Origin: Acidimicrobiaceae bacterium
Lineage (GTDB): Bacteria > Actinomycetota > Acidimicrobiia > Acidimicrobiales > RAAP-2
Direction of reading: 5' to 3'
DNA: 64,000 nucleotides
NCBI GenBank assembly: GCA_003162475.1
Contig: PMOI01000004.1
Span: 367,728-431,727 of the forward strand
Below the pieces are notes generated by a model. It was not told the DNA's origin. It saw only the letters and a program-made list of their open reading frames with translations, and searched no databases. The position numbers were made by a program, and so were the translations under genes. Position 1 is the stretch's first letter. Each line of letters opens with the position of its first letter. Shown here piece after piece: positions 1-64,000 of the stretch.

Positions 1-227
1 GCGCCCTGCACTGCGGCGACCGCGGCCTTCAGCAGTTCCGCGTGCCCGTCGTCAACGGCGTTGCAGGTTATGTCGACGACCATGTGATTTCCGTCGGGCT
101 CGACGACATCAAGCGCCGTCACCGCACCGCCGGCGTCGCTCACCGCGGTTGCCACCGAACCCAGCAGCGACGCGTTGTCCATCGCGACCCTCATCGTCAC
201 CGAATAGGAGGCACTGGGGATACTCAT
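1..227 (-). CDS. NAD-dependent malic enzyme, N-terminal ACT domain (partial)
   Basis: The minus strand opens with ATG at 227 and stays open to the window edge, so only about 75 residues are visible. The peptide begins MSIPSASYSVTMRV and continues with a beta-alpha-beta pattern ending in 'VVDITCNAVDDGHAELL'. This matches the ACT-domain extension found in front of actinobacterial NAD-dependent malic enzymes, which decarboxylate malate to pyruvate; the catalytic part lies outside the window. A clear AAGGAG ribosome-binding site sits about 10 bases upstream of the start. The ORF track misses this gene because it has no stop codon inside the window. Another ACT-fused enzyme is possible but less likely. 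Confidence 0.72.
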   Translation of the reverse strand, partial: MSIPSASYSVTMRVAMDNASLLGSVATAVSDAGGAVTALDVVEPDGNHMVVDITCNAVDDGHAELLKAAVAAVQG

Positions 228-570
228 CGTTGCGACGACTCCTTATAGAGATCACGAGTGGAGTGTCGAGTCACTAATGACGACGGTGGACTTTCAAACT
301 CGTAGCTGGACTCTTTTTCAATGTTACAGGTGCACACTTGACGTCAGAAAGAGAAGAAGTGAAACGACCTATTTGTTCGTCGCGATTGGTGAAGGCGGTT
401 TCAGGGGGTGGGCGAGAGCTCGGCGAGCTTATCCAAGCGCCACGTATAGCCAAGGTTCTCGCGCGATCGTCCGTTGAGGCTTCACCGAATTCTTAGAACG
501 TCTTCTTCTGACTAAAGGGAACTTTGAGATCGTTGTTGTGAGCCGAACTGGTCGAGATCACGGTCCGGCA
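228..570. other. Gene-free stretch
   Basis: This interval separates the malic enzyme start from the 3' end of the SRPBCC-like gene. It should hold the malic enzyme promoter. The short plus-strand ORF at 277-477 has no ribosome-binding site and an arginine- and serine-rich composition without domain character, so it was not called. Confidence 0.4.
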
Positions 571-1092
571 CTAAGGCGCTCCAGGAGCCGTCGGGCCGCT
601 CTCGCCTGCTTCGAGGCTCGTCGCCACCCGCGCGAGGAACGAGCGCACCGTCGATTGTGCTACTCGGTTCAACAGAGCGCGGTCGAGAGCAAGACCAACG
701 TCGCCAAACGGGGGTAAGTAGGTGGCGGCGAGCGTGAGGCGGCAACTCTGCGAACTGAGCGGGGCTAACTCAAGGTCACCATTGAGCACCGGAAACCAGC
801 CCGCTAGACCGGTCGCCCTCCAGACGAGCGGCACCACACGGGCTTCCTCTCGTTCACGTGTCGGCCCAACAGTCACTTCGACCTCTCGGGTCATGCGCCC
901 ACCGGCCCAGGCCGGACCAATCTGCAGGCGCAACGCCTCGCCATCATCCTCTGCCGCGCTCGCCAAGTCGGACAGCCACTTTTCGGCGCGGGCAAATCGC
1001 TCTCGAATGGTCGCGAGCGGCAGCGGGACGTCGATAAAGTCCAGGATGAAAATGACGCCTCGCCGTTCGACAGCCCCCGTTCGCGCACCCAT
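571..1092 (-). CDS. SRPBCC-like hypothetical protein
   Basis: This is a 173-residue protein whose central and C-terminal parts ('VEVTVGPTREREEARVVPL', 'FPVLNGDLELAPLS') show the alternating strands and final amphipathic helix ('VAQSTVRSFLARVATSL') of an SRPBCC/polyketide-cyclase-type lipid-binding fold. No catalytic residues are recognisable, so no function is assigned. I chose the ATG at 1092. The longer reading in the ORF track starts inside the tRNA-like fragment at 1223-1262, and its first 59 residues look like translated tRNA and spacer. The start has no strong ribosome-binding site. The gene lies just downstream of the FAD/Fe-S oxidase on the same strand. Confidence 0.55.
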   Translation of the reverse strand: MGARTGAVERRGVIFILDFIDVPLPLATIRERFARAEKWLSDLASAAEDDGEALRLQIGPAWAGGRMTREVEVTVGPTREREEARVVPLVWRATGLAGWFPVLNGDLELAPLSSQSCRLTLAATYLPPFGDVGLALDRALLNRVAQSTVRSFLARVATSLEAGESGPTAPGAP

Positions 1093-1222
1093 GAATCTGA
1101 GGGTAGAGGCCGTGGTGGAAGCGGCGATAGAGACGAAGGTCCTTTCCTCAGCGCACCTAATTAATGTCCGTGACCCGGGGATAATGGTTGGGCATCTAGC
1201 GCGAATGACTCCCAAACTCCTG

Positions 1223-1262
1223 GTAAGCCACCTGGGTCTCGATCCCGACACCTTGGGATTAC
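1223..1262 (-). repeat. tRNA-Lys 3'-end fragment (attachment-site scar), copy 1
   Basis: Read on the minus strand, this is TAATCCCAAGGTG followed by a T-arm (CGGGATCGAGACCC) and part of an acceptor strand. It is the 3' half of a tRNA without the 5' half or the anticodon. The same sequence recurs near 14.95, 18.0, 20.3 and 31.1 kb. Here the repeat begins exactly at the TAA stop codon of the FAD/Fe-S oxidase gene. It is the shortest copy, because the AAAA preceding the common core elsewhere is missing. Confidence 0.7.
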
Positions 1263-4180
1263 TGCCCACCGCACTGTTTGGTTTGCAGAAGATCGGCTAG
1301 TAACTCCGCCGTTGAAGTCGTTTCTAGTTTGGCGAGTTCACTCGCCTGAAGCTGACAACTGAAACCATCCAATATCACGGGACCATCGAGTGCACTGCGA
1401 ACAATGCCTGGCAGGAACCGGTCTTGGGCGATCTCACGCGATAGTTCGTCGTGCTCTTTTTGGAAGCCGAACGATCCGGCGAGCCCGCAGCATCCAAGGT
1501 CGAGCACTTCGACATTGAAACCCGCGCTGGCGAGTACCCGCTCGTCCGACGACGTTGTTCGCACCGCTCGCTGGTGACAGTGGGGATGAATGCTCACGCG
1601 TTGATTGGACGCTTCGATTGGTGGGACCCAACCGATTGCCTCAAGGTGCTCGCTCAGACTACGACTGAGTGATGCCAGTTTGGCGGCCCGAGGATCGTCG
1701 GGGAGGAGCTTGGGCATCTCGTCTCGAAAGACGGCCAGACAACTTGGCTCGGGCACCACGATCGGAATTTCCGCGCTGATCAATGCGTCAAGAGCATCGA
1801 GGACTTTGCGCGCCGCGGAGGTCGCGAGACTTAGCATCCCCGAGTCGTAGAGCGGGCGCCCACAACAGGCCCACTGGCGAGGTAGCGCCACACGCTCGCC
1901 GGCGTATTCGAGAACCTGAACCGTCGCGTCGCCCCGCGCCGGCAAATAAATGTCAGTGAACGTGTCGGGCCAGAGCACGACGCTGGGTCTCGTTTCATCG
2001 CGCAACTTTGCCGCGACGGCGCCGTGACGAAAGCTCTTTTTAGCGAATGCCGGGACCTCACGTCGTTGGCTGATGCCGGCGAGACGTTTGAGCAACGCAC
2101 CCGTGATCCGATTGCGCAGCAGTCCGTTCGCCGTTCTCGGAATCCTTGAGGCGACCCGCCCGGACCACGGGATGAGTCCGAGCGCGTACGCGGACAGGGG
2201 CCGTAGACGCTTCGAGTAGTAGTGGAAGAGGAACTCTGACTTGTAGGTCGCCATGTCAACCTGCGTCGGACAGTCGACCGCGCATCCCTTGCACGAAAGG
2301 CAGAGATCCAGCGCCTCAAAGACCTCTTTATTCCTCCACGTTTCGGGTGTCGTCTCGCCCTGGAATAACTCGCCCAATAGTTTGGCTCGACCCCTGGTTG
2401 AGTGTTTCTCATCGTGCGTCACCCGGTACGACGGACACATCACCGCGATCGTTTCGCTGCGACAGCGCCCCACACCGACGCAGCGTTCGGCGGCCTGTTG
2501 CAGGGAACCGCCGTCCTGCGCGAACGAGAAGCCCGTCGGCAGCAGCGTGGACGTGCGATAGCGAGGACCGTAGCGAATATTGGTGTCGAGGGGGAAAGCA
2601 TCGATCACCTTGCCGGGATTCATTCTTCCTCTCGGATCCCACGCGTACTTAAAGCGCCGGAACGCCTCCATCAGCTCGGGGCTGTACATGCGAGCGAGCA
2701 GTTCGCCTCGACTCTGGCCGTCGCCGTGCTCCCCTGAAATCGAGCCGCCCAAGGAGACACAGAGATCAGCTGCGCGTTCGACAAAGGCTCGGTACTTCTT
2801 GAGTCCCTCGACGCTCGACAGGTCAAAGTTGTTGCGGGTGTGCACACATCCCTGGCCAAAATGTCCGTACCAGGCACCGGAGTAGTCGAACTCCGCCCAC
2901 AGATCTCTGATGCCTCGTAGGTAGCGACCGAGGTTCTTGGGCGCGACCGCCGCGTCTTCCCATCCTTCGTAGTTCACCGCTTGGCCCTTGGGATGTGCGG
3001 TCGCGCCAAGACCCGATTCGCGTACCCGCCAGACCCGGTCTTGATCTGCTTCATCGAGCAGGGTCACCGTGCGCACGTTCGATGGCAAACTCTGCACGAG
3101 TTCGTCGGCCATCAGTTCCGCTTGAGCTGCACTCTCTGCACCAACCTCCGCCAAGATCCAACCCTCGCCTTCAGGCAAGAGACGAAGATTCTCGACATTG
3201 AGGTTGGCGTGTCGCATTTGTTCCACGAGTCGTGCGTCGAAACCCTCGAGCCCGATGAGATCAAAGCGCAAGAGTTCGGGCACGTGGTCAGCGGCTTCGT
3301 AGATGCTGTCGTAGCCCAACACGACTAAGACCCGGTGGCGAGGCCAGGGCGAGAGCAACACGGTGATCTCGGTGACGAGTGCGCACGTCGACTCGGTGCC
3401 GACCATGGCCCGTGCGAGGTGAAAGCCGTTTTCGGGGAGAAGTTGTTCGAGGTTGTACCCCGAGACCCTTCGAGAGATCGAAGGGTACCCCGATTGAATG
3501 TCATTGGCGAACTCGCGGCGCAGCGTGCGTAGTTCACGGATGATCCTCCCGGCGTCACCTTCAGTACTCGCGAGGTTCAGGTACTCGTCGTCGGAGCGCC
3601 CCAGTACCATGCGCTCACCCCCGTAGGTGATGACGACGAGTTCTTCGACGTTGTCAACGGTTTTACCGGCGTAGAGCGCGTGCGTGCCGCACGAGTTATT
3701 GCCCACCATGCCGCCAATCGTGCACCACGCGTGCGTTGCGGGGTCGGGCCCGAACGTAAGGTCGAGTGCTCGAGCTACGGCGTTGAGATCGTCGAGCACT
3801 ACGCCTGGCTGAACTCTCGCGGTGTGGTTCACGGCATCAATCTCGAGTATTTGATTCATGTGGCGACTCATATCCACGATCACCGCGACGTTGCAGGCTT
3901 GTCCCGCCAGACTGGTGCCCGCACCTCGGCCGAGAATCGGTGCGTCGTAGCGTCGACAGACGTCAACGATGCTTTGCACGTCCCTTTCGTCCAAGGGGAA
4001 GGTGACCCCTAACGGCACTTGCCGGTAGTTGGACGAGTCCGTTGCGTAAATGCCGCGCGTGGCCCCATCAAAGTGAACTTCTCCACGAACGACCTCGGTC
4101 AGATCACGTTCTAAGGAACGACGAGTCGCTTCGTCAACACCCGACCTGTCAATATCATCGCCGGGTTCATAGGTCACCAC
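1259..4180 (-). CDS. FAD-binding and Fe-S oxidase, D-lactate/glycolate dehydrogenase type
   Basis: This 973-residue protein fuses a GlcD-like flavin half to a GlcF-like iron-sulfur half, as in the YdiJ/D-lactate dehydrogenase family. The FAD-binding PCMH domain is visible at about residues 55-270 (GRGAGTS at 84-90, GGMVGNNSCG at 156-165), followed by the FAD-oxidase C domain. A ferredoxin-like segment near residue 630 carries CLSCKGCAVDCP. Two CCG-type cysteine motifs follow (WACCGRP, and HPHCHQ with DLGCCG at about 865-899). It probably oxidises a 2-hydroxy acid such as D-lactate or D-2-hydroxyglutarate and passes electrons to the respiratory chain. Its stop codon coincides with a tRNA-Lys scar, so the natural C-terminus may have been replaced. 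The exact substrate cannot be read from the sequence. Confidence 0.87.
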   Translation of the reverse strand: MVTYEPGDDIDRSGVDEATRRSLERDLTEVVRGEVHFDGATRGIYATDSSNYRQVPLGVTFPLDERDVQSIVDVCRRYDAPILGRGAGTSLAGQACNVAVIVDMSRHMNQILEIDAVNHTARVQPGVVLDDLNAVARALDLTFGPDPATHAWCTIGGMVGNNSCGTHALYAGKTVDNVEELVVITYGGERMVLGRSDDEYLNLASTEGDAGRIIRELRTLRREFANDIQSGYPSISRRVSGYNLEQLLPENGFHLARAMVGTESTCALVTEITVLLSPWPRHRVLVVLGYDSIYEAADHVPELLRFDLIGLEGFDARLVEQMRHANLNVENLRLLPEGEGWILAEVGAESAAQAELMADELVQSLPSNVRTVTLLDEADQDRVWRVRESGLGATAHPKGQAVNYEGWEDAAVAPKNLGRYLRGIRDLWAEFDYSGAWYGHFGQGCVHTRNNFDLSSVEGLKKYRAFVERAADLCVSLGGSISGEHGDGQSRGELLARMYSPELMEAFRRFKYAWDPRGRMNPGKVIDAFPLDTNIRYGPRYRTSTLLPTGFSFAQDGGSLQQAAERCVGVGRCRSETIAVMCPSYRVTHDEKHSTRGRAKLLGELFQGETTPETWRNKEVFEALDLCLSCKGCAVDCPTQVDMATYKSEFLFHYYSKRLRPLSAYALGLIPWSGRVASRIPRTANGLLRNRITGALLKRLAGISQRREVPAFAKKSFRHGAVAAKLRDETRPSVVLWPDTFTDIYLPARGDATVQVLEYAGERVALPRQWACCGRPLYDSGMLSLATSAARKVLDALDALISAEIPIVVPEPSCLAVFRDEMPKLLPDDPRAAKLASLSRSLSEHLEAIGWVPPIEASNQRVSIHPHCHQRAVRTTSSDERVLASAGFNVEVLDLGCCGLAGSFGFQKEHDELSREIAQDRFLPGIVRSALDGPVILDGFSCQLQASELAKLETTSTAELLADLLQTKQCGGQ

Positions 4181-4239
4181 TTCGTGTCTTTCTGCTTGGG
4201 TAAGAGGTCCTTCGCGCGACCACTACGACGGTGAACGCT

Positions 4240-5091
4240 TTACGCTTGGCCGATCAAGCTTCGCTGAGAACCAAGACCGTCGATGGATAGTTCAACCACG
4301 TCACCCTCAGCGAGAAACGGAACGTCATCGTGACCGAGCGAAACGCCGGCCGGGGTACCAGTGTTGATGAGGTCTCCAGGTTCCAAAACCATGAACTGAC
4401 TGAGATACCAGACGATGTAGTTGACGTCGAAGATCATGTCACTCGTCGAGCCATTTTGTCGGGTTATCCCGTTTACGCTGAGGCGCAGACCGAGATTCTG
4501 CGGAGTATCGATCTCGTCAGCAGTGACGAGCCACGGGCCGAGTGGATTGAACGTTTCACAAGACTTGCCCTTGTCCCATTGGCCGCCCCGTTCGAGTTGG
4601 AACTCGCGCTCGGAAACGTCGTGGGATAAACAGTAACCGGCTATGACGTCGCGAGATTCGTCGGGCGAGCTGAGGTATCGAGCACGTTTTCCAATGACCA
4701 CACCGAGTTCAACTTCCCAGTCGGTCTGCGTGGAGCCTCGCGGCACGAGAACCTGGTCGTTAGGCCCAATGACGCAATTGGGTGCCTTCATAAACAAAAT
4801 GGGCTCTTTGGGAATGGCGCTTCCCGTCTCGGTGGCATGGTCGCGATAATTCAGACCGACGCAGATCACCTTCTCAGGCTTCGAGATTGGCGATCCAAAT
4901 CGGACGTCACCTTGTATCTCGTCCTCGGCGCCAAAGCTTTTGAGAAAGGACTGCAACTCGTTCACTGAATCGCGTTGCCAGAAATTGCCGTCAATGTCGC
5001 CGAACTGATCAGGTAGCGCCAATAGTTCACCGTGTGGGCCCACGACGGCTGCTCTTTCCCGGCCGAAATCTCCAACGCGAACCAGCTTCAT
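4240..5091 (-). CDS. Fumarylacetoacetate hydrolase family protein
   Basis: The 283-residue product has the FAH fold throughout. It has a short N-terminal strand domain, then 'VICVGLNYRDHATE' near residue 75, and the metal-binding acidic motif 'DWEVELGVVIGK'. 'GYCLSHDVSERE' and the C-terminal 'GDLINTGTPAGVSLG' follow. The family cleaves or decarboxylates 2,4-diketo acids and 2-oxo-3-deoxy acids with Mg2+ (for example diketo-deoxy-fuconate hydrolases and 2-hydroxyhepta-diene-dioate isomerases). I chose the ATG at 5091 because AGAGGA lies six bases upstream; the track uses a TTG one codon earlier. It is transcribed away from the operator at 5229 and may be part of the same regulon. Confidence 0.86.
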   Translation of the reverse strand: MKLVRVGDFGRERAAVVGPHGELLALPDQFGDIDGNFWQRDSVNELQSFLKSFGAEDEIQGDVRFGSPISKPEKVICVGLNYRDHATETGSAIPKEPILFMKAPNCVIGPNDQVLVPRGSTQTDWEVELGVVIGKRARYLSSPDESRDVIAGYCLSHDVSEREFQLERGGQWDKGKSCETFNPLGPWLVTADEIDTPQNLGLRLSVNGITRQNGSTSDMIFDVNYIVWYLSQFMVLEPGDLINTGTPAGVSLGHDDVPFLAEGDVVELSIDGLGSQRSLIGQA

Positions 5092-5495
5092 CAAAGTTCC
5101 TCTCGTCGTACGCTCGACGCGACAATTTTCATAGCGTCATCGTCGCGAACCGCTCCTACATAACCAAAATGCCACCCTGCTCCAATGACGGATGAGCCCA
5201 GTCTGGCTAAAGTACGGTGGCAATAATTAAATGAAAGCGACTTTCATTTCGAATGCTAACACTGAGTCGTCGTACCCACAATCACGCCATTGTGACCAGG
5301 CATGACGGGCCTTGAACGTCCGACGTCACGCAAGTTCTTGCGCGAAAGCCAGTAGATATCACGTGTCAGCGCCGTGTCCAAATGATGTTGCATGCTCAAA
5401 CAAACTGTGATAGGCATTCAAAGATGAAATTGAAAGTTCATATCAGTGAATGAAAGTGCAGAACTTCCGTTGATCTTTCGAACGAAACTCGAACT
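5092..5495. promoter_or_regulatory. Divergent control region between the FAH gene and the DapA-type gene
   Basis: This 400-base gene-free stretch lies between divergent genes and is AT-rich relative to its surroundings. It contains the strong palindrome at 5229-5249 and isolated half-site-like elements (ATGAAA near 5425 and AATGAAAGT near 5450) just upstream of the DapA-type gene. No confident -10/-35 pair could be fixed by eye. Confidence 0.5.
5229..5249. promoter_or_regulatory. Palindromic operator, copy 1
   Basis: A perfect inverted repeat of AAATGAAAG and CTTTCATTT is separated by the three bases CGA. The same arms recur at 10387-10407 with spacer TCA. Both copies lie upstream of genes of one catabolic cluster that encodes an IclR-family regulator, so this is most likely its binding site. 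Confidence 0.75.
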
Positions 5496-6452
5496 GTGAC
5501 GGCTCGAGCAGAACTACGAGGTGTACTGCCAGTCCTGCAGGCTCCGTTTGATGATGACGATCGTCTCGATGAAGGCGCGCTCGCCAAAGAGATCGAATGG
5601 GTTTTCGGCTGCGGCGTGAACGGCGTGGTTCTTGGCATGGTGTCGGAAGTCCTGCGCCTGTCTGATGACGAGAGGTTTCAGTTTGCCGAGGCGACGTGCA
5701 AGCACGCAGCTGGCCTGGGGCCGGTCGTGGTAAGTGTCGGCGCGGAGAGCACGTCCGTCGCGGTTGATCGCGCCAAGCATGCTGCTGCGGTCGGTGCGAG
5801 CGCCCTTATGGCGACGCCGCCGCTCTTGGCCGCTGGCGCCACGGAGCTTGGACTCGAGCAGTACTTCAGCGCAATCCTGCGGGCCGTTGATCTGCCCCTC
5901 ATCGTCCAAGACGCGAGTGGCTACGTCGGTCGGGGTCTTTCCATCGATCTCCAGGTGCGCCTCTTCGAGGAGTTTGGCGATCGAGCGCAGTTCAAGCCCG
6001 AAGGCCCACCAGTTGGGATTTCGATCAGTTCGATCTTGGAAAAGACCCAGGGCAGGGCTCGTATTTTCGAAGGCCTAGGTGGAGCGGCGCTAATCGAGAG
6101 TTACCGACGCGGCGTTGTCGGGAGCATGCCCGCGGCCGACCTGTGTTGGGCAGTCGTTGCCATGTGGCGTGCGCTCGAGCGCGGTGACTTCGCGCGCGCG
6201 TACGAAATCTCAGCTCCACTTTCGGCACTGATCGGGATGCAGACGAGTCTTGACGCCTTCGTGGCCATCGAGAAGCATCTTCTGGTACGCCAAGGGGTGA
6301 TTCCTCGAGCACTGTGCCGAGGGCCAGTCGGCTTCGCTGTTGAAGGTGAGACGTTAGCTGAAGTAGATCGGCTTTTCGATCGCCTTCACTTGATCGCAAG
6401 CGACGACCTCCCTCAAGTCCCGGAACAGAATGAGTTGGTTCCGGCGGATTGA
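5496..6452 (+). CDS. DapA/N-acetylneuraminate lyase family enzyme
   Basis: The 318-residue TIM-barrel protein belongs to the class I Schiff-base lyase/synthase family (dihydrodipicolinate synthase and 2-oxo-3-deoxy-acid aldolases). The likely Schiff-base lysine is K167 in QFKPEG, and Y143 sits near the usual catalytic tyrosine position. The N-terminal loop 'GMVSEVLRLSDDER' corresponds to the family's substrate-binding GTTGE region but is diverged, which argues against true DapA. It is the first gene of the plus-strand cluster that continues with the amino-acid importer. The start is GTG at 5496 without a good ribosome-binding site, so it is uncertain. A lyase for a 2-oxo acid from the imported compound is the best guess. 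Confidence 0.8.
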   Translation: MTARAELRGVLPVLQAPFDDDDRLDEGALAKEIEWVFGCGVNGVVLGMVSEVLRLSDDERFQFAEATCKHAAGLGPVVVSVGAESTSVAVDRAKHAAAVGASALMATPPLLAAGATELGLEQYFSAILRAVDLPLIVQDASGYVGRGLSIDLQVRLFEEFGDRAQFKPEGPPVGISISSILEKTQGRARIFEGLGGAALIESYRRGVVGSMPAADLCWAVVAMWRALERGDFARAYEISAPLSALIGMQTSLDAFVAIEKHLLVRQGVIPRALCRGPVGFAVEGETLAEVDRLFDRLHLIASDDLPQVPEQNELVPAD

Positions 6453-6568
6453 TTGAGTTGCGACCACGGGAGGAGAGCAGCAGGGCGCAGATTGTAACGA
6501 ATGGCATCGACGAAGTCCATCAGGAAACCACTTGGCTGTGGTTCAAACAAGTAAAGCGAGGATTGAAT

Positions 6569-7426
6569 ATGTTTGGATTGAATATCGGTTATGGGAAAAA
6601 GCGGCTAGCGCTCGCGTCGATCGTCGCGATCGCCGGAGTCGTTGCTAGCGGCTACAGTGCGTCCGCTGCATCGCGGCAGAACAAGTCATCGAACAACGAG
6701 TTAGCCACAATTCAGAAGGCCGGGGTCATCACCATTGGTGTGGCGCAGGACCCCCCTTTCGAGTTCACGACTACTTCAGGCACGTGGACTTCGTTCGATC
6801 CAATTCTGGACCAGAAACTCGCTGCCTATCTTCACGTCAAGGTGCAATTCGTTAGCACGGGTTGGACTGGCATCGTGGCGGGATTGCAGACCGGCAGGTA
6901 CGACATCATTGGGGCTGACATCAATGCGACGGCCGCTCGCGAGAAGGTAATCGCCTTCACTAGTCCTTACTATGAGACTGGCACGTCGTTCTTCGCGCTT
7001 GCAAGCAACGCAAAGAAGCTGAATTCCATCGCGTCCCTGAACAATTCGAGCGTCACGGTTGCCGTCGTCACCGGCTCTGATAACCAAACTGCGGTGACCA
7101 AGTACTTGCCGAAAGCAAGCATGAGGGCCCTTCCAAATGGAAGCATTGCAAACTTGATATCAGAGGTAGTGAGCGGTAGGTCGGAAGTCCTAGCTACCTC
7201 AACCTATTTGGCACCTGCGCTTGTGTCTAAATATCACTTGACTGTCATCCCGCCTCTCGCTCAGTCACCAAATGGCGTCCTTCCCGTGGGAGTCGCTTGG
7301 GGAGTACCGAAGGGCCAGTCGCAACTACTTGCAAAAATCAACACATTCTTAAAAGCCGAAACGAAGAATGGCGATATTGCAAAACTTGAGAAGCAGTGGC
7401 TAACACCCGCAAACTCGCTCAAGTAA
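6569..7426 (+). CDS. Polar amino-acid ABC transporter substrate-binding protein
   Basis: A 285-residue secreted binding protein. The start is the ATG at 6569, preceded by GAGGA; the 40 extra residues in the ORF track lack signal-peptide character. A signal peptide with hydrophobic core 'LALASIVAIAGVVASG' ends near ASA-A at about residue 33. The mature part has the SBP type 3 hallmarks: 'AGVITIGVAQDPPFEF', 'YDIIGADINATAAREKVIAFTSPYY', and a C-terminal 'LEKQW' helix. It captures a polar amino acid outside the cell for the permease and ATPase encoded next. The downstream intergenic hairpin may protect its mRNA segment and raise its level above the membrane components. Confidence 0.9.
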   Translation: MFGLNIGYGKKRLALASIVAIAGVVASGYSASAASRQNKSSNNELATIQKAGVITIGVAQDPPFEFTTTSGTWTSFDPILDQKLAAYLHVKVQFVSTGWTGIVAGLQTGRYDIIGADINATAAREKVIAFTSPYYETGTSFFALASNAKKLNSIASLNNSSVTVAVVTGSDNQTAVTKYLPKASMRALPNGSIANLISEVVSGRSEVLATSTYLAPALVSKYHLTVIPPLAQSPNGVLPVGVAWGVPKGQSQLLAKINTFLKAETKNGDIAKLEKQWLTPANSLK

Positions 7427-7483
7427 TGGCGTGCGGCACCGTTCCGGCGATCGTTGCACGTCAGCAACAGCATTTTGCCAACG

Positions 7484-7522
7484 GGGCTCTGTGGACCGGG
7501 CGTTCGCCCGTCCACAGAGCCC
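7484..7522 (+). promoter_or_regulatory. Strong intercistronic stem-loop between binding protein and permease genes
   Basis: The arms GGGCTCTGTGGAC and GTCCACAGAGCCC pair perfectly and extend through GGGC/GCCC with one bulged C around a small loop. No T-run follows, so it is probably not a simple terminator. Hairpins at this position are known in other binding-protein operons to stabilise the upstream transcript and to dampen downstream expression. Confidence 0.7.
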
Positions 7523-7634
7523 ACAGTGCTGCTGAAATGGTCTCCACTTGCTCCGGGGTCGGGTTCATGAACGCGCTCGTTCGAAAGCCCGACGACTTTA
7601 GACCTCGAGAATTCGCATCGAATTGCACACGAGC

Positions 7635-8321
7635 ATGACCATCCTCGCGTCTGCTGCCTATCACTGGGACTGGGGGGCGGTCTTCAATCACAACGTCGAG
7701 AAACTCGGCCTCATTGGTCTGAAATACTCCCTTCTGGTGTGCGCACTTTCATTTGTTTTTGGTAGCGCCCTCGGGCTCCTGGTTGCCGGACTTCGACTTT
7801 CGCACAAGCCACCATTCGCGCAGATCGCGTATATCTACACAGACTTCTTTCGAACGACGCCAGTTCTGGTGCAACTGATCTGGGTTTTCTATGTACTACC
7901 AGTTCTTTTTGGATGGACGTTTTCTCCGGTCACCTCTGGCGTGATTGCCCTGTCCATGAATGCTGGCGCTTTCTTCGCTGAGGTATTTCGCGGCGGTATT
8001 GAGGCGATACCTCAGGGTCAATGGGACGCATCGAAGGTACTTGGTTATCGGCGTCGTTCAACAATAACGTGGGTCATTCTGCCGCAGGGAATGCGTAACG
8101 CTCTTCCCGCCACGGCCAATATCTTTATTAGCTTGCTAAAAGACTCGTCCCTTCTATCGGTGATAGCTGTACCTGAACTGACGTATCAGGTTCAAACGCA
8201 GGCGGCAGTGACGTTTCGACCCCTGGAGCTCTACACAGCATTGGCGGTGGCCTACTTCGTGCTCACCTATCCGTTGTCATTGACGTCGTCATGGCTCGAG
8301 CGACGGTTCCGCATCCGATGA
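7635..8321 (+). CDS. Polar amino-acid ABC transporter permease
   Basis: A 228-residue HisM/GlnP-type inner-membrane permease with about five membrane spans. The cytoplasmic EAA loop that docks on the ATPase is clear: '[18 protein letters not shown]' followed by [16 protein letters not shown]. The conserved early segment '[13 protein letters not shown]' is also present. Only one permease gene is present, so the channel is probably a homodimer. I chose ATG at 7635; a TTG at 7623 in the track is equally poor in ribosome-binding signals. Its end overlaps the start of the ATPase gene. Confidence 0.88.
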
Positions 8322-9160
8322 CGTTCGAAAGCCACTTGGGTGATAGTGATGCAACGCGGATTGACGAGGTCGAACGCGCCAGAGTCTTTGGAGGAGCAAA
8401 GGCGATCGAATTTGTCGACGTTCATAAGGCGTTCGGCAAGAAGATCGTTCTTGATGGCGTCGATCTTGCGGTCTCTGAGGGGGAAGTGCTCGTTCTCATC
8501 GGCCCAAGTGGGAGCGGGAAGTCGACTCTCCTCCGCTGCATCGCACGTCTCTTGCCGATTGACTCGGGAGAGATCCGGATCGGGGGCCAGGTAATTCAAG
8601 ATGGTGCAGCCGGCTGGCGCAGACGGAGGGACATCACGAGGAGTTCGGGAATGCTGCGGAAGGAGGTCGGCATGGTCTTTCAAAACTTCAACCTGTTTCC
8701 GCACAAGACCGCGTGTGAAAATGTCGCGATGGGCCTTCGACTCGTGCGCCAGTTGCCCAAGGACGAGGCATACAAAAACGCTGTGGAGGGGCTGACGCGA
8801 ATAGGCCTCGGAGAGCATCTTGACCAATATCCGGGCCAGCTATCTGGCGGCCAGCAGCAGCGTGTAGCTATCGCGCGAGCGCTCGCTCTGCGCCCCCATG
8901 TGATGTTGTTCGACGAGGTGACGTCGGCGCTCGACCCGGAGCTCGTTGGAGAGGTGTTGAACGTCATGCGGGAGTTGGCGCAATCTGGGATGACAATGCT
9001 TGTCGTCACGCACGAGATGGGCTTCGCTCGTGATGTCGCCGATCGTGTGATCATGATGGACGGGGGCATGATCGTGGAGGAGGGTTCTCCCACGAGCCTC
9101 TTAACGCATCCCGTTCACGCAAGAACACAGCAGTTCCTCCAGCGCGTTGTCGATCGTTGA
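8318..9160 (+). CDS. Polar amino-acid ABC transporter ATP-binding protein
   Basis: A 280-residue ATPase of the GlnQ/HisP type that energises the importer. It shows Walker A (GPSGSGKST), the Q-loop ([10 protein letters not shown]), the signature LSGGQQQR, Walker B ([12 protein letters not shown]) and the switch histidine (VVTHEM). The ATG at 8318 overlaps the permease stop as ATGA, which suggests translational coupling; the upstream in-frame ATG at 8291 lies inside the permease gene. An insert of about 20 residues ('[18 protein letters not shown]') before the Q-loop is typical of the amino-acid ATPases. It forms one transcription unit with the binding protein and permease. Confidence 0.9.
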
Positions 9161-9379
9161 TCCACGTAGCGAGCGAACGTTGCACGTGGCCGAGCGGATT
9201 AGCGTGGCAGCGCTGCAGAACTGCGCGTAAGTTCTTCAAGCCCGAGTCGAACGCATGCCCTGATCAAAGCACCTCAGGCGGTAAGGTCGCTCATGTAGGT
9301 GTCGAGCGCTGGAACTTTGGAAAGCGACGTCCAGAGACGGCCGCGACATGCCCGGAAAACGTTCGAAAGGAGTTTGCGC

Positions 9380-10174
9380 GTGGTAGAAGAAGAAGTTAAG
9401 GGCGTTGGGTCAATTCGAGCTGTGAACCGAGTTGTGACGATTCTGGAGTTGTTTCGGGAAAGCCAGGAACTGACTATGAGTGAGGTTGCGCGCGCGACCG
9501 GCTTGAGTGAGTCAACAGTGTTCCGCTACCTCGGAGCGCTGACGGGGCACGGATGGCTCGTGGCCGAGCGATCCGGTAGTTACCGCTTGGGTATCCGGGT
9601 TTTCCAGCTGGGCCAGAGCGCGGTTGCGAACCTCGACATCGGTCGGATTTCTCAGCCGTACATGGAGGCGCTACTGGGCGAATACGACGAGACCGTCAAC
9701 TGCGCAATTTTTCAATCCGACGCCGTGATCGTGATCAAGTCTCTCGAGAGTTCGAGCGCGATCCGACGTGGCGCGAGCGTAGGGGAGCGGGACTATATGT
9801 TCAGTAGCGGCCTTGGAAAGGCGATCGCTGCGTGCTTGCCTACAGAAGAGGTCTTTCGCCTTCAGGCTGGCACCGAGATGAAACAGCTCACTGAGCGCAG
9901 CATCACGTCCCTTGACGAACTACTAGAAGATCTCAGACGCGTGCGCGCGCGCGGATACAGCCTCGACGAAGAAGAATCGGAGTTAGGTCTAATGTGCGTC
10001 GCAGCGGCGAGTCAAGACTCCCTTGGTTTCCCTCGCTACGCCATGAGTGTCTCTGGACCCACCGACAGGATCCGGTTGGCGATTGAGCGTGGTCTTGGCG
10101 AAAGCGTTGCGCGCGCCGCTGCTGGACTCTCCAGGGAACTAGGAAACTTCACGGTACCGTCATTACACGTTTGA
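9380..10174 (+). CDS. IclR-family transcriptional regulator
   Basis: A 264-residue regulator with an N-terminal winged helix-turn-helix (LTMSEVARATGLSESTVFRY) and a C-terminal effector-binding IclR domain with the conserved 'SSGLGKAIAACLP' and the 'RGYSLDEEESELGLMCVAA' stretch. The GTG at 9380 is preceded by AAGGAG at good spacing; the track's start at 9299 adds 27 residues without domain content. It is the natural candidate to bind the twin palindromes at 5229 and 10387 and to control the cluster in response to the imported compound or a breakdown product. It is followed by a strong terminator. Confidence 0.9.
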   Translation: MVEEEVKGVGSIRAVNRVVTILELFRESQELTMSEVARATGLSESTVFRYLGALTGHGWLVAERSGSYRLGIRVFQLGQSAVANLDIGRISQPYMEALLGEYDETVNCAIFQSDAVIVIKSLESSSAIRRGASVGERDYMFSSGLGKAIAACLPTEEVFRLQAGTEMKQLTERSITSLDELLEDLRRVRARGYSLDEEESELGLMCVAAASQDSLGFPRYAMSVSGPTDRIRLAIERGLGESVARAAAGLSRELGNFTVPSLHV

Positions 10175-10316
10175 CAATCATCTTCACGTCTGAACGTGAA
10201 TCCAGTCACGATGATGAAGACAACGCGAACCTCCAAATGCTCGACATGACCGGTCGGGGGTTCGTCTCATTCGTTACCTCTGAGCGGACACCGACGCCAT
10301 TATTTCGACGGACGTC

Positions 10317-10338
10317 GACGGGCCGACCCGTCTTTTTT
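10317..10338 (+). terminator. Rho-independent terminator after the IclR gene
   Basis: The stem GACGGG/CCCGTC closes a CCGA loop and is followed directly by TTTTTT. It ends the importer-regulator transcript and isolates the second operon, which starts behind the operator at 10387. Confidence 0.88.
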
Positions 10339-10386
10339 CGTAGCGACGCGGTGGTTGCGCGTGCGAGGAATCGGTGTTAGCATTCA

Positions 10387-10407
10387 AAATGAAAGTCACT
10401 TTCATTT
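10387..10407. promoter_or_regulatory. Palindromic operator, copy 2
   Basis: The arms AAATGAAAG and CTTTCATTT are identical to copy 1 at 5229, with spacer TCA. It lies between the IclR terminator and the dehydrogenase gene, a position suited to controlling the dehydrogenase-aminotransferase-PLP enzyme-RidA unit. Confidence 0.75.
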
Positions 10408-10571
10408 CATCAAATTCGTAGTACTTTGACCGGAATCGGCTGTTCCTGCGTAGGAGTACGTTGTCGTTCTGGGGAGTGAGGAACGCGACGATAAGGCGAT
10501 GAAAGTGGTTGCGCTCGAGACACGACGAGTGCCTCACGAGGCAGTGCGTCACTTAACTGGAGGAGGCATCC

Positions 10572-11519
10572 ATCAAAGCTCTGGTCTATCTGGGTAATCA
10601 GCAACTGGTGGTGCGCGAAGAGCCAGCACCGACACCAGTCGATGGCGAAGCAATCATTCTGATGCGCGCCGCCGCTATTTGCGGCTCTGAACTTGGCGGC
10701 GTCAAGAACAACGACCCAAGCCGCAAGGTGCCCTTGATCATGGGTCACGAATTTGTTGGTGTTCGTGCCGACACTGGCCAGTTGGTGGCCGTCAACCCAC
10801 TCGTCACGTGCGGAACTTGTGACCGCTGCTTGGCCGGCCAGCAGAATTTGTGTCGTAATCGCGCGCTTATAGGTGTACATCGCAGCGGTGGCTTCGCGGA
10901 GGAAGTCGCCGTGCCAATCAAAAATATCCACGAACTTCCCACCGGGACGTCAATACTCGCGGCGGTGCTCATTGAGCCGCTTGCGAATGCGTGGCACCTC
11001 TGGCACTTGAGCGACGCAACGCCTACCTCGCGCATCGGGATTATCGGAGGGGGCGCGATTGGTCTCATGACCGCGCTCGTCGCTCTGCACAGCGGGGCGC
11101 AACACGTAACACTCGCCGACGTCTCTGAAGCACGCCGCGGCACGGCTGTCGCCGCGGGCGTCCCTACGGTTGTCGATTACCTTGACGGCGAATATGACGT
11201 AATCGTCGACGCCGTCGGTGCTCATGAAACACGCGAAGCGAGTATCCGTCAGTTGCGCCCAGGTGGTCGAGCGCTGTGGGAAGGTCTTCACGACGGGGAC
11301 ACTCCGATCGATGGTCGCGACCTTGCAAGGCGTGAGATCTCGGTGCTCGGTAGCTTTGCGTACATCGATGACGCGTTCGCCAAGGCCGTGCAGACCGTCG
11401 GGCTCGTCGACGAGCGTTGGGTGAACGCGGTACCGCTCGATGATGGTGAGCGTATTTTTCACCAGCTCATGGAATCACCAGACGCGTACGTTCGTACTGC
11501 GCTCGTACCTTCTTCGTGA
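10572..11519 (+). CDS. Zinc-dependent alcohol dehydrogenase (MDR family), probable ATC start
   Basis: The 315-residue product is a medium-chain zinc dehydrogenase of the sorbitol/threonine dehydrogenase type. It has a catalytic-zinc cysteine (AAICGSE), GHEF, structural-zinc cysteines (CGTCDRCLAGQQNLC) and a Rossmann motif (GIIGGGAIGLMTA). The track starts at an internal GTG (10608), which cuts off the first strand. The in-frame sequence from 10572 gives the typical family start (x-KALVYLGNQQL), and AGGAGG stands five bases before it. The first codon is ATC and a stop lies six codons upstream, so either initiation is at ATC or the base is altered. It probably oxidises a hydroxyl group of the imported compound or an intermediate. 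Confidence 0.82.
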   Translation: MKALVYLGNQQLVVREEPAPTPVDGEAIILMRAAAICGSELGGVKNNDPSRKVPLIMGHEFVGVRADTGQLVAVNPLVTCGTCDRCLAGQQNLCRNRALIGVHRSGGFAEEVAVPIKNIHELPTGTSILAAVLIEPLANAWHLWHLSDATPTSRIGIIGGGAIGLMTALVALHSGAQHVTLADVSEARRGTAVAAGVPTVVDYLDGEYDVIVDAVGAHETREASIRQLRPGGRALWEGLHDGDTPIDGRDLARREISVLGSFAYIDDAFAKAVQTVGLVDERWVNAVPLDDGERIFHQLMESPDAYVRTALVPSS

Positions 11520-11635
11520 CACGCGTCACAGCGGACTGATGAAAGATCTGCATGAGGAGACCAGTCGCCATGCGTCCGAGTGGACGTTGAAGCGCAATGA
11601 CCCGGCCACTATTTCATTTGTGAAAGTGGCCGCAC

Positions 11636-12946
11636 ATGACTGACACCGCGCGCGTCCCTCCATTGGAGTGGCCGGAATCTCTTGCTCGGTGGGAACGAGC
11701 GAAGAAAGTTTTGGGCGGAGGTGTAAGCACCGGACTCCGTGCCTCGATGCCCCCGCACCCACTCTTCTTTACGCACGGGCTCGGTAGTCGCCTATGGGAC
11801 GTCGACGGCCATGAGTACATCGATTACGTCCTCGGTTGGGGCCCGTTGATTCTAGGTAGCAGTCATCCACGGATTGTTGAGGCCCTGAGGGATCAGGCAG
11901 GACGTGGGACCACGTTCGGTGCGGGCCACGATTGGGAGTACGAGGTCGCCGAACAAATCGTCGACATCATTCCGGGTGTGCAGCGAGTGCTGTGGAGTAA
12001 CACCGGCTCGGAAGCCGTTCAAGTTGCGCTACGACTCGCTCGAGCTTCGACCGGCCGCCAACGCTTTCTGAAGTTCTCCGGCCACTATCACGGTTGGTCC
12101 GATGCCGTGCTGCTCGGTTACCGATCGCTTGGACAGCTGCCCATGCCGGAAAGCCGCGGTCAAAGTTCGCGGGCCGCTGACGACGTTGCGCTCGTCGCTT
12201 GGAACGATGCCGATGAGGTCCGAAAGGTTCTCACCGACCCTACCCAGGACATTGCCGCGGTTCTTGTCGAGCCGGTCCTCTGCAACTCGGGGGTCATCGC
12301 GCCAGAGCCCGGCTTTCTCGAGCGGCTGCGTGAAGTGTGCGACGAGACATCGACGGTGCTCATCTTCGATGAGGTCATTACTGGATTTCGCGTCGCGTAC
12401 GGAGGTGCCGTTGAGCGCTTTCACGTGCAACCGGATCTTGTTGTCTTAGGCAAGGCGATTGCTGGTGGGCTGCCGTTGAGTGCGGTCGCTGGCCGCGGTG
12501 ACCTCATTGACCAAGTGACAGTAGGCGTCGTTCACGCGGGAACTCTGAATGGCAACCCACTTGTACTCGCCGCAGCGGCTGCCACGCTTGACGAACTCGG
12601 AAGGCCCGATACTTATGAATGCCTAGAGCGACGCGCTGCAACTCTCGTCAACGGGATCGCTGTGGTGTTCGATTCGGCGGCCTTTTCGGCCACCGTCCAT
12701 AACGTGGGAGCAATCGTGCAAGTCACACCCACATCGAGCATTGGACTACCCACGTTTTCCACGTATATGGGTGCCGATTGGAAGTTCTACAACGAGTTGA
12801 TCGTGGCCCTTTTACGACGGGGCATCTTTGTGATGCCAGGAGGTCGGATGTATCTCTCCACCGAGCACAGTGACGAGGATATCGCCGCAACGGTCGACGC
12901 ATTTTCGGGTGCTGTCGAAGAAGTCGTGAATAGTTGCAAACCGTGA
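11636..12946 (+). CDS. Class III (GSA-type) PLP aminotransferase
   Basis: The 436-residue protein is a subgroup II aminotransferase close to glutamate-1-semialdehyde aminomutases. Visible are the N-terminal 'GPLILGSSHP', the phosphate-binding 'SNTGSEAVQVALRLARA', 'HYHGWSD', the PLP-contacting 'FDEVITGFR' and the Schiff-base lysine K273 in LGKAIAGGLP. Genome context (importer, dehydrogenase, D-threonine-aldolase-like gene, RidA) speaks for a catabolic aminotransferase or racemase-like role and not for haem synthesis. The start at 11636 has only a weak ribosome-binding site. It is followed after 22 bases by the next PLP enzyme. Confidence 0.86.
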   Translation: MTDTARVPPLEWPESLARWERAKKVLGGGVSTGLRASMPPHPLFFTHGLGSRLWDVDGHEYIDYVLGWGPLILGSSHPRIVEALRDQAGRGTTFGAGHDWEYEVAEQIVDIIPGVQRVLWSNTGSEAVQVALRLARASTGRQRFLKFSGHYHGWSDAVLLGYRSLGQLPMPESRGQSSRAADDVALVAWNDADEVRKVLTDPTQDIAAVLVEPVLCNSGVIAPEPGFLERLREVCDETSTVLIFDEVITGFRVAYGGAVERFHVQPDLVVLGKAIAGGLPLSAVAGRGDLIDQVTVGVVHAGTLNGNPLVLAAAAATLDELGRPDTYECLERRAATLVNGIAVVFDSAAFSATVHNVGAIVQVTPTSSIGLPTFSTYMGADWKFYNELIVALLRRGIFVMPGGRMYLSTEHSDEDIAATVDAFSGAVEEVVNSCKP

Positions 12947-12968
12947 GGCAAACCTCGATTGGTGATGA

Positions 12969-14282
12969 ATGAACACACGGCTTCGTAATTTGACGTCGGC
13001 TGTTGTAGCCGAGAAGAATAAAAAATTCAACTGGAGTGACAAAGCAGTACAGCCAGCTTGGTACGGCCGCTCAGCGTCTGAGGTTGCAGCGTCGCGTCCA
13101 ACACTTGATGAACTCAGCACTCCGATGATGACGCTTGATCGACGCGCCATCGATGCGAACCTCGCGACAATGGCGAGCTGGTGCGCCGCAGCAGGACTTT
13201 CCCTGGCTCCTCACGGCAAGACGACAATGGCACCAGCCCTCTGGCTTGAGCAGCTACTGGCCGGTTGCTGGGCCATCAGTGTCGCCAACGAGCCGCAGCT
13301 TCGCGTTGCTCGTGGCGCCGGTGTGCCGCGCGTGATTGTGGCCAACTTGTTTCTGCGGCCCGCTGGTCTTAAGTGGCTCGCCAGCGAAATGGACGCCGAC
13401 CCAACGTTTGAGTTCATGTGCTGGGTTGACTCCATCGAGGCGGTTCAGATCATGGAGGCCGCGCTGGCGGATGTGGCGCCAACGCGGCCAGTTACCGTGT
13501 TAATCGAGCTCGGTCACGCGGGGTCTCGCACCGGAGCACGAAGCGTCGACGCCGCGTCGCGCGTGGCCGACGCCGTCATTGCGTCGTCGGCACTTGCTCT
13601 CGCGGGTGTCGCTGGTTTCGAAGGGGCTGTCGTTCACGGGGTCGATGAGCAATCAATCGTTGCCGTTGATGAGTTTCTGCGACAACTCGTTGAACTGCAT
13701 CGCGCGTTGACCCCTCGCTATGAAGTTTCCGAAGCACTACTGAGCGCCGGCGGGAGTGAATACTTCGACCGCGTCGCGGCAATTCTCGGACCAGAGGGTT
13801 CAGAGACGGCGACGCCACGCACGCGCGTCGTGTTGCGCTCGGGCGCGTACATCGTGCACGACGATGGCTACTACCGGACGGCGACACCGAGTACTCGCGG
13901 TGCCGGGCCAAAGTTCGAGCCCGCAATGCATGTGTGGGCGCGCGTCATCTCGATGCCCGAGCCGGGACTGGCGTACCTCGACGCAGGTAAACGTGATGTG
14001 CCCTACGACGAAGGCCTTCCCGAGGTTCAGTTAGTGCGTCGCGTCGTGTCGGACGGTACTGTCATGTCGCTGCCTCTCGTTGACCACGAGCTCTTTGCAA
14101 CGAATGACCAGCATTCGTTTGTCCGCATCCCCGCCGATTCGCCGCTGCGAGTAGGTGACCTCGTGCGATTGGGGTTGTCACATCCTTGTACAGCATTTGA
14201 CAAGTGGTCGCTCATCCCTGTGATCGATGACTCATCCGCCACGACGCCTCTCGTCGTCGATTTTGTGCGGACCTATTTTTAG
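12969..14282 (+). CDS. D-threonine aldolase / D-serine dehydratase-like PLP enzyme
   Basis: The 437-residue protein has the alanine-racemase-type N-terminal barrel with the PLP lysine K84 in APHGKTTMAP. Its C-terminal domain is that of the DSD1/D-threonine aldolase family, with the metal-binding 'LSHPCTAFDKW' near residue 410. These enzymes split D-3-hydroxy amino acids into glycine and an aldehyde, or dehydrate D-serine-like substrates through an enamine. The RidA gene directly downstream, whose family hydrolyses such enamines and imines, favours the dehydratase/deaminase type. It is closely linked to the aminotransferase gene. The substrate is not deducible. Confidence 0.85.
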   Translation: MNTRLRNLTSAVVAEKNKKFNWSDKAVQPAWYGRSASEVAASRPTLDELSTPMMTLDRRAIDANLATMASWCAAAGLSLAPHGKTTMAPALWLEQLLAGCWAISVANEPQLRVARGAGVPRVIVANLFLRPAGLKWLASEMDADPTFEFMCWVDSIEAVQIMEAALADVAPTRPVTVLIELGHAGSRTGARSVDAASRVADAVIASSALALAGVAGFEGAVVHGVDEQSIVAVDEFLRQLVELHRALTPRYEVSEALLSAGGSEYFDRVAAILGPEGSETATPRTRVVLRSGAYIVHDDGYYRTATPSTRGAGPKFEPAMHVWARVISMPEPGLAYLDAGKRDVPYDEGLPEVQLVRRVVSDGTVMSLPLVDHELFATNDQHSFVRIPADSPLRVGDLVRLGLSHPCTAFDKWSLIPVIDDSSATTPLVVDFVRTYF

Positions 14283-14366
14283 AGTTACGACGGGCCGAGG
14301 CTTGAAGCATTCTGCGCATGAGATTTATCAAAATTTCGCCAATAAGTATGAGGAGACATAGAGAAT

Positions 14367-14747
14367 ATGATCGAGCAGTTCCAACCATCGTCCGTGCCAC
14401 CCCCCGGAGGTCCTTATTCCGCGGGAATCAAGGTGGGAAACCTGCTGTTCTTGGCGGGACAGGGGCCCTTTGATAAGAACGGCGAGCGTGTAGGTAACAC
14501 TTTTGCAGAGCAGGCGCGTGCGACCTTCGACAACCTTGAGCAGGTGGCGAACGCGGCAGGAACATCGCTCAAGAACGCCGTACGGATCGGCGCGTACCTC
14601 AGTTCGCTCGACTACTTCGAGGAATTCAACACGGTCATGGCCGAGTACGTGAACCAGCCATTCCCTGTTCGCACCACCATCCCCGTCGCGTTGAGCGAAT
14701 TCGACGTCGAAATAGATGCGGTCGTGTTCATCCCAGAGTCCAGTTAG
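14367..14747 (+). CDS. RidA family (YjgF) enamine/imine deaminase
   Basis: A 126-residue RidA-fold protein, full length for the family. It carries 'GGPYSAGIKVGNLLFLAGQGP', the catalytic arginine R102 in PVRTTIPVA, and the closing 'EFDVEIDAVVFIP'. Members hydrolyse reactive 2-aminoacrylate and related imines produced by PLP dehydratases. A GAGGAG ribosome-binding site lies upstream. It is the last gene of the catabolic cluster and its presence suggests that a PLP-dependent dehydration is part of the pathway. Confidence 0.92.
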   Translation: MIEQFQPSSVPPPGGPYSAGIKVGNLLFLAGQGPFDKNGERVGNTFAEQARATFDNLEQVANAAGTSLKNAVRIGAYLSSLDYFEEFNTVMAEYVNQPFPVRTTIPVALSEFDVEIDAVVFIPESS

Positions 14748-14800
14748 CCCGGATCCGATGCACGCCGTTCTTTTCGCTCGCGAGCACCTCGAGGAGTCCT

Positions 14801-14880
14801 GAACTGACCCCGTTGACCTGAGCCACTTGGTCCGAGGAATGGAGTCCAAGTCAAGCGGCTTAGGAAACGGGGTTCGGCCA
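14801..14880. repeat. Long imperfect inverted repeat, possible IS-end or MITE remnant
   Basis: The left arm (GACCCCGTTGACCTGAGCCA, then CTTGGTCC) pairs with the right arm (GGAGTCCAAG, then CGGCTTAGGAAACGGGGTT) over roughly 35 bases with a few mismatches and a short centre. Reading inward, the two arms look like the two ends of one insertion sequence brought together. A terminator for the RidA operon is an alternative, but there is no T-run. Confidence 0.5.
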
Positions 14881-14945
14881 GGGGAAAAGTGTGAAACATC
14901 AGCCGTTACCCTGCCACGCATCAACCGAGATAGAACATGAACTCA

Positions 14946-14988
14946 GTGGGCCGCCTGGGTGTAGATCCCGGCACCTTGGGATTAAAAG
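14946..14988 (-). repeat. tRNA-Lys(UUU) 3'-half fragment, copy 2
   Basis: On the minus strand it reads CTTTTAATCCCAAGGTGCCGG and continues through a T-arm into an acceptor strand. The anticodon loop CTTTTAA would read lysine codons. No 5' half is present. An extra stretch of about 25 bases on its left (GAGATAGAACAT) is shared with the copy at 20264. Confidence 0.72.
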
Positions 14989-15274
14989 AGGGATGCATAT
15001 GGTCGGATTGGTCCGGTGACGTCGGAATCATCCGAGAATCAAAGAGAAGTTGTCCGCTTGTGTCGGAATGGTCTGTGGGATGAAATGTGGGATTTCTGAG
15101 CGAACGGGACGATAACGCATCGCACCGATTCATAAGTGACGTTCCACATCGGCACATTCCAAAAGTCAGCCAACTCGTTCGTCAGCCTGGTTCGGGAGCG
15201 ATCCTCAGAGGATTTGGTCTCCGACTTTTCCGTCGCGATACATGTAGCATGCGGAGCACTCAAAAGGAAGCGCA

Positions 15275-15832
15275 ATGATGACAGCCATTGTCGATGTTCT
15301 CACCAACGGTTACGTGGGTGATCGAGTGGCCGGGACCGTGGTCTTGGTGCGAGAAAATGATGTGGTCATTGTCGTTGACCCGGGGATGGTCTCGAGTCGC
15401 GAGGCCATTCTTGGACCTCTTCACGACCGTGGTGTTCATGAAGACGACGTGACGGACGTGATTTTCAGTCATCACCATCCCGATCACACTCTCAACGCGG
15501 CGCTTTTCCGGAGTGCTCGTTTTCACGACGTGTGGGCCATTTACCAGAATGATGTTTGGGGTGAGCGCACCGACGTGATCGAGGGCGCGCCGTCGGTGTC
15601 GTTACTGGATACTCCGGGTCACAGTTCTCAGGACATTTCAACATTGATCCAAACCGATGACGGCCTAGTGGTTTGTACCCACCTGTGGTGGTCGAGCGAG
15701 GGACCCGCAATCGATCCACGAGCAACGGATCAGGCGCAACTCGAACAGTCTCGCCAGAAGGTTCTCGACCTTCGTCCGTCTCTGATCATTCCTGGTCACG
15801 GTCCCTCATTCGCGTCAGGTGACTTGACGTAG
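15275..15832 (+). CDS. Metallo-beta-lactamase fold hydrolase (MBLAC1-like)
   Basis: A 185-residue MBL-fold protein with the zinc-binding HxHxDH motif at residues 66-71 (HHHPDH), a third-ligand region DTPGHSSQ and the final IPGHGPSF. The usual bridging aspartate position has CTHLWW instead, so the metal centre is slightly unusual. Short single-domain members of this group hydrolyse thioesters, lactones or nucleic acids; the substrate cannot be told. AAGGA precedes the start; the second ATG at 15278 is possible. It stands alone between a tRNA scar and a convergent carboxyltransferase gene. Confidence 0.8.
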   Translation: MMTAIVDVLTNGYVGDRVAGTVVLVRENDVVIVVDPGMVSSREAILGPLHDRGVHEDDVTDVIFSHHHPDHTLNAALFRSARFHDVWAIYQNDVWGERTDVIEGAPSVSLLDTPGHSSQDISTLIQTDDGLVVCTHLWWSSEGPAIDPRATDQAQLEQSRQKVLDLRPSLIIPGHGPSFASGDLT

Positions 15833-15858
15833 TAGCACTGGCCGTCGATGATCAGGAC

Positions 15859-15880
15859 GCGCCGGTGAAACTATCGGCGC
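15859..15880. terminator. Stem-loop between convergent genes, possible terminator
   Basis: GCGCCG and CGGCGC form a perfect 6-bp stem around a ten-base loop in the short space between the convergent MBL and carboxyltransferase genes. There is no T-run on either side, so termination is only inferred from position. Confidence 0.4.
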
Positions 15881-15985
15881 AGGAACGGTTACGAGATTTA
15901 TGAGAGTTGGTCACACTGTGTACCAACTGAGCAAAGTCCCACATTCTGCCACGTGTTGTCCCTACGAAAGAGGGTCGTGGACGTC

Positions 15986-17827
15986 TCACTCTTGAATGAT
16001 CTCGAAAGCCCGAAGACCCCGAATCCTCTCTTGGCGACGGCTCCGTAGGCGCTTCTCGGAGAGTTGCGCAAGCTCGACGTACGAGCGAAGAATGGCCGCG
16101 TGTATGTGCTCCACGGTCACGAAAGGATTGTCGTCTTCGGGGATGATCTCGTCGATGAGCCCGAGATCGAGTTGGTCCTGAGCGGTCGATCGCATCGTGG
16201 CGAGGGTGGTTCGGATCTGATCGTGCGAAGGGTCCGGGGTCTTATAGAGGATCGAGGCGGCCGAGCGAGGTTCGGCGACGTAGGCCATCGCCTTTTGCAA
16301 CATGATCACGTGATCGGCCATCGGGGTCGTCGCCAGCCCGCCTCCGCTACCGAGGGCCCCGGCGACCAATGAGATCACCGGATGGGAGTAGTCGATGCCT
16401 TTGAGAATCGAGCGCGCGATGGCGCGCGACTGGCCCCGGCGCTCGCTCTCCAAGGTCGGCTTGGCCCCCAGGGTGTCGGTGACGAAAAGTGCGGGCAGCC
16501 CGAGCCGCTCGCCCATCTCGAGTATTCGCTCCATGAAGAAAAAATCCTCGGGCGCGGGATTCGAGGGCCGCTTGATGACTGTGTCGCCGATAAGTTGGTA
16601 CGAAGGTTGCGTTCCCACGATGACGAACGGTTGTGCCCCGATCTTGGCGAACGCGCCGACGATGGCGGGATACTTCTTGTAACCGACCTCCTGCACGTAG
16701 TTATAAATCGCGACAGCATCGCTGAAGCCGTAGTGAAGGATGAACTCCAGATCGACGCGGTTGGCGTCGGTCAGCAAGTCCTGGTACTGCTCGACCAGGG
16801 CGTCAGATTGATCGCTCGCGCGCTGAAGTCGCGCTGGCGCCGGTAGCCGCGGGACCGAATCCTTTGAATCGTCGAAACGGGGTCCGCGAATGCCGACCGG
16901 ACCGAAATCGAAAACGCGTCGCTGATCGGCGACGCTCACGTTGCGGATCAGCGGCAAAGTCTCGGCGGTGAGTTGGTGATGCCGGTCGGGCAGGTTCGTC
17001 GAAGAGAGAATCTCGCCGAGATACCCCACGAGTTCTCCCACGTCGGAGAGGACCACGTCAATATTGCGGTCCAGGAGATTGGCCTCGGCGCTCTGGGAGT
17101 CGAGGGGGACCGCCGAACCCTCGTAGGCTTCGATGACGTTGGGACCGGCGAAACCGAAATTCGTGCCCGAGGTGGCCAGAATCAGGTCCGCGTTGGGCAC
17201 CGCGCTCGCTGAAACGCCGCCCCACACGTTGCCAAGCAGGACCGCGACGTGGGGCAGGGCGACCTTCTCCTTGTAGTGACGGATCGCCTCTACCATGCGC
17301 GTCATCTGCGTCAGTCCGGCGAAGTTCTCTTGCTGGCGCACTCCGCTCGAGGCGTACACACTGACGAAGGGGAGTTTCTTGCTAATCGCCAGATCGGCGG
17401 CGGCCTGGAATTTCTCGCCCGAAACTACACCAAGCGAACCCGCAAAGAAGTCCCAGTTCATGGCGTAGAGGACCACCGGACGGCCCGCCACCTCGGCCAA
17501 TCCGTAGGTCGACGACTCGGACTTACCCCGCCCGGTCTCACGGCGCAGCTTGTCAAAGTACGACTCGTCGCTCTCGCCGCCGTGCCCTCGGCGAACCAGT
17601 CCCACGAGATCCTTGGCGATGCGCCAGCGTCCGTGACTCGCCTTGAACTTCACCAATTCCTGGAGGTCCAACAACTGCGATGGACTGTTGACCTTGCGGC
17701 GATTGCGGAGGTGCGCGCCAACTTTGGTTTCGAAAACCGGCAATCCCTCGGGGTGGCCTTCGCCGAAGAGGCTTGTATCAAAATCTTCATCCGGTCGTCG
17801 CTCACCGTGACCCGTGGATTCGCTCAT
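15986..17827 (-). CDS. Fused acyl-CoA/acetyl-CoA carboxylase carboxyltransferase (beta plus alpha halves)
   Basis: The 613-residue protein joins two crotonase-fold carboxyltransferase halves. The N-terminal half (about 75-300) carries 'YAMNWDFFAGSLGVVSGEKF' and 'GNVWGGVSASAVPNADLILA', as in AccD. The C-terminal half (about 350-590) carries 'AFAKIGAQPFVIVGTQ', 'RILEMGERLGLPALFVTDT' and 'VAGALGSGGGLATTPMADHV', as in AccA. It would transfer carboxyl from biotin-carrier protein to an acyl-CoA. The N-terminal zinc finger of classical AccD is absent, and no biotin carboxylase or carrier gene is nearby. The substrate may be acetyl-, propionyl- or another acyl-CoA. Confidence 0.83.
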   Translation of the reverse strand: MSESTGHGERRPDEDFDTSLFGEGHPEGLPVFETKVGAHLRNRRKVNSPSQLLDLQELVKFKASHGRWRIAKDLVGLVRRGHGGESDESYFDKLRRETGRGKSESSTYGLAEVAGRPVVLYAMNWDFFAGSLGVVSGEKFQAAADLAISKKLPFVSVYASSGVRQQENFAGLTQMTRMVEAIRHYKEKVALPHVAVLLGNVWGGVSASAVPNADLILATSGTNFGFAGPNVIEAYEGSAVPLDSQSAEANLLDRNIDVVLSDVGELVGYLGEILSSTNLPDRHHQLTAETLPLIRNVSVADQRRVFDFGPVGIRGPRFDDSKDSVPRLPAPARLQRASDQSDALVEQYQDLLTDANRVDLEFILHYGFSDAVAIYNYVQEVGYKKYPAIVGAFAKIGAQPFVIVGTQPSYQLIGDTVIKRPSNPAPEDFFFMERILEMGERLGLPALFVTDTLGAKPTLESERRGQSRAIARSILKGIDYSHPVISLVAGALGSGGGLATTPMADHVIMLQKAMAYVAEPRSAASILYKTPDPSHDQIRTTLATMRSTAQDQLDLGLIDEIIPEDDNPFVTVEHIHAAILRSYVELAQLSEKRLRSRRQERIRGLRAFEIIQE

Positions 17828-18312
17828 GAAGGGCCATTATGTCACGTCGCTTTTCGTTGCTAGAACCGCCATACGGAGTGGCGCCCTCAAAGTCTCGAGT
17901 CACTGGATATTCGATTGTGGTCAGATTTAGGGTCGGCGTTCTTCAACCCGATTCGTAGACAAACCACGGGACCGCTATTTCACCAATTGGTGAGCCGCCG
18001 GGGTCTCGATCCCCGCACCTTGGGATTAAAAAAAGCTTGATGAAGGTTGTTGCTCGTCGGCCTTATCGCGTAGATCGTTTGTCTTCAAGGAAACGTGTTG
18101 TTGCTTGTCAGTTTCGTCATCGAGGCGGAGTACTCAGACTCAGATCAGACCAAGGCGGCCTGAGATTTCCAAGTTCGGAAGTCTCCAGGAATACCCAGGA
18201 TTCATTCCGAGTGATGCTTACTGATTCTCGCAACATCTGTCTATCAGCTGTTCCCGATCTCGATTCACTTCCGCTATCGCGATCGTGTTGTCAGTTTCTC
18301 CAAATCTCAAAA
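17828..18312. other. Gene-free stretch with tRNA scar
   Basis: It contains the carboxyltransferase promoter side, the tRNA-Lys fragment at 17990-18034 and a 60-base flank (18042-18100) that is clearly related to the flank of the fragment at 20264. Nothing else was recognised. Confidence 0.5.
17990..18034 (-). repeat. tRNA-Lys(UUU) 3'-half fragment, copy 3
   Basis: Minus-strand reading TTTTTAATCCCAAGGTGCGG then GGATCGAGACCCC and acceptor-like GGCGGCTCAC. The T-stem pairs perfectly here (GGGG/CCCC). The downstream flank shares TTCAAGGAAACG(T/C)GTTGT with copy 4, so these two insertions carried related ends. Confidence 0.72.
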
Positions 18313-19728
18313 CTACAGGCACACAATCAATATGCATAGTGGCTTCGTGGTCGTCGTCGTGGGCGGCGGCTTCGTGGTTGTCGTGGTTGAAGAAGGCTTC
18401 GTGGTGGTCGTGGTTGAAGAAGGAATTGTCGGCGGCGAGGATGTCGTGGTGGCGTTCGATGTCGTTGAGGTCGTTGTCGGCGAGAAAGTCGACGTTGGCC
18501 CCGGGTTTGGGTTCGCTGCGGATGCAGAGGATGCGGCTACGAGCGTGGTTGTCGGCGCGGCGACCACGTTGAGATGGTGGGCGACGTGTGAGGTCGACAC
18601 CGTGCCGGAAGCAACGTCAGGGCGGACATGCGTCAACGCCAGTCCGCCGGCGGCGGTGGTGCCGAGCGCCACTGATCCCGCGACAAGGGCAACTTGGGAA
18701 CCTGTAACAACAACATTGCCCAGGTTGCTCAACTGGCTTACGATGGGTATATCGAAGAGCCAGGCAAGTGGGCCGATTACCCAGCGCTGGCGACCCACTG
18801 AAATGTTCAGAAACGCTCTCACAATCGCGGGATCGAACTGGGTCCCCGCGCAGCGAGTGAGTTCCCTTCGAGCGTCACGAGGTGACATTGCGCTTTTGTA
18901 AGATCGGACGGCGGTCATTACTTCAAAAGAGTCAGCCACCGCAACGATTCGTGCGCCGAGGGAAATCTGATCACCTGAGATGCCAAAGGGGTATCCGGTG
19001 CCGTCGAAGTTCTCGTGATGCTGCTCAACCGCGAGTCCCCACTCTCCGAGCCAGGCGCTCAACGGTTCGATCATTCGCTTGCCCTCGAGCGGATGCTGGT
19101 GGAGAATTTCCCACTCGACAGATGACGGAGCTCCGGCCTTATTCAAAATCTTGACGTCGACGGAGATCTTTCCTACGTCGTGCAACAGGGCCGACCATCT
19201 CAGTCGATCGCGGTCGGGCTGAGAAAGCCGAAGTTCGTCGGCGATAAGGTCGGTGTAGGCACGAACACGTTCCGAGTGACCACGGGTACGTCGATCGTGG
19301 GAGCTGAGTGCGGTGACCATCGCAAGAATCTGCGTGGCCGTCTCCACCGGCTCGCGATTGCCGGATTGATCGAGCCCGTGCACATAACGGTCAAGCTGGC
19401 GCGTTGACCCAGAGCGCCACGCGACAGCAAAGCGAGAGGGAGCGCGATCGGGAAACAAGAGCGACATTTTTAAGAGGCTGGCCAACGGCAAAAGTGGGCG
19501 TGCCAACCGTTCTCCAAGAACGGCTGCGACCCACGCAATTATTAGAATCGCGATCCACCAGAGAACCCTCCCCAAGTTTGTGGAGGGGTGAGGAAGTATC
19601 TTCGAGGCGCCAAACACCGCCGCGATCGACAGAACAACGGGAACGGCGAATGAAAGAAGGGAGACGAGAATGCCCATCCGCGAACGCGCCAACCACCGTT
19701 CACTGCGACCTTCGACTTGCTCCGACAC
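18313..19728 (-). CDS. HD-GYP domain membrane protein with threonine-rich C-terminal tail
   Basis: A 471-residue protein. Two N-terminal membrane spans (about 19-40 and 54-72) precede a cytoplasmic HD-GYP domain (about 125-310). Motifs are HSERVRAY, HD at 183-184 in LLHDVGKIS, HQHPLEGK, HHENFDGTGYP (GYP 245-247) and 'ADSFEVMT'. Such domains degrade cyclic di-GMP or related signals. A further hydrophobic segment follows at about 333-366, then an outside-type Ala/Thr/Pro-rich tail with three KP-spaced TTTTT blocks. The tail ends in 'CILIVCL', close to the tRNA scar, so the end may be altered. The combination suggests a signal-responsive enzyme anchored in the envelope. Confidence 0.82.
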   Translation of the reverse strand: MSEQVEGRSERWLARSRMGILVSLLSFAVPVVLSIAAVFGASKILPHPSTNLGRVLWWIAILIIAWVAAVLGERLARPLLPLASLLKMSLLFPDRAPSRFAVAWRSGSTRQLDRYVHGLDQSGNREPVETATQILAMVTALSSHDRRTRGHSERVRAYTDLIADELRLSQPDRDRLRWSALLHDVGKISVDVKILNKAGAPSSVEWEILHQHPLEGKRMIEPLSAWLGEWGLAVEQHHENFDGTGYPFGISGDQISLGARIVAVADSFEVMTAVRSYKSAMSPRDARRELTRCAGTQFDPAIVRAFLNISVGRQRWVIGPLAWLFDIPIVSQLSNLGNVVVTGSQVALVAGSVALGTTAAGGLALTHVRPDVASGTVSTSHVAHHLNVVAAPTTTLVAASSASAANPNPGPTSTFSPTTTSTTSNATTTSSPPTIPSSTTTTTKPSSTTTTTKPPPTTTTTKPLCILIVCL

Positions 19729-19808
19729 ACGAACAGTCTAAGAAGTGAAGTTACGAAAGTCCGTCATTTGTGGGCGATTTGTTGTGCGCGTAACACTCTG
19801 GACGCTCG

Positions 19809-20126
19809 CTAACGTAGCCGAAGGTCAGAGGGAACCCCTGAAAACGGTCGAGGTGTCAAACACGGGAGTGGCCCGTAACGAATCAGCCGGAATGGGTCTT
19901 CAACGAAATCAACAACGTGATTTTGGCGAACTGATCCCGTAGTAGGGGTCATTGTGAAAATGTCGCCGACCGAGTGAACTCGTTGACCGGGAGCTGCGTG
20001 TGCAAGATTGTCGTTGCTGCCCCACTCCGGTTGACGAGAGGGATCAGCGATCATTTCGAATTTTCGATCTGGTGTGGCGCGAAGTTCGCGTGACGCAGAC
20101 GCGATTCTGGGCTCGGCGGAAGGCAT
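19809..20126 (-). pseudogene. Truncated SRPBCC/polyketide-cyclase family gene
   Basis: The first 85 residues match the N-terminal half of a typical actinobacterial SRPBCC protein: 'ASRELRATPDRKFEMIADPS', 'PEWGSNDNLAHAAPGQRV', 'GDIFTMT', 'NHVVDFVEDP'. Family members run to about 150-160 residues, but here the similarity breaks off after 'RLIRYGPLP' and the frame ends with an unrelated basic tail. It is therefore a broken remnant close to a tRNA scar. Confidence 0.65.
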
Positions 20127-20263
20127 CGACTAAGTATTTCAACTAACGACGCGATGCACCCGCAACTTTGTTGCGTCGACCGTCTGAACCCGCAGGCGTT
20201 ACTGAGTAACAGAACATTCGTTATCGATCTGTCTAGGATCAACTGAGATAGAACATCAAATTT

Positions 20264-20306
20264 GTGGGCCGCCCGGGTCTCGACCCCGGCACCTTGGGAT
20301 TAAAAG
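20264..20306 (-). repeat. tRNA-Lys(UUU) 3'-half fragment, copy 4
   Basis: Minus-strand CTTTTAATCCCAAGGTGCCG followed by GGGTCGAGACCCGGGCGGCCCAC. The T-arm is fully paired. Left-side sequence is shared with copy 2 and right-side sequence with copy 3, which links the three scars to one family of integrations. Confidence 0.75.
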
Positions 20307-20670
20307 GAGCTTTCAAACTGTTGCGTGGTGTCGGTCCGGTCGCGCATGTCGTTTGATTTCAAGGAAACGCGTTGTCGTGTGTTGTTCTGGTCTCGCAGTG
20401 TCGCAGAAACATGAGGCCTACGATGAAGCCTGTTTGAGGTCAGTCCCAACCGCCTGCGTCCTGTTCAGTTCAGTTCACTGCGGACGTTGGAGAACTCTCG
20501 CAGCATGGAACGCGTGTTTAGCCAACGAATGTGCACGTGTTATTGGTCAAAGGCCCGAACGCGTGGCTCTCCGTCCATCATTCAACGACTCCTTCGAACT
20601 CTTGGCCTTGCTATCGAATGATCAATGTGGTGAGTAATTAATTGAAGTCGCTCCTCTATGGCACCGAGCG

Positions 20671-22425
20671 TTAAGGATTCAGGCGGCGCTCGTTCGAAGC
20701 GGACGGTCCCGTCGTAGCCGCGGTTTGCAGAACATCGTGCACCGCTTCCATCCATAGCGTCACCGCGTACGCTCCAGGGTCAACGTGACCGACCGCTCGC
20801 TCGCCAATGTAGCTGGATCGACCCAACGAGGCTCGAATATCTACGGTAGCGGCCGTCCCTTCTTTGGCGACGTTGAGCGCGTTGGTGAAGGCCTCGAGTG
20901 GCTCAGCGTTTTGTTCTAACTCTCGTGCAAGTTTGATGCTCGCGGGGAGCAACGCGTCGAGCATGGTGCAGTCACCGGGCACCGCGCCTCCGACTGTCTG
21001 CACCCCATCAACGGCAGCCGAAAACGCCTGGGCCCAGTCGATTGCCGTCAAGGTGTCTCGACCGTCCAAGTAAGACGCGGCGCGAAGAAACATGATGGAG
21101 TAGAGCGGGCCCGAGGTGCCGCCGACCGTTTCTCGAATCTTGGCGCCAATGTCACGTAAAAGTTTCGAAACAGAGAAAGGCGACTCTACATGCGACAACT
21201 GAGCAAAGATGCTTCGCGCACCTCGGGCGAGGCTTGTCCCCAGATCACCATCGCCGACGATTCGGTCCAACTCGGTCAAAGGAACTTCCGCGTCCAGCAT
21301 CGCCTGAGCGGCGGCTTTCAGACTCAAAAATAGTAACGAATCGGTAGTACTCATGGCGTGGAACTGTTCGTCTCGCAAATCCGCAGGATCGTCAGGGCGA
21401 GGAACGACGGCGATCTTCGAGGGAACGTTGCGCACACTCGATCCCGGCCACGCAGGTGCGTGCGTGATGGCATCCAAGAGTTCGGTCATACCGTCGCTCA
21501 ACTTAAGGACACTGACCGAGCAGCCGTGGGTGTCCAACGCGGTGAGGAAGTTGCCAGTCCATACTCGCTCGATGTCTATCCCTCTTTCGGTGACGGCCTT
21601 CACTATTTCACCTGCCACAATGTCGAGCTCACAAGGCGGTGTCGCCCCGAGTCCATTGATCAAAAGGGCGACCTTCTCTCCGGCGCGGACCTTTCCCTCC
21701 GTTACCACCTGGTGCGTGAGTCGCTTCGCAATATCGTTCGCCGAAAGCAGGGCCGAGCGCTCGAGTCCTGGCTCGCCGTGAATCCCGAGGCCCCACTCAA
21801 TTTCATCTTCGCCAAGGTCGAAGTTAGGAACACCGGCGGCGGGAACCGTGCCCGCGGACAGCGCCACGCCCATGGTGGCGACGGACTCCGCGGTGAGTTT
21901 CGCCCATCGGGTCACAACGTCGAGGGGGCGACCCCTCGACGCGGCGGCGCCGGCAACCTTGTGGACGAACACCACACCGGCGAGCCCTCTCGCTCCGACC
22001 TTGCCACCTCGGGGCAGTGCGACATCGTCCGCCACCACCACTATTTCGACGTTGACACCTTCTCCGCGAGCGATCTCGGCGGCCAGGCCAAAGTTCAGGC
22101 GATCACCGGTGTAGTTCTTGATGATCAACAACACGCCCGCAGGGCCAGCCACCGCTCGGATCGCGGTCAACACGGCGTCCACTGAAGGCGAGGTATAGAC
22201 CTCGCCAACAACCGCTGCCCCTAACATTCCGTCACCGACGTAGCCACCGTGAGCTGGTTCGTGACCTGCACCTCCGCCGGCGATCACTGCCACATGATTC
22301 GGGTTGCGTTCGGTGTCAACGACGATATTCCAACCTTCGATTCGAGCGAGGCCCGACGACGTGGAGGTCAGGCCGACAATGGCGTCGCGGACAAAGTCCG
22401 ACGACGCGTTCATCATTTTCTTCAC
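20671..22425 (-). CDS. Dihydroxyacetone kinase-type DhaK-DhaL fusion
   Basis: The 584-residue ATP-dependent kinase has the DhaK substrate domain (GGGAGHEP at 50-57, covalent-substrate histidine H216 in GLGIHGEPG) and a C-terminal DhaL nucleotide domain ('DRIVGDGDLGTSLARGA', later 'GGTSGPLYSIMFLRAA'). It phosphorylates dihydroxyacetone or a related short ketose such as erythrulose. Its GTG start overlaps the threonine aldolase stop (GTGA), so the two are translationally coupled. It is the last gene of a catabolic minus-strand unit, which makes a sugar-like product of that pathway a plausible substrate. The length fits single-chain DhaKL enzymes. Confidence 0.87.
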   Translation of the reverse strand: MKKMMNASSDFVRDAIVGLTSTSSGLARIEGWNIVVDTERNPNHVAVIAGGGAGHEPAHGGYVGDGMLGAAVVGEVYTSPSVDAVLTAIRAVAGPAGVLLIIKNYTGDRLNFGLAAEIARGEGVNVEIVVVADDVALPRGGKVGARGLAGVVFVHKVAGAAASRGRPLDVVTRWAKLTAESVATMGVALSAGTVPAAGVPNFDLGEDEIEWGLGIHGEPGLERSALLSANDIAKRLTHQVVTEGKVRAGEKVALLINGLGATPPCELDIVAGEIVKAVTERGIDIERVWTGNFLTALDTHGCSVSVLKLSDGMTELLDAITHAPAWPGSSVRNVPSKIAVVPRPDDPADLRDEQFHAMSTTDSLLFLSLKAAAQAMLDAEVPLTELDRIVGDGDLGTSLARGARSIFAQLSHVESPFSVSKLLRDIGAKIRETVGGTSGPLYSIMFLRAASYLDGRDTLTAIDWAQAFSAAVDGVQTVGGAVPGDCTMLDALLPASIKLARELEQNAEPLEAFTNALNVAKEGTAATVDIRASLGRSSYIGERAVGHVDPGAYAVTLWMEAVHDVLQTAATTGPSASNERRLNP

Positions 22426-23462
22426 TTCCGCGCCAACCTTTGGGAGAGAATTTGCTCGAGACGGTCAGAAAAACCAACAATGTCGTCACTCGTGGTGTCG
22501 TGTGAACACATCAACCTGACCTCTGACGTCACGGGATTCCAGGTTTGAAACACAGCGTACTGACGAAGTTCCTCGTCGACGCCCTCAGGGAAAATCGCGA
22601 AGACCGCGTTTGCCTGCGTCGCCTGGGTCACTACAACTTCGGGCAGTGCGACGAGGCGTTCACGCAGTAGTGCCGCCATCGAGTTCGCGCGAGTCGCGGC
22701 CTCACGCCAGAGATTCCCCTCCAGCAGCGTAACGAATTGTGCGGAGATGAACCTCATCTTTGACGCCAACTGCATGTTGAATTTGCGAATGTACTTGATC
22801 CCTTCGGTCGCGTCGGGGTTCAGGACCACAATCACTTCGCCAAAGAGCAGTCCGGCCTTTGTTCCGCCAAAGGAAATGACGTCGACACCGAGATCGGTGG
22901 TGAACTCACGAAACGGAACTCCCAGTGACGCCGCGGCGTTCGAGAGACGCGCGCCGTCCATGTGGACCTTCATTCCGAGGCGGTGTGCGTGCGCACAGAT
23001 CACCCGAATTTCATCCACGCTGTACAGCGTGCCGACTTCGGTACTTTGCGTTATGGAGACGACGGAGGGCTGAGCGTTGTGTTCGTTGTTGAAGCCGTGC
23101 GCTCTTCGATCAATGAGCTCCGGCGTCAGCTTTCCGTCGGGCGCGTCGACGGACAGAAGCTTCATGCCGGCCACGCGTTCGGGGGCAGCGCACTCGTCGG
23201 TATTGATATGCGCAAGGCTCGTGCAAATGACGGCTCCCCACCGTGGCATCATGGACTGCAAGGCGATGACGTTGGCTCCCGTGCCATTGAATACGGGAAA
23301 ACCCTCGGCCAGTTCTCCAAAGTGCGAACGTAGGACCTCTTGAAGACGCTCAGTGTAGACGTCGCGCCCGTAACTCATCTGGTGACCGACGTTCGAAGCG
23401 ACGACCGCCTCCATAACCTGCGGGAGCGCGCCCGCAAAGTTGTCAGAATCGAATGTGTACAT
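22422..23462 (-). CDS. Low-specificity threonine aldolase (beta-eliminating lyase fold)
   Basis: A 346-residue PLP enzyme of fold type I. Recognisable are 'FNGTGANVIALQSMM', 'HINTDECAAPE', the PLP-ring contact 'VHMDGARLSNAAASLGV' and the Schiff-base lysine K202 in SFGGTKAG. It cleaves L-threonine, allo-threonine or other 3-hydroxy amino acids to glycine and an aldehyde. The adjacent aldehyde oxidoreductase and ketose kinase genes could process the aldehyde part. It is coupled to the downstream kinase gene by a GTGA overlap. Confidence 0.87.
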   Translation of the reverse strand: MYTFDSDNFAGALPQVMEAVVASNVGHQMSYGRDVYTERLQEVLRSHFGELAEGFPVFNGTGANVIALQSMMPRWGAVICTSLAHINTDECAAPERVAGMKLLSVDAPDGKLTPELIDRRAHGFNNEHNAQPSVVSITQSTEVGTLYSVDEIRVICAHAHRLGMKVHMDGARLSNAAASLGVPFREFTTDLGVDVISFGGTKAGLLFGEVIVVLNPDATEGIKYIRKFNMQLASKMRFISAQFVTLLEGNLWREAATRANSMAALLRERLVALPEVVVTQATQANAVFAIFPEGVDEELRQYAVFQTWNPVTSEVRLMCSHDTTSDDIVGFSDRLEQILSQRLARK

Positions 23463-23579
23463 AGTTTGCTCCTTAATGAAAATTGTGTAAATCCCTACGG
23501 TGGTGATGAGAGTTGCGCGCGAGGCACGTGGTTGACGCTCTAAGACATCACCGCTATCGGAACGTTGGTGCTCGCTTGA

Positions 23580-25469
23580 TCACATGCCAATGGCCCACTC
23601 CAAATTCAGGTTCGTCAGCGTGGTGTCCGTTGGTTGACCCATCTCATCCCAACCAACCAGGTGGTAGTACTGCAGGAGACGCGTTTGAAAGTTCGACTCC
23701 TCTAACACGACTCCGAGGTGTCGCCCCGCGTCGATGGGCTCGCGATGGAATCTCTCTGGGAGACGGTCGGTGTCGGCTCCCAACCCTTCGCGCAAGTTGT
23801 ACACCCGCATGAGTTGCCACCGGCGACGTCCCCAAAGGAAAATCTCGTAATCACTGGTTTTCCAGCCGGTCACGGCGCTCACTACTCTCGCGACGTCGGG
23901 CAACGTGAGTTCGCGAAGCGGCGGTCCGGCGAAGAGCGACACGCACAACGCATCAAGACCGCTCCACATGTCGAGTAGGACGCTGGTCCGCGACACTCGT
24001 CGAAGGTTGAGTTCCGCCATTGGTTCCCATTCAGGGAATCCAATCGTGCGCATCTGATCGAGACCGTGGGGATAGCCATCGACCGGATCAAAATCTACGT
24101 CGTGCTCTACTATCTCGTACCTCGGCCCGAGTGGACTCACGGCATAGGCCAGTGCCTGTCCCCCCGAGGCGCGCGGGTCGAACGACACCATCTCCAGGCC
24201 CTTTACTTCCATCGCGCACTCCTGCGCTTCGGCGTCGACGCACCGCGCAGCACGTCGGACACCCTGTGCGAGCCATTCGACACCGGGACGATTTAGAGAC
24301 ACGTCTTCGAGAAGCTCCAGCAGTCGCTCCTCCTCACCGAACTTCGGCACGGTCCCTCGCAGTTCTGCGGCGCCGAGGAGCCCCTTCTCTCCTACTTCGC
24401 AGACGAACGAGATCGTGAAGGCGAGCGACACTGGGTCGACGCCCCAGAGGTGGCAAGCGGCGTTGAGATTCAAGAGTGTGTCGATGTTGGTGATGCCGAG
24501 ACCCAGAGCGAAGGCGCCAAGAGCTTCCTCGTGGAGGCCACCCGCGCGATCATCGAGCGCGTTGGCGTAGAGCTTTATGCAGTCATTAGGACACCCCGGA
24601 CAGTTGTCCTCACTCTTCGTCACGCGTTGGCGAAACAGCTCAGAAGATAACTCCCCCAGAGGCGGAATCTTGCTGGTGGCGTAGTTGAACGAACCCACGT
24701 AGCCCTCCATGGAGTTCGCCTGCGTGATCCACGCGCCAAAGCCCGGCGACGAATACTGACTCTCGGTCAGCACGTTGTGCATCATGCGCTCGCGGTAACC
24801 CTCGGTCATTTCAATCAGCGTTGCGGTGTCGGCACACGCGGGTGTCACACCGTCCACCAAGACCACGGCCTTTAGATTCTTGGCACCCATAACGGCGCCC
24901 ATGCCCATGCGCGCCGCCGGGTGAGTTCGATCGGTCACCACGCTGGCAAAACGGACCAAACGTTCTCCGGCGAGTCCAATCGTCGCTACGTGAGCCGCAG
25001 GGCCGTAGGACGCCTGGAGTAGGTCAGTCGTTGCGGCGGTATCTTTTCCCCACAGTGACGAGCCATCGTGCAGCGAAGCGACGCCTTCAGCGACCACTAA
25101 GTACGTTGGCCGCTCTGCCCGCCCTGTGAGAACAATCCCTTCAAAACCCGAAGCCTTGAGAGCAATGCCGAACGGGCCCTCGACTCGCGATTCTCCCACG
25201 CCTCCGGTCAGTGGCGACTTGGCGACCACCGCACATCGAGCTAATCCCACGTACGGTTGTCCCGCGACCACGCTGGACCAGAACATGAGCAGCGCCTCTG
25301 GGTCAAAAGCGTCGAGTCCCGAGCGGGTATCGGTCAAAAGTCGCCGTACCCCCATGAGTCCGCCGCCCACGTAACTACGCCACTCTTGTTCGCTCGGTGT
25401 CGTAACGCCGATTTCGCCCGAACTCAGATTGATTTCCAGCACTCGTCCGTGGTACCCGACGCCGTTCAT
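23580..25469 (-). CDS. Aldehyde ferredoxin oxidoreductase (tungsten enzyme)
   Basis: The 629-residue protein is a full-length AOR family member. The N-terminal domain shows 'GYHGRVLEINLSSGE', 'YVGGGLMGVRRL' and 'AARMGMGAVMGAKNLKAVV', which bind the bis-tungstopterin. The [4Fe-4S] cysteines are C290, C293 and C297 (CPGCPNDC) with the fourth at C509 (ALCVSLF). It oxidises aldehydes to acids with ferredoxin. Location next to a threonine aldolase and an aldo/keto reductase suggests it deals with an aldehyde released in the same pathway. No tungstate transporter or separate ferredoxin gene is present nearby. Confidence 0.88.
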   Translation of the reverse strand: MNGVGYHGRVLEINLSSGEIGVTTPSEQEWRSYVGGGLMGVRRLLTDTRSGLDAFDPEALLMFWSSVVAGQPYVGLARCAVVAKSPLTGGVGESRVEGPFGIALKASGFEGIVLTGRAERPTYLVVAEGVASLHDGSSLWGKDTAATTDLLQASYGPAAHVATIGLAGERLVRFASVVTDRTHPAARMGMGAVMGAKNLKAVVLVDGVTPACADTATLIEMTEGYRERMMHNVLTESQYSSPGFGAWITQANSMEGYVGSFNYATSKIPPLGELSSELFRQRVTKSEDNCPGCPNDCIKLYANALDDRAGGLHEEALGAFALGLGITNIDTLLNLNAACHLWGVDPVSLAFTISFVCEVGEKGLLGAAELRGTVPKFGEEERLLELLEDVSLNRPGVEWLAQGVRRAARCVDAEAQECAMEVKGLEMVSFDPRASGGQALAYAVSPLGPRYEIVEHDVDFDPVDGYPHGLDQMRTIGFPEWEPMAELNLRRVSRTSVLLDMWSGLDALCVSLFAGPPLRELTLPDVARVVSAVTGWKTSDYEIFLWGRRRWQLMRVYNLREGLGADTDRLPERFHREPIDAGRHLGVVLEESNFQTRLLQYYHLVGWDEMGQPTDTTLTNLNLEWAIGM

Positions 25470-25557
25470 CCTCTAAAGGCTCCTGCGCGTCCCTTCGAAG
25501 TGATCATCTCAACGAAGACCACTTCGCACCAGTTCGCGCACATTCTGGCCCCGTTCA

Positions 25558-26580
25558 TCACGAGAGCAACGAGTCATTGGCCTCCACCAAGGGCACTTGA
25601 CAGTCCTCGTTGAGGGCGTGCCACAACTCGTCGGGAATCTCGATACCGGCGAGTCGAACGTTTTCTTCAATCTCGGCCGGTGAGCGCGCTCCGACGACAA
25701 CCGAGGCAACGGCCGGGTGCCGGTAAGGGAACTGCAGCGCCGCGGCCTTGAGGGGCACTTCGAAACGAGCACAGACTTGTTCCATCGCGAGCGCTCGGTC
25801 CTTGATGTGTGGGGGACACGGCGCGTAATCGAACGTCGCGTCGTCGCCGGGCGAAGCGAGGACGCCACTGTTGTAGGCCCCCGCGACGATCACCTTCACC
25901 TTTCTGGCGAGTGCCTTGGGTAAGAGCTCACGCAGAGCGTCTTGGTCCAAGAGAGTCCAGCGTCCCGCAATTAAGACGCAGTCGACGTCAGTCTCTTCGA
26001 CAAAACGAACGGCCGGCTCTGAATAGTCGGTGCCTATCCCGACCGCGCCCACGACGCCTTGGCCGCGAAGGTCGACCAGGGCGCGACACGCTCCGGTCAG
26101 GGCTTCGTCGATGTGGTCCTCGGGGTCGTGAACGTGAACAATGTCGACGTAGTCGAGATTGAGTCGAGCCAAGCTTTCTTCGAATGAGCGCATGGCGCCG
26201 TCGTAGGAGTAGTCGAATACGGGGATCTCGGTTCCCGTGTTCTTGTAGAAGGGACTACCTTCAAAAAACTGTGTCGTGTCAACGTCGTACTTCGAATCAC
26301 CGATCGACGTGTCGCGAAGTAGTCGACCTACTTTGGTAGTGAGCGAAAAAGACGATCGGGGAAAACTCGCAAGGGCACGGGCAAAGTGTCGTTCGGCCTT
26401 CCCGTAGCCGTACAGTGGCGCCGTGTCGAAGTAGCGAAGCCCCAGTTCGTAACCTCTCACCACGGTGGCGTACGCGACGTCATCACTGACGGGTTGAAAG
26501 AGTCCACCCAAGGGTGCACTTCCCAGTCCAAGGCGGGTGATCTGAACGTCCCGAATCGTAGTCACGTCGGTTGGTCTCAT
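25558..26580 (-). CDS. Aldo/keto reductase, aldose 1-dehydrogenase / pyridoxal dehydrogenase type
   Basis: A 340-residue AKR barrel with the catalytic tetrad visible as D52 and Y57 (FDTAPLYGYGKAE), K83 (LTTKVGR) and a histidine in DIVHVHDPED. The sequence resembles the subgroup containing D-threo-aldose 1-dehydrogenase, L-fucose dehydrogenase and pyridoxal 4-dehydrogenase, which make lactones. Its ATG overlaps the stop of the cyclase-family gene as ATGA. A lactone produced here could be opened by that cyclase-family hydrolase, which is an inference from neighbourhood. Confidence 0.86.
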   Translation of the reverse strand: MRPTDVTTIRDVQITRLGLGSAPLGGLFQPVSDDVAYATVVRGYELGLRYFDTAPLYGYGKAERHFARALASFPRSSFSLTTKVGRLLRDTSIGDSKYDVDTTQFFEGSPFYKNTGTEIPVFDYSYDGAMRSFEESLARLNLDYVDIVHVHDPEDHIDEALTGACRALVDLRGQGVVGAVGIGTDYSEPAVRFVEETDVDCVLIAGRWTLLDQDALRELLPKALARKVKVIVAGAYNSGVLASPGDDATFDYAPCPPHIKDRALAMEQVCARFEVPLKAAALQFPYRHPAVASVVVGARSPAEIEENVRLAGIEIPDELWHALNEDCQVPLVEANDSLLS

Positions 26581-27224
26581 GGACTATTTTCCTCCAATAC
26601 CGCCACCGCTCGCACGGGGCAGCCGTCACCGCCCACGATGGGCAGCGGCAATATGATGACGTCGCATTCGTCGGGTAGCGACGACATATTGACGAGGTTC
26701 TCGACGATCACCACGTTGTTCTGAAGAAGAATCTGGTGCGCGTTATCGCCGCTTTGGTCCACCGACGGGCAGTCGATCCCAACCAAGCGCACGCCAGCTC
26801 TCACGAGTACGTCGGCAGTGTCTGAGGTCAAAAAGGCGTGGTGACCGAAGTAGCCCTCCGGGTCTTCATCGATGCGATTGGACCAACCCGTTCGAAACAG
26901 AACTCTTGGTTGAGTGATTTCGGGTAGGTGTTCGCATTCGATTGGGACGTCGTAAGCCGAAGTCGGAATGTCAATGATCTGACAGCGCCCAATGAGACAG
27001 TCCAGGTCCACTGCTTCAACTGTTATGCCGTCAGCAACGAAGTGCGAGGGTGCGTCTAAGTGCGTTCCACAGTGCGAGTCGAACGTGAGTTTGGTTCCTC
27101 TCCAACCGCTGACGGCGATGTCCGAATACGGAGTCACTGATGGCGCAAAGTGATCCGGATGATTGGTGGGCATATCCTCTCGGATGGCCATGGACAGTTC
27201 AACGTAGGTTCTCTTCGTAGTCAC
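26577..27224 (-). CDS. Cyclase-family metal hydrolase (kynurenine formamidase-like)
   Basis: A 215-residue member of the family with the metal motif HxGTHxDAPxH: H51, H55, D57 and H61 in HCGTHLDAPSH. 'VLFRTGWSNRI' and 'LVGIDCPSVDQ' also match. Relatives hydrolyse N-formylkynurenine, isatin, or cyclic amides and lactones. It lies between the permease gene and the aldo/keto reductase gene in one transcription unit, so it is probably a ring-opening or amide-cleaving step. Confidence 0.84.
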   Translation of the reverse strand: MTTKRTYVELSMAIREDMPTNHPDHFAPSVTPYSDIAVSGWRGTKLTFDSHCGTHLDAPSHFVADGITVEAVDLDCLIGRCQIIDIPTSAYDVPIECEHLPEITQPRVLFRTGWSNRIDEDPEGYFGHHAFLTSDTADVLVRAGVRLVGIDCPSVDQSGDNAHQILLQNNVVIVENLVNMSSLPDECDVIILPLPIVGGDGCPVRAVAVLEENSP

Positions 27225-27234
27225 CCTTGCAGTC

Positions 27235-28776
27235 TCACCCTTCGGACGTTGGTCGACTGAGAATCTGATCTACATCAGACTCGGAGGTCTCGTTCAGGCG
27301 ATGAAAGTCGAAGACGACGTCCAACTCTGGATCGAACACGTTGGGCTGGGTCTTTCGAAGGTAGAACACCCAACACGCTCCCAGCGCGAGCCAGATCACG
27401 ACCGCGAGTTGCACGCTCCGGCCGTAGGTCCACCCGGCTTTCCACAATGACAAGAGATAGGACTTTTCAATGACGAAACAGACGACGACGACACCGAGTG
27501 CAGGTACCACACCGTGCATCCATACCTGAAACTCGGAGCGCTTGAATCGCCAGTGATAGACAAAATTCGCAATGTTTACCGAGAGATACGTCAAGAGAGC
27601 CAAGAGAGAGGACATTGTGCCAGTCCAGTTGTACTGGTTGACGGTGCCGAGCAAAGCGCCTAGGAACAACGTGATCAACACCGTCACGATAAGTCCCAAC
27701 GTCATGGCGTTATTGGGCACTCGATCCTTCGCGCCGACCCTTCCAAACACGCGTGGGGCAGCCCCCTGACGGCCCATGGCGTAGAGCGTCCGGCTGCTCG
27801 CCACGTTCTGCGCGAGAAAAATCGCAGCAATGGAAGAAAAGGCAATGACTGAGATGAGCGCCTGACCGGAAGACCCCCAATAGCGATTCGCTATGGCGGC
27901 GACTGGGGTACCGCCAGACGCGGCAACTTTCAGTACCTTTGCGAGGGGTAGGGCGGCGACGAAGCCCAGGCCCGTAATGATCCAATATATGCCCACAGTA
28001 ATGACGGCCACGACCGTAGCGATGGGAATGAACTTTCTCGGGGTCTTCGTCTCTTCGGCTAGCGTCGAGACCGCGTCAAAGCCGACATTGGACTGGATGC
28101 CAAAGACGAGAGCGCCGAAAATGGCTCCGGAACCTCCCAAAGCAAAGGACGGGTTGAAACTGTGCAGGGCGTCGGCTCCTGTGAACTGACCGTTTCGGCC
28201 CTGCACGATGAATATTGTCAGCATTAGTGCGAACACGACGATTGATTCGGTAATCATGAATACGACGGTGCTCCTAAGACTCAACGATATTCCGCGATAG
28301 TTAAAGGCGACGACGATGCCCGTCATCAACAGAACACCGACGGCCCAGGTCCAGTAGCCGGTGTGCAGACCAGCCTGACTCAACAGGTCGTTAAAGAACA
28401 GAGCTCCGATCCCCGGAAGTACGACTTGGGCCATGAGGTAGAAACCATTAAGGATCCATCCCGCGAAGATCCCGGTCCCGGGGTTCGTTGCTCTACGCAT
28501 CCACGTGTAGGAGGCTCCGGCACTCGGAAGTGATCTCGACAGCGACGCGTACGACAAGGCGGTCGGCAGCGTCACGACCATGGCCACGATGAACACGAAG
28601 GGAACGACTTTGCCCGCCGCCGCCTCCATCGGCGTGAAATTGAAGTACAGACCACTGGCCGGTGACATGATGATCGCACCCAGCACGGCCGCGCCCACCC
28701 ATGTCATGGAGTTCGAGCACAAGCCGTGGTTCGTTGCCTTCTCGTTCTCGGAACTTTCGACTTCAGTATCACTCAC
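27235..28776 (-). CDS. APC-family amino-acid permease
   Basis: A 513-residue integral membrane protein with about twelve hydrophobic spans and the APC consensus 'AGASYTWMRRATNPGTGIFAGW' region early on and 'FGIQSNVGFDAVSTLAEET' in span six. It imports an amino acid or amine with a cation. GTG at 28776 is preceded by GAGGAG at good distance. It is the first gene of the minus-strand unit with the cyclase-family hydrolase, aldo/keto reductase, AOR, threonine aldolase and kinase genes, and likely supplies their substrate. Confidence 0.9.
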   Translation of the reverse strand: MSDTEVESSENEKATNHGLCSNSMTWVGAAVLGAIIMSPASGLYFNFTPMEAAAGKVVPFVFIVAMVVTLPTALSYASLSRSLPSAGASYTWMRRATNPGTGIFAGWILNGFYLMAQVVLPGIGALFFNDLLSQAGLHTGYWTWAVGVLLMTGIVVAFNYRGISLSLRSTVVFMITESIVVFALMLTIFIVQGRNGQFTGADALHSFNPSFALGGSGAIFGALVFGIQSNVGFDAVSTLAEETKTPRKFIPIATVVAVITVGIYWIITGLGFVAALPLAKVLKVAASGGTPVAAIANRYWGSSGQALISVIAFSSIAAIFLAQNVASSRTLYAMGRQGAAPRVFGRVGAKDRVPNNAMTLGLIVTVLITLFLGALLGTVNQYNWTGTMSSLLALLTYLSVNIANFVYHWRFKRSEFQVWMHGVVPALGVVVVCFVIEKSYLLSLWKAGWTYGRSVQLAVVIWLALGACWVFYLRKTQPNVFDPELDVVFDFHRLNETSESDVDQILSRPTSEG

Positions 28777-28796
28777 GTGTTTCTCCTCATTGATTG

Positions 28797-28807
28797 TTGA
28801 ACTTCAA
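28797..28807. promoter_or_regulatory. Short palindrome in the permease leader
   Basis: TTGAA-C-TTCAA is a perfect palindrome 21 bases before the permease start, in the region shared with the divergent LysR gene. It could be a regulator site, but the short length makes chance occurrence possible. Confidence 0.3.
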
Positions 28808-29065
28808 ATTGAGGGATCAACTCTTGCGATGGGGGATACCGCACTTACGTCCGTACTACCTCGTGCCCGGCGGACACGGTTATACGAAAAGCAATGAAAA
28901 GCGCAATCCAAAGAGGTGAGATTCGACACTTAGCGGACACGACGTCGCGAAAATTGAAGGCTTGATCGATGGCCCTCCACGATGAACTCGTGCACTCTTA
29001 CGCCCCTCACCTAAACAGATTGGCGAATGTTAAGGCGGGCAGCCGTGCATGTAAAGTAACTATTT

Positions 29066-30001
29066 ATGATGTTTGACATCACGAATAGTGATAGCCAACC
29101 GGACCTGCGCCTCCTCGTCACTTTCTCACACGTAGTCCGATTAGGGTCAATGACCGCTGCGGCTGGCGTCCTGGGTTACGTTCCTTCCGCTGTGTCACAA
29201 CAGATAACAGCTTTGGAGCGAAGCCTCGGTGGAGTGGAGTTATTCACTCGTAGTTCGGGACGGCGCCTCGCGATAACGGCTGCCGGGAGATTGTTGACCG
29301 AAGCGGTGGATGAATTACTCGTGGCCGCCGCGACCTATCAAGACATTGCTCACTCGGTGTCGCACGGCGAGGGTATGGAACTCATCGTTGGTGCCTACGA
29401 GACGGCCGTAAGCCACCTCCTTCCCGCGGCGCTGACAAAGCTGATGAGTGCCGACACGAAGACGATGATCCAAGTGATAGAAGTCGAGACGCGTGACGGA
29501 CTCCCTATGTTGGAACGTGGTGAACTCGATCTTTTAGTTGCTTCGCGATACCTTCACGAAGATCCGCCCTACTACTCGGACAAATTGGCAATCATGAAAT
29601 TGGGATGTGAGCAACTTCTACTCACCTCCTCGTCGGACAGCGGCAACGTGACGCCAAACTTTTCGCAGTGTAAGGATCTCGACTGGGTGGCGGGAGCGCC
29701 GGACGACATTGACCGGAAGCTACTTCACCGGTGGGCGGGTACTCTTGGCTTTGAACCACGGGTACGCTTCGAAACTCGGAGTTGCCACACGGCTATTGAA
29801 CTCATTGCCAGTGGGTTGGCCGTTGGGTTGATTCCGGCGTCGGTAATTCACGCTTTCCGCGAACCGAGGAATCTCTCGCTCGTCGACCTCCCATCATCGA
29901 CGCCAACTCGCGAGGTGCTAGCGATCACTCGTGCGCGGTTCAACATGCCCATCGTTAATGACTTGATGAATCTTCTGGGTGACGTGCCTTATATAACGTG
30001 A
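29066..30001 (+). CDS. LysR-family transcriptional regulator
   Basis: A 311-residue regulator. The N-terminal winged helix (residues about 14-72) contains 'GSMTAAAGVLGYVPSAVSQQI' and 'LFTRSSGRRLAITAAGRLL'; the rest is a type 2 periplasmic-binding-like effector domain. It is divergent from the permease operon with a 290-base shared control region, the classical arrangement for a LysR activator of that operon. The first two codons are both ATG, so the start could be 29069. Confidence 0.9.
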   Translation: MMFDITNSDSQPDLRLLVTFSHVVRLGSMTAAAGVLGYVPSAVSQQITALERSLGGVELFTRSSGRRLAITAAGRLLTEAVDELLVAAATYQDIAHSVSHGEGMELIVGAYETAVSHLLPAALTKLMSADTKTMIQVIEVETRDGLPMLERGELDLLVASRYLHEDPPYYSDKLAIMKLGCEQLLLTSSSDSGNVTPNFSQCKDLDWVAGAPDDIDRKLLHRWAGTLGFEPRVRFETRSCHTAIELIASGLAVGLIPASVIHAFREPRNLSLVDLPSSTPTREVLAITRARFNMPIVNDLMNLLGDVPYIT

Positions 30002-30267
30002 GGGCGAGATGTTTCGCACGACTCGCTCCTGAGGATGTCGCCGTCTATCTTGCGGTAAATCCCCCGTCCAAGACGAGCAAGCTTTCCAGCTTCGAAGTTG
30101 ACGTGGATCGGTTACAGTTCTTGGATCTTGAGTCTGGTGACGCCATTTGGGGGTAGCGCGGGGCGTATCTCTAGTTCACGTGGAGGGTTTATCGATTGGA
30201 CGCCGAGAGGGGTTGCGGCTGCTTTTCTTCGATCGATCTCGAAGGATGCGAGGCAACTCAACCAGAG

Positions 30268-30849
30268 TTATTGATCTTTCATGGATTCATGACTTTGCGA
30301 AGCCGACTCTACCGGCGTAATGACGAGATTTCGAAAGCTGACATCGAAGCCGCCGCCTTTCGGCGCGGCGCACATCACTCCCGCAAACGTTTCTCGGCCG
30401 GGAGGCAAGTACAGTTGAGCCGAAAACTCCTCTGGCGCTCCGTCCAACGAACGGTGCACTTCGACAGCGTTGCCTCGATGAGAGATGCGAATGCTCAAAT
30501 GATCGAAGGAGTCAGGTAAATCAGTGAGCATCCAGTTGGAGTAGTCGAAGGTGACAACAGTAGAAAACCTCGGTCGTCCATCAAGAAACTCAATGCCCGT
30601 CTTGAACCATTGACGATTATCGACGCGCACCATGACGCCTGCTTGATCGTACTGCTCCTTTAAATCACCGTGGACATCGACGGAAAGGTCGAAATCGCCC
30701 GCGATCATCTCTCCGAAAAGGTGCCCGTTGTCTCGAACGGCCTTGATTCCTTCTCCGGTCACACGCCAAAAATCGGTCGAAGCCTCCGTGACTATGTTGA
30801 GATCTCTCTCGTTTGAGCTCCACTCGGTTGGCTCATTCATCCACTCCAC
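30268..30849 (-). CDS. DUF1349-type concanavalin-like protein
   Basis: A 193-residue cytosolic protein matching the DUF1349 jelly-roll family ('TDFWRVT', 'YDQAGVMVRVDNRQWFKTGIEF', 'RISHRGNAVEVHRSLDG', 'GVMCAAPKGGGFDVSF'). Members are of uncertain function, and some have been linked to carbohydrate recognition. I chose GTG at 30849 because AGGAG stands eight bases before it. The track start at 30975 adds 42 residues with no similarity. It sits between the LysR gene and a tRNA scar, without operon partners. Confidence 0.75.
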   Translation of the reverse strand: MEWMNEPTEWSSNERDLNIVTEASTDFWRVTGEGIKAVRDNGHLFGEMIAGDFDLSVDVHGDLKEQYDQAGVMVRVDNRQWFKTGIEFLDGRPRFSTVVTFDYSNWMLTDLPDSFDHLSIRISHRGNAVEVHRSLDGAPEEFSAQLYLPPGRETFAGVMCAAPKGGGFDVSFRNLVITPVESASQSHESMKDQ

Positions 30850-31353
30850 GACACACTCTCCTACCAAATTGTTTGGTCCAACGCCGCATGTGACTTGAAC
30901 TGAACTTGTTTGAAACGACAATGCTCGACACTCTAATTGGGGAAAATTGAGATTGCCGTCGGTGCCAACGCACATTTAGTTGGCATTTGATTTTCAGAGA
31001 ACTCGTCTGGGAATCGACTGCAGCAGTTCCAATGTCTTGAAGTTGTTTCAACAGCGATTTGTCGGACATATACATTTGCTAGTGAGCCGCCTGTGTCTCG
31101 ATCCCGGCACCTTGGGATTAAAAGGCCACCGAGTTCTTTATTCTCAATTCATTAGATTCAGAGAGCCCCATATTCATAGGGTTTTGCGTTCAGCACGTTC
31201 AGTGCGTTCAGTGGCTATCGGGAAATGTTAGGGATGAAATTAGGGATTTTCCCACCCGATCCTGGCGTCCGCGATTCAACAACGGCCAGCGCGATTATTG
31301 CCGGAAACCCAAGGATCACCATTGGAATCGCTTCTGTGAGTTAGCGATGGCGA
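30850..31353. other. Gene-free stretch with tRNA scar
   Basis: It contains the tRNA-Lys fragment at 31082-31125 and, near 31230, GGGATGAAATTAGGGATTTTC, which resembles the sequence downstream of copy 2. No gene was recognised. Confidence 0.5.
31082..31125 (-). repeat. tRNA-Lys(UUU) 3'-half fragment, copy 5
   Basis: Minus-strand CCTTTTAATCCCAAGGTGCC then GGGATCGAGACACAGGCGGCTCAC. One T-stem position is mutated, as expected for a non-functional copy. It separates the DUF1349 gene from the DUF4238 gene. Confidence 0.72.
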
Positions 31354-32505
31354 TCAGTCGGAGGCATCGGGTGCGTAGGTTTGTGGCTCGGATTCTTCCG
31401 GGCGTCTGAATCGTCGTGGCGACTTTCTGATTGGAGCCGCGTTGACTCCATCAGTGTTTGTGAGCACCGCATCATCGGCGGAAATGGTGAATAAGGGGCG
31501 GTTAGGGTCTGGAAATTCGAGACCGTCTAGCTGGGTCTCGTCGGCACTGTTGCAGTAAACCTCATTGATTGCGTTTCCAACGACGTACTGGTTAATCTGA
31601 CGCAAGAGTAGGTCGTCACTGGTTGTGATCACTCCACATCCAGTGGTTCCTAAGTTTCCTAAGACCAGTGCAGCCTGCCTATCAATTGGCACGATAATTT
31701 GGTCAGCGTTAGCGAGGCCAATCCCTTCGCCGAGTTTCGTGGCGGCAGATTTGAGAATCACTGGACGGTCGGAAAGAACTAGACCCGGTTGTCGAAACCG
31801 GTAGAGCTTGACACTTCGATTGGTGTAAAGCGGTAGAGACCATAGAGCGGCGTCGAACATCGTGACAATGAGTGAGTTTTGGTGGGGCGTCACTTCGATG
31901 TCGTTGAGCGATGTCGCCAATTCAATATATTCATTGACTTCGCTGTCGGTTGGCTCTCTCCCTACATTGTGAAGAAACTGCTTCCGAATGCGATCGGGGG
32001 ATCGCTTGGAGAGGAGATCCAACTTGAAGACTTGATCACCAAGCGCTTCCAAGGTGCGTCTCGTTCGCGGGTCTCGCACGTGAAGAATCGACAACCAAAG
32101 GGAAAGGGTTTGATGATCGTTGGAGTTGAGTAGGTGTTGATCTCGATCAACAAAGTCTCGGAGAACGGCGGCAGCCGTGCTGTCGAGATCTCCGAGGATA
32201 GTTTCAAAGCCAACGTTCTCTCCCACGTCGTCGTCGATGGAGGTGTAGAAATCCGCGACTACTGCAATATCTTGAACTCCACAAATCCGTCTCTTGCTGC
32301 CATCTAGCGGTACGACGAGCAGTTGCGATTCGGCGTTGGCGAACCGCCGTTGAAAGAACTGTGGAATGAAATGATGTCGTTTCGAGTCGCCCGGTTGCCT
32401 TCCGACTCGTGATCTCTGAAGTAAGGCGTCAAGTCGAATTTGGTCTTCAGGAGAAAGTGGCTTACGGGTGTAAGGCGATCCCTCAGGTTCTCCAAGGTGC
32501 TCCAT
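31354..32505 (-). CDS. DUF4238 domain protein
   Basis: A 383-residue protein with the DUF4238 start 'KRHHFIPQFFQRRFAN' near residue 43. Further family-like segments are 'TLSLWLSILHVRDPRTRR', 'LYRFRQPGLVLSDRPVI' and 'IIVPIDRQAALVLGN'. The HHFIPQ motif resembles metal-binding nuclease-like motifs, but the family's function is not established. It lies alone on an accessory segment bounded by tRNA-Lys fragments, a common place for defence or stress genes. The C-terminal 30 residues are basic and probably disordered. Confidence 0.75.
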   Translation of the reverse strand: MEHLGEPEGSPYTRKPLSPEDQIRLDALLQRSRVGRQPGDSKRHHFIPQFFQRRFANAESQLLVVPLDGSKRRICGVQDIAVVADFYTSIDDDVGENVGFETILGDLDSTAAAVLRDFVDRDQHLLNSNDHQTLSLWLSILHVRDPRTRRTLEALGDQVFKLDLLSKRSPDRIRKQFLHNVGREPTDSEVNEYIELATSLNDIEVTPHQNSLIVTMFDAALWSLPLYTNRSVKLYRFRQPGLVLSDRPVILKSAATKLGEGIGLANADQIIVPIDRQAALVLGNLGTTGCGVITTSDDLLLRQINQYVVGNAINEVYCNSADETQLDGLEFPDPNRPLFTISADDAVLTNTDGVNAAPIRKSPRRFRRPEESEPQTYAPDASD

Positions 32506-32702
32506 CTATTTGCCCGTATGGCGACACTGAGAGTTCCAACGGCGACCCAGTTCGACGTGGTGGAACCTGATCCAACTGCTACGACTCAAATCAGACGGTG
32601 TCGTTGGTTGGCGATTCTGATTCGTCGTCCAGGTTGCCGGCATCACGAGAAATCGTACCTGCGTAGTGCAGAAGTGGCTCTAAGGTGAGTCATTTGCAAA
32701 AC

Positions 32703-32733
32703 CGTGCCACTTGAGCGACCTGTTGATTAAGAG
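32703..32733 (-). repeat. Degenerate tRNA-Lys(CUU) fragment / attachment core, copy 6
   Basis: Minus-strand CTCTTAATCAACAGGT is identical to the anticodon-loop and variable region of the fragment at 37004-37048. The adjoining T-arm is shortened. The flanks to the right also share CCTTTGTTTGC. Together the two copies bracket the 4.3-kb PadR/ABC/FtsX segment as direct repeats. Confidence 0.6.
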
Positions 32734-33060
32734 GGCGATATTCGCGTCGGTTTTGATCATTTATGTCTGGCGAGTCCTTTGTTTGCTGGTGTTTTCCTCT
32801 TATGCGTCTGATGAATCCGGCGGGTTCGCGTCAGTTTGGGGCCTATTTGCTACTTATCACGACGACCAAAATGCCGACGCAAGAGGGCTAACGTCTCCGG
32901 AATACACCTCGAGGTTCCATCACCACTTGTTCGAGAAACCATCAACACACTGCTGTCGACGGGCAAATCGGGCCGGTGGACGCCAATGCGTTATACATCG
33001 GTTGTGCTGCGAAGCTGAGAATTCCACATGCGATGACGCGACTTGACAGCGGTCATACCT

Positions 33061-33087
33061 AACGGTTAGTTTACCAACGGTTAGTTA
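33061..33087. promoter_or_regulatory. Tandem AACGGTTAGTT elements before the PadR gene
   Basis: AACGGTTAGTT occurs twice, separated by four bases, directly in front of the ribosome-binding site TAGGAGG. Each element is itself nearly palindromic (TAACGGTTA). The position is right for autoregulation by the PadR protein. Confidence 0.55.
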
Positions 33088-33096
33088 GGAGGAGCT

Positions 33097-33624
33097 GTGA
33101 AGCAGGAAGTAATACTCGCTCTTCTCGCAAAGGAGCCTTCGCATGGTTATCAATTGCGAGGAAGGCTCAGTCAAGCGCTCGGCCCACTCGGTGACGTACT
33201 GAACGGCGGACAGGTATACGTCACGCTGAGCCGACTTGAAAAAGCGGGACTCGTGTTCAGCGAACGAACTCCGGGCTTGCCCGATCGGCCCGACCGAAGG
33301 ATGTTCGAGCTGACGGCCCTCGGCCAGGAACGCGTAAGCGAGTGGCTCACCGAAGTCAGCTGGCCAAAGCCGGACCTCGCCGAGTTCCATTTGAAGTTGA
33401 TCGCTGCGGCGTCGGCGGGCTTGGCGGATCCCATGGCGATCATTGACGCGCAACGTCGAGACCTGCTCCGCCGCCTTCGCGAAGCGCAGTTGGCAGCGAT
33501 TGCGGAGCCGCGCGGCTCGGACGGGAGTTTGCTGCTCGAAGGCATCGTGCTCCGTCTCCAGGCTGACCTGCGCTGGTTGGAAGCATGCCAAGCCAGTTGG
33601 ACCGTTCGAAGGAGTCAATCATGA
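33097..33624 (+). CDS. PadR-family transcriptional regulator
   Basis: A 175-residue PadR protein: a winged helix at residues 5-80 ('VILALLAKEPSHGYQLRGRL', 'GGQVYVTLSRLEKAGLV', 'RPDRRMFELTALG') and a C-terminal Vir-type helical dimerisation domain. GTG at 33097 follows AGGAGG. PadR proteins usually repress adjacent transporter genes and are released by toxic ligands. Its stop overlaps the ABC ATPase start (ATGA), so regulator and transporter form one operon. Confidence 0.9.
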   Translation: MKQEVILALLAKEPSHGYQLRGRLSQALGPLGDVLNGGQVYVTLSRLEKAGLVFSERTPGLPDRPDRRMFELTALGQERVSEWLTEVSWPKPDLAEFHLKLIAAASAGLADPMAIIDAQRRDLLRRLREAQLAAIAEPRGSDGSLLLEGIVLRLQADLRWLEACQASWTVRRSQS

Positions 33625-34367
33625 CAGCAATTGACACGGAATTAGCTATCCGTGCTCGGGATCTTCGCAAGGAATACGGAAGCGCTGAAGGCCTCGTGCG
33701 TGCCGTCAATGGCGTCAACATCGATATCGCACGTGGTGAAGCACTCGCCATCATGGGTCCGAGCGGATGCGGAAAGTCGACCCTCCTCCATCTCTTAGGA
33801 GGGCTCGATCGCGCGAGCGGGGGCGAGCTGTGGATGCGGGATCTTCGCCTCGATCAGATGAACGAAAAGCAGCTGGCTCAGTTACGCCGGAGCGAGATCG
33901 GGTTTGTATTCCAGGCGTTCCATCTAATGGACGAGTTGACAGCTCGAGAGAACGTCGAACTTCCCGTGCTTCTTGCTGGAAGACCACAGAGCGAAGCGCG
34001 TCGCCGTGCGACCGAACTGCTCGGTGAGGTGGGGTTATCGGACCGAGCCGATCACCTGCCGTCGGCCCTATCGGGAGGTCAACGTCAACGCGTCGCGATC
34101 GCGCGCGCGCTCGCCAACGAGCCCATCGTTGTTCTCGCCGATGAGCCGACGGGCAATCTCGACAGCGCTGCCACGCTTGATGTGCTGGAGTTGTTCCAGC
34201 GGATACATACTGCCGGCCAGACGCTCGTCATCGTTACCCACGACGAGCGAATTGCCGCCACCGCGGATCGCCTCATCACGATGCGTGACGGTGCTTTCGT
34301 AGACGAAACCGTCCTAAGAGGTGGCACGGTCGGTCCTCTTGGCGCATATCTCGGGCTGGAGGGCTAG
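33621..34367 (+). CDS. ABC transporter ATP-binding protein, MacB/LolD type
   Basis: A 248-residue ATPase with Walker A (GPSGCGKST), 'VFQAFHLMDELTARENVELP', the signature LSGGQRQR, Walker B with the MacB-type 'VVLADEPTGNLD', and the H-loop VTHD. The ATG at 33621 has AAGGAG upstream and overlaps the PadR stop; the track's start at 33585 lies inside PadR. It pairs with the FtsX-like permease encoded next, as in lipoprotein release, macrolide or antimicrobial-peptide exporters. Confidence 0.91.
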   Translation: MTAIDTELAIRARDLRKEYGSAEGLVRAVNGVNIDIARGEALAIMGPSGCGKSTLLHLLGGLDRASGGELWMRDLRLDQMNEKQLAQLRRSEIGFVFQAFHLMDELTARENVELPVLLAGRPQSEARRRATELLGEVGLSDRADHLPSALSGGQRQRVAIARALANEPIVVLADEPTGNLDSAATLDVLELFQRIHTAGQTLVIVTHDERIAATADRLITMRDGAFVDETVLRGGTVGPLGAYLGLEG

Positions 34368-34370
34368 CTC

Positions 34371-36221
34371 GTGAGTCGCTTCGTGCTTATTTTGCGACTT
34401 GCCGCACGAGACTTCCGGCGTCGGCGCGGAGAAGCCGCGATGCTGCTTGTGGTCATCGCCGCGGCCACCACTGCATTGACGCTTGGTCTCGTACTTCGTG
34501 GCGTCACGACGCAGCCTTACGAACAGACCCGGCAGTTAACCGCTGGCCCCGATGCGGTTGCCACCGCATTTCCGTACCATTCGGGTCTTCCCTCTAATCC
34601 AACTGGTCTCGCCAAAGTGAGTCCGATTGCTCAGGCACCAGATGTGCGCGCATCCAGCGGCCCGTTCCCAGTCGCCTTTCCAGTGATGACGGCTCACGGT
34701 CACACCGACGCGGTTCTCGCCGAAGGGCGCAGCAGCTCCGCGGCTCTTGTTGACCAGCCCAAACTCACTCAAGGCAGTTGGGTCCGTCCCGGCGGGGTCG
34801 TCGTCGAACGTAGCTTCGCCGACGCGCTCGGCATTCATGTGGGCGATCAAGTGATCTTGAACGGTAGAAAGTTTCACGTCGCAGGAATTGCAGTAACTGC
34901 AGCCTTGCCCACTTCGGGCCTCGGTTTTCTCGAAGCAAGCAGCCGTTGGCCAAATCCCGGTTTGGTTTGGCTCTCTAAAGCCGCCGCTCGAAGCATGGCG
35001 ACTCGAGCGCAACCGCTTGGCTACATCTTGGACGTCAAGCTCGCACAGCCAGCGGAGGCAGAGTCATTCGCGAACCGATACACCGCGAGTGGCAATTACC
35101 GCAACAACACGGGAACTCCGTACGTGATGCCCTGGCAGGCGATCAGTCAACAGGACGGTCTTCTCATGCGAACAGATCAGAAGATTCTGCTCATTGGGAG
35201 CTGGTTGCTAGGTCTGCTGGCCGTCGGAAGCCTCGCCATTTTGGTTGGAGGTCGGATGGCAGAGCAGCGACGACGAGTCGGTCTTCTTAAGGCAGTCGGG
35301 GCCACGCCGTCCTTTGTCGCGAGCGTGCTGCTTGCCGAGTACCTTGGCATCGCCCTTGCGGCTGCGGCGCTCGGTCTCTTTCTGGGGCGGCTGGTGGCTC
35401 CGCTCCTCACGAGCCCCAGTACGGCAATGCTCGGGACCGCGGGCGCGCCGCAGTTCACCGTGGAGACCGCGGCGATCGTCCTTCTGGCAGCAGTCATTGT
35501 GGCAGGTCTCGCGACCGTCGTTCCTGCACTCCGCGCCGCTCGAACGAGCACGGTCGACGCCCTTGCCGACTCTTCGAGCCCCCCAAAGCGCCGAAGTTGG
35601 TTGGTCACCCGATCGGCGAGACTTCCCGTGTCGATGCTGCTCGCTGTCCGAGTGGGAGCTCGACGGCCTCGACGCGTTCTTCTGAATGTCTTGAGTATCG
35701 CCGTCACCGTGAGTGGAATCGCTGCACTGCTCTTCGCGCGCGCGACAATTGCCGCCTCTCAATTCGGTTCAGATACGTCTGGATCTGCAAATTTCAATCA
35801 ATTCGACGTGGGCTTCGTGTCGAAGACCGCGAGAGAGGACCAGGTGCTGTTGATCGTTTCGATTTTGCTGGTGGCGTTGGCCGCAGTTAATGCCGTGTTC
35901 ATTACGCGAGCGACAGTGCAAGACTCTCAGCACACTTCTGCGATCATGCGCGCCCTTGGTGTGGAGCCCGGTCAGTTGACCGCTGGACTGTCTGTTGCAC
36001 AGGTGCTTCCGGCGTTCGCGGGAGCGCTCATCGGGATTCCAGGAGGCTTCGCCTTGTTCACGCTTGCCAACCAAGGCGGTGGCGCAAGCCAACCTCCCGC
36101 ATGGTGGCTGATCGCCGTTGTCGCGGCAACCGTGATCGTCATTGCCGGTTTGACTTCGATACCAGCGAGTTGGGGCGCTCGTAGGCCCGTCGCCGAAATC
36201 TTGCAAGCTGAGGCGTCCTAA
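34371..36221 (+). CDS. FtsX/MacB-like ABC transporter permease
   Basis: A 616-residue membrane protein with the two-FtsX-domain layout. One N-terminal span (about 20-42) is followed by a large periplasmic domain (about 45-265). Three spans follow ('ILLIGSWLLGLLAVGSLAILV' onward) with the cytoplasmic 'RRRVGLLKAVGATPSFV', then a second block of spans with 'SAIMRALGVEPGQLT'. GTG at 34371 lies three bases after the ATPase stop. With the preceding ATPase it forms a type VII ABC exporter, which uses mechanotransmission and not a substrate channel; the cargo is unknown. Confidence 0.88.
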   Translation: MSRFVLILRLAARDFRRRRGEAAMLLVVIAAATTALTLGLVLRGVTTQPYEQTRQLTAGPDAVATAFPYHSGLPSNPTGLAKVSPIAQAPDVRASSGPFPVAFPVMTAHGHTDAVLAEGRSSSAALVDQPKLTQGSWVRPGGVVVERSFADALGIHVGDQVILNGRKFHVAGIAVTAALPTSGLGFLEASSRWPNPGLVWLSKAAARSMATRAQPLGYILDVKLAQPAEAESFANRYTASGNYRNNTGTPYVMPWQAISQQDGLLMRTDQKILLIGSWLLGLLAVGSLAILVGGRMAEQRRRVGLLKAVGATPSFVASVLLAEYLGIALAAAALGLFLGRLVAPLLTSPSTAMLGTAGAPQFTVETAAIVLLAAVIVAGLATVVPALRAARTSTVDALADSSSPPKRRSWLVTRSARLPVSMLLAVRVGARRPRRVLLNVLSIAVTVSGIAALLFARATIAASQFGSDTSGSANFNQFDVGFVSKTAREDQVLLIVSILLVALAAVNAVFITRATVQDSQHTSAIMRALGVEPGQLTAGLSVAQVLPAFAGALIGIPGGFALFTLANQGGGASQPPAWWLIAVVAATVIVIAGLTSIPASWGARRPVAEILQAEAS

Positions 36222-36267
36222 TGGAAACCGATTCGTTTGGGCCAGTCGAGAGCATGGGTAATAAGCC

Positions 36268-36756
36268 TTGACCAATCAAACTAAAGCTGTTCCTCATAGC
36301 GATTCGATCGCCCGAAATCGCTGGGCCGTCCATCTGGCGCTGATCGTTGGTTTCATTGCCACCGTTGTCTCGGCGGTCTTTCTGTCTCGCAAGTACTTGG
36401 GTCACTCCGGTGCCACTGTCCACGCAATTATTGGACTTCTGGTCCTCGCTCTCGTCGTCGTGCACCTGACTCAGAGACGTCACACCGTTAGACGGCTCCT
36501 TGCGCGCCTCTTCGGCCGACCGTCAGGCCGTCAGTCACGTCAGGCTGTAGCGGATGCGACCTTATGGCTCTTGACTTTGAACGCAATGGTTTCGGGCTTC
36601 GCGGACTTCCTCGTGGGTCACGCGATTCTCGCACCTCTCCCGGGCCCGTACATCTTCCAAAAATGGCACGCAATGTCGGCCATTGTTCTCCTCGTGTACG
36701 TCATCGTCCACGTTGGTCGGCGAAGGAAGCGCCTCAGGACATCGCGAATCACGTAA
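36268..36756 (+). CDS. Four-helix membrane protein, DUF4405/cytochrome b561-like
   Basis: A 162-residue protein with four predicted spans (about 22-40, 52-68, 95-115, 132-150). Histidines sit at helix ends ('HAIIGLLVLALVVVHL', 'FQKWHAMSAIVLLVYVIVHV'), the pattern of DUF4405 or small b-type cytochromes, so haem binding is possible. The start is uncertain: the track uses TTG at 36268 with no clear ribosome-binding site. It follows the exporter genes within the same repeat-bounded segment and may be cotranscribed. Confidence 0.6.
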   Translation: MTNQTKAVPHSDSIARNRWAVHLALIVGFIATVVSAVFLSRKYLGHSGATVHAIIGLLVLALVVVHLTQRRHTVRRLLARLFGRPSGRQSRQAVADATLWLLTLNAMVSGFADFLVGHAILAPLPGPYIFQKWHAMSAIVLLVYVIVHVGRRRKRLRTSRIT

Positions 36757-36923
36757 GACCCACCTCGACGGCGGAAGCTGTCCCTCTTTCGACGTAAAGA
36801 GCGGATTCACCGCGCGTCGCCGCAACAGTTGGAGCCAACGCTTCGAGCGGAACTCACCTCGCCCTCGACGACCCGGCGTTCTACAGTCGCTCGAAAACCG
36901 AATAGATGCGATGATCAGGACAG

Positions 36924-36947
36924 GCCCCGAATAATTGAGGGTTTTTT
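36924..36947 (+). terminator. Weak terminator candidate after the exporter operon
   Basis: CCCC and GAGGG are separated by an AT-rich loop and followed by TTTTTT. The stem is short, so the call rests mainly on the T-run and position. Confidence 0.35.
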
Positions 36948-37003
36948 CGCGTTAGAAACGATGCTGGCGACACGAGAAAATGGCTTTAATCAGGACTTTT
37001 AAC

Positions 37004-37048
37004 TGGTGCGCCGGCCGGGACTTGAACCCGGAACCTGTTGATTAAGAG
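37004..37048 (-). repeat. tRNA-Lys(CUU) 3'-half fragment with CCA, copy 7
   Basis: Minus-strand CTCTTAATCAACAGGTTCCG, then GGTTCAAGTCCCGGCCGGCGCACCA. Anticodon loop CTCTTAA (CUU), a perfectly paired T-arm and a complete 3' acceptor with encoded CCA are present. The upstream sequence (to the right) does not form the anticodon 5' stem, D-arm or acceptor, so this is a half tRNA and a typical attR scar. Confidence 0.78.
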
Positions 37049-37366
37049 AACTATGACACCTGTATTGACGTGTCGGTTTGGTCGTTGCAGCCCTTTGTTT
37101 GCAAGGAATCACTGTTCGTTCCAGTCGGTTTGGTAGTTCTAGTTAGTTGTGGTTTGTGGTGTTTTCTGTGGTGTTGAAACTGATGAAACTGACCTGGAAG
37201 TAATAGAGATCGATCTGCGATCCAACTCCACAACTGGCGCCACCTTTTGATTACTCAACCAGTGGAGCAAAGTTAGTCGTCCGTCGAGTCTGATCCGCGT
37301 GTGCGCGAGGAATGGGACCGGTTTCTATTTGCAAGTTGCGACAACGAGGCTGACGCGACGTGAACG

Positions 37367-38176
37367 TCACTTGTGCCTGTTGTGTGGAGGCCTCGCGGCC
37401 AGTTGGCTTGGCACGCGCGAGTGGAGGAGAACCCAGTCTCGAAAGTCAGCGTCGATGTAACCCAATAGGTCTTCGAGGTCCCGGATTCGTGCCTCAAGAT
37501 GAAGATTCCAGATTCGTTGATGGTGAGCGATGCGATTTCGAAGATCGAGGAGCCTGATCAGTGGATCTTCGACCGTTTTCAATGAGCGATTGGGTGCATT
37601 GGGAAATCCTCCAGCAAGGTCGGGCCATAACTTGAGATTGCGCTTGGAGATCAGGTAGCGCCAGAAACCGAAACTCAGTTCACTCACGATCTGGGGGTGA
37701 GTCAGCGATTTGCCTTTCCCCGCAACTCTCGATCGGGCATCCAAAATGTCCGTGCGTGCCCGTAGGGTCAACTCATCGGCCGGATCATCGAGCCACGTGC
37801 CGCTTCGTCCGAGGTTGTTGTGGCGCAGGGTCAATTGTCGCGATAGGGCGTTGCGAACGCCGATCTCCAGGTGGCCCAACGATTCCGAAATAGCTGCGCT
37901 GACGGTCGAATTCCAAAGATAGAGTTCGAGGGCTCGGTCGAGGTTGCCGTCGCATACCGCGAGGTACCCTTGAAGTCGCTCCGGACTTAGGTGGAGTTCT
38001 ACGACGGTCCAAAGATTGTTGTCCGGAAGTTCCACGGCTTCTATACTGCTATACGAAAGCCCCGGAGCGGTCCCTGGTAGTTCTTCGGAACAGGCCACAC
38101 CGCCGGGGTTTAGTATTTTCGTTTGGATTGCGCTCACATGGTTCTGATCCTGAGCGCGAGTTCCGAGTGTTTTCAT
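37367..38176 (-). CDS. Abi-like protein (Abi_2 family)
   Basis: The product has the Abi_2/AbiD-F layout: 'LSPERLQGYLAVCDGNLDRALELYLWN' near residue 62, 'LGHLEIGVRNALSRQL', 'LSFGFWRYLISKRN' and the closing HEPN-like 'RLLDLRNRIAHHQRIWN' with RN-x4-HH. That last motif is the catalytic signature of HEPN ribonucleases in this group, and family members give abortive-infection phage resistance. I set the start at ATG 38176, which overlaps the stop of a LuxR remnant; the true start could be an internal GTG nearer the domain. The gene follows the CUU-type tRNA scar, consistent with island cargo. Confidence 0.72.
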   Translation of the reverse strand: MKTLGTRAQDQNHVSAIQTKILNPGGVACSEELPGTAPGLSYSSIEAVELPDNNLWTVVELHLSPERLQGYLAVCDGNLDRALELYLWNSTVSAAISESLGHLEIGVRNALSRQLTLRHNNLGRSGTWLDDPADELTLRARTDILDARSRVAGKGKSLTHPQIVSELSFGFWRYLISKRNLKLWPDLAGGFPNAPNRSLKTVEDPLIRLLDLRNRIAHHQRIWNLHLEARIRDLEDLLGYIDADFRDWVLLHSRVPSQLAARPPHNRHK

Positions 38177-38310
38177 ATAACCCAGCCGGGTCGGATGAGA
38201 CCCGACCCGTAAGCGAAGATGACCAATTGAGCACGGTCGCGGGCGCCGAATTTTAACATTGCCTGATTGGCGTGCGTCTTGACCGTTACCGGCTCGGGGT
38301 GTGACCAATT
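38173..38310 (-). pseudogene. LuxR/NarL-type regulator remnant (C-terminal helix-turn-helix)
   Basis: The last 45 residues of a minus ORF read 'PVTVKTHANQAMLKFGARDR' and then 'AQLVIFAYGSGLIRPG', which is the end of a NarL/LuxR DNA-binding domain. Upstream sequence lacks the receiver domain and the first helices, so only the tail survives. Confidence 0.65.
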
Positions 38311-38402
38311 CAACGCGCGATGGAGAAATTTCAAAGTTGTGGACAGGTTGACCACCGATTCTGACATGTAGTGGGTATGCATTGTTCTAGGAGAGATAGA
38401 CG

Positions 38403-38835
38403 GTGACCGCTCGAACTTCGCAGAACGACATCGAGAGGTTCGAGTCGCTCTACGGGGGCGAACTACAAGTCCATCTACGCCTACGTGCGTCGTCGAGCTG
38501 TTAACTCCTCTTCGGACGTTTCTGACATCGTCTCGGAAGCATTCACTACGGCGTGGCGCAGAATCAACGACGTTCCGCTGCCATCCCCGCAAGATCGTCT
38601 CTGGCTCTTCGGTGTCGCGCATAAGTGTCTTCTCGGACATCACCGTCGCTGGTCACATCGACTCCGGCTCCTCTCGCACCTGGGGTCCCAACCCAATCGA
38701 ATTGAACTCTTAGATATCGCCACTGATCCTCTCCAACTCCGAGTGCGGGTGGCGCTCCAGGAACTTCGACCGCTCGACCGAGAAGTCATACTTCTCGTCT
38801 ACTGGGACGGGCTCAGCCATGGGGCGCTCGCGTAA
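38403..38835 (+). pseudogene. ECF RNA polymerase sigma factor, frameshifted and truncated
   Basis: GTG at 38403 has AGGAG upstream and gives 'DIERFESLYG', then the frame is lost at a run of five Gs (38454-38458). One base less would continue as 'ANYKSIYAYVRRRAVN', 'DIVSEAFTTAWRRI' and 'LQELRPLDREVILLVYWDGL', which are sigma regions 2 and 4.1. The frame ends at 'SHGALA' where the region 4.2 helix-turn-helix should follow, so the gene is also cut at its 3' end. The G-run could be a sequencing error, but the truncation could not. Confidence 0.75.
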
Positions 38836-38936
38836 CTGTCCCGACCTGCCCGATTGCAACGTCTGGTGTGAGTAAATCCTCCGAGACGACCCAAGAATTC
38901 CTCTTGAGGCAAGCCGCCGGAGGGAAGAGTGGTCAC

Positions 38937-39899
38937 TCATTGTTGATCGAGGTACTCCGAAAGCGCCGCCGTCAGTAGCAGAATCAGCCTCGCGTCTCGT
39001 CTCTCGAATAACTCGGCGTCCACATCGCCCTCGGGGTGGTGTGGGGCATCCGCAATGTCGCCGACTCTCTTCCAAATGGTGTCGACAAGTTGGCGGCGGA
39101 CGTCGTCCTCGGGCCAACCACGTTCATCTGCGATTATCTGAGCAACGTGCCGATTCTTTGTCGCTTTGAACTGCTTTTCCCACATGTTCAAAAGTCCACG
39201 GCTATCTCCGATGCAGTCACCGTATCGACGTTCGTCGAGTGCTCGTTTCGCCTTGTCGAACTGCTTGGCAGCGTTTTCGAGCGAGGGAGGTGGGAACTTG
39301 AGTTCCATGAGCCGTAGTCGGTCGTAGCCGAGCCCCGGCAGAACGTTGTTGACCCATGATGAGTTCTCGATGTTTATCGGCACTGGCTGAACCTGCGTCG
39401 TCCAATAGGGGAGCACTTCGGCGAACATTCCAAATCGAGCATTCCCCGTTTGCTCTGTACCCGTTTGGTTGTGGTTCTTGAGCGCCGCCACCACAACATC
39501 GAGATAAACGTACAGCGTGAATACCGCTGCGTTGGAGACGTGGCGCAGTGCTTCGACATCCTCAACTTCTGCTTGAGTCAAGAAGAATCGCAAGTCCTCT
39601 TGGTGGCTGGTTGGATGGGACTGCGAGTGAGCGGGGAATCGAGATATGAGTTGCCGGGTGATGGGCTGGCAGAGAACCTGTGCGGGCGACGCGTGCGGTT
39701 GTACTCCAAGCGAGGCCGTAAGGGAGATCACCGCAATCATCGCGTCGTCGGGCTGCGGATTCATCTCGAATTTTAGAGGCACGACGATTCGCGGACGCAC
39801 AGGGCCACCTTCGCCGAGAACTGCGCCCCCATTGACCGAGACAGAGCCAATGTCTGGTCCCATTCCGACTCGAATGCCTTGAGGGTTGATGTGCGCCAC
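38937..39899 (-). CDS. Hypothetical protein with HEPN-like C-terminal half
   Basis: A 320-residue protein I do not recognise. The first 75 residues look like a beta-rich domain ('PRIVVPLKFEMNPQPDDAMI'). The C-terminal half is helical with 'KAKRALDERRYGDCIGDSRG' and an acidic end, reminiscent of the HEPN-like 'AL..RRY..CV...R.A' pattern of small proteins that bind abortive-infection or nucleotidyltransferase partners. GTG start at 39899. It is the last gene of the minus-strand unit that starts near 44450 and follows the glutamic peptidase gene by eight bases. Confidence 0.55.
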   Translation of the reverse strand: MAHINPQGIRVGMGPDIGSVSVNGGAVLGEGGPVRPRIVVPLKFEMNPQPDDAMIAVISLTASLGVQPHASPAQVLCQPITRQLISRFPAHSQSHPTSHQEDLRFFLTQAEVEDVEALRHVSNAAVFTLYVYLDVVVAALKNHNQTGTEQTGNARFGMFAEVLPYWTTQVQPVPINIENSSWVNNVLPGLGYDRLRLMELKFPPPSLENAAKQFDKAKRALDERRYGDCIGDSRGLLNMWEKQFKATKNRHVAQIIADERGWPEDDVRRQLVDTIWKRVGDIADAPHHPEGDVDAELFERRDARLILLLTAALSEYLDQQ

Positions 39900-39907
39900 G
39901 TTCTATC

Positions 39908-41500
39908 TCACGGCCCTGTGTAGTTGACGGTAAAGCCATCATTGACCACCGGCTCGGGAACGGAGAGCGGCACGCCGTTCTGCACGATTTCGTAGGCGTC
40001 ACTGTTCGGGAGCGTCCATGACGAAAGGTTCGTCGTCAGGTTGCTAAAGGTCACCGTTCCGTAGTTTGCGAACGGTTCGAGCGAGCCAGTACTCGAAATC
40101 GTTTCGTCTTCCTGAACCCACTCCGCCGAGGCGCCGCCAGAGTATGAGGTGTTCGTGGCATTTCCTTGAATTCCACCGACGAGAGTGTTGCCTGAAATCG
40201 TCGATACGTCCCACGCATCTCCGATAGCGAACACGCCTTGGAGTCCAGTGGTGAGGTTTTCAAGGACCGTGACCCATTGGTCGTCAGTATTGATCTCGAC
40301 TTTCGCGATCATCGTGTCGCCCGGACTTATGGGGAAACTTGAGAAGTACGTTCCGTAATCCCACGACGGATCGACAAGGAACCACCAGCCTCGATCTTCC
40401 TGTACCCCATTCACACAGTCATCTTCGGTGCCAGTTTGGAGGAGGGCTCCCGAGTACCCTCCACCGGGCCAATAGTCCCCGCCTGTACCAACCCACGTGG
40501 CTGAGTTGCTGTTCGGTGTATCGGCGCAATTGAGCGTGGGAACTTTCCACTCGCCCGACACGTACGTGAAATAAGCACTATCGGTGGCGCTTGGAAGTAC
40601 ATAGCCAGACCAATTCGGAGACTCTGCGCCCGTAAAGGGCGTCGTGATCTGCGCGGTAGTCCACTGGGCGTAGAGCGTGATTGACGCAGTGAACGCGTAC
40701 GTCGCGCCATTGGCGTAACTGGTGCCATTACCGCTTGCCGCTGTGTTCCAACCGCTGAAGGTGTACCCAGTTCGGATAAAGACGTCGGTCGTCAATGCCG
40801 TCGAGAAGTTCAAGTTCTCGGTCTCGTTAGCCATCGAACCGGTACCGCCATTCGCGTTGAAAGTAATCGTGGCCGTTGTTGCCGAGCCCACTGTCCATTG
40901 CGCGTAGAAGGTGGCATTCCCATTGAACTTCGCAAGCGCACCGTCGGTGAACGCAGTGCCGCTGCCGTTGGCTTTGGTATTCCACCCGGCAAACGTGTAG
41001 CCCACGTAGGTAAAGACACTGGGCGTGAGGGCAGCGGTCGCATCGTACGGCTCGGTCTCGGGGGCCATTATGCCGGACCCGCCATTTGCGTTGAATGTGA
41101 TGGCGACTGATCCGGTTACTGTGACGACTTTCGAAGGGAGCGAGTATGCGCCTCTTCCGACTTTGGTGACGGCAGCGACTTGAAAGAAGTACAAAGTTCC
41201 TGCTGTCAATCCCCCTACGCGGCAGTCGGTCGCTGTGCAGGTGTATACCTGCTTCGAGACAGTTGTTTCACTGAGGATGTCATAACGATTGACCCTGTAG
41301 CCGCCGTTGGAAGTAGGGGGCAAGAAACGCACAATCGCTGAATTGTTACCCGCAACGGCTGTTACGTGGCGAGGCTCACCTGGCCGTGCGCTTGTCGACG
41401 CCGATGCCGTCGATGCAGGCGCGAGAGTCATAACTGACGCCACGGGCAACGCAATAGCCAAGACGACAACGAGTCGTTTGAGGTGGCTCTTAACATGCAT
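39908..41500 (-). CDS. Secreted glutamic peptidase (G1/eqolisin) with Fn3 and Listeria-Bacteroides repeats
   Basis: A 530-residue secreted protein. A signal peptide (1-35, core 'LVVVLAIALPVASVM') is followed by a fibronectin type III domain (about 40-128). Two Listeria-Bacteroides repeats follow (about 131-203 and 209-281; each has ITFNANGG, GYTF.GWNT, LYAQW). The peptidase G1 domain is at about 290-530 with catalytic Q355 (LLQTGTED) and E460 (SAEWVQED) and the typical 'NWSGYV' and 'SATWVGTGGDYW'. G1 peptidases work at acidic pH outside the cell. Its ATG overlaps the upstream stop as TAATG. Confidence 0.88.
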   Translation of the reverse strand: MHVKSHLKRLVVVLAIALPVASVMTLAPASTASASTSARPGEPRHVTAVAGNNSAIVRFLPPTSNGGYRVNRYDILSETTVSKQVYTCTATDCRVGGLTAGTLYFFQVAAVTKVGRGAYSLPSKVVTVTGSVAITFNANGGSGIMAPETEPYDATAALTPSVFTYVGYTFAGWNTKANGSGTAFTDGALAKFNGNATFYAQWTVGSATTATITFNANGGTGSMANETENLNFSTALTTDVFIRTGYTFSGWNTAASGNGTSYANGATYAFTASITLYAQWTTAQITTPFTGAESPNWSGYVLPSATDSAYFTYVSGEWKVPTLNCADTPNSNSATWVGTGGDYWPGGGYSGALLQTGTEDDCVNGVQEDRGWWFLVDPSWDYGTYFSSFPISPGDTMIAKVEINTDDQWVTVLENLTTGLQGVFAIGDAWDVSTISGNTLVGGIQGNATNTSYSGGASAEWVQEDETISSTGSLEPFANYGTVTFSNLTTNLSSWTLPNSDAYEIVQNGVPLSVPEPVVNDGFTVNYTGP

Positions 41501-42744
41501 TATTTGCTCCCGTACGCGGATACAAAGTCATCCAGGGACGCTGAACAAAGCGATTGTTCGCTAGGCGGAAGTAGGCAGGTTTCCATCCAACTTGTCACCA
41601 ATTGACCGGATGAGAATGTCATCGCACCTCGTGCTGCGTACGCACCCCCGGAAGGATTGGCGTCTCCGTGGACACCGGGTGGATCGGTGAACTCGACGAC
41701 ACTCTTAGTGAGTTGAGTGATTGACTCGCTTGCCGGTGCAGAAGTGAGACACCCTTGTTGGTAGTCGCTTTGATTCTCTTGCGCGGCGGCAGCGAATAGA
41801 GGACACGCTTGATCCAGTCCGCAACTGACACATGCACTCGTTTGCGAGCCGCTGATCTGCTCGACCGTCGAACTCGACGCAAGTTTGCCGCTGTAGTTGT
41901 TTGTTCCGATTGGTCCAATGAAAAGACTGCTCGAACCATCAGCGCCAATCGAAGCGTCGCAACCCCATTGGCGTGGACCAACCAATTCCATGACTCCTTG
42001 GGCATCCGCGAAGACTTTCAACTTTCCAACGTCGCCACGAGGAATCATCTCTCGGATGTAATTGGGGAGGCGTGCAGGCTTGGTACCAGGTATTCCATAG
42101 GTCGTAGTACAAGACGACAAGGGGAGATTCGCAGAAACGAGACCAGAGGGGCGAATCGTTGTCTGTGAAGTTGAACTGCTGGTAACAGTGGGGTCGTGAT
42201 GATCATTGATTGCCACCGCGACGGCACCCGACGCGAGAATCAATGCAATTACAATCAGTCCTATTGCAACTGGATGATTCCATGCGGAGCGACGACGCCC
42301 GATTGACTTTTCGTCTTCCGACTTCTCCAGTGACACCGCCAACTCGGACTCTGATGGCCCCTTGTTGTCTTGCGGCGTTTCGATAACAACGCTTGAGTTT
42401 GTTGGTGCGGCGGTCGCGCCACACTGCGGACAAAATGCTGAGTTGATCGCCATCGGCTTTCCGCACGAAACGCAAAACTCTTGATTAGGCGATTGACCTG
42501 TAGAGGTGGAGTTTCGTGACTGAGTAAGCGAAGCGATCTGACCGAGAGTCATCAGGATTGCAATGGCTATCAGAACCCACGAAATTATGTAGAACGTGTT
42601 GGCCGTTCGACAGAGCGATTCGTTGGTTGCCTGGATCAGAATTGAACTACACGCCGAATGATTGGGCGTATACAAGACCAAGCCGCCAACCCCAAGTGCG
42701 CCAAGTACAACTGCTGCGGGTACGAAAATTTTGGGTCTCACCAT
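41500..42744 (-). CDS. Zinc-ribbon membrane protein
   Basis: A 414-residue protein with hydrophobic segments at about 7-25, 50-70 and 158-178. A zinc ribbon lies between them (C91, C94, C105, C108 in CVSCGKPMAINSAFCPQC). A presumably external C-terminal domain contains 'LPLSSCTTTYGIPGT', 'WGCDASIGADGSSSLFIGP' and several cysteines. Such zinc-ribbon/TM/extracytoplasmic proteins are common in actinobacteria but lack a defined role. It is translationally coupled to the secreted peptidase gene by a TAATG junction, suggesting a joint function at the cell surface. Confidence 0.7.
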   Translation of the reverse strand: MVRPKIFVPAAVVLGALGVGGLVLYTPNHSACSSILIQATNESLCRTANTFYIISWVLIAIAILMTLGQIASLTQSRNSTSTGQSPNQEFCVSCGKPMAINSAFCPQCGATAAPTNSSVVIETPQDNKGPSESELAVSLEKSEDEKSIGRRRSAWNHPVAIGLIVIALILASGAVAVAINDHHDPTVTSSSTSQTTIRPSGLVSANLPLSSCTTTYGIPGTKPARLPNYIREMIPRGDVGKLKVFADAQGVMELVGPRQWGCDASIGADGSSSLFIGPIGTNNYSGKLASSSTVEQISGSQTSACVSCGLDQACPLFAAAAQENQSDYQQGCLTSAPASESITQLTKSVVEFTDPPGVHGDANPSGGAYAARGAMTFSSGQLVTSWMETCLLPPSEQSLCSASLDDFVSAYGSK

Positions 42745-42826
42745 TTCGCCTTCCGCGTGGGCTTCCTAATTTCTAGCCTCACTGTCTGACACGCGAGTCG
42801 GACGGGCGGATCGACGACGTCGAACG

Positions 42827-43256
42827 TCATTGCGTGCACTGGATCGTGCCCCTACCGGGAACTGGGAACCCGTCGGGGTCAACCGAGGCCCGCACGATGG
42901 TCGTCGGGTTTATCGACGTGCTCAAGAGTGTGTCGCTAAACGCCACAGTCGCACCGGGGCTCACCGCAGCCCCAGTGGGCTCGTTGTCTCCGCCTACAGA
43001 TTTGACTCTGTGCGTTCAGGTACACGATGTAAATCGTCGCGTCGGACGGCAGCAATCGGGTGTACGGATTGCGCAGGCTCCCAGCAACCGAACTAAAGAT
43101 GGAATCTCCGGTTTTCGCGATCACGTTGGTGACTATCGGAAGGGCCAAGGGCCCCGCCGTACTACCGCCTACTTTCACCGACAGCGAATCAAGAGCTGCA
43201 GACGCTTTCGGATCTTCATTCGCCAGAAAGCCGCGAAGTGTAGCGAGATCATCCAT
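42827..43256 (-). pseudogene. Small hypothetical gene broken by a frameshift
   Basis: From ATG 43256 the frame gives a protein-like sequence ('LRGFLANEDPKASAALDSL', 'ATIYIVYLNAQ') and then degenerates near 43010. A one-base shift continues with equally protein-like sequence, 'VKSVGGDNEPTGAAVSPG' and 'FSDTLLSTSINPTTIVRASV', and ends at TGA 42827. The combined product would have about 140 residues. The family is unknown. A sequencing error is possible; a conflicting plus-strand ORF here was judged a shadow. Confidence 0.45.
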
Positions 43257-43377
43257 GGTTTCAGTTTGCCCTTTTTGGTAGTTGTGCCGTTGGACGATGC
43301 CTGACCCTGTGCACAACCTATGAGTGACCCTAAGGATTCTCGCGCCTTTTCAGATTCACACGGATAAAGGGCGTTCG

Positions 43378-43881
43378 CTAACTATTGTCATCCAGCTTCT
43401 TATTCTGCTGCGCTGACTCCATCCCCGTACCCCATCGTGAATCGGGCGGACCAAGCCACCATCGCTCATCGACTTCGGTAAGAGCGGCGAAGTCGGCAGC
43501 TATCGCATCAATGGCAGCGTCCTGTTGGGATGGGTCGTTGGGAATGATGTAGTTAGCGTACGTTTTCCCATCCGCATCATCGATATTTGCTTCCTGACCT
43601 CCATCGTGCGCCTTTCGGGCTTTCTTAAGAGCCCTCTTGGTGGCTTCCCATGCATCGGCTCCTGCTGCGGAGAAGTAGCCCTGGAGAAACTGCAACACCG
43701 GAAAGGTGACGATGAATCCAATGATCAGGTTCTCAGGGGAAACACTGCCTCCCTTGTAAAAGATGTCGCGATCCGAGAGCTTTGCGTCAATCCCTTCGTC
43801 GGTAAACGCCCGGTGTATCGCATCGCGATCCGAGTGTGGGAACGCATCGGAGAATTGCAGTTCTACTTTTACGTCTTCCAT
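43378..43881 (-). CDS. Hypothetical membrane-associated protein
   Basis: A 167-residue protein of unknown function. A 50-residue ferredoxin-like N-terminal part ('VKVELQFSDAF', 'IHRAFTDEGIDAKLSDRD') is followed by one hydrophobic segment ('NLIIGFIVTFPVLQFLQGYF'), a basic helix ('WEATKRALKKARKAHDGG') and an acidic C-terminal domain. It belongs to the minus-strand unit between the type I restriction operon and the peptidase genes. The small TM plus basic helix layout recalls effector-adaptor proteins, but no family is assigned. Confidence 0.55.
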   Translation of the reverse strand: MEDVKVELQFSDAFPHSDRDAIHRAFTDEGIDAKLSDRDIFYKGGSVSPENLIIGFIVTFPVLQFLQGYFSAAGADAWEATKRALKKARKAHDGGQEANIDDADGKTYANYIIPNDPSQQDAAIDAIAADFAALTEVDERWWLGPPDSRWGTGMESAQQNKKLDDNS

Positions 43882-43910
43882 AAGTCAGTTACCTCCTGGT
43901 ATTGACGAAG

Positions 43911-44450
43911 CTATTGGATGGGTTGTTCTAGCTCTTCAAGTTGTTTCAGCACCGTTGCCTTCAGCGAATCGGCAGCAGATAAAATCGCTGCGAACTGTTT
44001 CTGGAGGTCCTCGTAGGTCGTAGAGTTGTGTACCGTGGCGTTCGTATTCAACGAACGCAGGTACGAGTCGCAGGCGGCGTATGTTGCTTCGTACGCCTTT
44101 AGAACTTTGATCGTCCCAGGTTCTATGACGGTTGCTGCGATCACTGTGCCGACTTGATGCATTCCTGCGGCTAATTCGTTTTGGTGACGCTCGTCTCGCT
44201 TTTCTACCGTGTCGCCTTCCATGACGTACGACTTCTCTTTTGCGACCTGTTGCAACAGCATGGCAAATTTGACCAATGGCTCATACAGTTTCCGAAGCCG
44301 TTCACCCTTCAGGTCGCGTAGGTGTTGTCGATCGGCTTTTGTTAGTCGTGTGTTCTCGCCACGCTGTCCGAGTGCGACTCCACCAAGGGCAGCAGCGGCA
44401 GCAACCGCTCCTCCGACGACTGACGCCCCAAAATCAAGCCAGGCGCTCAT
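43911..44450 (-). CDS. Hypothetical protein with N-terminal membrane anchor and coiled coil
   Basis: A 179-residue protein starting at ATG 44450, with GGAGG five bases upstream; the track's extra four residues include that ribosome-binding site. An N-terminal hydrophobic segment ('FGASVVGGAVAAAAALGGVAL') is followed by a long charged helical region with 'KADRQHLRDLKGERLRKLYE' and a helical C-terminus. This is a pattern of single-anchor proteins with a cytoplasmic helical domain. No known family was recognised. It is the first gene of the minus-strand unit, divergent from hsdR. Confidence 0.55.
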   Translation of the reverse strand: MSAWLDFGASVVGGAVAAAAALGGVALGQRGENTRLTKADRQHLRDLKGERLRKLYEPLVKFAMLLQQVAKEKSYVMEGDTVEKRDERHQNELAAGMHQVGTVIAATVIEPGTIKVLKAYEATYAACDSYLRSLNTNATVHNSTTYEDLQKQFAAILSAADSLKATVLKQLEELEQPIQ

Positions 44451-44553
44451 AACGACCTCCAAAATGACAGCGATGTAGTTTCATTCTACGTTGGAGGTGT
44501 TGCCTTGTCTCCCGGCAAGTAACTCATCGGGCATAGTCCGCCGGGACCTAACG

Positions 44554-44583
44554 TTGACAGAAAAGATCTATGGCAGCTATGTC
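44554..44583 (+). promoter_or_regulatory. Putative sigma-70-type promoter of the hsd operon
   Basis: TTGACA (44554-44559) and TATGTC (44578-44583) are spaced by 18 bases, about 100 bases before the hsdR start and in the divergent intergenic region. The -35 is perfect and the -10 is moderate. Confidence 0.4.
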
Positions 44584-44681
44584 AATCCTCAACGAACAAT
44601 TTTTCGTGCATACTCGTCATATCTCATGAGTAACTACTCAATCTAAAGCTTCGAGGATTAGGGGAATGAGGAGAGCGGCGA

Positions 44682-47366
44682 GTGACACCGAAAGAGACCG
44701 AGCGTCAGACCCGCAGGACACGGATCGACCCAAAGCTGCGAGCCTCGGGATGGTCAGTGGTGCCCTTCGTCGATATTCGTCCAAGTGGAGCTGCGCTCGC
44801 AATTGAGGAGTTTGAGACCGATCTCGGTCCTGCTGACTACGTACTCGCCGATCAGGCTGAGCTTCTTGGCGTCGTTGAAGCCAAAAAGCTAACGCTCGGA
44901 CCTCAAGGGGTTCTTCCACAGGCTGAGCGTTATGCCTGTGCGATTGAGAGCGGCGAACAGTATCAGGGAAAGTTCGGCGTCCCATTTATCTACTCGACGA
45001 ATGGCGAGGAGATTTGGTTCCACGATGTCAGGCATGCGCTGAACCGCTCCCGCAAGGTCTCCGCATTTCACACCGTGAAGGCTCTACGCGAGATGCAAGA
45101 GCGCAGCCTTGAAGTCGAGTTAGCGACACTACGTGCAATTCCCATTCAGGAGGGCGTTCGCCCATATCAGGTAGAGGCCAACACCGCCATTGAACAAGCA
45201 ATCACCGATCGCCATCGCAAGATGATGGTGACGATGGCGACGGGCACCGGCAAGACACTCATGACAGTTAACGAGATCTACCGACTCATGAAATCGGGAG
45301 TAGCTCGGCGTGTACTTTTTCTTGTCGATCGACGGGCACTGGCAGCACAAACCGTACGCGCCTTCGCCAGCTTTGAGGCAGAGCCAGGTCTCAAGTTTGA
45401 CAAGATCTATCCTGTCTACTCGCAGCGATTCCAACAGACTGACTTCGACGAAAGCGAGAAGTTTGACCCAAACGTCATGCCGAACTCGTTGCTCACCAAT
45501 CCGAAGCTTGGTGATGCCTTTGTCTATGTTTCCACGATCCAAAGAATGAGCATAAACCTGTTCGGTAGCGAAGCCGGTATCCACTTTGGTGAGGGCGATG
45601 CAGTGGACGGAGATGCGAAGAAGCTCGACATACCGATCCACGCATTTGATCTGATCGTGGCCGACGAGTGCCATCGTGGCTACTCTGCCAAGGAACTTTC
45701 AATCTGGAGATCGACACTCGACTGGTTCGATGCGACCAAGATTGGCCTGACCGCCACCCCTGCGGCACACACCATGGCGTACTTCGAGAACATGGTCTAT
45801 CGCTACGACTACGAGCGAGCTGTGCGCGAGGGCTATCTCGTTGACTACGACGTGGTTCGAGTGGCGAGCAATGTCCGAATGAATGGTGTATTCCTTCATG
45901 AAGGGGAACAGGTTGACGAAGTCGATACTGATACGGGTGCTCGCCAACTCGACTTTCTCGAAGACGAGAGACTCTTCGATGCATCAGAAGTTGAGCGAAA
46001 TATCACGGCACCAGATTCAAATAAAAAAATCCTTGAAGAACTGAAGCGTTATGCAGAGGAGCATGAAGCTATAACGGGGCGCTTTCCCAAGATCTTGATT
46101 TTCGCAGCGAATGACCTTCCTCACACTTCTCACGCTGATCAGCTTGTGAATCAGGCGCGAGAGATTTTTGGACGAGGCGAAGCTTTCGTATCAAAAATCA
46201 CAGGACGTGTTGACCGGCCTCTGCAGAAAATCCGAGAGTTTCGTAATCGCCCGAACCCCAAGATCACCGTTACAGTTGACCTGCTCACGACGGGTGTTGA
46301 CATACCCGATCTCGAATTCCTGGTCTTTCTCCGACCCGTGAAGTCTCGAATTCTCTTTGAGCAGATGCTCGGTCGAGGAACTCGCCTGTCTCCGGATCTG
46401 GTGCCCGGTAAGGATCATTTTGTCGTTTTCGACTGTTTTGACGGAACTCTTTTTGAGTATTTCCGCAGCACCACAGGGATGACCGTCGAACCTCCAGAAG
46501 GCGATGGCAAGGCCGTCGAGCAAATCGTCGAGGAGATCTGGCAGAACACTGACAGGGACTACAACACCAAGAGATTGGTGAAGCGCCTGCAACGCATCGA
46601 CAAGAACATGAGCGGCGATGCGCGTGATCTCTTCGCTCGCTTTGTGCCAGACGGGGACGTTGCCCGTTTCGCCGAAGATCTGCCAGCAAAGATTCGAGGT
46701 GAATTCGCCGATACCATGGCAATACTTCGTAATTTCGAATTTCTTGAACTGCTCACCAAGTATCCCAGGGCGGAACGCGTCTTCATCGTGGCTACCGGAG
46801 TTACGGACACGGTTGAATCCGAGTGGCTCATCAAGGCCGGGGTCGGGATGGAATACAAACCTGACGACTACCTCAAGCTCTTTGAGCAGTTCATTGATGA
46901 CCATTCCGACGAGATTCGTGCGGTTCGAATTCTGCTTTCCAAACCAGCGGATTGGGGTGCAGGACCGCTTAAAGAACTTCGTGATGCACTACTTCACGCA
47001 CCTGAGCACTTTACGGAGACGAACCTTGAAAAGGCATTTAGGGCTACGCATCACAAAGCGCTCGTTGACATCATTTCGATGGTGAAACGGGCGGCTACCG
47101 AAACCTCACCATTATTGACTGCGGAGGAGCGCGTCAATTCCGCCGTAGCAACCGTTTCAGCCGGACGTCACCTGACAGAAGAGCAAACTAAGTGGATGGA
47201 ATACATCCGTCAACACCTAGTCCAAAACCTCTCTATTGAACCTAACGACTTTGACATCATCCCGGTCCTCGCCGATCGAGGGGGATGGGGTCGAGCAAAT
47301 CGGACATTTGGCGGCCACCTTGCTGAGTTACTTGACGAGCTGAACATGGAACTGGTGGCCGCATGA
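44682..47366 (+). CDS. hsdR: Type I restriction enzyme R subunit
   Basis: An 894-residue motor-nuclease subunit. The PD-(D/E)xK nuclease is at about residues 35-130 (ADYVL, then VVEAKK). The superfamily 2 helicase follows: Walker A ATGTGKT at 186-192, VLFLVDRRAL, DECH at 328-331, GLTATP, and in the second RecA half 'TVDLLTTGVDIPDLEFLVFL' and 'QMLGRGTR'. The C-terminal helical part docks on the methylase complex. It translocates DNA and cuts unmodified DNA at a distance together with HsdM and HsdS. GTG start with GAGGAG upstream; the stop overlaps the hsdM start. Confidence 0.94.
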   Translation: MTPKETERQTRRTRIDPKLRASGWSVVPFVDIRPSGAALAIEEFETDLGPADYVLADQAELLGVVEAKKLTLGPQGVLPQAERYACAIESGEQYQGKFGVPFIYSTNGEEIWFHDVRHALNRSRKVSAFHTVKALREMQERSLEVELATLRAIPIQEGVRPYQVEANTAIEQAITDRHRKMMVTMATGTGKTLMTVNEIYRLMKSGVARRVLFLVDRRALAAQTVRAFASFEAEPGLKFDKIYPVYSQRFQQTDFDESEKFDPNVMPNSLLTNPKLGDAFVYVSTIQRMSINLFGSEAGIHFGEGDAVDGDAKKLDIPIHAFDLIVADECHRGYSAKELSIWRSTLDWFDATKIGLTATPAAHTMAYFENMVYRYDYERAVREGYLVDYDVVRVASNVRMNGVFLHEGEQVDEVDTDTGARQLDFLEDERLFDASEVERNITAPDSNKKILEELKRYAEEHEAITGRFPKILIFAANDLPHTSHADQLVNQAREIFGRGEAFVSKITGRVDRPLQKIREFRNRPNPKITVTVDLLTTGVDIPDLEFLVFLRPVKSRILFEQMLGRGTRLSPDLVPGKDHFVVFDCFDGTLFEYFRSTTGMTVEPPEGDGKAVEQIVEEIWQNTDRDYNTKRLVKRLQRIDKNMSGDARDLFARFVPDGDVARFAEDLPAKIRGEFADTMAILRNFEFLELLTKYPRAERVFIVATGVTDTVESEWLIKAGVGMEYKPDDYLKLFEQFIDDHSDEIRAVRILLSKPADWGAGPLKELRDALLHAPEHFTETNLEKAFRATHHKALVDIISMVKRAATETSPLLTAEERVNSAVATVSAGRHLTEEQTKWMEYIRQHLVQNLSIEPNDFDIIPVLADRGGWGRANRTFGGHLAELLDELNMELVAA

Positions 47367-48781
47367 CCGATGTCGTCAACAAACTTTGGGGCTTCTGCCA
47401 CACGCTCCGTCATGACGGTGTGGACTATGGCGACTACATCGAACAGCTCACGTATCTCCTGTTCCTGAAGATGGCTGATGAACGCGGAGTTGCCGTACCA
47501 GTCGAGACTGACTGGCCCTATCTTCGCAAACAATCTGGAACGGATCTCCTCGACGCCTATATTGAGGCACTGCGAACGCTCGGAAAACAACCCGGCATTC
47601 TTGGTGACATCTTCGGCGGAGCTCAGAACCGATTCACAAATCCCGTAAACCTCGGGAAGCTCATCGGCCTGATTGACGAAACCGAGTGGATATCGATCGA
47701 CACCGATATCAAAGCTGAAGCATTTGAAGGACTCTTGGAAAAGGCGGCCAGCGAAGGGAAGAAGGGCGCGGGTCAGTATTTCACTCCACGAATTCTCATC
47801 CAGAGCATTGTTCGCTGCGTTAAGCCCGACCCGAGGGTCAGCAAGGGCTATTCAATAGACGATCCCGCATGCGGTACTGGTGGCTTTCTCATTGCTGCTT
47901 ATGAGTGGCTTAAGGATGAGACCGGGGGCGCATTCGACCGCGAAACTGCAAAGAAAATTCGTGGCGCAACTTACTTCGGGCAGGAACTCGTCGCCCGCCC
48001 TCGGCGCTTGGCGCTGATGAACATGTACCTCCACCAAGTTGAGCCTCATATCACGCTCGCTGATTCGATTTACGAGGTTCCGCCAGCCCAACGCTACGAC
48101 GTGATTCTTACTAACCCGCCATTCGGGACTAAAGGAGCAAACCAGGCACCCGACCGTGAGGATTTTGTTGTCCAAACCAGCAACAAGCAACTCAACTTCA
48201 TCCAGCACGTACTCACGATTCTCAAGCCGGGCGGACGGGCTGCAGTCGTCGTTCCTGACAATGTTCTATTTGCTCAACAGGCGGGAGAAGTATTCAAAGT
48301 GCTGATGGAGGATTGCAGCGTTCACACCGTCCTGCGTTGTCCCCGTGGCACATTCAGTCCCTATACGGAAGGGACTCAAACAAACGTCATCTTCTTCACA
48401 AAAGGTAGGCCGACCGAGACAGTTTGGATTTACGACGGCCGAGCCAACGTTCCGAAGATAACGAAGAAGAGCCGGCCGCTTACAGCGAAGCACTTCGCAG
48501 AGTTCGAGCTGTGCTTCGGTGAGGATCCCAATGGGCTAGCTTCACGATCTGGTGGCGACTCGATACAAGATCGTTGGCACAGCTTTTCCATTGCTGAAGT
48601 GAAGGACAAGCACTACAAGCTTGACGCTTTCAAATGGCTCCGGGACGAGGAGATCGACGATCCTGATGAGCTTCCTGATCCCGAGGAACTCATAACGGAA
48701 GTAATGGAAGAGTTACAACTCGCGCTCGACGACCTCGCGGACATTCAGCGACTGCTCGACAGCAATGGGAGTGAGGCGTGA
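47363..48781 (+). CDS. hsdM: Type I restriction-modification DNA methyltransferase M subunit
   Basis: A 472-residue N6-adenine methyltransferase. The N-terminal helical HsdM domain (about 1-125, with 'YIEQLTYLLFLKMADE') is followed by the catalytic domain with 'GQYFTPRILI', the SAM motif DPACGTGGF (167-175) and the catalytic NPPF (251-254). The ATG overlaps the hsdR stop as ATGA. With HsdS it forms the M2S1 methylase that protects host DNA. Confidence 0.95.
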   Translation: MTDVVNKLWGFCHTLRHDGVDYGDYIEQLTYLLFLKMADERGVAVPVETDWPYLRKQSGTDLLDAYIEALRTLGKQPGILGDIFGGAQNRFTNPVNLGKLIGLIDETEWISIDTDIKAEAFEGLLEKAASEGKKGAGQYFTPRILIQSIVRCVKPDPRVSKGYSIDDPACGTGGFLIAAYEWLKDETGGAFDRETAKKIRGATYFGQELVARPRRLALMNMYLHQVEPHITLADSIYEVPPAQRYDVILTNPPFGTKGANQAPDREDFVVQTSNKQLNFIQHVLTILKPGGRAAVVVPDNVLFAQQAGEVFKVLMEDCSVHTVLRCPRGTFSPYTEGTQTNVIFFTKGRPTETVWIYDGRANVPKITKKSRPLTAKHFAEFELCFGEDPNGLASRSGGDSIQDRWHSFSIAEVKDKHYKLDAFKWLRDEEIDDPDELPDPEELITEVMEELQLALDDLADIQRLLDSNGSEA

Positions 48782-50040
48782 GTTGGGATGCTGTTGAATT
48801 GCCGGAGGGATGGCGGATGGTCGCCACTGGCGACATTGCCAAGGTGGTCGGCGGTGGAACGCCGAAGACTTCAATCACAGGAAATTTCACAGACAGTGGG
48901 GGGCATCCGTGGGTCACTCCTGCAGACCTGACTGGCTATAACGACAAGTACATTTCGCGCGGACGGAGGAACCTGACCGATCAAGGTCTTAAGGAAAGTT
49001 CGGCCACGTATATGCCCGCAGGGACGGTTCTATTCTCCTCGCGAGCGCCAATCGGGTATGTTGCTATCGCCGCAAACCCAGTCACGACAAACCAGGGTTT
49101 TCGAAGCTTCGTGCCTTCGGAAGAGGTCGATTCAGAATATCTCTATTACGCACTGAAGCTTCTTCGTGCTGATGCAGAGCAGCTTGCGAGCGGCACCACC
49201 TTCGCTGAGATTTCGGGGACAAACGCGAAGAAGCTTCGTTTTCCTCTCGCCCCGAAGGAATCGCAGCACCAGATTGTGAACCTGCTTGACACAGTTTCTG
49301 ACCGACGTGAGACTGCGACGAACCACCTTTATGCGTCTCGTCAAGCTATCGAAAAGTACCGACACGCTGTTCTTGGTGCTGCTTTTCGTGAAGCAAGCCA
49401 AGCCTGTGAAGAAGAAGGGTCTGTGCTCGATCTGGCGCAAGTTCTTCGTGAGCCTCTAAAGAATGGATACTCGGCACGACCCGTGACATTCGAGACTCAA
49501 TTTCGTGTACTTACATTGACAGCTACTACTAGTGGATTATTTGACGGTCAGCACTTTAAATACACCGATGAGGTGTTCCCAGACGATTCGCCATTCTGGC
49601 TGATGCCCGGCGATGTGGTCATTCAACGAGGAAACACAGCTGAGTACGTGGGCGTTCCCGCCATATACGAGGGAGGACCGAGAGAATATTTGTATCCAGA
49701 CCTCATGATCCGGGCACGAGTGCGCGATGACATTGATCCGCGCTACCTGTGGTACATGCTCCTCGCACCTCAATCGAGGAAGTTCCTTCGCGATCGTGCC
49801 ACTGGCTCAGCGGGCAATATGCCCAAGATCAATCAGAAGATTCTGAATGTCGTCCCAATACCCGTGCCCCCAATCGAGACACGGAAAGCAATAGTGATGA
49901 ATCTCGACGTGAGAATGGCGGTAGCAGCGGCAACACTTAGGCGGATTCATGAAGGAGTCGGACACGTTGACCGCGCCTGCCAGGCGGTAGCTCGTAAGGC
50001 TTTCAGTGGGAGCTTGACGACTAATCCTTCTTACCGTTAA
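48778..50040 (+). CDS. hsdS: Type I restriction-modification specificity S subunit
   Basis: A 420-residue protein with two target-recognition domains (about 5-180 and 225-390), each ending in the conserved long-helix region ('APKESQHQIVNLLDTVSDRR' and 'PPIETRKAIVMNLDVRM'). The first TRD shows 'GGGTPKT' and 'PWVTPADL'. It sets the bipartite DNA target of the complex. GTG start overlaps the hsdM stop (GTGA). Its 3' end overlaps the convergent nuclease-like gene by 20 bases. Confidence 0.93.
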   Translation: MSWDAVELPEGWRMVATGDIAKVVGGGTPKTSITGNFTDSGGHPWVTPADLTGYNDKYISRGRRNLTDQGLKESSATYMPAGTVLFSSRAPIGYVAIAANPVTTNQGFRSFVPSEEVDSEYLYYALKLLRADAEQLASGTTFAEISGTNAKKLRFPLAPKESQHQIVNLLDTVSDRRETATNHLYASRQAIEKYRHAVLGAAFREASQACEEEGSVLDLAQVLREPLKNGYSARPVTFETQFRVLTLTATTSGLFDGQHFKYTDEVFPDDSPFWLMPGDVVIQRGNTAEYVGVPAIYEGGPREYLYPDLMIRARVRDDIDPRYLWYMLLAPQSRKFLRDRATGSAGNMPKINQKILNVVPIPVPPIETRKAIVMNLDVRMAVAAATLRRIHEGVGHVDRACQAVARKAFSGSLTTNPSYR

Positions 50041-51616
50041 TGGGCGTGACGCGGGTCACGCCATTGTCATCCGTTTCAAGAGCCACATCACCGTAAGGCT
50101 GGAGAACCATCTCTTCACCTCCATCGTCACTTCTCCAGTCAGTGACAGCACGGGCAATGAGGGCATCCGATGTCCACGACGATTCAATCATCCACAGGTC
50201 ATATCCGGATTTGTGACTGTCAACCGCGTGCCACGAGCGCAAACTGCAGACGAGAAATTCGGTGTCACTGAGTATGTGGGGGATCCATTCCGGCATCGTG
50301 TTTCTCTTGGATCCATGCCCAAGTCTGAAAGGATTCTTAACGACTATGCCGACGACCCATTCTGAATCAACGAGGATCTCAGAATCTGGCGAAGCAACGA
50401 CAAATGCGACCGGAACGACTGAACGCAACTTCGTATCCCTCTTCGGATGTCCACGGGTCACTGACTTGTCAATTCTGGGACGAAAATGAATCCGTTCGTG
50501 AATTCCGAGTCGCTCGCATAACTCCCGGAGTGGATTGAGATCCAGTGGTATTCCCACCAGCTGGAAGGAAAGTTCGGCGTGCCAGATGGAGCGGTTCTTG
50601 TCTGCCGAGATAGAGGCAGTCAGTGTGTAGTAGCCATCATCGATTTCGTTGAAGTAGCACATCTCTTCGGAATGATGCGTTTCCATTCCTTCGTATCGCG
50701 TTGCCCAACTTTGGAGGGCTTCGCACAGTGATTGAGTTCCAAACCCATGCCAGTTGGCATGGGCCTGTTGAATGCTCCAACTTCCATTCGTGTTCACCCA
50801 GCCCATCTCCGCCATTTGGCGTATGACATCGAGTAAGCCGTTCTGACCATCAACTGACACTGCGATGTCAACCGAGACTCCAGAACCTCCAGCGGACGCC
50901 CAGTCAATGTCTGGCATTTCTGGAACGAACGTAAACATTCCAAAACCGCCGCCGGACGTGAACCACGAGGATCGGTGTCCGTCGGGATAGAGGAACTCAG
51001 TTTTCGATGAGGGCAAGTCGCCAGGTTTCACCTTCTTGATGTGCGATTGATGCTTAGGAGTCTCGTCGAGTAACACTTCACGATTCACTAACAAAGCCTG
51101 TTTCTTGTCGTGGAGAAGTTTGAGAAAATTGCCGCTCCATCCGAGTGCGTTCTCAATCTCAAGACCGGACACGAGAAGTACAGGACGATCCGACTTGTTT
51201 TTGACCTGCACGATCACGTCCTTGGTGAAGCCCACGTAACTCACGAGTATTCCCGTTACTGATGCAGGAACCGCAGCAAGGCGAGTAAAGAGTGAATCAA
51301 CGTCGTCGATATTCGCGGGATCTTTACGCCACTTTGTTTCGATGAGGTATATCTCGGTCCCGCGAGATGCAAAGAGATCGACCTGGCGTGGCCTTGCAGC
51401 TCTTGCCTTCTTCTCGACTTTGAAATGCTGAGCTTGAAAAAGCTTTCCAACGAACGGCTGGAAATTGTAACCACGTCGATGTGGATCCGTTTGATGCTTG
51501 AGTGCCTCGAACTCCTTAGGAAGGGCGGAAGAGTCTCTCATCTTCGGGCGTACTTGCTTGTCATAAATTGATAGTACGATAGGGGTGTGTCGAGCAGCTG
51601 CGATCCGCTTAAACAC
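50021..51616 (-). CDS. Mrr-like PD-(D/E)xK endonuclease-domain protein
   Basis: A 531-residue protein with an N-terminal restriction-endonuclease-like domain: 'RGYNFQPFVGKLFQAQHF' at 48-65, then catalytic D80 (RQVDLF) and E93-x-K95 (YLIETKW). The remaining 400 residues form a domain I do not recognise, with 'TRYEGMETHHSEEMCYFNEI' and strand-rich segments, which may be a sensor or recognition part. Placed tail-to-tail with hsdS (20-base overlap), it is probably an additional restriction gene of the same defence island. The N-terminal start is uncertain (GTG 51616 or ATG 51541). Confidence 0.72.
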   Translation of the reverse strand: MFKRIAAARHTPIVLSIYDKQVRPKMRDSSALPKEFEALKHQTDPHRRGYNFQPFVGKLFQAQHFKVEKKARAARPRQVDLFASRGTEIYLIETKWRKDPANIDDVDSLFTRLAAVPASVTGILVSYVGFTKDVIVQVKNKSDRPVLLVSGLEIENALGWSGNFLKLLHDKKQALLVNREVLLDETPKHQSHIKKVKPGDLPSSKTEFLYPDGHRSSWFTSGGGFGMFTFVPEMPDIDWASAGGSGVSVDIAVSVDGQNGLLDVIRQMAEMGWVNTNGSWSIQQAHANWHGFGTQSLCEALQSWATRYEGMETHHSEEMCYFNEIDDGYYTLTASISADKNRSIWHAELSFQLVGIPLDLNPLRELCERLGIHERIHFRPRIDKSVTRGHPKRDTKLRSVVPVAFVVASPDSEILVDSEWVVGIVVKNPFRLGHGSKRNTMPEWIPHILSDTEFLVCSLRSWHAVDSHKSGYDLWMIESSWTSDALIARAVTDWRSDDGGEEMVLQPYGDVALETDDNGVTRVTPINGKKD

Positions 51617-51649
51617 CGACCAATAGTCGGCGTTGGCTCTACCGGATAG

Positions 51650-52942
51650 CTAGGTATTCCTATCGCAGTATTTGAACTTCAGTCCACTTCCGCACGGGCA
51701 TCTTTCATTACGTGCGGCCTTGGGAAAGTTGACCTGACCAGCCTCTGGGTCAAACACCCCGTGCTCATGTCCTACTGATCGCATCAGCTCCGGGGAAGCA
51801 TCGATAGGTGGTTCCATGTAGATGTAGCGGTAATCGATATAGCCATCTCCCACAATGTGCCCGACGGCAAGAAGAGACGTGATGGAATTTCCCTGCAATC
51901 CAATTTGCTTGGCTCGTACACATGCGAGAGAGGCAAGCTTGGCATCGAAGTGCTCGATATCTTCGAACAAATCAGACGGTGAACAGCCGAAAACAAACAG
52001 CCGCTCGCTGTTGAACATCCATGCGCCTGACGCCCACGGTCTGTCACGAATCTCCGAGCGCTTTCTCAGAATCCATCGACCTGCTTCAACTTGCATGCCA
52101 GGTGGTACGTCATCGAGAAATTCCAGAATACGTCGCGTGTCCCCAATCGGCACTTGAAGTAATTGCCCCGATTCTTCTGGCCAGATCCTCTCAAGGAGTT
52201 GGCGATAGAGCGCTGCACCCGTCGGGTCGTTGAGGGAATCTGCCGTCAGCCAGGGACGACTTCTTGTTCCTCCAGCGGCTGCGTACTTAGCATCCGCTTG
52301 GACCATCTGTTCAAATCGTTCAGCTTCATAGCCAAGTCTCGGACACACGTTCGGTCCAGCTTCGAGCACGCGCTCCACGTAAATCAACAGACCGGTTACG
52401 GAGCGGATGGCATGGTTGAGCATTAGCCAATCGTCAGTCGTAATCCAGAACGCGTCGGTTCTGGTCGGTTGAGTTCCGTCCATTTCTGGGTGGTCCACCA
52501 CGATGATGGTTTGCCAGTCTGATACATCCATGTCCAGCGGAAGGCCAACCCTTTCTCGAACTTCCGGGCTCCAATCCTCTGCGCGCACAGGAAACGCAGT
52601 GACAATCTCTCCCGCCTTTTGCTGTTCGCTAATCTGTCGTCGAGTTCCCTTCCCCTGTCGATAAGCGCGTTCTCCATGTTTGGCTAACCAGGACTCACCA
52701 GTTTCTGAGCGAGAGACTGGATCACGGGTCTTCACTTGAAGGATTGCCCCGTGTCCATTTGAAATAAGCAGCCCATCTCCGACTTCCCGACTGCCGCCAG
52801 CTCCCTTGGAAAGTACTGGAACGGTGTAAACGAAATCAGCGACGCCCAGACGAGCCGCAATTTTGCGTACGTCATGTTCTATGGCGTTTCCATAGCTCAT
52901 CTCGTCGGTCATTGATTGATGGTAACTAATGGGTGTGACCAT
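51650..52942 (-). CDS. Nuclease-like protein with C-terminal SEC-C zinc motif
   Basis: A 430-residue protein. The N-terminal segment shows a nuclease-like pattern, GDGLLI followed by AILQVKTRD (D56, Q69-x-K71), similar to PD-(D/E)xK enzymes with a Q in place of E. The C-terminus ends in a SEC-C metal-binding motif (C415, C417, C426; RCPCGSGLKFKYC). The middle has no recognised domain. ATG start with AAAGG upstream. It lies directly upstream of the Mrr-like gene on the same strand (33-base gap), so both probably form one operon. Confidence 0.65.
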   Translation of the reverse strand: MVTPISYHQSMTDEMSYGNAIEHDVRKIAARLGVADFVYTVPVLSKGAGGSREVGDGLLISNGHGAILQVKTRDPVSRSETGESWLAKHGERAYRQGKGTRRQISEQQKAGEIVTAFPVRAEDWSPEVRERVGLPLDMDVSDWQTIIVVDHPEMDGTQPTRTDAFWITTDDWLMLNHAIRSVTGLLIYVERVLEAGPNVCPRLGYEAERFEQMVQADAKYAAAGGTRSRPWLTADSLNDPTGAALYRQLLERIWPEESGQLLQVPIGDTRRILEFLDDVPPGMQVEAGRWILRKRSEIRDRPWASGAWMFNSERLFVFGCSPSDLFEDIEHFDAKLASLACVRAKQIGLQGNSITSLLAVGHIVGDGYIDYRYIYMEPPIDASPELMRSVGHEHGVFDPEAGQVNFPKAARNERCPCGSGLKFKYCDRNT

Positions 52943-53010
52943 AAGAAGGCCTTTAGTTACGGCGATTCGAAGAGACTTGCATAGTGGTTGATGACGTCAG
53001 CGTGCTCGGG

Positions 53011-56000
53011 CTACAAATCGAGTCCGAAGTCGTGGTCGGGCGGCTCCAAGGGACCTTCGCCGGAGAACACGTAGTCGGGTTTCGCCGATGCAGTGAGTGC
53101 GTTGGCTCTCATTGCAGCACCGAGGACTCGACCTCGCTGAGCCTCTTGTTCGTGGTTAACAGGTGCATCGTCGAAGATCGTGTCAGGGTTGTCAATACCC
53201 CAGCGATCTAAGAAGGTCGCGCCAGCGAGGACTTCCCACATCCATTGTTGGTAGCTTTCGTCCGCATCGGGAGCGTCGCCGAAGTCCGACACCCAGGCGT
53301 CGCCGCGTTCAATAGCCATCGTGGCGAGTTCGCAGGCCCGCTGCTCGATGGCGTCGGCCCGGTCGTTCAGCGCGCGCACGACATCGGGATCGGTGATCCC
53401 GCTGGGACGCGCAAAAATGCCGGCGACGAAGTCGCTCGCACTCGGGGCGCGGTAGCCGACGCCCGTCAGGTAGCAATCAATGCGGTGGTACAAGACACTG
53501 GCGACGTCCTCGGCGTCATCGAACGAACGACCCGTGACCAGCGTCGGGAGATCGGTGCCACTATCGAAGCCCCGACTCTCTGCGTCTCGTAATTGCGCGA
53601 GCAGCGCTGAGTACGCGGAGGAAGTTTTAGCTTGGACGAGCTCAGCGTCGCTGAGTCCCGCCTCGCGAAGTGCTTTCTCCCAGCGTCCGCCTTCGGCCAC
53701 CGCGACGATAGTGTCGTACTCGGCGACCAGCGCGGCGATCGACTGGGTCTGGGATCGACGGATCAGGTCAGTAGCCGACACGTCGGCTCCCTCGTGGCGC
53801 AGTACCCCGGCGAGCACGTCGAGGGCGCTCTGCGTCTCGGCCATCCCGTCGTGGCCAGTCGACGGATCAGGGTCGTAGTGGGTGTCCACGTAGAGGTGGT
53901 TGGACTGCGAACCTCGCGTCAGTGACACGTACAGCACTTCACGGGTAGAAGTGGGGCTCGCGAAGGCGTGGGCGGTATCAACGGTGCGCCCCTGGGCGCG
54001 ATGGGCCGTCGAGGCGTAGGCCAGTTCGACGTTCTTGGCGACGTAGTTGGCCGGCAAGACCACCGAGCCGTGACCACTCACCCGGGTGACAGTCATGGAG
54101 CCATCCCGGTGCATAGCCGCGACGGTCCACACGTCGCCGTTCTTGACCCAACTGGTGTCTGTTCTCAGGCGGCGGTCGTTCTCGCGGGTGACGACGAGGT
54201 CGTTCACCCCCGCCGTCATGGCTCCCGCGACGTCGATCCCCTCTTCGCTGACGTAGCCACCGGTGACCCGAGCGCTCCGGGCGCGAGCGTTGAGCTCGTT
54301 GACTGTGGCGGTGTCGCTGGCCAGCATCAACGAGTGCAGCCCATGATCGCTGTCACTCTTCCAGGCGTCGTAGAGCGCGTCGAGCATGTCGTCACGGGTG
54401 CCCTCTGCGACGCGCCCGTGCGCGGCGTAAGTCGCCAGAGCCGCGTGGGTGCCGAGGCGCACCCCGAGGCTGGCCTCCTTCTCCCACGCCGCCGCGAAGC
54501 GGCGGACGTCAGCCAGCGTGGGCGCATCCTCTGCGCGTTCTCGCACCAGGGTGCGGAACATTCCTCCGGCGTCCACACTGGAGAGTTGGGCTCCGTCGCC
54601 GACGAGGACTACTTTGGCCTTCGCGTCGAGGGCGGCCGACGTCAGTTCATCCAGCGCGAACGTCGAGGCCAAACTGGCCTCGTCCACCACGACCAGTTGA
54701 CCGGCGCGAAGAGTCCAGTGCGCCAGGGCCTCCTCGCGCCGGCGAATCTCTTCACGCAGTCGGGGGCTAGGACGTCGTCGCGCGAGGGTGCCCCGACGGG
54801 CCCGCTCGCGAAGTTCTCGGAGCTCGCGAACCCGCTGGCCGTGCTGGCGGTGTTCGTAGAGCCACTTGGCGAGATTGTCTGTGTCAATGCCCATGTCCTC
54901 GCCCAGAACTTCGGCGGCGGCGGCCGACGGCGCGAGACCGATGACCGAGCCGGCATTGTGCTCCGCCTCCCAGGCGGCGCGGAGTCCCGCCATGGCCGTC
55001 GACTTGCCCGTGCCCGCGGGTCCCACCAGAAGATCGAGCGAGCGACCAGAGGTCGTGATCTGCTCGACGCAGTGCGCCTGGTCGATCGAGAGCGTGAAGG
55101 TTCGCCCAGGGAGTCGCCGCTTGGTCGTGGCGAGCACGGTAGCGCTCGCCACCACGGGCGCGTCGAGGCGCTCGGCCGCATCGAGCAGACGGGCTTCGGC
55201 GTTGAGCAGCGTCGTCGAGGTGTAAATCCGGTGGCCGCTGCCTTCGAACTTCGAGCTGCCGTCAGCACGCAGCAAGAAGCGAGGCGTGTGGTGCAGGTGG
55301 GGCGTGGTGATCAACAGCGCCTGGGTCACGGCCAGGTCTGTCGCGCGAGTAGACGTGAGAAGGCGCTCAGCCGGCTCGCGAAAGCGCACCCCCTGCATCT
55401 GGCGAAAGACCTCTGCTTGGAGGTTGGCCCGAGAGAACGTCGGGCGCTTGGTGCTCACGACGTCGAGGGCCGCGTGAGCGACGTCGAGCAGGATCTCGTC
55501 CTCGAAATCGTTGCTCGTGAAGACTGCGACGTCCCGACCCCCCAGCTCGTGGACCCACGACAGTGGTTCGTCGTCGAGGTAGAGCGCGGCTCGAGTGGCC
55601 CACTCTTTCGTCAGATCTCCGAGGTTTCGACCCTTCTTCGCCCGTCGGGTAGCGAGCGTGGCCGTCTGGCGAAGTTTGATCACTTCGACATCGGTCGGGG
55701 CGCGACCGTGATCGTCCTCGAACTGGATGATCAGTCGATTCTTAGCGTCGACGATGGCGGTGGTGCGCTGGGAGAACTCATCCATGAGGACCGTGGAGAC
55801 ACCCGCCACCTCCCACTTCGGGGCGGTGCTGGAACGCCGGGTGTGGGCCTCCCACTCCCAGCCGAGTTCGCCGGTCAGTAGATCAGAGAGCACACCCTGG
55901 TGCATTTCGGAGAGCATCACCGTGGAGGCGAAGAGTTGACGGCTATCGAGGGTGCGCCAGAGGCCGTCACTGGTGGCCTGGGCCCGATTGAGCACGACCA

Positions 56001-56550
56001 CATGGTCGTGGAGTTGGGGATCGCCGTCGCGCGAATCGAAGTGGGTGAAGCTCGCCGCCACCACTCCCACGATGTCCTCCTCGACGCAGCCTTGCTGGCC
56101 GGAGCGAGTGTGAAACACGTCGCGCTCGGCGTGGGCGAGGACCTCGGCGAGGGCCTGTTGGTGGCACCGGTAGATCACTTGGCGAGTCTCTCTGTCGGCC
56201 AGAGCCCAGGCCACCGACACGCTCTTGGAAGGGCTGAACGTGAGGTCGAAACCTCCGACCGCCTTCGCCCCCGGAGCCCTGCCGAGTTTCTCCCCGGTGA
56301 GGGGATCGGCGCAGTCCTGGAGCATCCGCTGGAGGTGCTCTGGCGTGACGGTCTGCCCGACGGCAACGCCACGACCCTCGTCGAGCCCGACCAGTCCGGC
56401 ACCGAGAAAGACTCCCGGGGGAGTGCCGGTCTCTGAGTAGTAGCGAACGAGGTCCGACTTGTCGGTGCCTTCGGGACCGTCGCCGACGGCGATGGATTTG
56501 AGGAGGTACTTGTAACCCGCTCCGATGCTGAGACGTCGAATCGTCATCAT
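53011..56550 (-). CDS. MobF-family conjugative relaxase-helicase (TrwC/TraI-like)
   Basis: A 1179-residue protein with an N-terminal TrwC relaxase domain. It shows 'RRLSIGAGYKYLLKSIA', 'VGGFDLTFSPSKSVSVAWAL' and the histidine triad 'FTHFDSRDGDPQLHDHVVVL'. A RecD/TraI-type helicase follows with Walker A GPAGTGKST, 'VVVDEASLAS' and the late 'YASTAHRAQGRTVDTAHAF'. It nicks DNA at an origin of transfer and unwinds the transferred strand. ATG 56550 is preferred; the track starts at a TTG nine codons earlier. No coupling protein or type IV secretion genes are in the window, so the element would be mobilizable or decayed. Confidence 0.92.
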   Translation of the reverse strand: MMTIRRLSIGAGYKYLLKSIAVGDGPEGTDKSDLVRYYSETGTPPGVFLGAGLVGLDEGRGVAVGQTVTPEHLQRMLQDCADPLTGEKLGRAPGAKAVGGFDLTFSPSKSVSVAWALADRETRQVIYRCHQQALAEVLAHAERDVFHTRSGQQGCVEEDIVGVVAASFTHFDSRDGDPQLHDHVVVLNRAQATSDGLWRTLDSRQLFASTVMLSEMHQGVLSDLLTGELGWEWEAHTRRSSTAPKWEVAGVSTVLMDEFSQRTTAIVDAKNRLIIQFEDDHGRAPTDVEVIKLRQTATLATRRAKKGRNLGDLTKEWATRAALYLDDEPLSWVHELGGRDVAVFTSNDFEDEILLDVAHAALDVVSTKRPTFSRANLQAEVFRQMQGVRFREPAERLLTSTRATDLAVTQALLITTPHLHHTPRFLLRADGSSKFEGSGHRIYTSTTLLNAEARLLDAAERLDAPVVASATVLATTKRRLPGRTFTLSIDQAHCVEQITTSGRSLDLLVGPAGTGKSTAMAGLRAAWEAEHNAGSVIGLAPSAAAAEVLGEDMGIDTDNLAKWLYEHRQHGQRVRELRELRERARRGTLARRRPSPRLREEIRRREEALAHWTLRAGQLVVVDEASLASTFALDELTSAALDAKAKVVLVGDGAQLSSVDAGGMFRTLVRERAEDAPTLADVRRFAAAWEKEASLGVRLGTHAALATYAAHGRVAEGTRDDMLDALYDAWKSDSDHGLHSLMLASDTATVNELNARARSARVTGGYVSEEGIDVAGAMTAGVNDLVVTRENDRRLRTDTSWVKNGDVWTVAAMHRDGSMTVTRVSGHGSVVLPANYVAKNVELAYASTAHRAQGRTVDTAHAFASPTSTREVLYVSLTRGSQSNHLYVDTHYDPDPSTGHDGMAETQSALDVLAGVLRHEGADVSATDLIRRSQTQSIAALVAEYDTIVAVAEGGRWEKALREAGLSDAELVQAKTSSAYSALLAQLRDAESRGFDSGTDLPTLVTGRSFDDAEDVASVLYHRIDCYLTGVGYRAPSASDFVAGIFARPSGITDPDVVRALNDRADAIEQRACELATMAIERGDAWVSDFGDAPDADESYQQWMWEVLAGATFLDRWGIDNPDTIFDDAPVNHEQEAQRGRVLGAAMRANALTASAKPDYVFSGEGPLEPPDHDFGLDL

Positions 56551-56666
56551 GGGGTCGACGCATCCTTCTCGGTACAACCCCTTGTAAGGGCCACCGTAGC
56601 ACTAGTGCCAGACGTGTGAGCCAACAAATAAAAGTGAACGCATAGAGCGGGGAAAGAAAGCGGACT

Positions 56667-56731
56667 GAGAAGCAGGAGGTAGCAAGGCCGAAAAGGGAAG
56701 TCGGATGGAGATAGAGAAGCAGGAGGTAGCA
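56667..56731. repeat. 18-bp direct repeat pair upstream of the relaxase gene
   Basis: GAGAAGCAGGAGGTAGCA occurs at 56667-56684 and 56714-56731, 47 bases apart in the same orientation. Direct repeats near relaxase genes can belong to the origin of transfer. Confidence 0.6.
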
Positions 56732-56846
56732 GAGCCGACAGAAGGACGAAAGAGGGGAGGGATATTTAAGATGATGTGGGCCAGGACAACGACGGCGACG
56801 TTGATAGGTCTGTCCCAATAGGTCTGTCCCAACAGGCTCGATGGAA

Positions 56847-56889
56847 CCTTGATCCCCTCGGTTGTGGGTTCGATTCCCCTGACCTCCAC
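56847..56889 (+). repeat. tRNA- or tmRNA-like 3' end, candidate attachment site
   Basis: CCTTGATCCCCTCGGTTG is followed by TGGGTTCGATTCCCC and CTCCAC, resembling the T-arm and 3' terminus of a tRNA or of tmRNA. No 5' partner is present. Integrative elements often use such 3' ends, but pairing in the T-stem is imperfect. Confidence 0.4.
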
Positions 56890-56913
56890 TCTGACCTCCA
56901 CTCTGACCTCCAC
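56879..56913 (+). repeat. 12-bp tandem repeat
   Basis: CTGACCTCCACT is repeated almost three times without spacer. The first unit is the end of the tRNA/tmRNA-like fragment, suggesting local duplication of the attachment-site end. Confidence 0.75.
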
Positions 56914-57087
56914 CGTCGCGTCTGAAGACTCCGTCAGGCAGTCCCGAACGCTCCCTTAATTTGAGTCGTACGCTCGATTCTCAGTTGATTGTGAGAGCGT
57001 TCATGACCTTGCCCACTTGAATGCCTCAAGCGGGTGCTGTGTTACAGGGAGCGCACCCGGCAAATGTTGTTCGCCGACCCGCTACTT

Positions 57088-59169
57088 CTACGGATTACTG
57101 ACAACTGCGGATAGCACTTCCACCATGCCCACAGGCTTGAAATTTTCGGTCACCATACTTTCGATAATGAGGTTCACGAATCCTTCGTACTTGACCAATT
57201 CGATACAGTTGTCGCTCACGAACTTTTTGAGCACAGCCCGACCTGGAAAAGTCTTAACCCATTCACCTTGATCAAGCGCAGTCTGAAACCCATTTCGAAT
57301 TTCGCTCTCCCGAGACTCGAGCCAAGTCACGTCAGCAAGCTCCGACTTAGCCCCTTCGATCCGTTCATAGCTACCAATTATCGAAGGCAATAATGCATTT
57401 GCTGGCGATGCTAAATTTCCACCTTTGATTACGACGCTCTGCACGAGCCGATCGTTAACCTCCGCCTGCAGCCGCCGCTGAACCAAGTCTTCGAGCGTCC
57501 CCGCGGCGGCCACCTTCAGTGCTGCCTCGACGCTCGCAACACTATCGAGCGCCATCGACCCTACCGACGACAAAGCTTTCAATATGTGGGGTGCAGACAA
57601 TAGATAATTCTCAATGTGATATGCATCCCACGACAGTACGTGCGTCCCAGTTTGCATCTCAGCAGAGGGCGTCGAATCACGATCCGTGATGGCGTAGTAC
57701 TTGTCAGTCAGACCGACCTGTTCTGCGGTTCTAGCGAGCACGCCATACAAGTCATTTACCCGACCTTTTGAACCGCCGCTAACCAAAGTAACTCGTTCTG
57801 CCAGGCCGGGGAACAGACGCTGAACCACAGTTACATCGAATTCGGTACCTGCCTCACCTTCGAAGATAAGCACCTTGGCAAATGGTCGGTAGGCGGCAAG
57901 ATCTCCCACAAGATCAACCAGTACCGCTTGGAGCTCATCTTCAGCGACCAGCAGAACCTGATTGTTACCAGGCTCGATATTGACGGCATTCGTCATGTGG
58001 TAGACGGAGTAATTTGGATTACCCACAGCATGCCTCAAGAGGGCATCGGAGTGAGTAACCAGCCAGACCTGGTTGTCGTTAGATTGCGCCAGATGACGGT
58101 AGTAGAAGTCGGGCAAATTTACCAACAATGCTGGATTAAGGTGCATTTCTGGTTCATCGAAGAGGATCGTCGAATGGTGAGGCGTAGAGTTCCTCAATCG
58201 GAGATACCCGTACAGGATCTCCTTCTCGCCAGAACTGAGATCATTTATGTCGTGGCGCTCTCCAGTAGACAGCTCAACTGGGAATGACATATTGCCTTGC
58301 TCATCAATTTGAATCCCGAGGTAACTCTTATGGGGGAAGAATGTCCGAAAGAGTTCTTTTAGAGTTTCATTCAGACTCGAAGCGTCTGTGGAAGCCACAC
58401 CGGCCTCTTTGGCGACAAGATCCCGAACATATGTGGCTACGAGTTCGGACTTAACATTCGCATACTTAGCTTGGTAATTGTAGAGGGTTTGAGTCCGGCG
58501 CTGCCCTTCGATTGCCTTAAGGTCAAGGTTGATGCCGCCCAAACCCTCACGTGTATAAATCCTTTGTGAACTATGAAAGTCTATGATCCCCAAATCATCT
58601 GGTTGAAAAGTCTGAAAGACGACTCGCGCAACAAGCGAGTTTGAGATGTTGATTGCGCTATTCGGTTCTATTGACAGACTCAGAGAATGGGTTGATGCGT
58701 TCAACTCCGTTGCGAGAAGCGCTGCCGTTTGTTGAGTCTGCTGAGCGACTACCGGTGCGAGTTGAGGATATTGCGCCGTATACGCCAGATTGCTGAATAG
58801 AAATATCTCAAGTGGTTGTCTCGTAACTTCCGCCCAGATGATCGGCTCGAGTACTTGGTATGCGTTGTCCAGAAGATAGCGTTTCTCATCGTCCGCCAGC
58901 TCGATCGTTGCCGATATCCGAACCGGAAGAGTCTTATTACGAAATAGGGCCGACATATCGTTTGGTGCCATCTGAAACTCGCCAAACCACTGCATAGATT
59001 CATTAGTCTGATAACCACCGTAGGCACTCTTTAGCAGCCGAATTGCATCCAGGACCTGTGACTTCCCACACCCGTTCGGTCCGGCGATTATCACCATCTT
59101 TGCTAAGGAGTTCACTTCAAAACGCGCGATGGCTCGAAAATTGGTTATCTGGAGTTGCTGGAACCGCAC
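57088..59169 (-). CDS. OLD-like AAA ATPase with C-terminal TOPRIM/DUF4435-like domain
   Basis: A 693-residue protein. The N-terminal ABC/SMC-type ATPase has 'LQITNFRAIARFEVN', Walker A GPNGCGKS (30-37), the signature LSSGEKE, Walker B 'TILFDEPEMHLNP' and the switch VTHSD. The C-terminal part contains 'LIFEGEAGTEFDV' and 'AITDRDSTPS', a TOPRIM/DUF4435-like pattern as in overcoming-lysogenization-defect nucleases. It may act against foreign DNA. I chose GTG at 59169 with AAGGA upstream; the track start adds 40 residues without domain content. It stands between the relaxase region and surface-protein genes. Confidence 0.78.
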   Translation of the reverse strand: MRFQQLQITNFRAIARFEVNSLAKMVIIAGPNGCGKSQVLDAIRLLKSAYGGYQTNESMQWFGEFQMAPNDMSALFRNKTLPVRISATIELADDEKRYLLDNAYQVLEPIIWAEVTRQPLEIFLFSNLAYTAQYPQLAPVVAQQTQQTAALLATELNASTHSLSLSIEPNSAINISNSLVARVVFQTFQPDDLGIIDFHSSQRIYTREGLGGINLDLKAIEGQRRTQTLYNYQAKYANVKSELVATYVRDLVAKEAGVASTDASSLNETLKELFRTFFPHKSYLGIQIDEQGNMSFPVELSTGERHDINDLSSGEKEILYGYLRLRNSTPHHSTILFDEPEMHLNPALLVNLPDFYYRHLAQSNDNQVWLVTHSDALLRHAVGNPNYSVYHMTNAVNIEPGNNQVLLVAEDELQAVLVDLVGDLAAYRPFAKVLIFEGEAGTEFDVTVVQRLFPGLAERVTLVSGGSKGRVNDLYGVLARTAEQVGLTDKYYAITDRDSTPSAEMQTGTHVLSWDAYHIENYLLSAPHILKALSSVGSMALDSVASVEAALKVAAAGTLEDLVQRRLQAEVNDRLVQSVVIKGGNLASPANALLPSIIGSYERIEGAKSELADVTWLESRESEIRNGFQTALDQGEWVKTFPGRAVLKKFVSDNCIELVKYEGFVNLIIESMVTENFKPVGMVEVLSAVVSNP

Positions 59170-59775
59170 GGCGAAGAGTTCCTTTCCTCCGAGAATCGTT
59201 GACCGGATGCTATAACACCTGGGTTGCTTCAGTTGCTGTAGCCGCGCGGATGCTGTCGAACGCATTTCTATCGACCGATCCCAACTCAAATGTCAGCGAC
59301 CATGTCAGCGACGGGGGCGAGTCCAGCTGAAACGTGCTGAATCTTAATTCTTCTCTAGCTCTTTAATCCCTTGGCTTTACGAGTTAGCGCGAACTGTTAT
59401 GAACACGTCCGGACGGCATGACACGCAAGAGGTCACGGACTAACATTCCGAGCCGCCCAATCCCGGACTCGCCATTAGATCGTGCACGTCGGCCCACGGT
59501 CTCGAACCCACACGGCCTAATCAAGCCGCCAGTGAGGGTGCAGAACCGTTAAGTCGGGCCCCCGACACCAATCAGACCTATTGGAACCGTGACGTCGGTC
59601 AACTGACGCGAGCGCTCTGTAACCAAAGCAGTAGTTGGCATCGTTAAGAACTGACTACTGCGAACCCGTTGGTTGACTCGACTGTTCGGAACGAACACGA
59701 TGAAGCGGTCGGTAGCAAGATGTTGTGAATACGTTGTTACAGGATTCTGCTAGCGATAGATGAGGAGGCACGACC
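59170..59775. other. Gene-free stretch
   Basis: This 600-base stretch contains no credible gene. Near 59500-59530 the minus strand shows CTTGATTAGGCC and GTGGGTTCGAGACC, faintly like the tRNA/tmRNA-like end at 56847. The promoter of the downstream leader and CAP-domain gene should lie in the last 150 bases. Confidence 0.4.
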
Positions 59776-59862
59776 ATGTGGACGACGAGTGACATTCAGC
59801 GACTATGTGAGGTTTACCTTGAGTCCTTCATGCCGCTTGGTCCAAATTGCGATCTCACATGA
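59776..59862 (+). CDS. 28-residue leader peptide gene coupled to the CAP-domain gene
   Basis: ATG at 59776 is preceded by GAGGAGG, the strongest ribosome-binding site in this region. The frame encodes 28 residues (MWTTSDIQRLCEVYLES, then FMPLGPNCDLT) and its TGA overlaps the ATG of the downstream secreted-protein gene (ATGA). The peptide is not a signal peptide. It is too short for the ORF track. It could serve to load ribosomes for the next gene, or act as a regulatory leader. Confidence 0.5.
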   Translation: MWTTSDIQRLCEVYLESFMPLGPNCDLT

Positions 59863-61040
59863 CCGGTGCCCGTCCGCCAGTAGTTATCGAGCTCGACGTC
59901 AAGGGCACTCAGCGCCTGATCTCGCGACTTGCAGTCAGTGAATTAGTGAAGAGGATCTTGCTGCGCCATGTGTCGCTCGCGCTAGCGTGCGTCGCTCTGG
60001 GTGCCGCGTTGATGTCCCAAGCTCCGAGTGCGGGTGCCGCGGCAACAACGGTGCCTTATCCGATGCTCGGCACGAACCTCACTACGGAATACGTTGCTGC
60101 GGGAACGCAACCATCGATCACCGTGACTGCGAGTGATCCCACCGACACTCCCAATACGGGAGTATCAGAGTACCTGTGGGGCCCCCTGCAAGTACCGACG
60201 TCCGGTGAATGTTCCACCCTTACGCTCGCTCAATTTGACATGGAGAGTCCGGGTGTCGGGGTCTATACCTCGATGATCCCTAATTTGTTGGGGACAGTAG
60301 TTAGCGCCAGCGGTCCTGCAACCATCGTCGGCCCTGTCGCCTCAACTGCGGGATGTTATGGGTGGACTACTCCCACAACGGGGACTGCAGAATCAACGTC
60401 ACCCACCACGACAACGACGACCACAGTGCCGGTTGCCGTAAGGACGACCATCACTTGCATGCGCGGAAGGACCACAAAGAAGGTGGAGGCGTTAAGTCCG
60501 AAGTGTCCCCGCGGTTACAAGAGAGCCTCGACAATTTCATGCGTCAGGGGATTAGCGACTAGGAAAGTGACGGCGGTAAGTCCGAAGTGTCCCCGCGGTT
60601 ACAGGGAAAAGAAGAGTGCTCCAAAGTCACCGGTGACCACGACGAGCACGACAATCCCAGCTCCCACGTCGGGCCTGTCCTCGTGTGGGGACTGTGGAGT
60701 CGCGGCATTAATTAATGCTGACCGCGCCACTCTTGGCCTGTCTCCTTTGGCACTGATCAACAATGCCTCCGGTGTGCAACTGAGTGCCCTTCTTTTCGTG
60801 TCAGCTTCCGATGATCCGGGCATAGCGGCGTGGAACATTGCGGCAACTGACACTCCGAGACAAGCCGCTATAGCAGCGGTAGATGCTTGGTGGGCTGAAG
60901 GGCCTGGGTTCGCCGCCGATGGTCACGGTCACTATGACGCGATCGTGAACCCGAACTACACCTCGATCTCCGTCGCAGTTGCGTTCCAACCAGCGGGTAC
61001 GCCACTCGGGCCTTGTTGGGTTGTCGTCGCAGGGCTATAA
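59859..61040 (+). CDS. Secreted CAP/SCP-like domain protein
   Basis: A 393-residue protein starting at ATG 59859, which overlaps the leader-peptide stop. A signal sequence or anchor is at about 35-65 ('HVSLALACVALGAALMSQAP'). A module at about 75-165 ends in GCYGW and is shared with the large surface protein downstream. A Thr-rich linker, two copies of a 28-residue motif ('ITCMRGRTTKKV', 'SPKCPRGYKRA'), a second Thr/Pro linker and a CAP-like C-terminal domain ('VAALINADRATLGLSPLAL') follow. CAP domains act outside the cell, often in wall or lipid binding. The tandem PKCPRGY motif is typical of actinobacterial secreted proteins. Confidence 0.72.
   Translation: MTGARPPVVIELDVKGTQRLISRLAVSELVKRILLRHVSLALACVALGAALMSQAPSAGAAATTVPYPMLGTNLTTEYVAAGTQPSITVTASDPTDTPNTGVSEYLWGPLQVPTSGECSTLTLAQFDMESPGVGVYTSMIPNLLGTVVSASGPATIVGPVASTAGCYGWTTPTTGTAESTSPTTTTTTTVPVAVRTTITCMRGRTTKKVEALSPKCPRGYKRASTISCVRGLATRKVTAVSPKCPRGYREKKSAPKSPVTTTSTTIPAPTSGLSSCGDCGVAALINADRATLGLSPLALINNASGVQLSALLFVSASDDPGIAAWNIAATDTPRQAAIAAVDAWWAEGPGFAADGHGHYDAIVNPNYTSISVAVAFQPAGTPLGPCWVVVAGL
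60493..60603 (+). repeat. 27-bp coding repeat in the CAP-domain gene
   Basis: TAAGTCCGAAGTGTCCCCGC followed by GGTTACA occurs at 60493-60519 and again at 60577-60603, 84 bases (28 codons) apart. The DNA identity, stronger than needed for the protein motif, points to a recent duplication. Confidence 0.8.
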
Positions 61041-61056
61041 ATGTCTTAGCCGCGTG

Positions 61057-61536
61057 CTACTTGTTCTGCAATTCGCCACGTTTCGAATCAAATGAGTCAG
61101 AACTCGTATCGGTGGATCGACGCCGGGGATTGGTCGAGAGCCACGGCGCGGGGGGTGTGCTCACTACCCGCACTCGGCGCAACGCTTCGTAAGCCGCTCG
61201 AGTTCCCTCCAAAGCGACCTCAATGCGACCTACGCCGCTCACCAGCACCTCGCACTGCGCCCGAAGTTCGGCGATTTCACCGTGAGCGGCCTCGAGCTCG
61301 GCCTTCAACCGGTCCACCTCACTGTCGGCAACGTAGGAACGTCCTCCCCGGAACGGTTCATCCAGAATTTCAAGTCCGGCGTTATCGAGAGCGGTCACGC
61401 TCACGAAGATGCGCTTGTTTTGATCTTCCCGGGGTTCGGGTACCAATACACCGGCCTCGATCAAGCGTCGAAGCGTCCCGTGCGACTTGTGGCACGCCCG
61501 GGCAGCTTCACTGAGGGTGAGCAGTTTCGTATCCAT
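61057..61536 (-). CDS. MerR/excisionase-type helix-turn-helix protein with coiled coil
   Basis: A 159-residue protein. Residues 5-60 form a MerR-like or excisionase-like DNA-binding domain ('LTLSEAARACHKSHGTLRRL', 'GVLVPEPREDQNKRIFVS'). A coiled coil follows ('VDRLKAELEAAHGEIAELRA'), then a disordered basic tail. Proteins with this layout act as small regulators or as plasmid/element-borne partition and excision factors. It converges on the CAP-domain gene (16-base gap) and is divergent from the large surface-protein gene, which it may regulate. Confidence 0.72.
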   Translation of the reverse strand: MDTKLLTLSEAARACHKSHGTLRRLIEAGVLVPEPREDQNKRIFVSVTALDNAGLEILDEPFRGGRSYVADSEVDRLKAELEAAHGEIAELRAQCEVLVSGVGRIEVALEGTRAAYEALRRVRVVSTPPAPWLSTNPRRRSTDTSSDSFDSKRGELQNK

Positions 61537-61706
61537 TGGCTAATCATACCAGGCTGCTGTTTGACTGTAAAGCATGCTATTTCCTCCAATTAGATACTCT
61601 TCCAGTGAGTTCATCGGAGAAATGTGGAGGAATTGGGAATTCTTTCGTGTAGATGAGTATACATATGCTACTCTACGCCACAGTAACTTCTAGTGTGAGG
61701 GATGAA

Positions 61707-64000
61707 ATGGCGAATCAGCCGAATGAAGGAAACAGATTTCATGCACAATGGATATGCAAAAGTTTGCTCGTTCCATTCATCTGTGTAGCCATGCTCGCCG
61801 CGGCAATCGGCCTCGCCGCCGCCGCGAACACGGCGGGACCCGGTGACGGTGCCTACGGCGGTTACACCACTCACTACTGGGGTGCCTATGTTCTCGATAC
61901 CACCGACGGCACGCTGTACGGCTACTGCGTCGATCCCGGCAAGGCCAGCCCCGACAACCCCGCGATCACCCACGACACCTACAGCGTCTCCACTGCCTCC
62001 AACGCCTCGGAAGCGGCGCTCGGCTGGCTCGCGACTCAGACGGGCAGTGGCGCACTCGGCCTGAGTGCGGATGACCTCGCTGGCGCAATCTCAATGGTCG
62101 CGTACAACACGTATGGCGGTGGCAGCATCGACGACGGTCCCGTGTCCGCGGCATCGATCAACACCGTCACCAACTTCATCGACAACTATCCCGGTACCTG
62201 GACCATTGGCGCGACGCTCCAGGCCGCGCCCGCGGGTGGGTACGTTGCGGGCACGACCTACACCGGCGAGGTGCACGTTGCGTCCGGCAACGGCAGCGGT
62301 GTCCCTGACGTTCAGATCCTCAGCCCCGCCGTTGGCGGCGCGGGGGAGTTCAGTTCGTTCGCCTGGACAAATGCCACGACGGGGGGTGGCGGCAATGCAT
62401 CCTTCACGTGGACCGACGACAACACCGGTGACTCCTTCTCTGCCAGCTTCACTTCCCGGTACGGCTTGCCTACGGGTCTCGCCGACATCGGTCTGGCTCC
62501 GGCCGGCTCAGGTGGTCAAACGATGTTGCTTGGGATTACTCGCAACAACGCCACCGCCACTGTCAACGGCACAACTGCCACCGGAACCATTGTCGGCGCA
62601 CCTGTCACGGTTTACCTGATTAAGGTGGCATCCGGCGACCCCACGGATACTCCAATCGCTGGCGCTGTCTTCAACATTGCCAGCGCCAGCGGAACTGTGT
62701 TGTACACCGGCGTCACTACTCAGACATCTCCCGTTGAGATCGATACCTTGATCGAGTCAGCCAACAATGGTGAGCCGATGCAACCCGAGACCGTCTACGA
62801 GGTGATCGAGACCGCGGCGCCTCCGGGCTACACGATTCCGACGGACAACGTGACCTCGTTCACGACGCCCGCCAGTGGAGGGACCATGACGGTCACGGTG
62901 GCCGACCCGGCCTCCGTGGTCACGCCGCCGCCTTCTAATACCGCGTCGGTGTACATGATTAAGACGTCGACTACCGATCCCACCGATACCCCGATCGCCG
63001 GCGCGGTGTTCAACCTGGCCGACGGCAGTGGCAACATTCTGGCCACGGGCATCACGAGCGCGACAACTCCCGTGGAGATCGATCAACTCGTGCCCGGCGG
63101 TATGACTGATGGCTCAACCTACGAGCTCATCGAGACGGCGGCTCCCGTCGGTTACTACGTTCCGGTGAACAATGTAACGACGTTCACGATTCCCGCCGGT
63201 GCGACCACTGACGAGGTAATCGCCGCTGACCCTCCCGTCCCAAGCCCCACCGTCGTGACGCAGGTCACTTCGGACAGCGGACTGCCGGGCACGGTGTTGA
63301 GCGACGTCGTCACGGTTTCGGGCGACGACGGAGAGCCCGGCGTGATCCTCGCAACGTTGTACGGCCCGGTGGCGCCTTCCGCCACCGGACGTTGCAACGA
63401 TCTGACGCTCGCCCAGTGGGAAGCGGGAGCGACCCAGACATTCACCACCGACATAACGGGCGACGGCACCTATACCCTCACCGGCCCGACCGCCGCGTCG
63501 GCGGGTTGCTACGGCTGGAGCGACACGATCACCCTGACCCCTTCAAGCACCACGGGCTCATCCCCACCCACCTCACCCACTGAATCGACCGCCATTACCG
63601 TGCCGGTCTACTTCATCAAGGCGTCGTCGACTGACCCCACGGATACCCCGATCGCTGGCGCAGTCTTCTCCTTGGCCGACTCGAGTGGTGACATTCTGGC
63701 GACGGACATTACGAGCGCGACGACACCCGTGGAGATCGATCAACTCGTGTCGGGAGGAATGCCCGAAGGTGCGACCTACGAGCTCATCGAAACCCAGGCT
63801 CCTCCCGGCTACTACGTTCCAACCGGCGATGTGACGACGTTCACGGTGCCGATGGACGCGAGCGCCTACACGGTGCTCACTATGGCGCCCACGACGGCGA
63901 TCGCCCCCAGCCCCAACAATGGGGTACGCCCCACCGGCCAACTCTTCGCCGTCAGCTGTCCGAGCGCCACGACGTGCATCGCCGTGGGCATTGACGACTC
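61707..64000 (+). CDS. Large SpaA-repeat surface protein (partial)
   Basis: From ATG 61707 (GAGGG upstream) the frame is open to the window end, 764 residues, so the ORF track omits it. A signal peptide (about 18-42, 'LLVPFICVAMLAAAIGLAAA') leads to an N-terminal domain with YCVD at 73-76 that recalls thioester adhesin domains. Three SpaA/Cna-B-like prealbumin domains follow at about 300-400, 413-510 and 632-728 (each with (L/M/F)IK, DPTDTPIAGAVF and YE(V/L)IET-APxGY). Between the second and third lies the GCYGW module (516-610) shared with the CAP-domain protein. The visible end begins a 'VSCPSATTCIAVG' repeat. The repeat lysines and glutamates fit self-formed isopeptide bonds. It is probably an adhesin or pilin-like wall protein. 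Confidence 0.85.
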   Translation, partial: MANQPNEGNRFHAQWICKSLLVPFICVAMLAAAIGLAAAANTAGPGDGAYGGYTTHYWGAYVLDTTDGTLYGYCVDPGKASPDNPAITHDTYSVSTASNASEAALGWLATQTGSGALGLSADDLAGAISMVAYNTYGGGSIDDGPVSAASINTVTNFIDNYPGTWTIGATLQAAPAGGYVAGTTYTGEVHVASGNGSGVPDVQILSPAVGGAGEFSSFAWTNATTGGGGNASFTWTDDNTGDSFSASFTSRYGLPTGLADIGLAPAGSGGQTMLLGITRNNATATVNGTTATGTIVGAPVTVYLIKVASGDPTDTPIAGAVFNIASASGTVLYTGVTTQTSPVEIDTLIESANNGEPMQPETVYEVIETAAPPGYTIPTDNVTSFTTPASGGTMTVTVADPASVVTPPPSNTASVYMIKTSTTDPTDTPIAGAVFNLADGSGNILATGITSATTPVEIDQLVPGGMTDGSTYELIETAAPVGYYVPVNNVTTFTIPAGATTDEVIAADPPVPSPTVVTQVTSDSGLPGTVLSDVVTVSGDDGEPGVILATLYGPVAPSATGRCNDLTLAQWEAGATQTFTTDITGDGTYTLTGPTAASAGCYGWSDTITLTPSSTTGSSPPTSPTESTAITVPVYFIKASSTDPTDTPIAGAVFSLADSSGDILATDITSATTPVEIDQLVSGGMPEGATYELIETQAPPGYYVPTGDVTTFTVPMDASAYTVLTMAPTTAIAPSPNNGVRPTGQLFAVSCPSATTCIAVGIDD

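Follow-up and report, generated by a model that had tools for sequence, protein, structure and literature searches.

The MobF relaxase gene found in the 64,000-nucleotide stretch of Acidimicrobiaceae DNA analysed here (the window, part of contig C19 of a MAG in 23 contigs) is in all likelihood, with a probability of roughly 0.8, part of an integrative and conjugative element (ICE) of about 51.6 kb located at tRNA-Lys(TTT), in which the 14-bp sequence CACACGTCTGGCAC would act as the transfer origin. The ICE lies between copies of the 3' half of this tRNA gene, at 31.1 kb of the window and at 450.4 kb of the contig, and is arranged in the order attR, defence cargo, relaxase, 14-bp core, variable PARIS cassette, adhesin/sortase cluster, transfer module, integrase and tRNA-Lys (Table 1). 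Based on these predicted functions, we hypothesize that the integrase excises the ICE by recombination between attL and attR, that the relaxase nicks at or next to CACACGTCTGGCAC while its helicase domain unwinds the nicked strand, and that the VirD4 protein delivers the DNA-bound relaxase to the type IV channel; in the recipient, the strand would be re-closed at the core and integration at tRNA-Lys would follow. An uncultured lineage, widespread in soil and permafrost, gains in this way a family of conjugative elements with defined ends and a specific putative transfer-origin sequence.

Table 1. Features of the C19 ICE and of the region around the relaxase gene; positions refer to the window, except those preceded by C19, which refer to the contig.
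Feature	Position	Strand	Evidence or remark
attR, tRNA-Lys(TTT) 3'-half copy, left ICE end	31080..31124	-	30-bp exact repeat, 41/45 identical
Internal exact copy of tRNA-Lys(CTT) 3' half	37004..37048	-	attachment-type scar; intact gene on contig C14
Type I restriction-modification cargo HsdR, HsdM, HsdS	44682..50040	+	
Cargo: Mrr-like restriction endonuclease and SEC-C-motif protein	50021..52942	-	
MobF (TrwC/TraI-type) relaxase-helicase, 1179 aa	53011..56550	-	profile matches and two paralogues
Putative oriT core (nic region) CACACGTCTGGCAC, 14 bp	56605..56618	-	recurrence beside relatives' relaxases; reversed-pattern control zero
284-bp block, oriT core to tRNA-Ala-like 3' end	56605..56888	+	conserved in one other ICE, G094:C5
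Exact 18-bp direct repeat GAGAAGCAGGAGGTAGCA, two copies	56667-56684, 56714-56731	+	degenerate in G094
14-bp tandem repeat ATAGGTCTGTCCCA x2.4	56804..56836	+	single related unit in G094
tRNA-Ala-like 3' end (T-arm and acceptor 3' strand)	56864..56889	+	fossil or internal attachment-type boundary
12-bp tandem repeat CTGACCTCCACT x2.9	56879..56913	+	none in G094
Fused AriAB (PARIS) anti-phage protein	57088..59289	-	PADLOC AriAB E 2.8e-173; variable cassette beside oriT
VirD4 coupling protein	C19:443412-445190		~19 kb from relaxase; PF12696 E 6.8e-25, PF02534 E 4.3e-18
Tyrosine integrase	C19:449069-450301, outside window		abuts tRNA-Lys; PF00589 E 1.2e-22
attL / intact tRNA-Lys(TTT)	C19:450398-450473, outside window		

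The predicted relaxase joins a TrwC domain (PF08751, E 1.4e-74) to an SF1 helicase (AAA_30, E 3.4e-55), the fusion by which MOBF relaxases are defined, scores 212.9 bits against the NCBIfam MobF model NF041492 (cut-off 100) and also matches TraI/TrwC entries in the PDB, which bears out the intact, full-length relaxase-helicase described in an earlier, sequence-only reading of this DNA. Its start codon is the ATG at 56550 on the minus strand, the TTG at 56577 being a mechanical start call only, and viral contigs contained no relatives. The same reading regarded the gene as an orphan lacking coupling and secretion genes, which is true inside the window only, because the window edge cut off the transfer genes. 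In fact, past this edge and on the same contig are found genes encoding NlpC/P60, SCO6881-like, SCO6880-family, ParA-like, VirB4-like, VirD4 coupling and ArdC-like proteins, and then the integrase; within a stretch of 64 kb, a relaxase that seems to lack secretion genes can simply have been cut off from them by the edge. The VirB4-like gene is syntenic in position in the three ICEs of this genome, and its orthologue on C11, which shares 78.7% identity with the C19 protein, matches NCBIfam VirB4-type models at E 8e-15 and 1e-11, both below the cut-offs, and Pfam AAA_10 at E 0.01.

These three ICEs, on contigs C19, C10 and C11, belong to one family and have the transfer module in common, with about ten syntenic genes of C10 and C11 displaying 59-79% identity to those of C19, and the paralogous relaxases 80-81%. 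Flanking attachment repeats are exact over 30 bp for the C19 ICE and over 45 bp for the C10 ICE, the latter being a tRNA-Val repeat present at both ends, 54.3 kb apart; for the C11 ICE no ends were found. The same backbone is found at the same tRNA gene in G074 (82-88% identity), and the integrase end in G029 (98% identity); at the tRNA-Lys(TTT) locus of relatives contigs are mostly broken or hold other insertions. Since attR and the tRNA disagree in 4 of 45 positions, and more tRNA-Lys copies lie farther out, one of those copies might instead serve as the active left end. The internal tRNA-Lys(CTT) copy at 37.0 kb was rejected as an ICE end and kept as a scar only, because its intact gene sits on a different contig. 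Anti-phage systems on ICEs of this family include PARIS, type I restriction-modification, MmeI-like and GmrSD-like systems, and the PARIS segment is replaced in G063:C7 and was not found at the corresponding place in G074:C27.

The sequence CACACGTCTGGCAC is very probably the oriT core of the ICE, where transfer would start. It precedes the relaxase start codon by 54 bp and is found next to almost all relatives' relaxases: a 17-mer search gave 17 exact sites across 99 genomes and none for the reversed control, and a 15-mer search returned 21 sites, almost all adjoining a relaxase. A single mismatch appears where relaxase identity drops to 47-48%. A transfer origin beside the gene, as had been proposed, is very probable given this recurrence, but the predicted hairpin, which MobF nic sites usually have next to them, is significant in few copies of the core and not significant in most.

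The closest relatives of the window differ between the two sides of the core. On the gene side, the leader shares 80% identity with the L097 ICE and 45% with C10; on the far side, these values are 43% and 85%, respectively. Judging from these comparisons, DNA flanking the core on either side has been exchanged between ICEs. We tentatively suggest that the core itself might be the recombination joint, at which relaxase-mediated exchange between co-resident ICEs or relaxase-less islands swaps one whole side; if so, three ICEs in one cell could trade cargo, and relaxase-less islands could ride on them.

Upstream of the gene, the 18-bp direct repeats and the two kinds of tandem repeats noted earlier are all present (Table 1), and of the tmRNA- or tRNA-like 3' end reported beside them the tRNA part holds. 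With up to three mismatches allowed, this 26-base end recurs at a single further genomic site, the 3' end of tRNA-Ala(CGC), and the reversed control gives none; a tmRNA origin was rejected, as the genome's ssrA ends in GGGTCCGAATCCCTGCATCTCCAC and tRNA-Ala fits better. ARAGORN and Rfam detected no RNA gene in the window. The CTGACCTCCACT unit is made up of the terminal bases of the tRNA-Ala-like end. Taken as the attachment site of the element, this end has no counterpart in this genome that would mark the other limit of an element, and the sites presumably in use are the tRNA-Lys(TTT) 3'-half copies; the evidence supports a real attachment-type scar and not a boundary of the C19 ICE. Together with the neighbouring repeats, it lies on the far side of the core and is probably the relic of an earlier site-specific junction. 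The 284-bp block is 83% identical to that of G094:C5 counting gaps, and 90% without them, and the 60-150 bp beyond either end show no similarity above the level of shuffled or unrelated sequence. We consider it unlikely that this block works within the ICE as a functional attachment site at which site-specific recombination captures cargo cassettes, PARIS among them. Such a role would agree with the exact halt of the conserved block at the tRNA end, both in the window and in G094, with different DNA beyond, and with the last 12 bases being present here in about three tandem copies, but similar tRNA ends occur at just two of the 22 motif sites examined, G094 being the only case near another core copy, no second copy bounds a cassette and a matching integrase is absent nearby.

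Somewhat more doubtful is that CACACGTCTGGCAC represents a promoter or operator of the relaxase gene instead of an oriT. Most start codons do have it 54-70 bp upstream, and a TATACT-like box follows the core in a few copies (G008 and G012, with TATGCT in G094), but by eye a correctly spaced -10-like box is missing from most, 14 invariant bases far exceed a -35 box, and the core coincides with the exchange points. Furthermore, the core sequence is unchanged where the spacing to the relaxase, elsewhere 54-70 bp, reaches about 300-370 bp, with a small ORF in the gap, or 3.4 kb, and it persists without any relaxase in an att-bounded 12.2-kb island of G028:C62. This island has its own integrase at tRNA-Ala(GGC), an attR and, beside the core, a small ORF resembling the accessory ORF located between core and relaxase elsewhere. 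As a putative oriT, the core marks at least one island without transfer genes as probably mobilizable.

Least probable is the sequence-only view of a mobilizable element that groups relaxase, oriT and attachment site, which would need a helper for secretion: the window itself is without transfer genes, a tRNA-type end lies near the relaxase gene and small elements of such kind occur in the genus (G028:C62), but coupling-protein, VirB4-like and SCO6880-type genes stand between relaxase and integrase in the same ICE and on the same contig, the C10 and C11 paralogues come with the same transfer set, and the tRNA-Ala-like end is unpaired, so that the element is mobile, as claimed, but not merely mobilizable.

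Accretion of ICEs and CIMEs at tRNA genes takes place in streptococcal ICEs, and the ICE at tRNA-Lys(TTT) resembles it in having att copies in tandem downstream of a single tRNA gene and integrase-less segments beyond the ICE; unlike in the streptococcal systems, the pattern seen here is at tRNA-Lys(TTT) and recurs across most genomes of the genus. The MobF relaxases of Micrococcales plasmids (such as Microbacterium NZ_CP072877 and Glutamicibacter pR912A) show 40-42% identity, with alignments spanning 94-95% of the length, and are, in contrast to that of the C19 ICE, plasmid-borne; the Microbacterium copy has CACACGTCTTTCAG upstream, and the other plasmid copies examined have no clear core. 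In R388, a 17-bp core suffices for TrwC-mediated recombination between oriTs (PMC3264647), to which the exchange at the core reported here is comparable. Likewise, a TrwC-domain relaxase with helicase is accompanied by a short, putatively cis-acting core upstream of its gene, although, unlike in R388, no trwA homologue is established here and an accessory gene separates core and relaxase in only a minority of copies. For T4SS-type actinobacterial ICEs, Ghinet et al. (2011; PMC3218068) require an integrase, a VirD4-type coupling protein, a VirB4-like ATPase and a TrwC-type relaxase, list 17 putative elements in all major actinobacterial suborders, and state that AICEs are absent from Acidimicrobidae. 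Instead of the FtsK/TraB type of AICEs, the C19 ICE has a predicted VirD4/VirB4-type system, and it carries the integrase, the VirD4-type coupling protein and the TrwC-type relaxase of the T4SS-type elements along with a candidate VirB4-like ATPase; it differs from them in its Acidimicrobiaceae host, in the three ICEs per genome, in the proposed oriT core and in the cargo lying between relaxase and transfer module. The C19 ICE joins this known group as a member, and the putative oriT core described here is new.

The relaxase-helicase proved intact, as the sequence-only reading had claimed, with TrwC and AAA_30 helicase domains and a score above the NCBIfam MobF cut-off in a profile search; its relatives with solved structure are TraI and TrwC. 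The same reading regarded it as an orphan, which was not borne out, since a coupling protein, transfer genes and an integrase are found beyond the window edge on the same contig, C19. The window corresponds to C19:367728-431727. In this genome (2.79 Mb, 23 contigs), whose relatives are Acidimicrobiaceae MAGs (palsa, bog and fen isolates) and Acidithrix, a genome-wide search recovered five coupling proteins, with one match at C19:443838-445064. Past the window edge the genes encode, in order, an NlpC/P60 protein, an unassigned product, SCO6881-like and SCO6880-family proteins, ParA-like and VirB4-like ATPases, a VirD4-type protein, an ArdC/pentapeptide protein and a tyrosine integrase adjoining tRNA-Lys(TTT). 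The 3' half of this tRNA is repeated in the same orientation at window 31124-31080 (30-bp exact run, 41/45 bases identical), and the two delimit an integrative and conjugative element (ICE) of about 51.6 kb. Further copies are located on the minus strand at window 20306, 18032, 14988 and 1265, and at C19:366339, forming a tandem array, and copies occur across the genus; the locus is therefore a hot spot with an accretion array in which the ICE is the unit nearest the tRNA. Genes that by eye resemble metabolic and transport genes lie between the att copies. The 3' half of tRNA-Lys(CTT) also has an exact copy, distant from its gene, at window 37048-37004 (minus strand), and contig C14 carries, at 1797, 23215, 24371, 26107 and 31309, the intact gene followed by four more copies, which is a second accretion array.

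Features of the relaxase region and of the neighboring transfer module (positions without prefix refer to the window)
Feature	Position	Strand	Remark
MobF relaxase	ATG 56550, stop 53011-53013	minus	1179 aa
Core CACACGTCTGGCAC	56618-56605	minus	invariant upstream of relaxases
18-bp direct repeat	56667 and 56714		exact
SCO6881-like membrane protein	C19, past window edge
SCO6880-family protein	C19, past window edge		E 3.7e-113
ParA-like ATPase	C19, past window edge
VirD4-type coupling protein	C19:443412-445190
Tyrosine integrase	C19:449069-450301		adjoins tRNA-Lys(TTT)
tRNA-Lys(TTT)	C19:450398-450473

Two other ICEs of the same genome, on contigs C10 and C11, share about ten syntenic transfer genes with this element and encode relaxases 80-81% identical to that of the window. 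The C10 ICE spans 54.3 kb: one end is tRNA-Val(GAC) with its adjoining integrase, the other an exact 45-bp repeat (C10:86046-86090); the C11 ICE has a relaxase and a transfer module, and a search for its ends found none. Two other VirD4-type coupling proteins lie outside the three ICEs (C20:211515-212636 and C21:43571-44494). Among the genomes of the genus, G074 is colinear over the stretch of backbone between tRNA-Lys(TTT) and the adhesin cluster (82-88% identity), and G029 holds the integrase end at 98% identity. The cargo includes a fused AriAB (PARIS) cassette between core and adhesins (E 2.8e-173), replaced by other DNA in G063:C7 and not found at the corresponding place in G074. It also comprises a type I R-M system, an Mrr-like nuclease and a SEC-C-motif protein, all encoded on the opposite side of the relaxase; the C10 ICE carries MmeI-like and GmrSD-like genes. 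Large repetitive genes for surface proteins (SpaA/adhesin-like, CAP domain), accompanied by a sortase-like gene, occupy window 59847-64000 and continue to C19:435 kb; they adjoin the transfer module and are kept in G063 and G074, possibly as cell-contact factors of the ICE.

In searches for the core, the 17-mer CTCACACGTCTGGCACT has 17 sites in 99 genus genomes (reversed control, 0) and a 15-mer has 21, nearly all adjoining a relaxase. Of the exceptions, G070:C148 has its core at a contig edge, and G113:C93 matches a locus, L103, with the relaxase 3.4 kb off, a correspondence inferred from matching sequence. The third, G028:C62, is an island (3766-16050 of locus L210, G028:C62:36001-56000) whose tyrosine integrase sits at tRNA-Ala(GGC), 12.2 kb from an attR. 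It bears the core together with a C/T-rich flank and a small ORF whose start resembles that of the accessory ORF; it contains no relaxase and likely hitchhikes on these ICEs. That accessory ORF, of about 115 aa, separates core from relaxase in three copies (G008, G094, G012). The core occurs with one mismatch in G012 (relaxase about 48% identical) and in Acidithrix, and a Microbacterium plasmid has a partial match, CACACGTCTTTCAG. Because it is kept regardless of the distance or even the presence of the gene, the core is best explained as a cis-acting transfer origin, with putative nicking. In G008:C50 (locus L051, 6009-10328) two divergent relaxase genes lie 543 bp apart, the second truncated by the contig end, possibly an assembly effect.

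Between window and C10 ICE, identity is 85% on the far side of the core (60 bp), 45% in the gene-side leader and 83% in the gene, whereas against locus L097 it is 43%, 80% and 85-92%, respectively (shuffled far sides: mean 52%, maximum 62%). One branching order at uniform rates cannot account for both, and thus DNA was exchanged at the core or in its immediate vicinity. Since TrwC of R388 recombines oriT copies, whose core is 17 bp (PMC3264647), exchange mediated by the relaxase is plausible; homologous recombination is a possible alternative.

The 18-bp repeat and two tandem arrays reported upstream of the relaxase were confirmed. As for the tRNA- or tmRNA-like end, GTGGGTTCGATTCCCCTGACCTCCAC at 56864-56889 is indeed a tRNA-type 3' end, resembling tRNA-Ala and not tmRNA: within 3 mismatches its sole other site in the genome is the tRNA-Ala(CGC) 3' end (reversed control, none), that of tRNA-Ala(GGC) is likewise similar, and ssrA (C20:121942-122291) differs more. 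The window holds no complete tRNA or tmRNA. One other ICE, G094:C5, has this end in the same place; the block from core to tRNA end (56605-56888) shows 83% identity if gaps are counted and 90% if they are not, while outside it identity is at background, both in the 60 bp toward the gene and in the 150 bp past the tRNA end. The G094 ICE-type integrase adjoins tRNA-Asn/tRNA-Met, hence the end is internal there too. On direct reading, both ends share a T-stem mismatch relative to real tRNA-Ala genes, as expected of a relic, and the adjacent tandem repeats are local and not shared with G094:C5. Most likely, an earlier tRNA-Ala insertion or cassette left this end behind as a fossil boundary. Nearby, at 57030-57063, lies a hairpin-forming sequence of about 30 bp, GCGGGTGCTGTGTTACAGGGAGCGCACCC, 90-97% similar to sequences elsewhere in eight other genus genomes, often followed by CAAACTGCA.

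A search of the literature available for this analysis found no Acidimicrobiaceae ICEs; the ICE family, its proposed oriT core and the relaxase-less island with the same core are new. The element classifies as a putative T4SS-based actinobacterial ICE with a MOBF relaxase under the criteria set by Ghinet et al. 2011 (PMC3218068), the VirB4 criterion being weak by profile alone (the C11 orthologue matches VirB4-type profiles with an E-value of 8e-15 but falls short of the cut-off).
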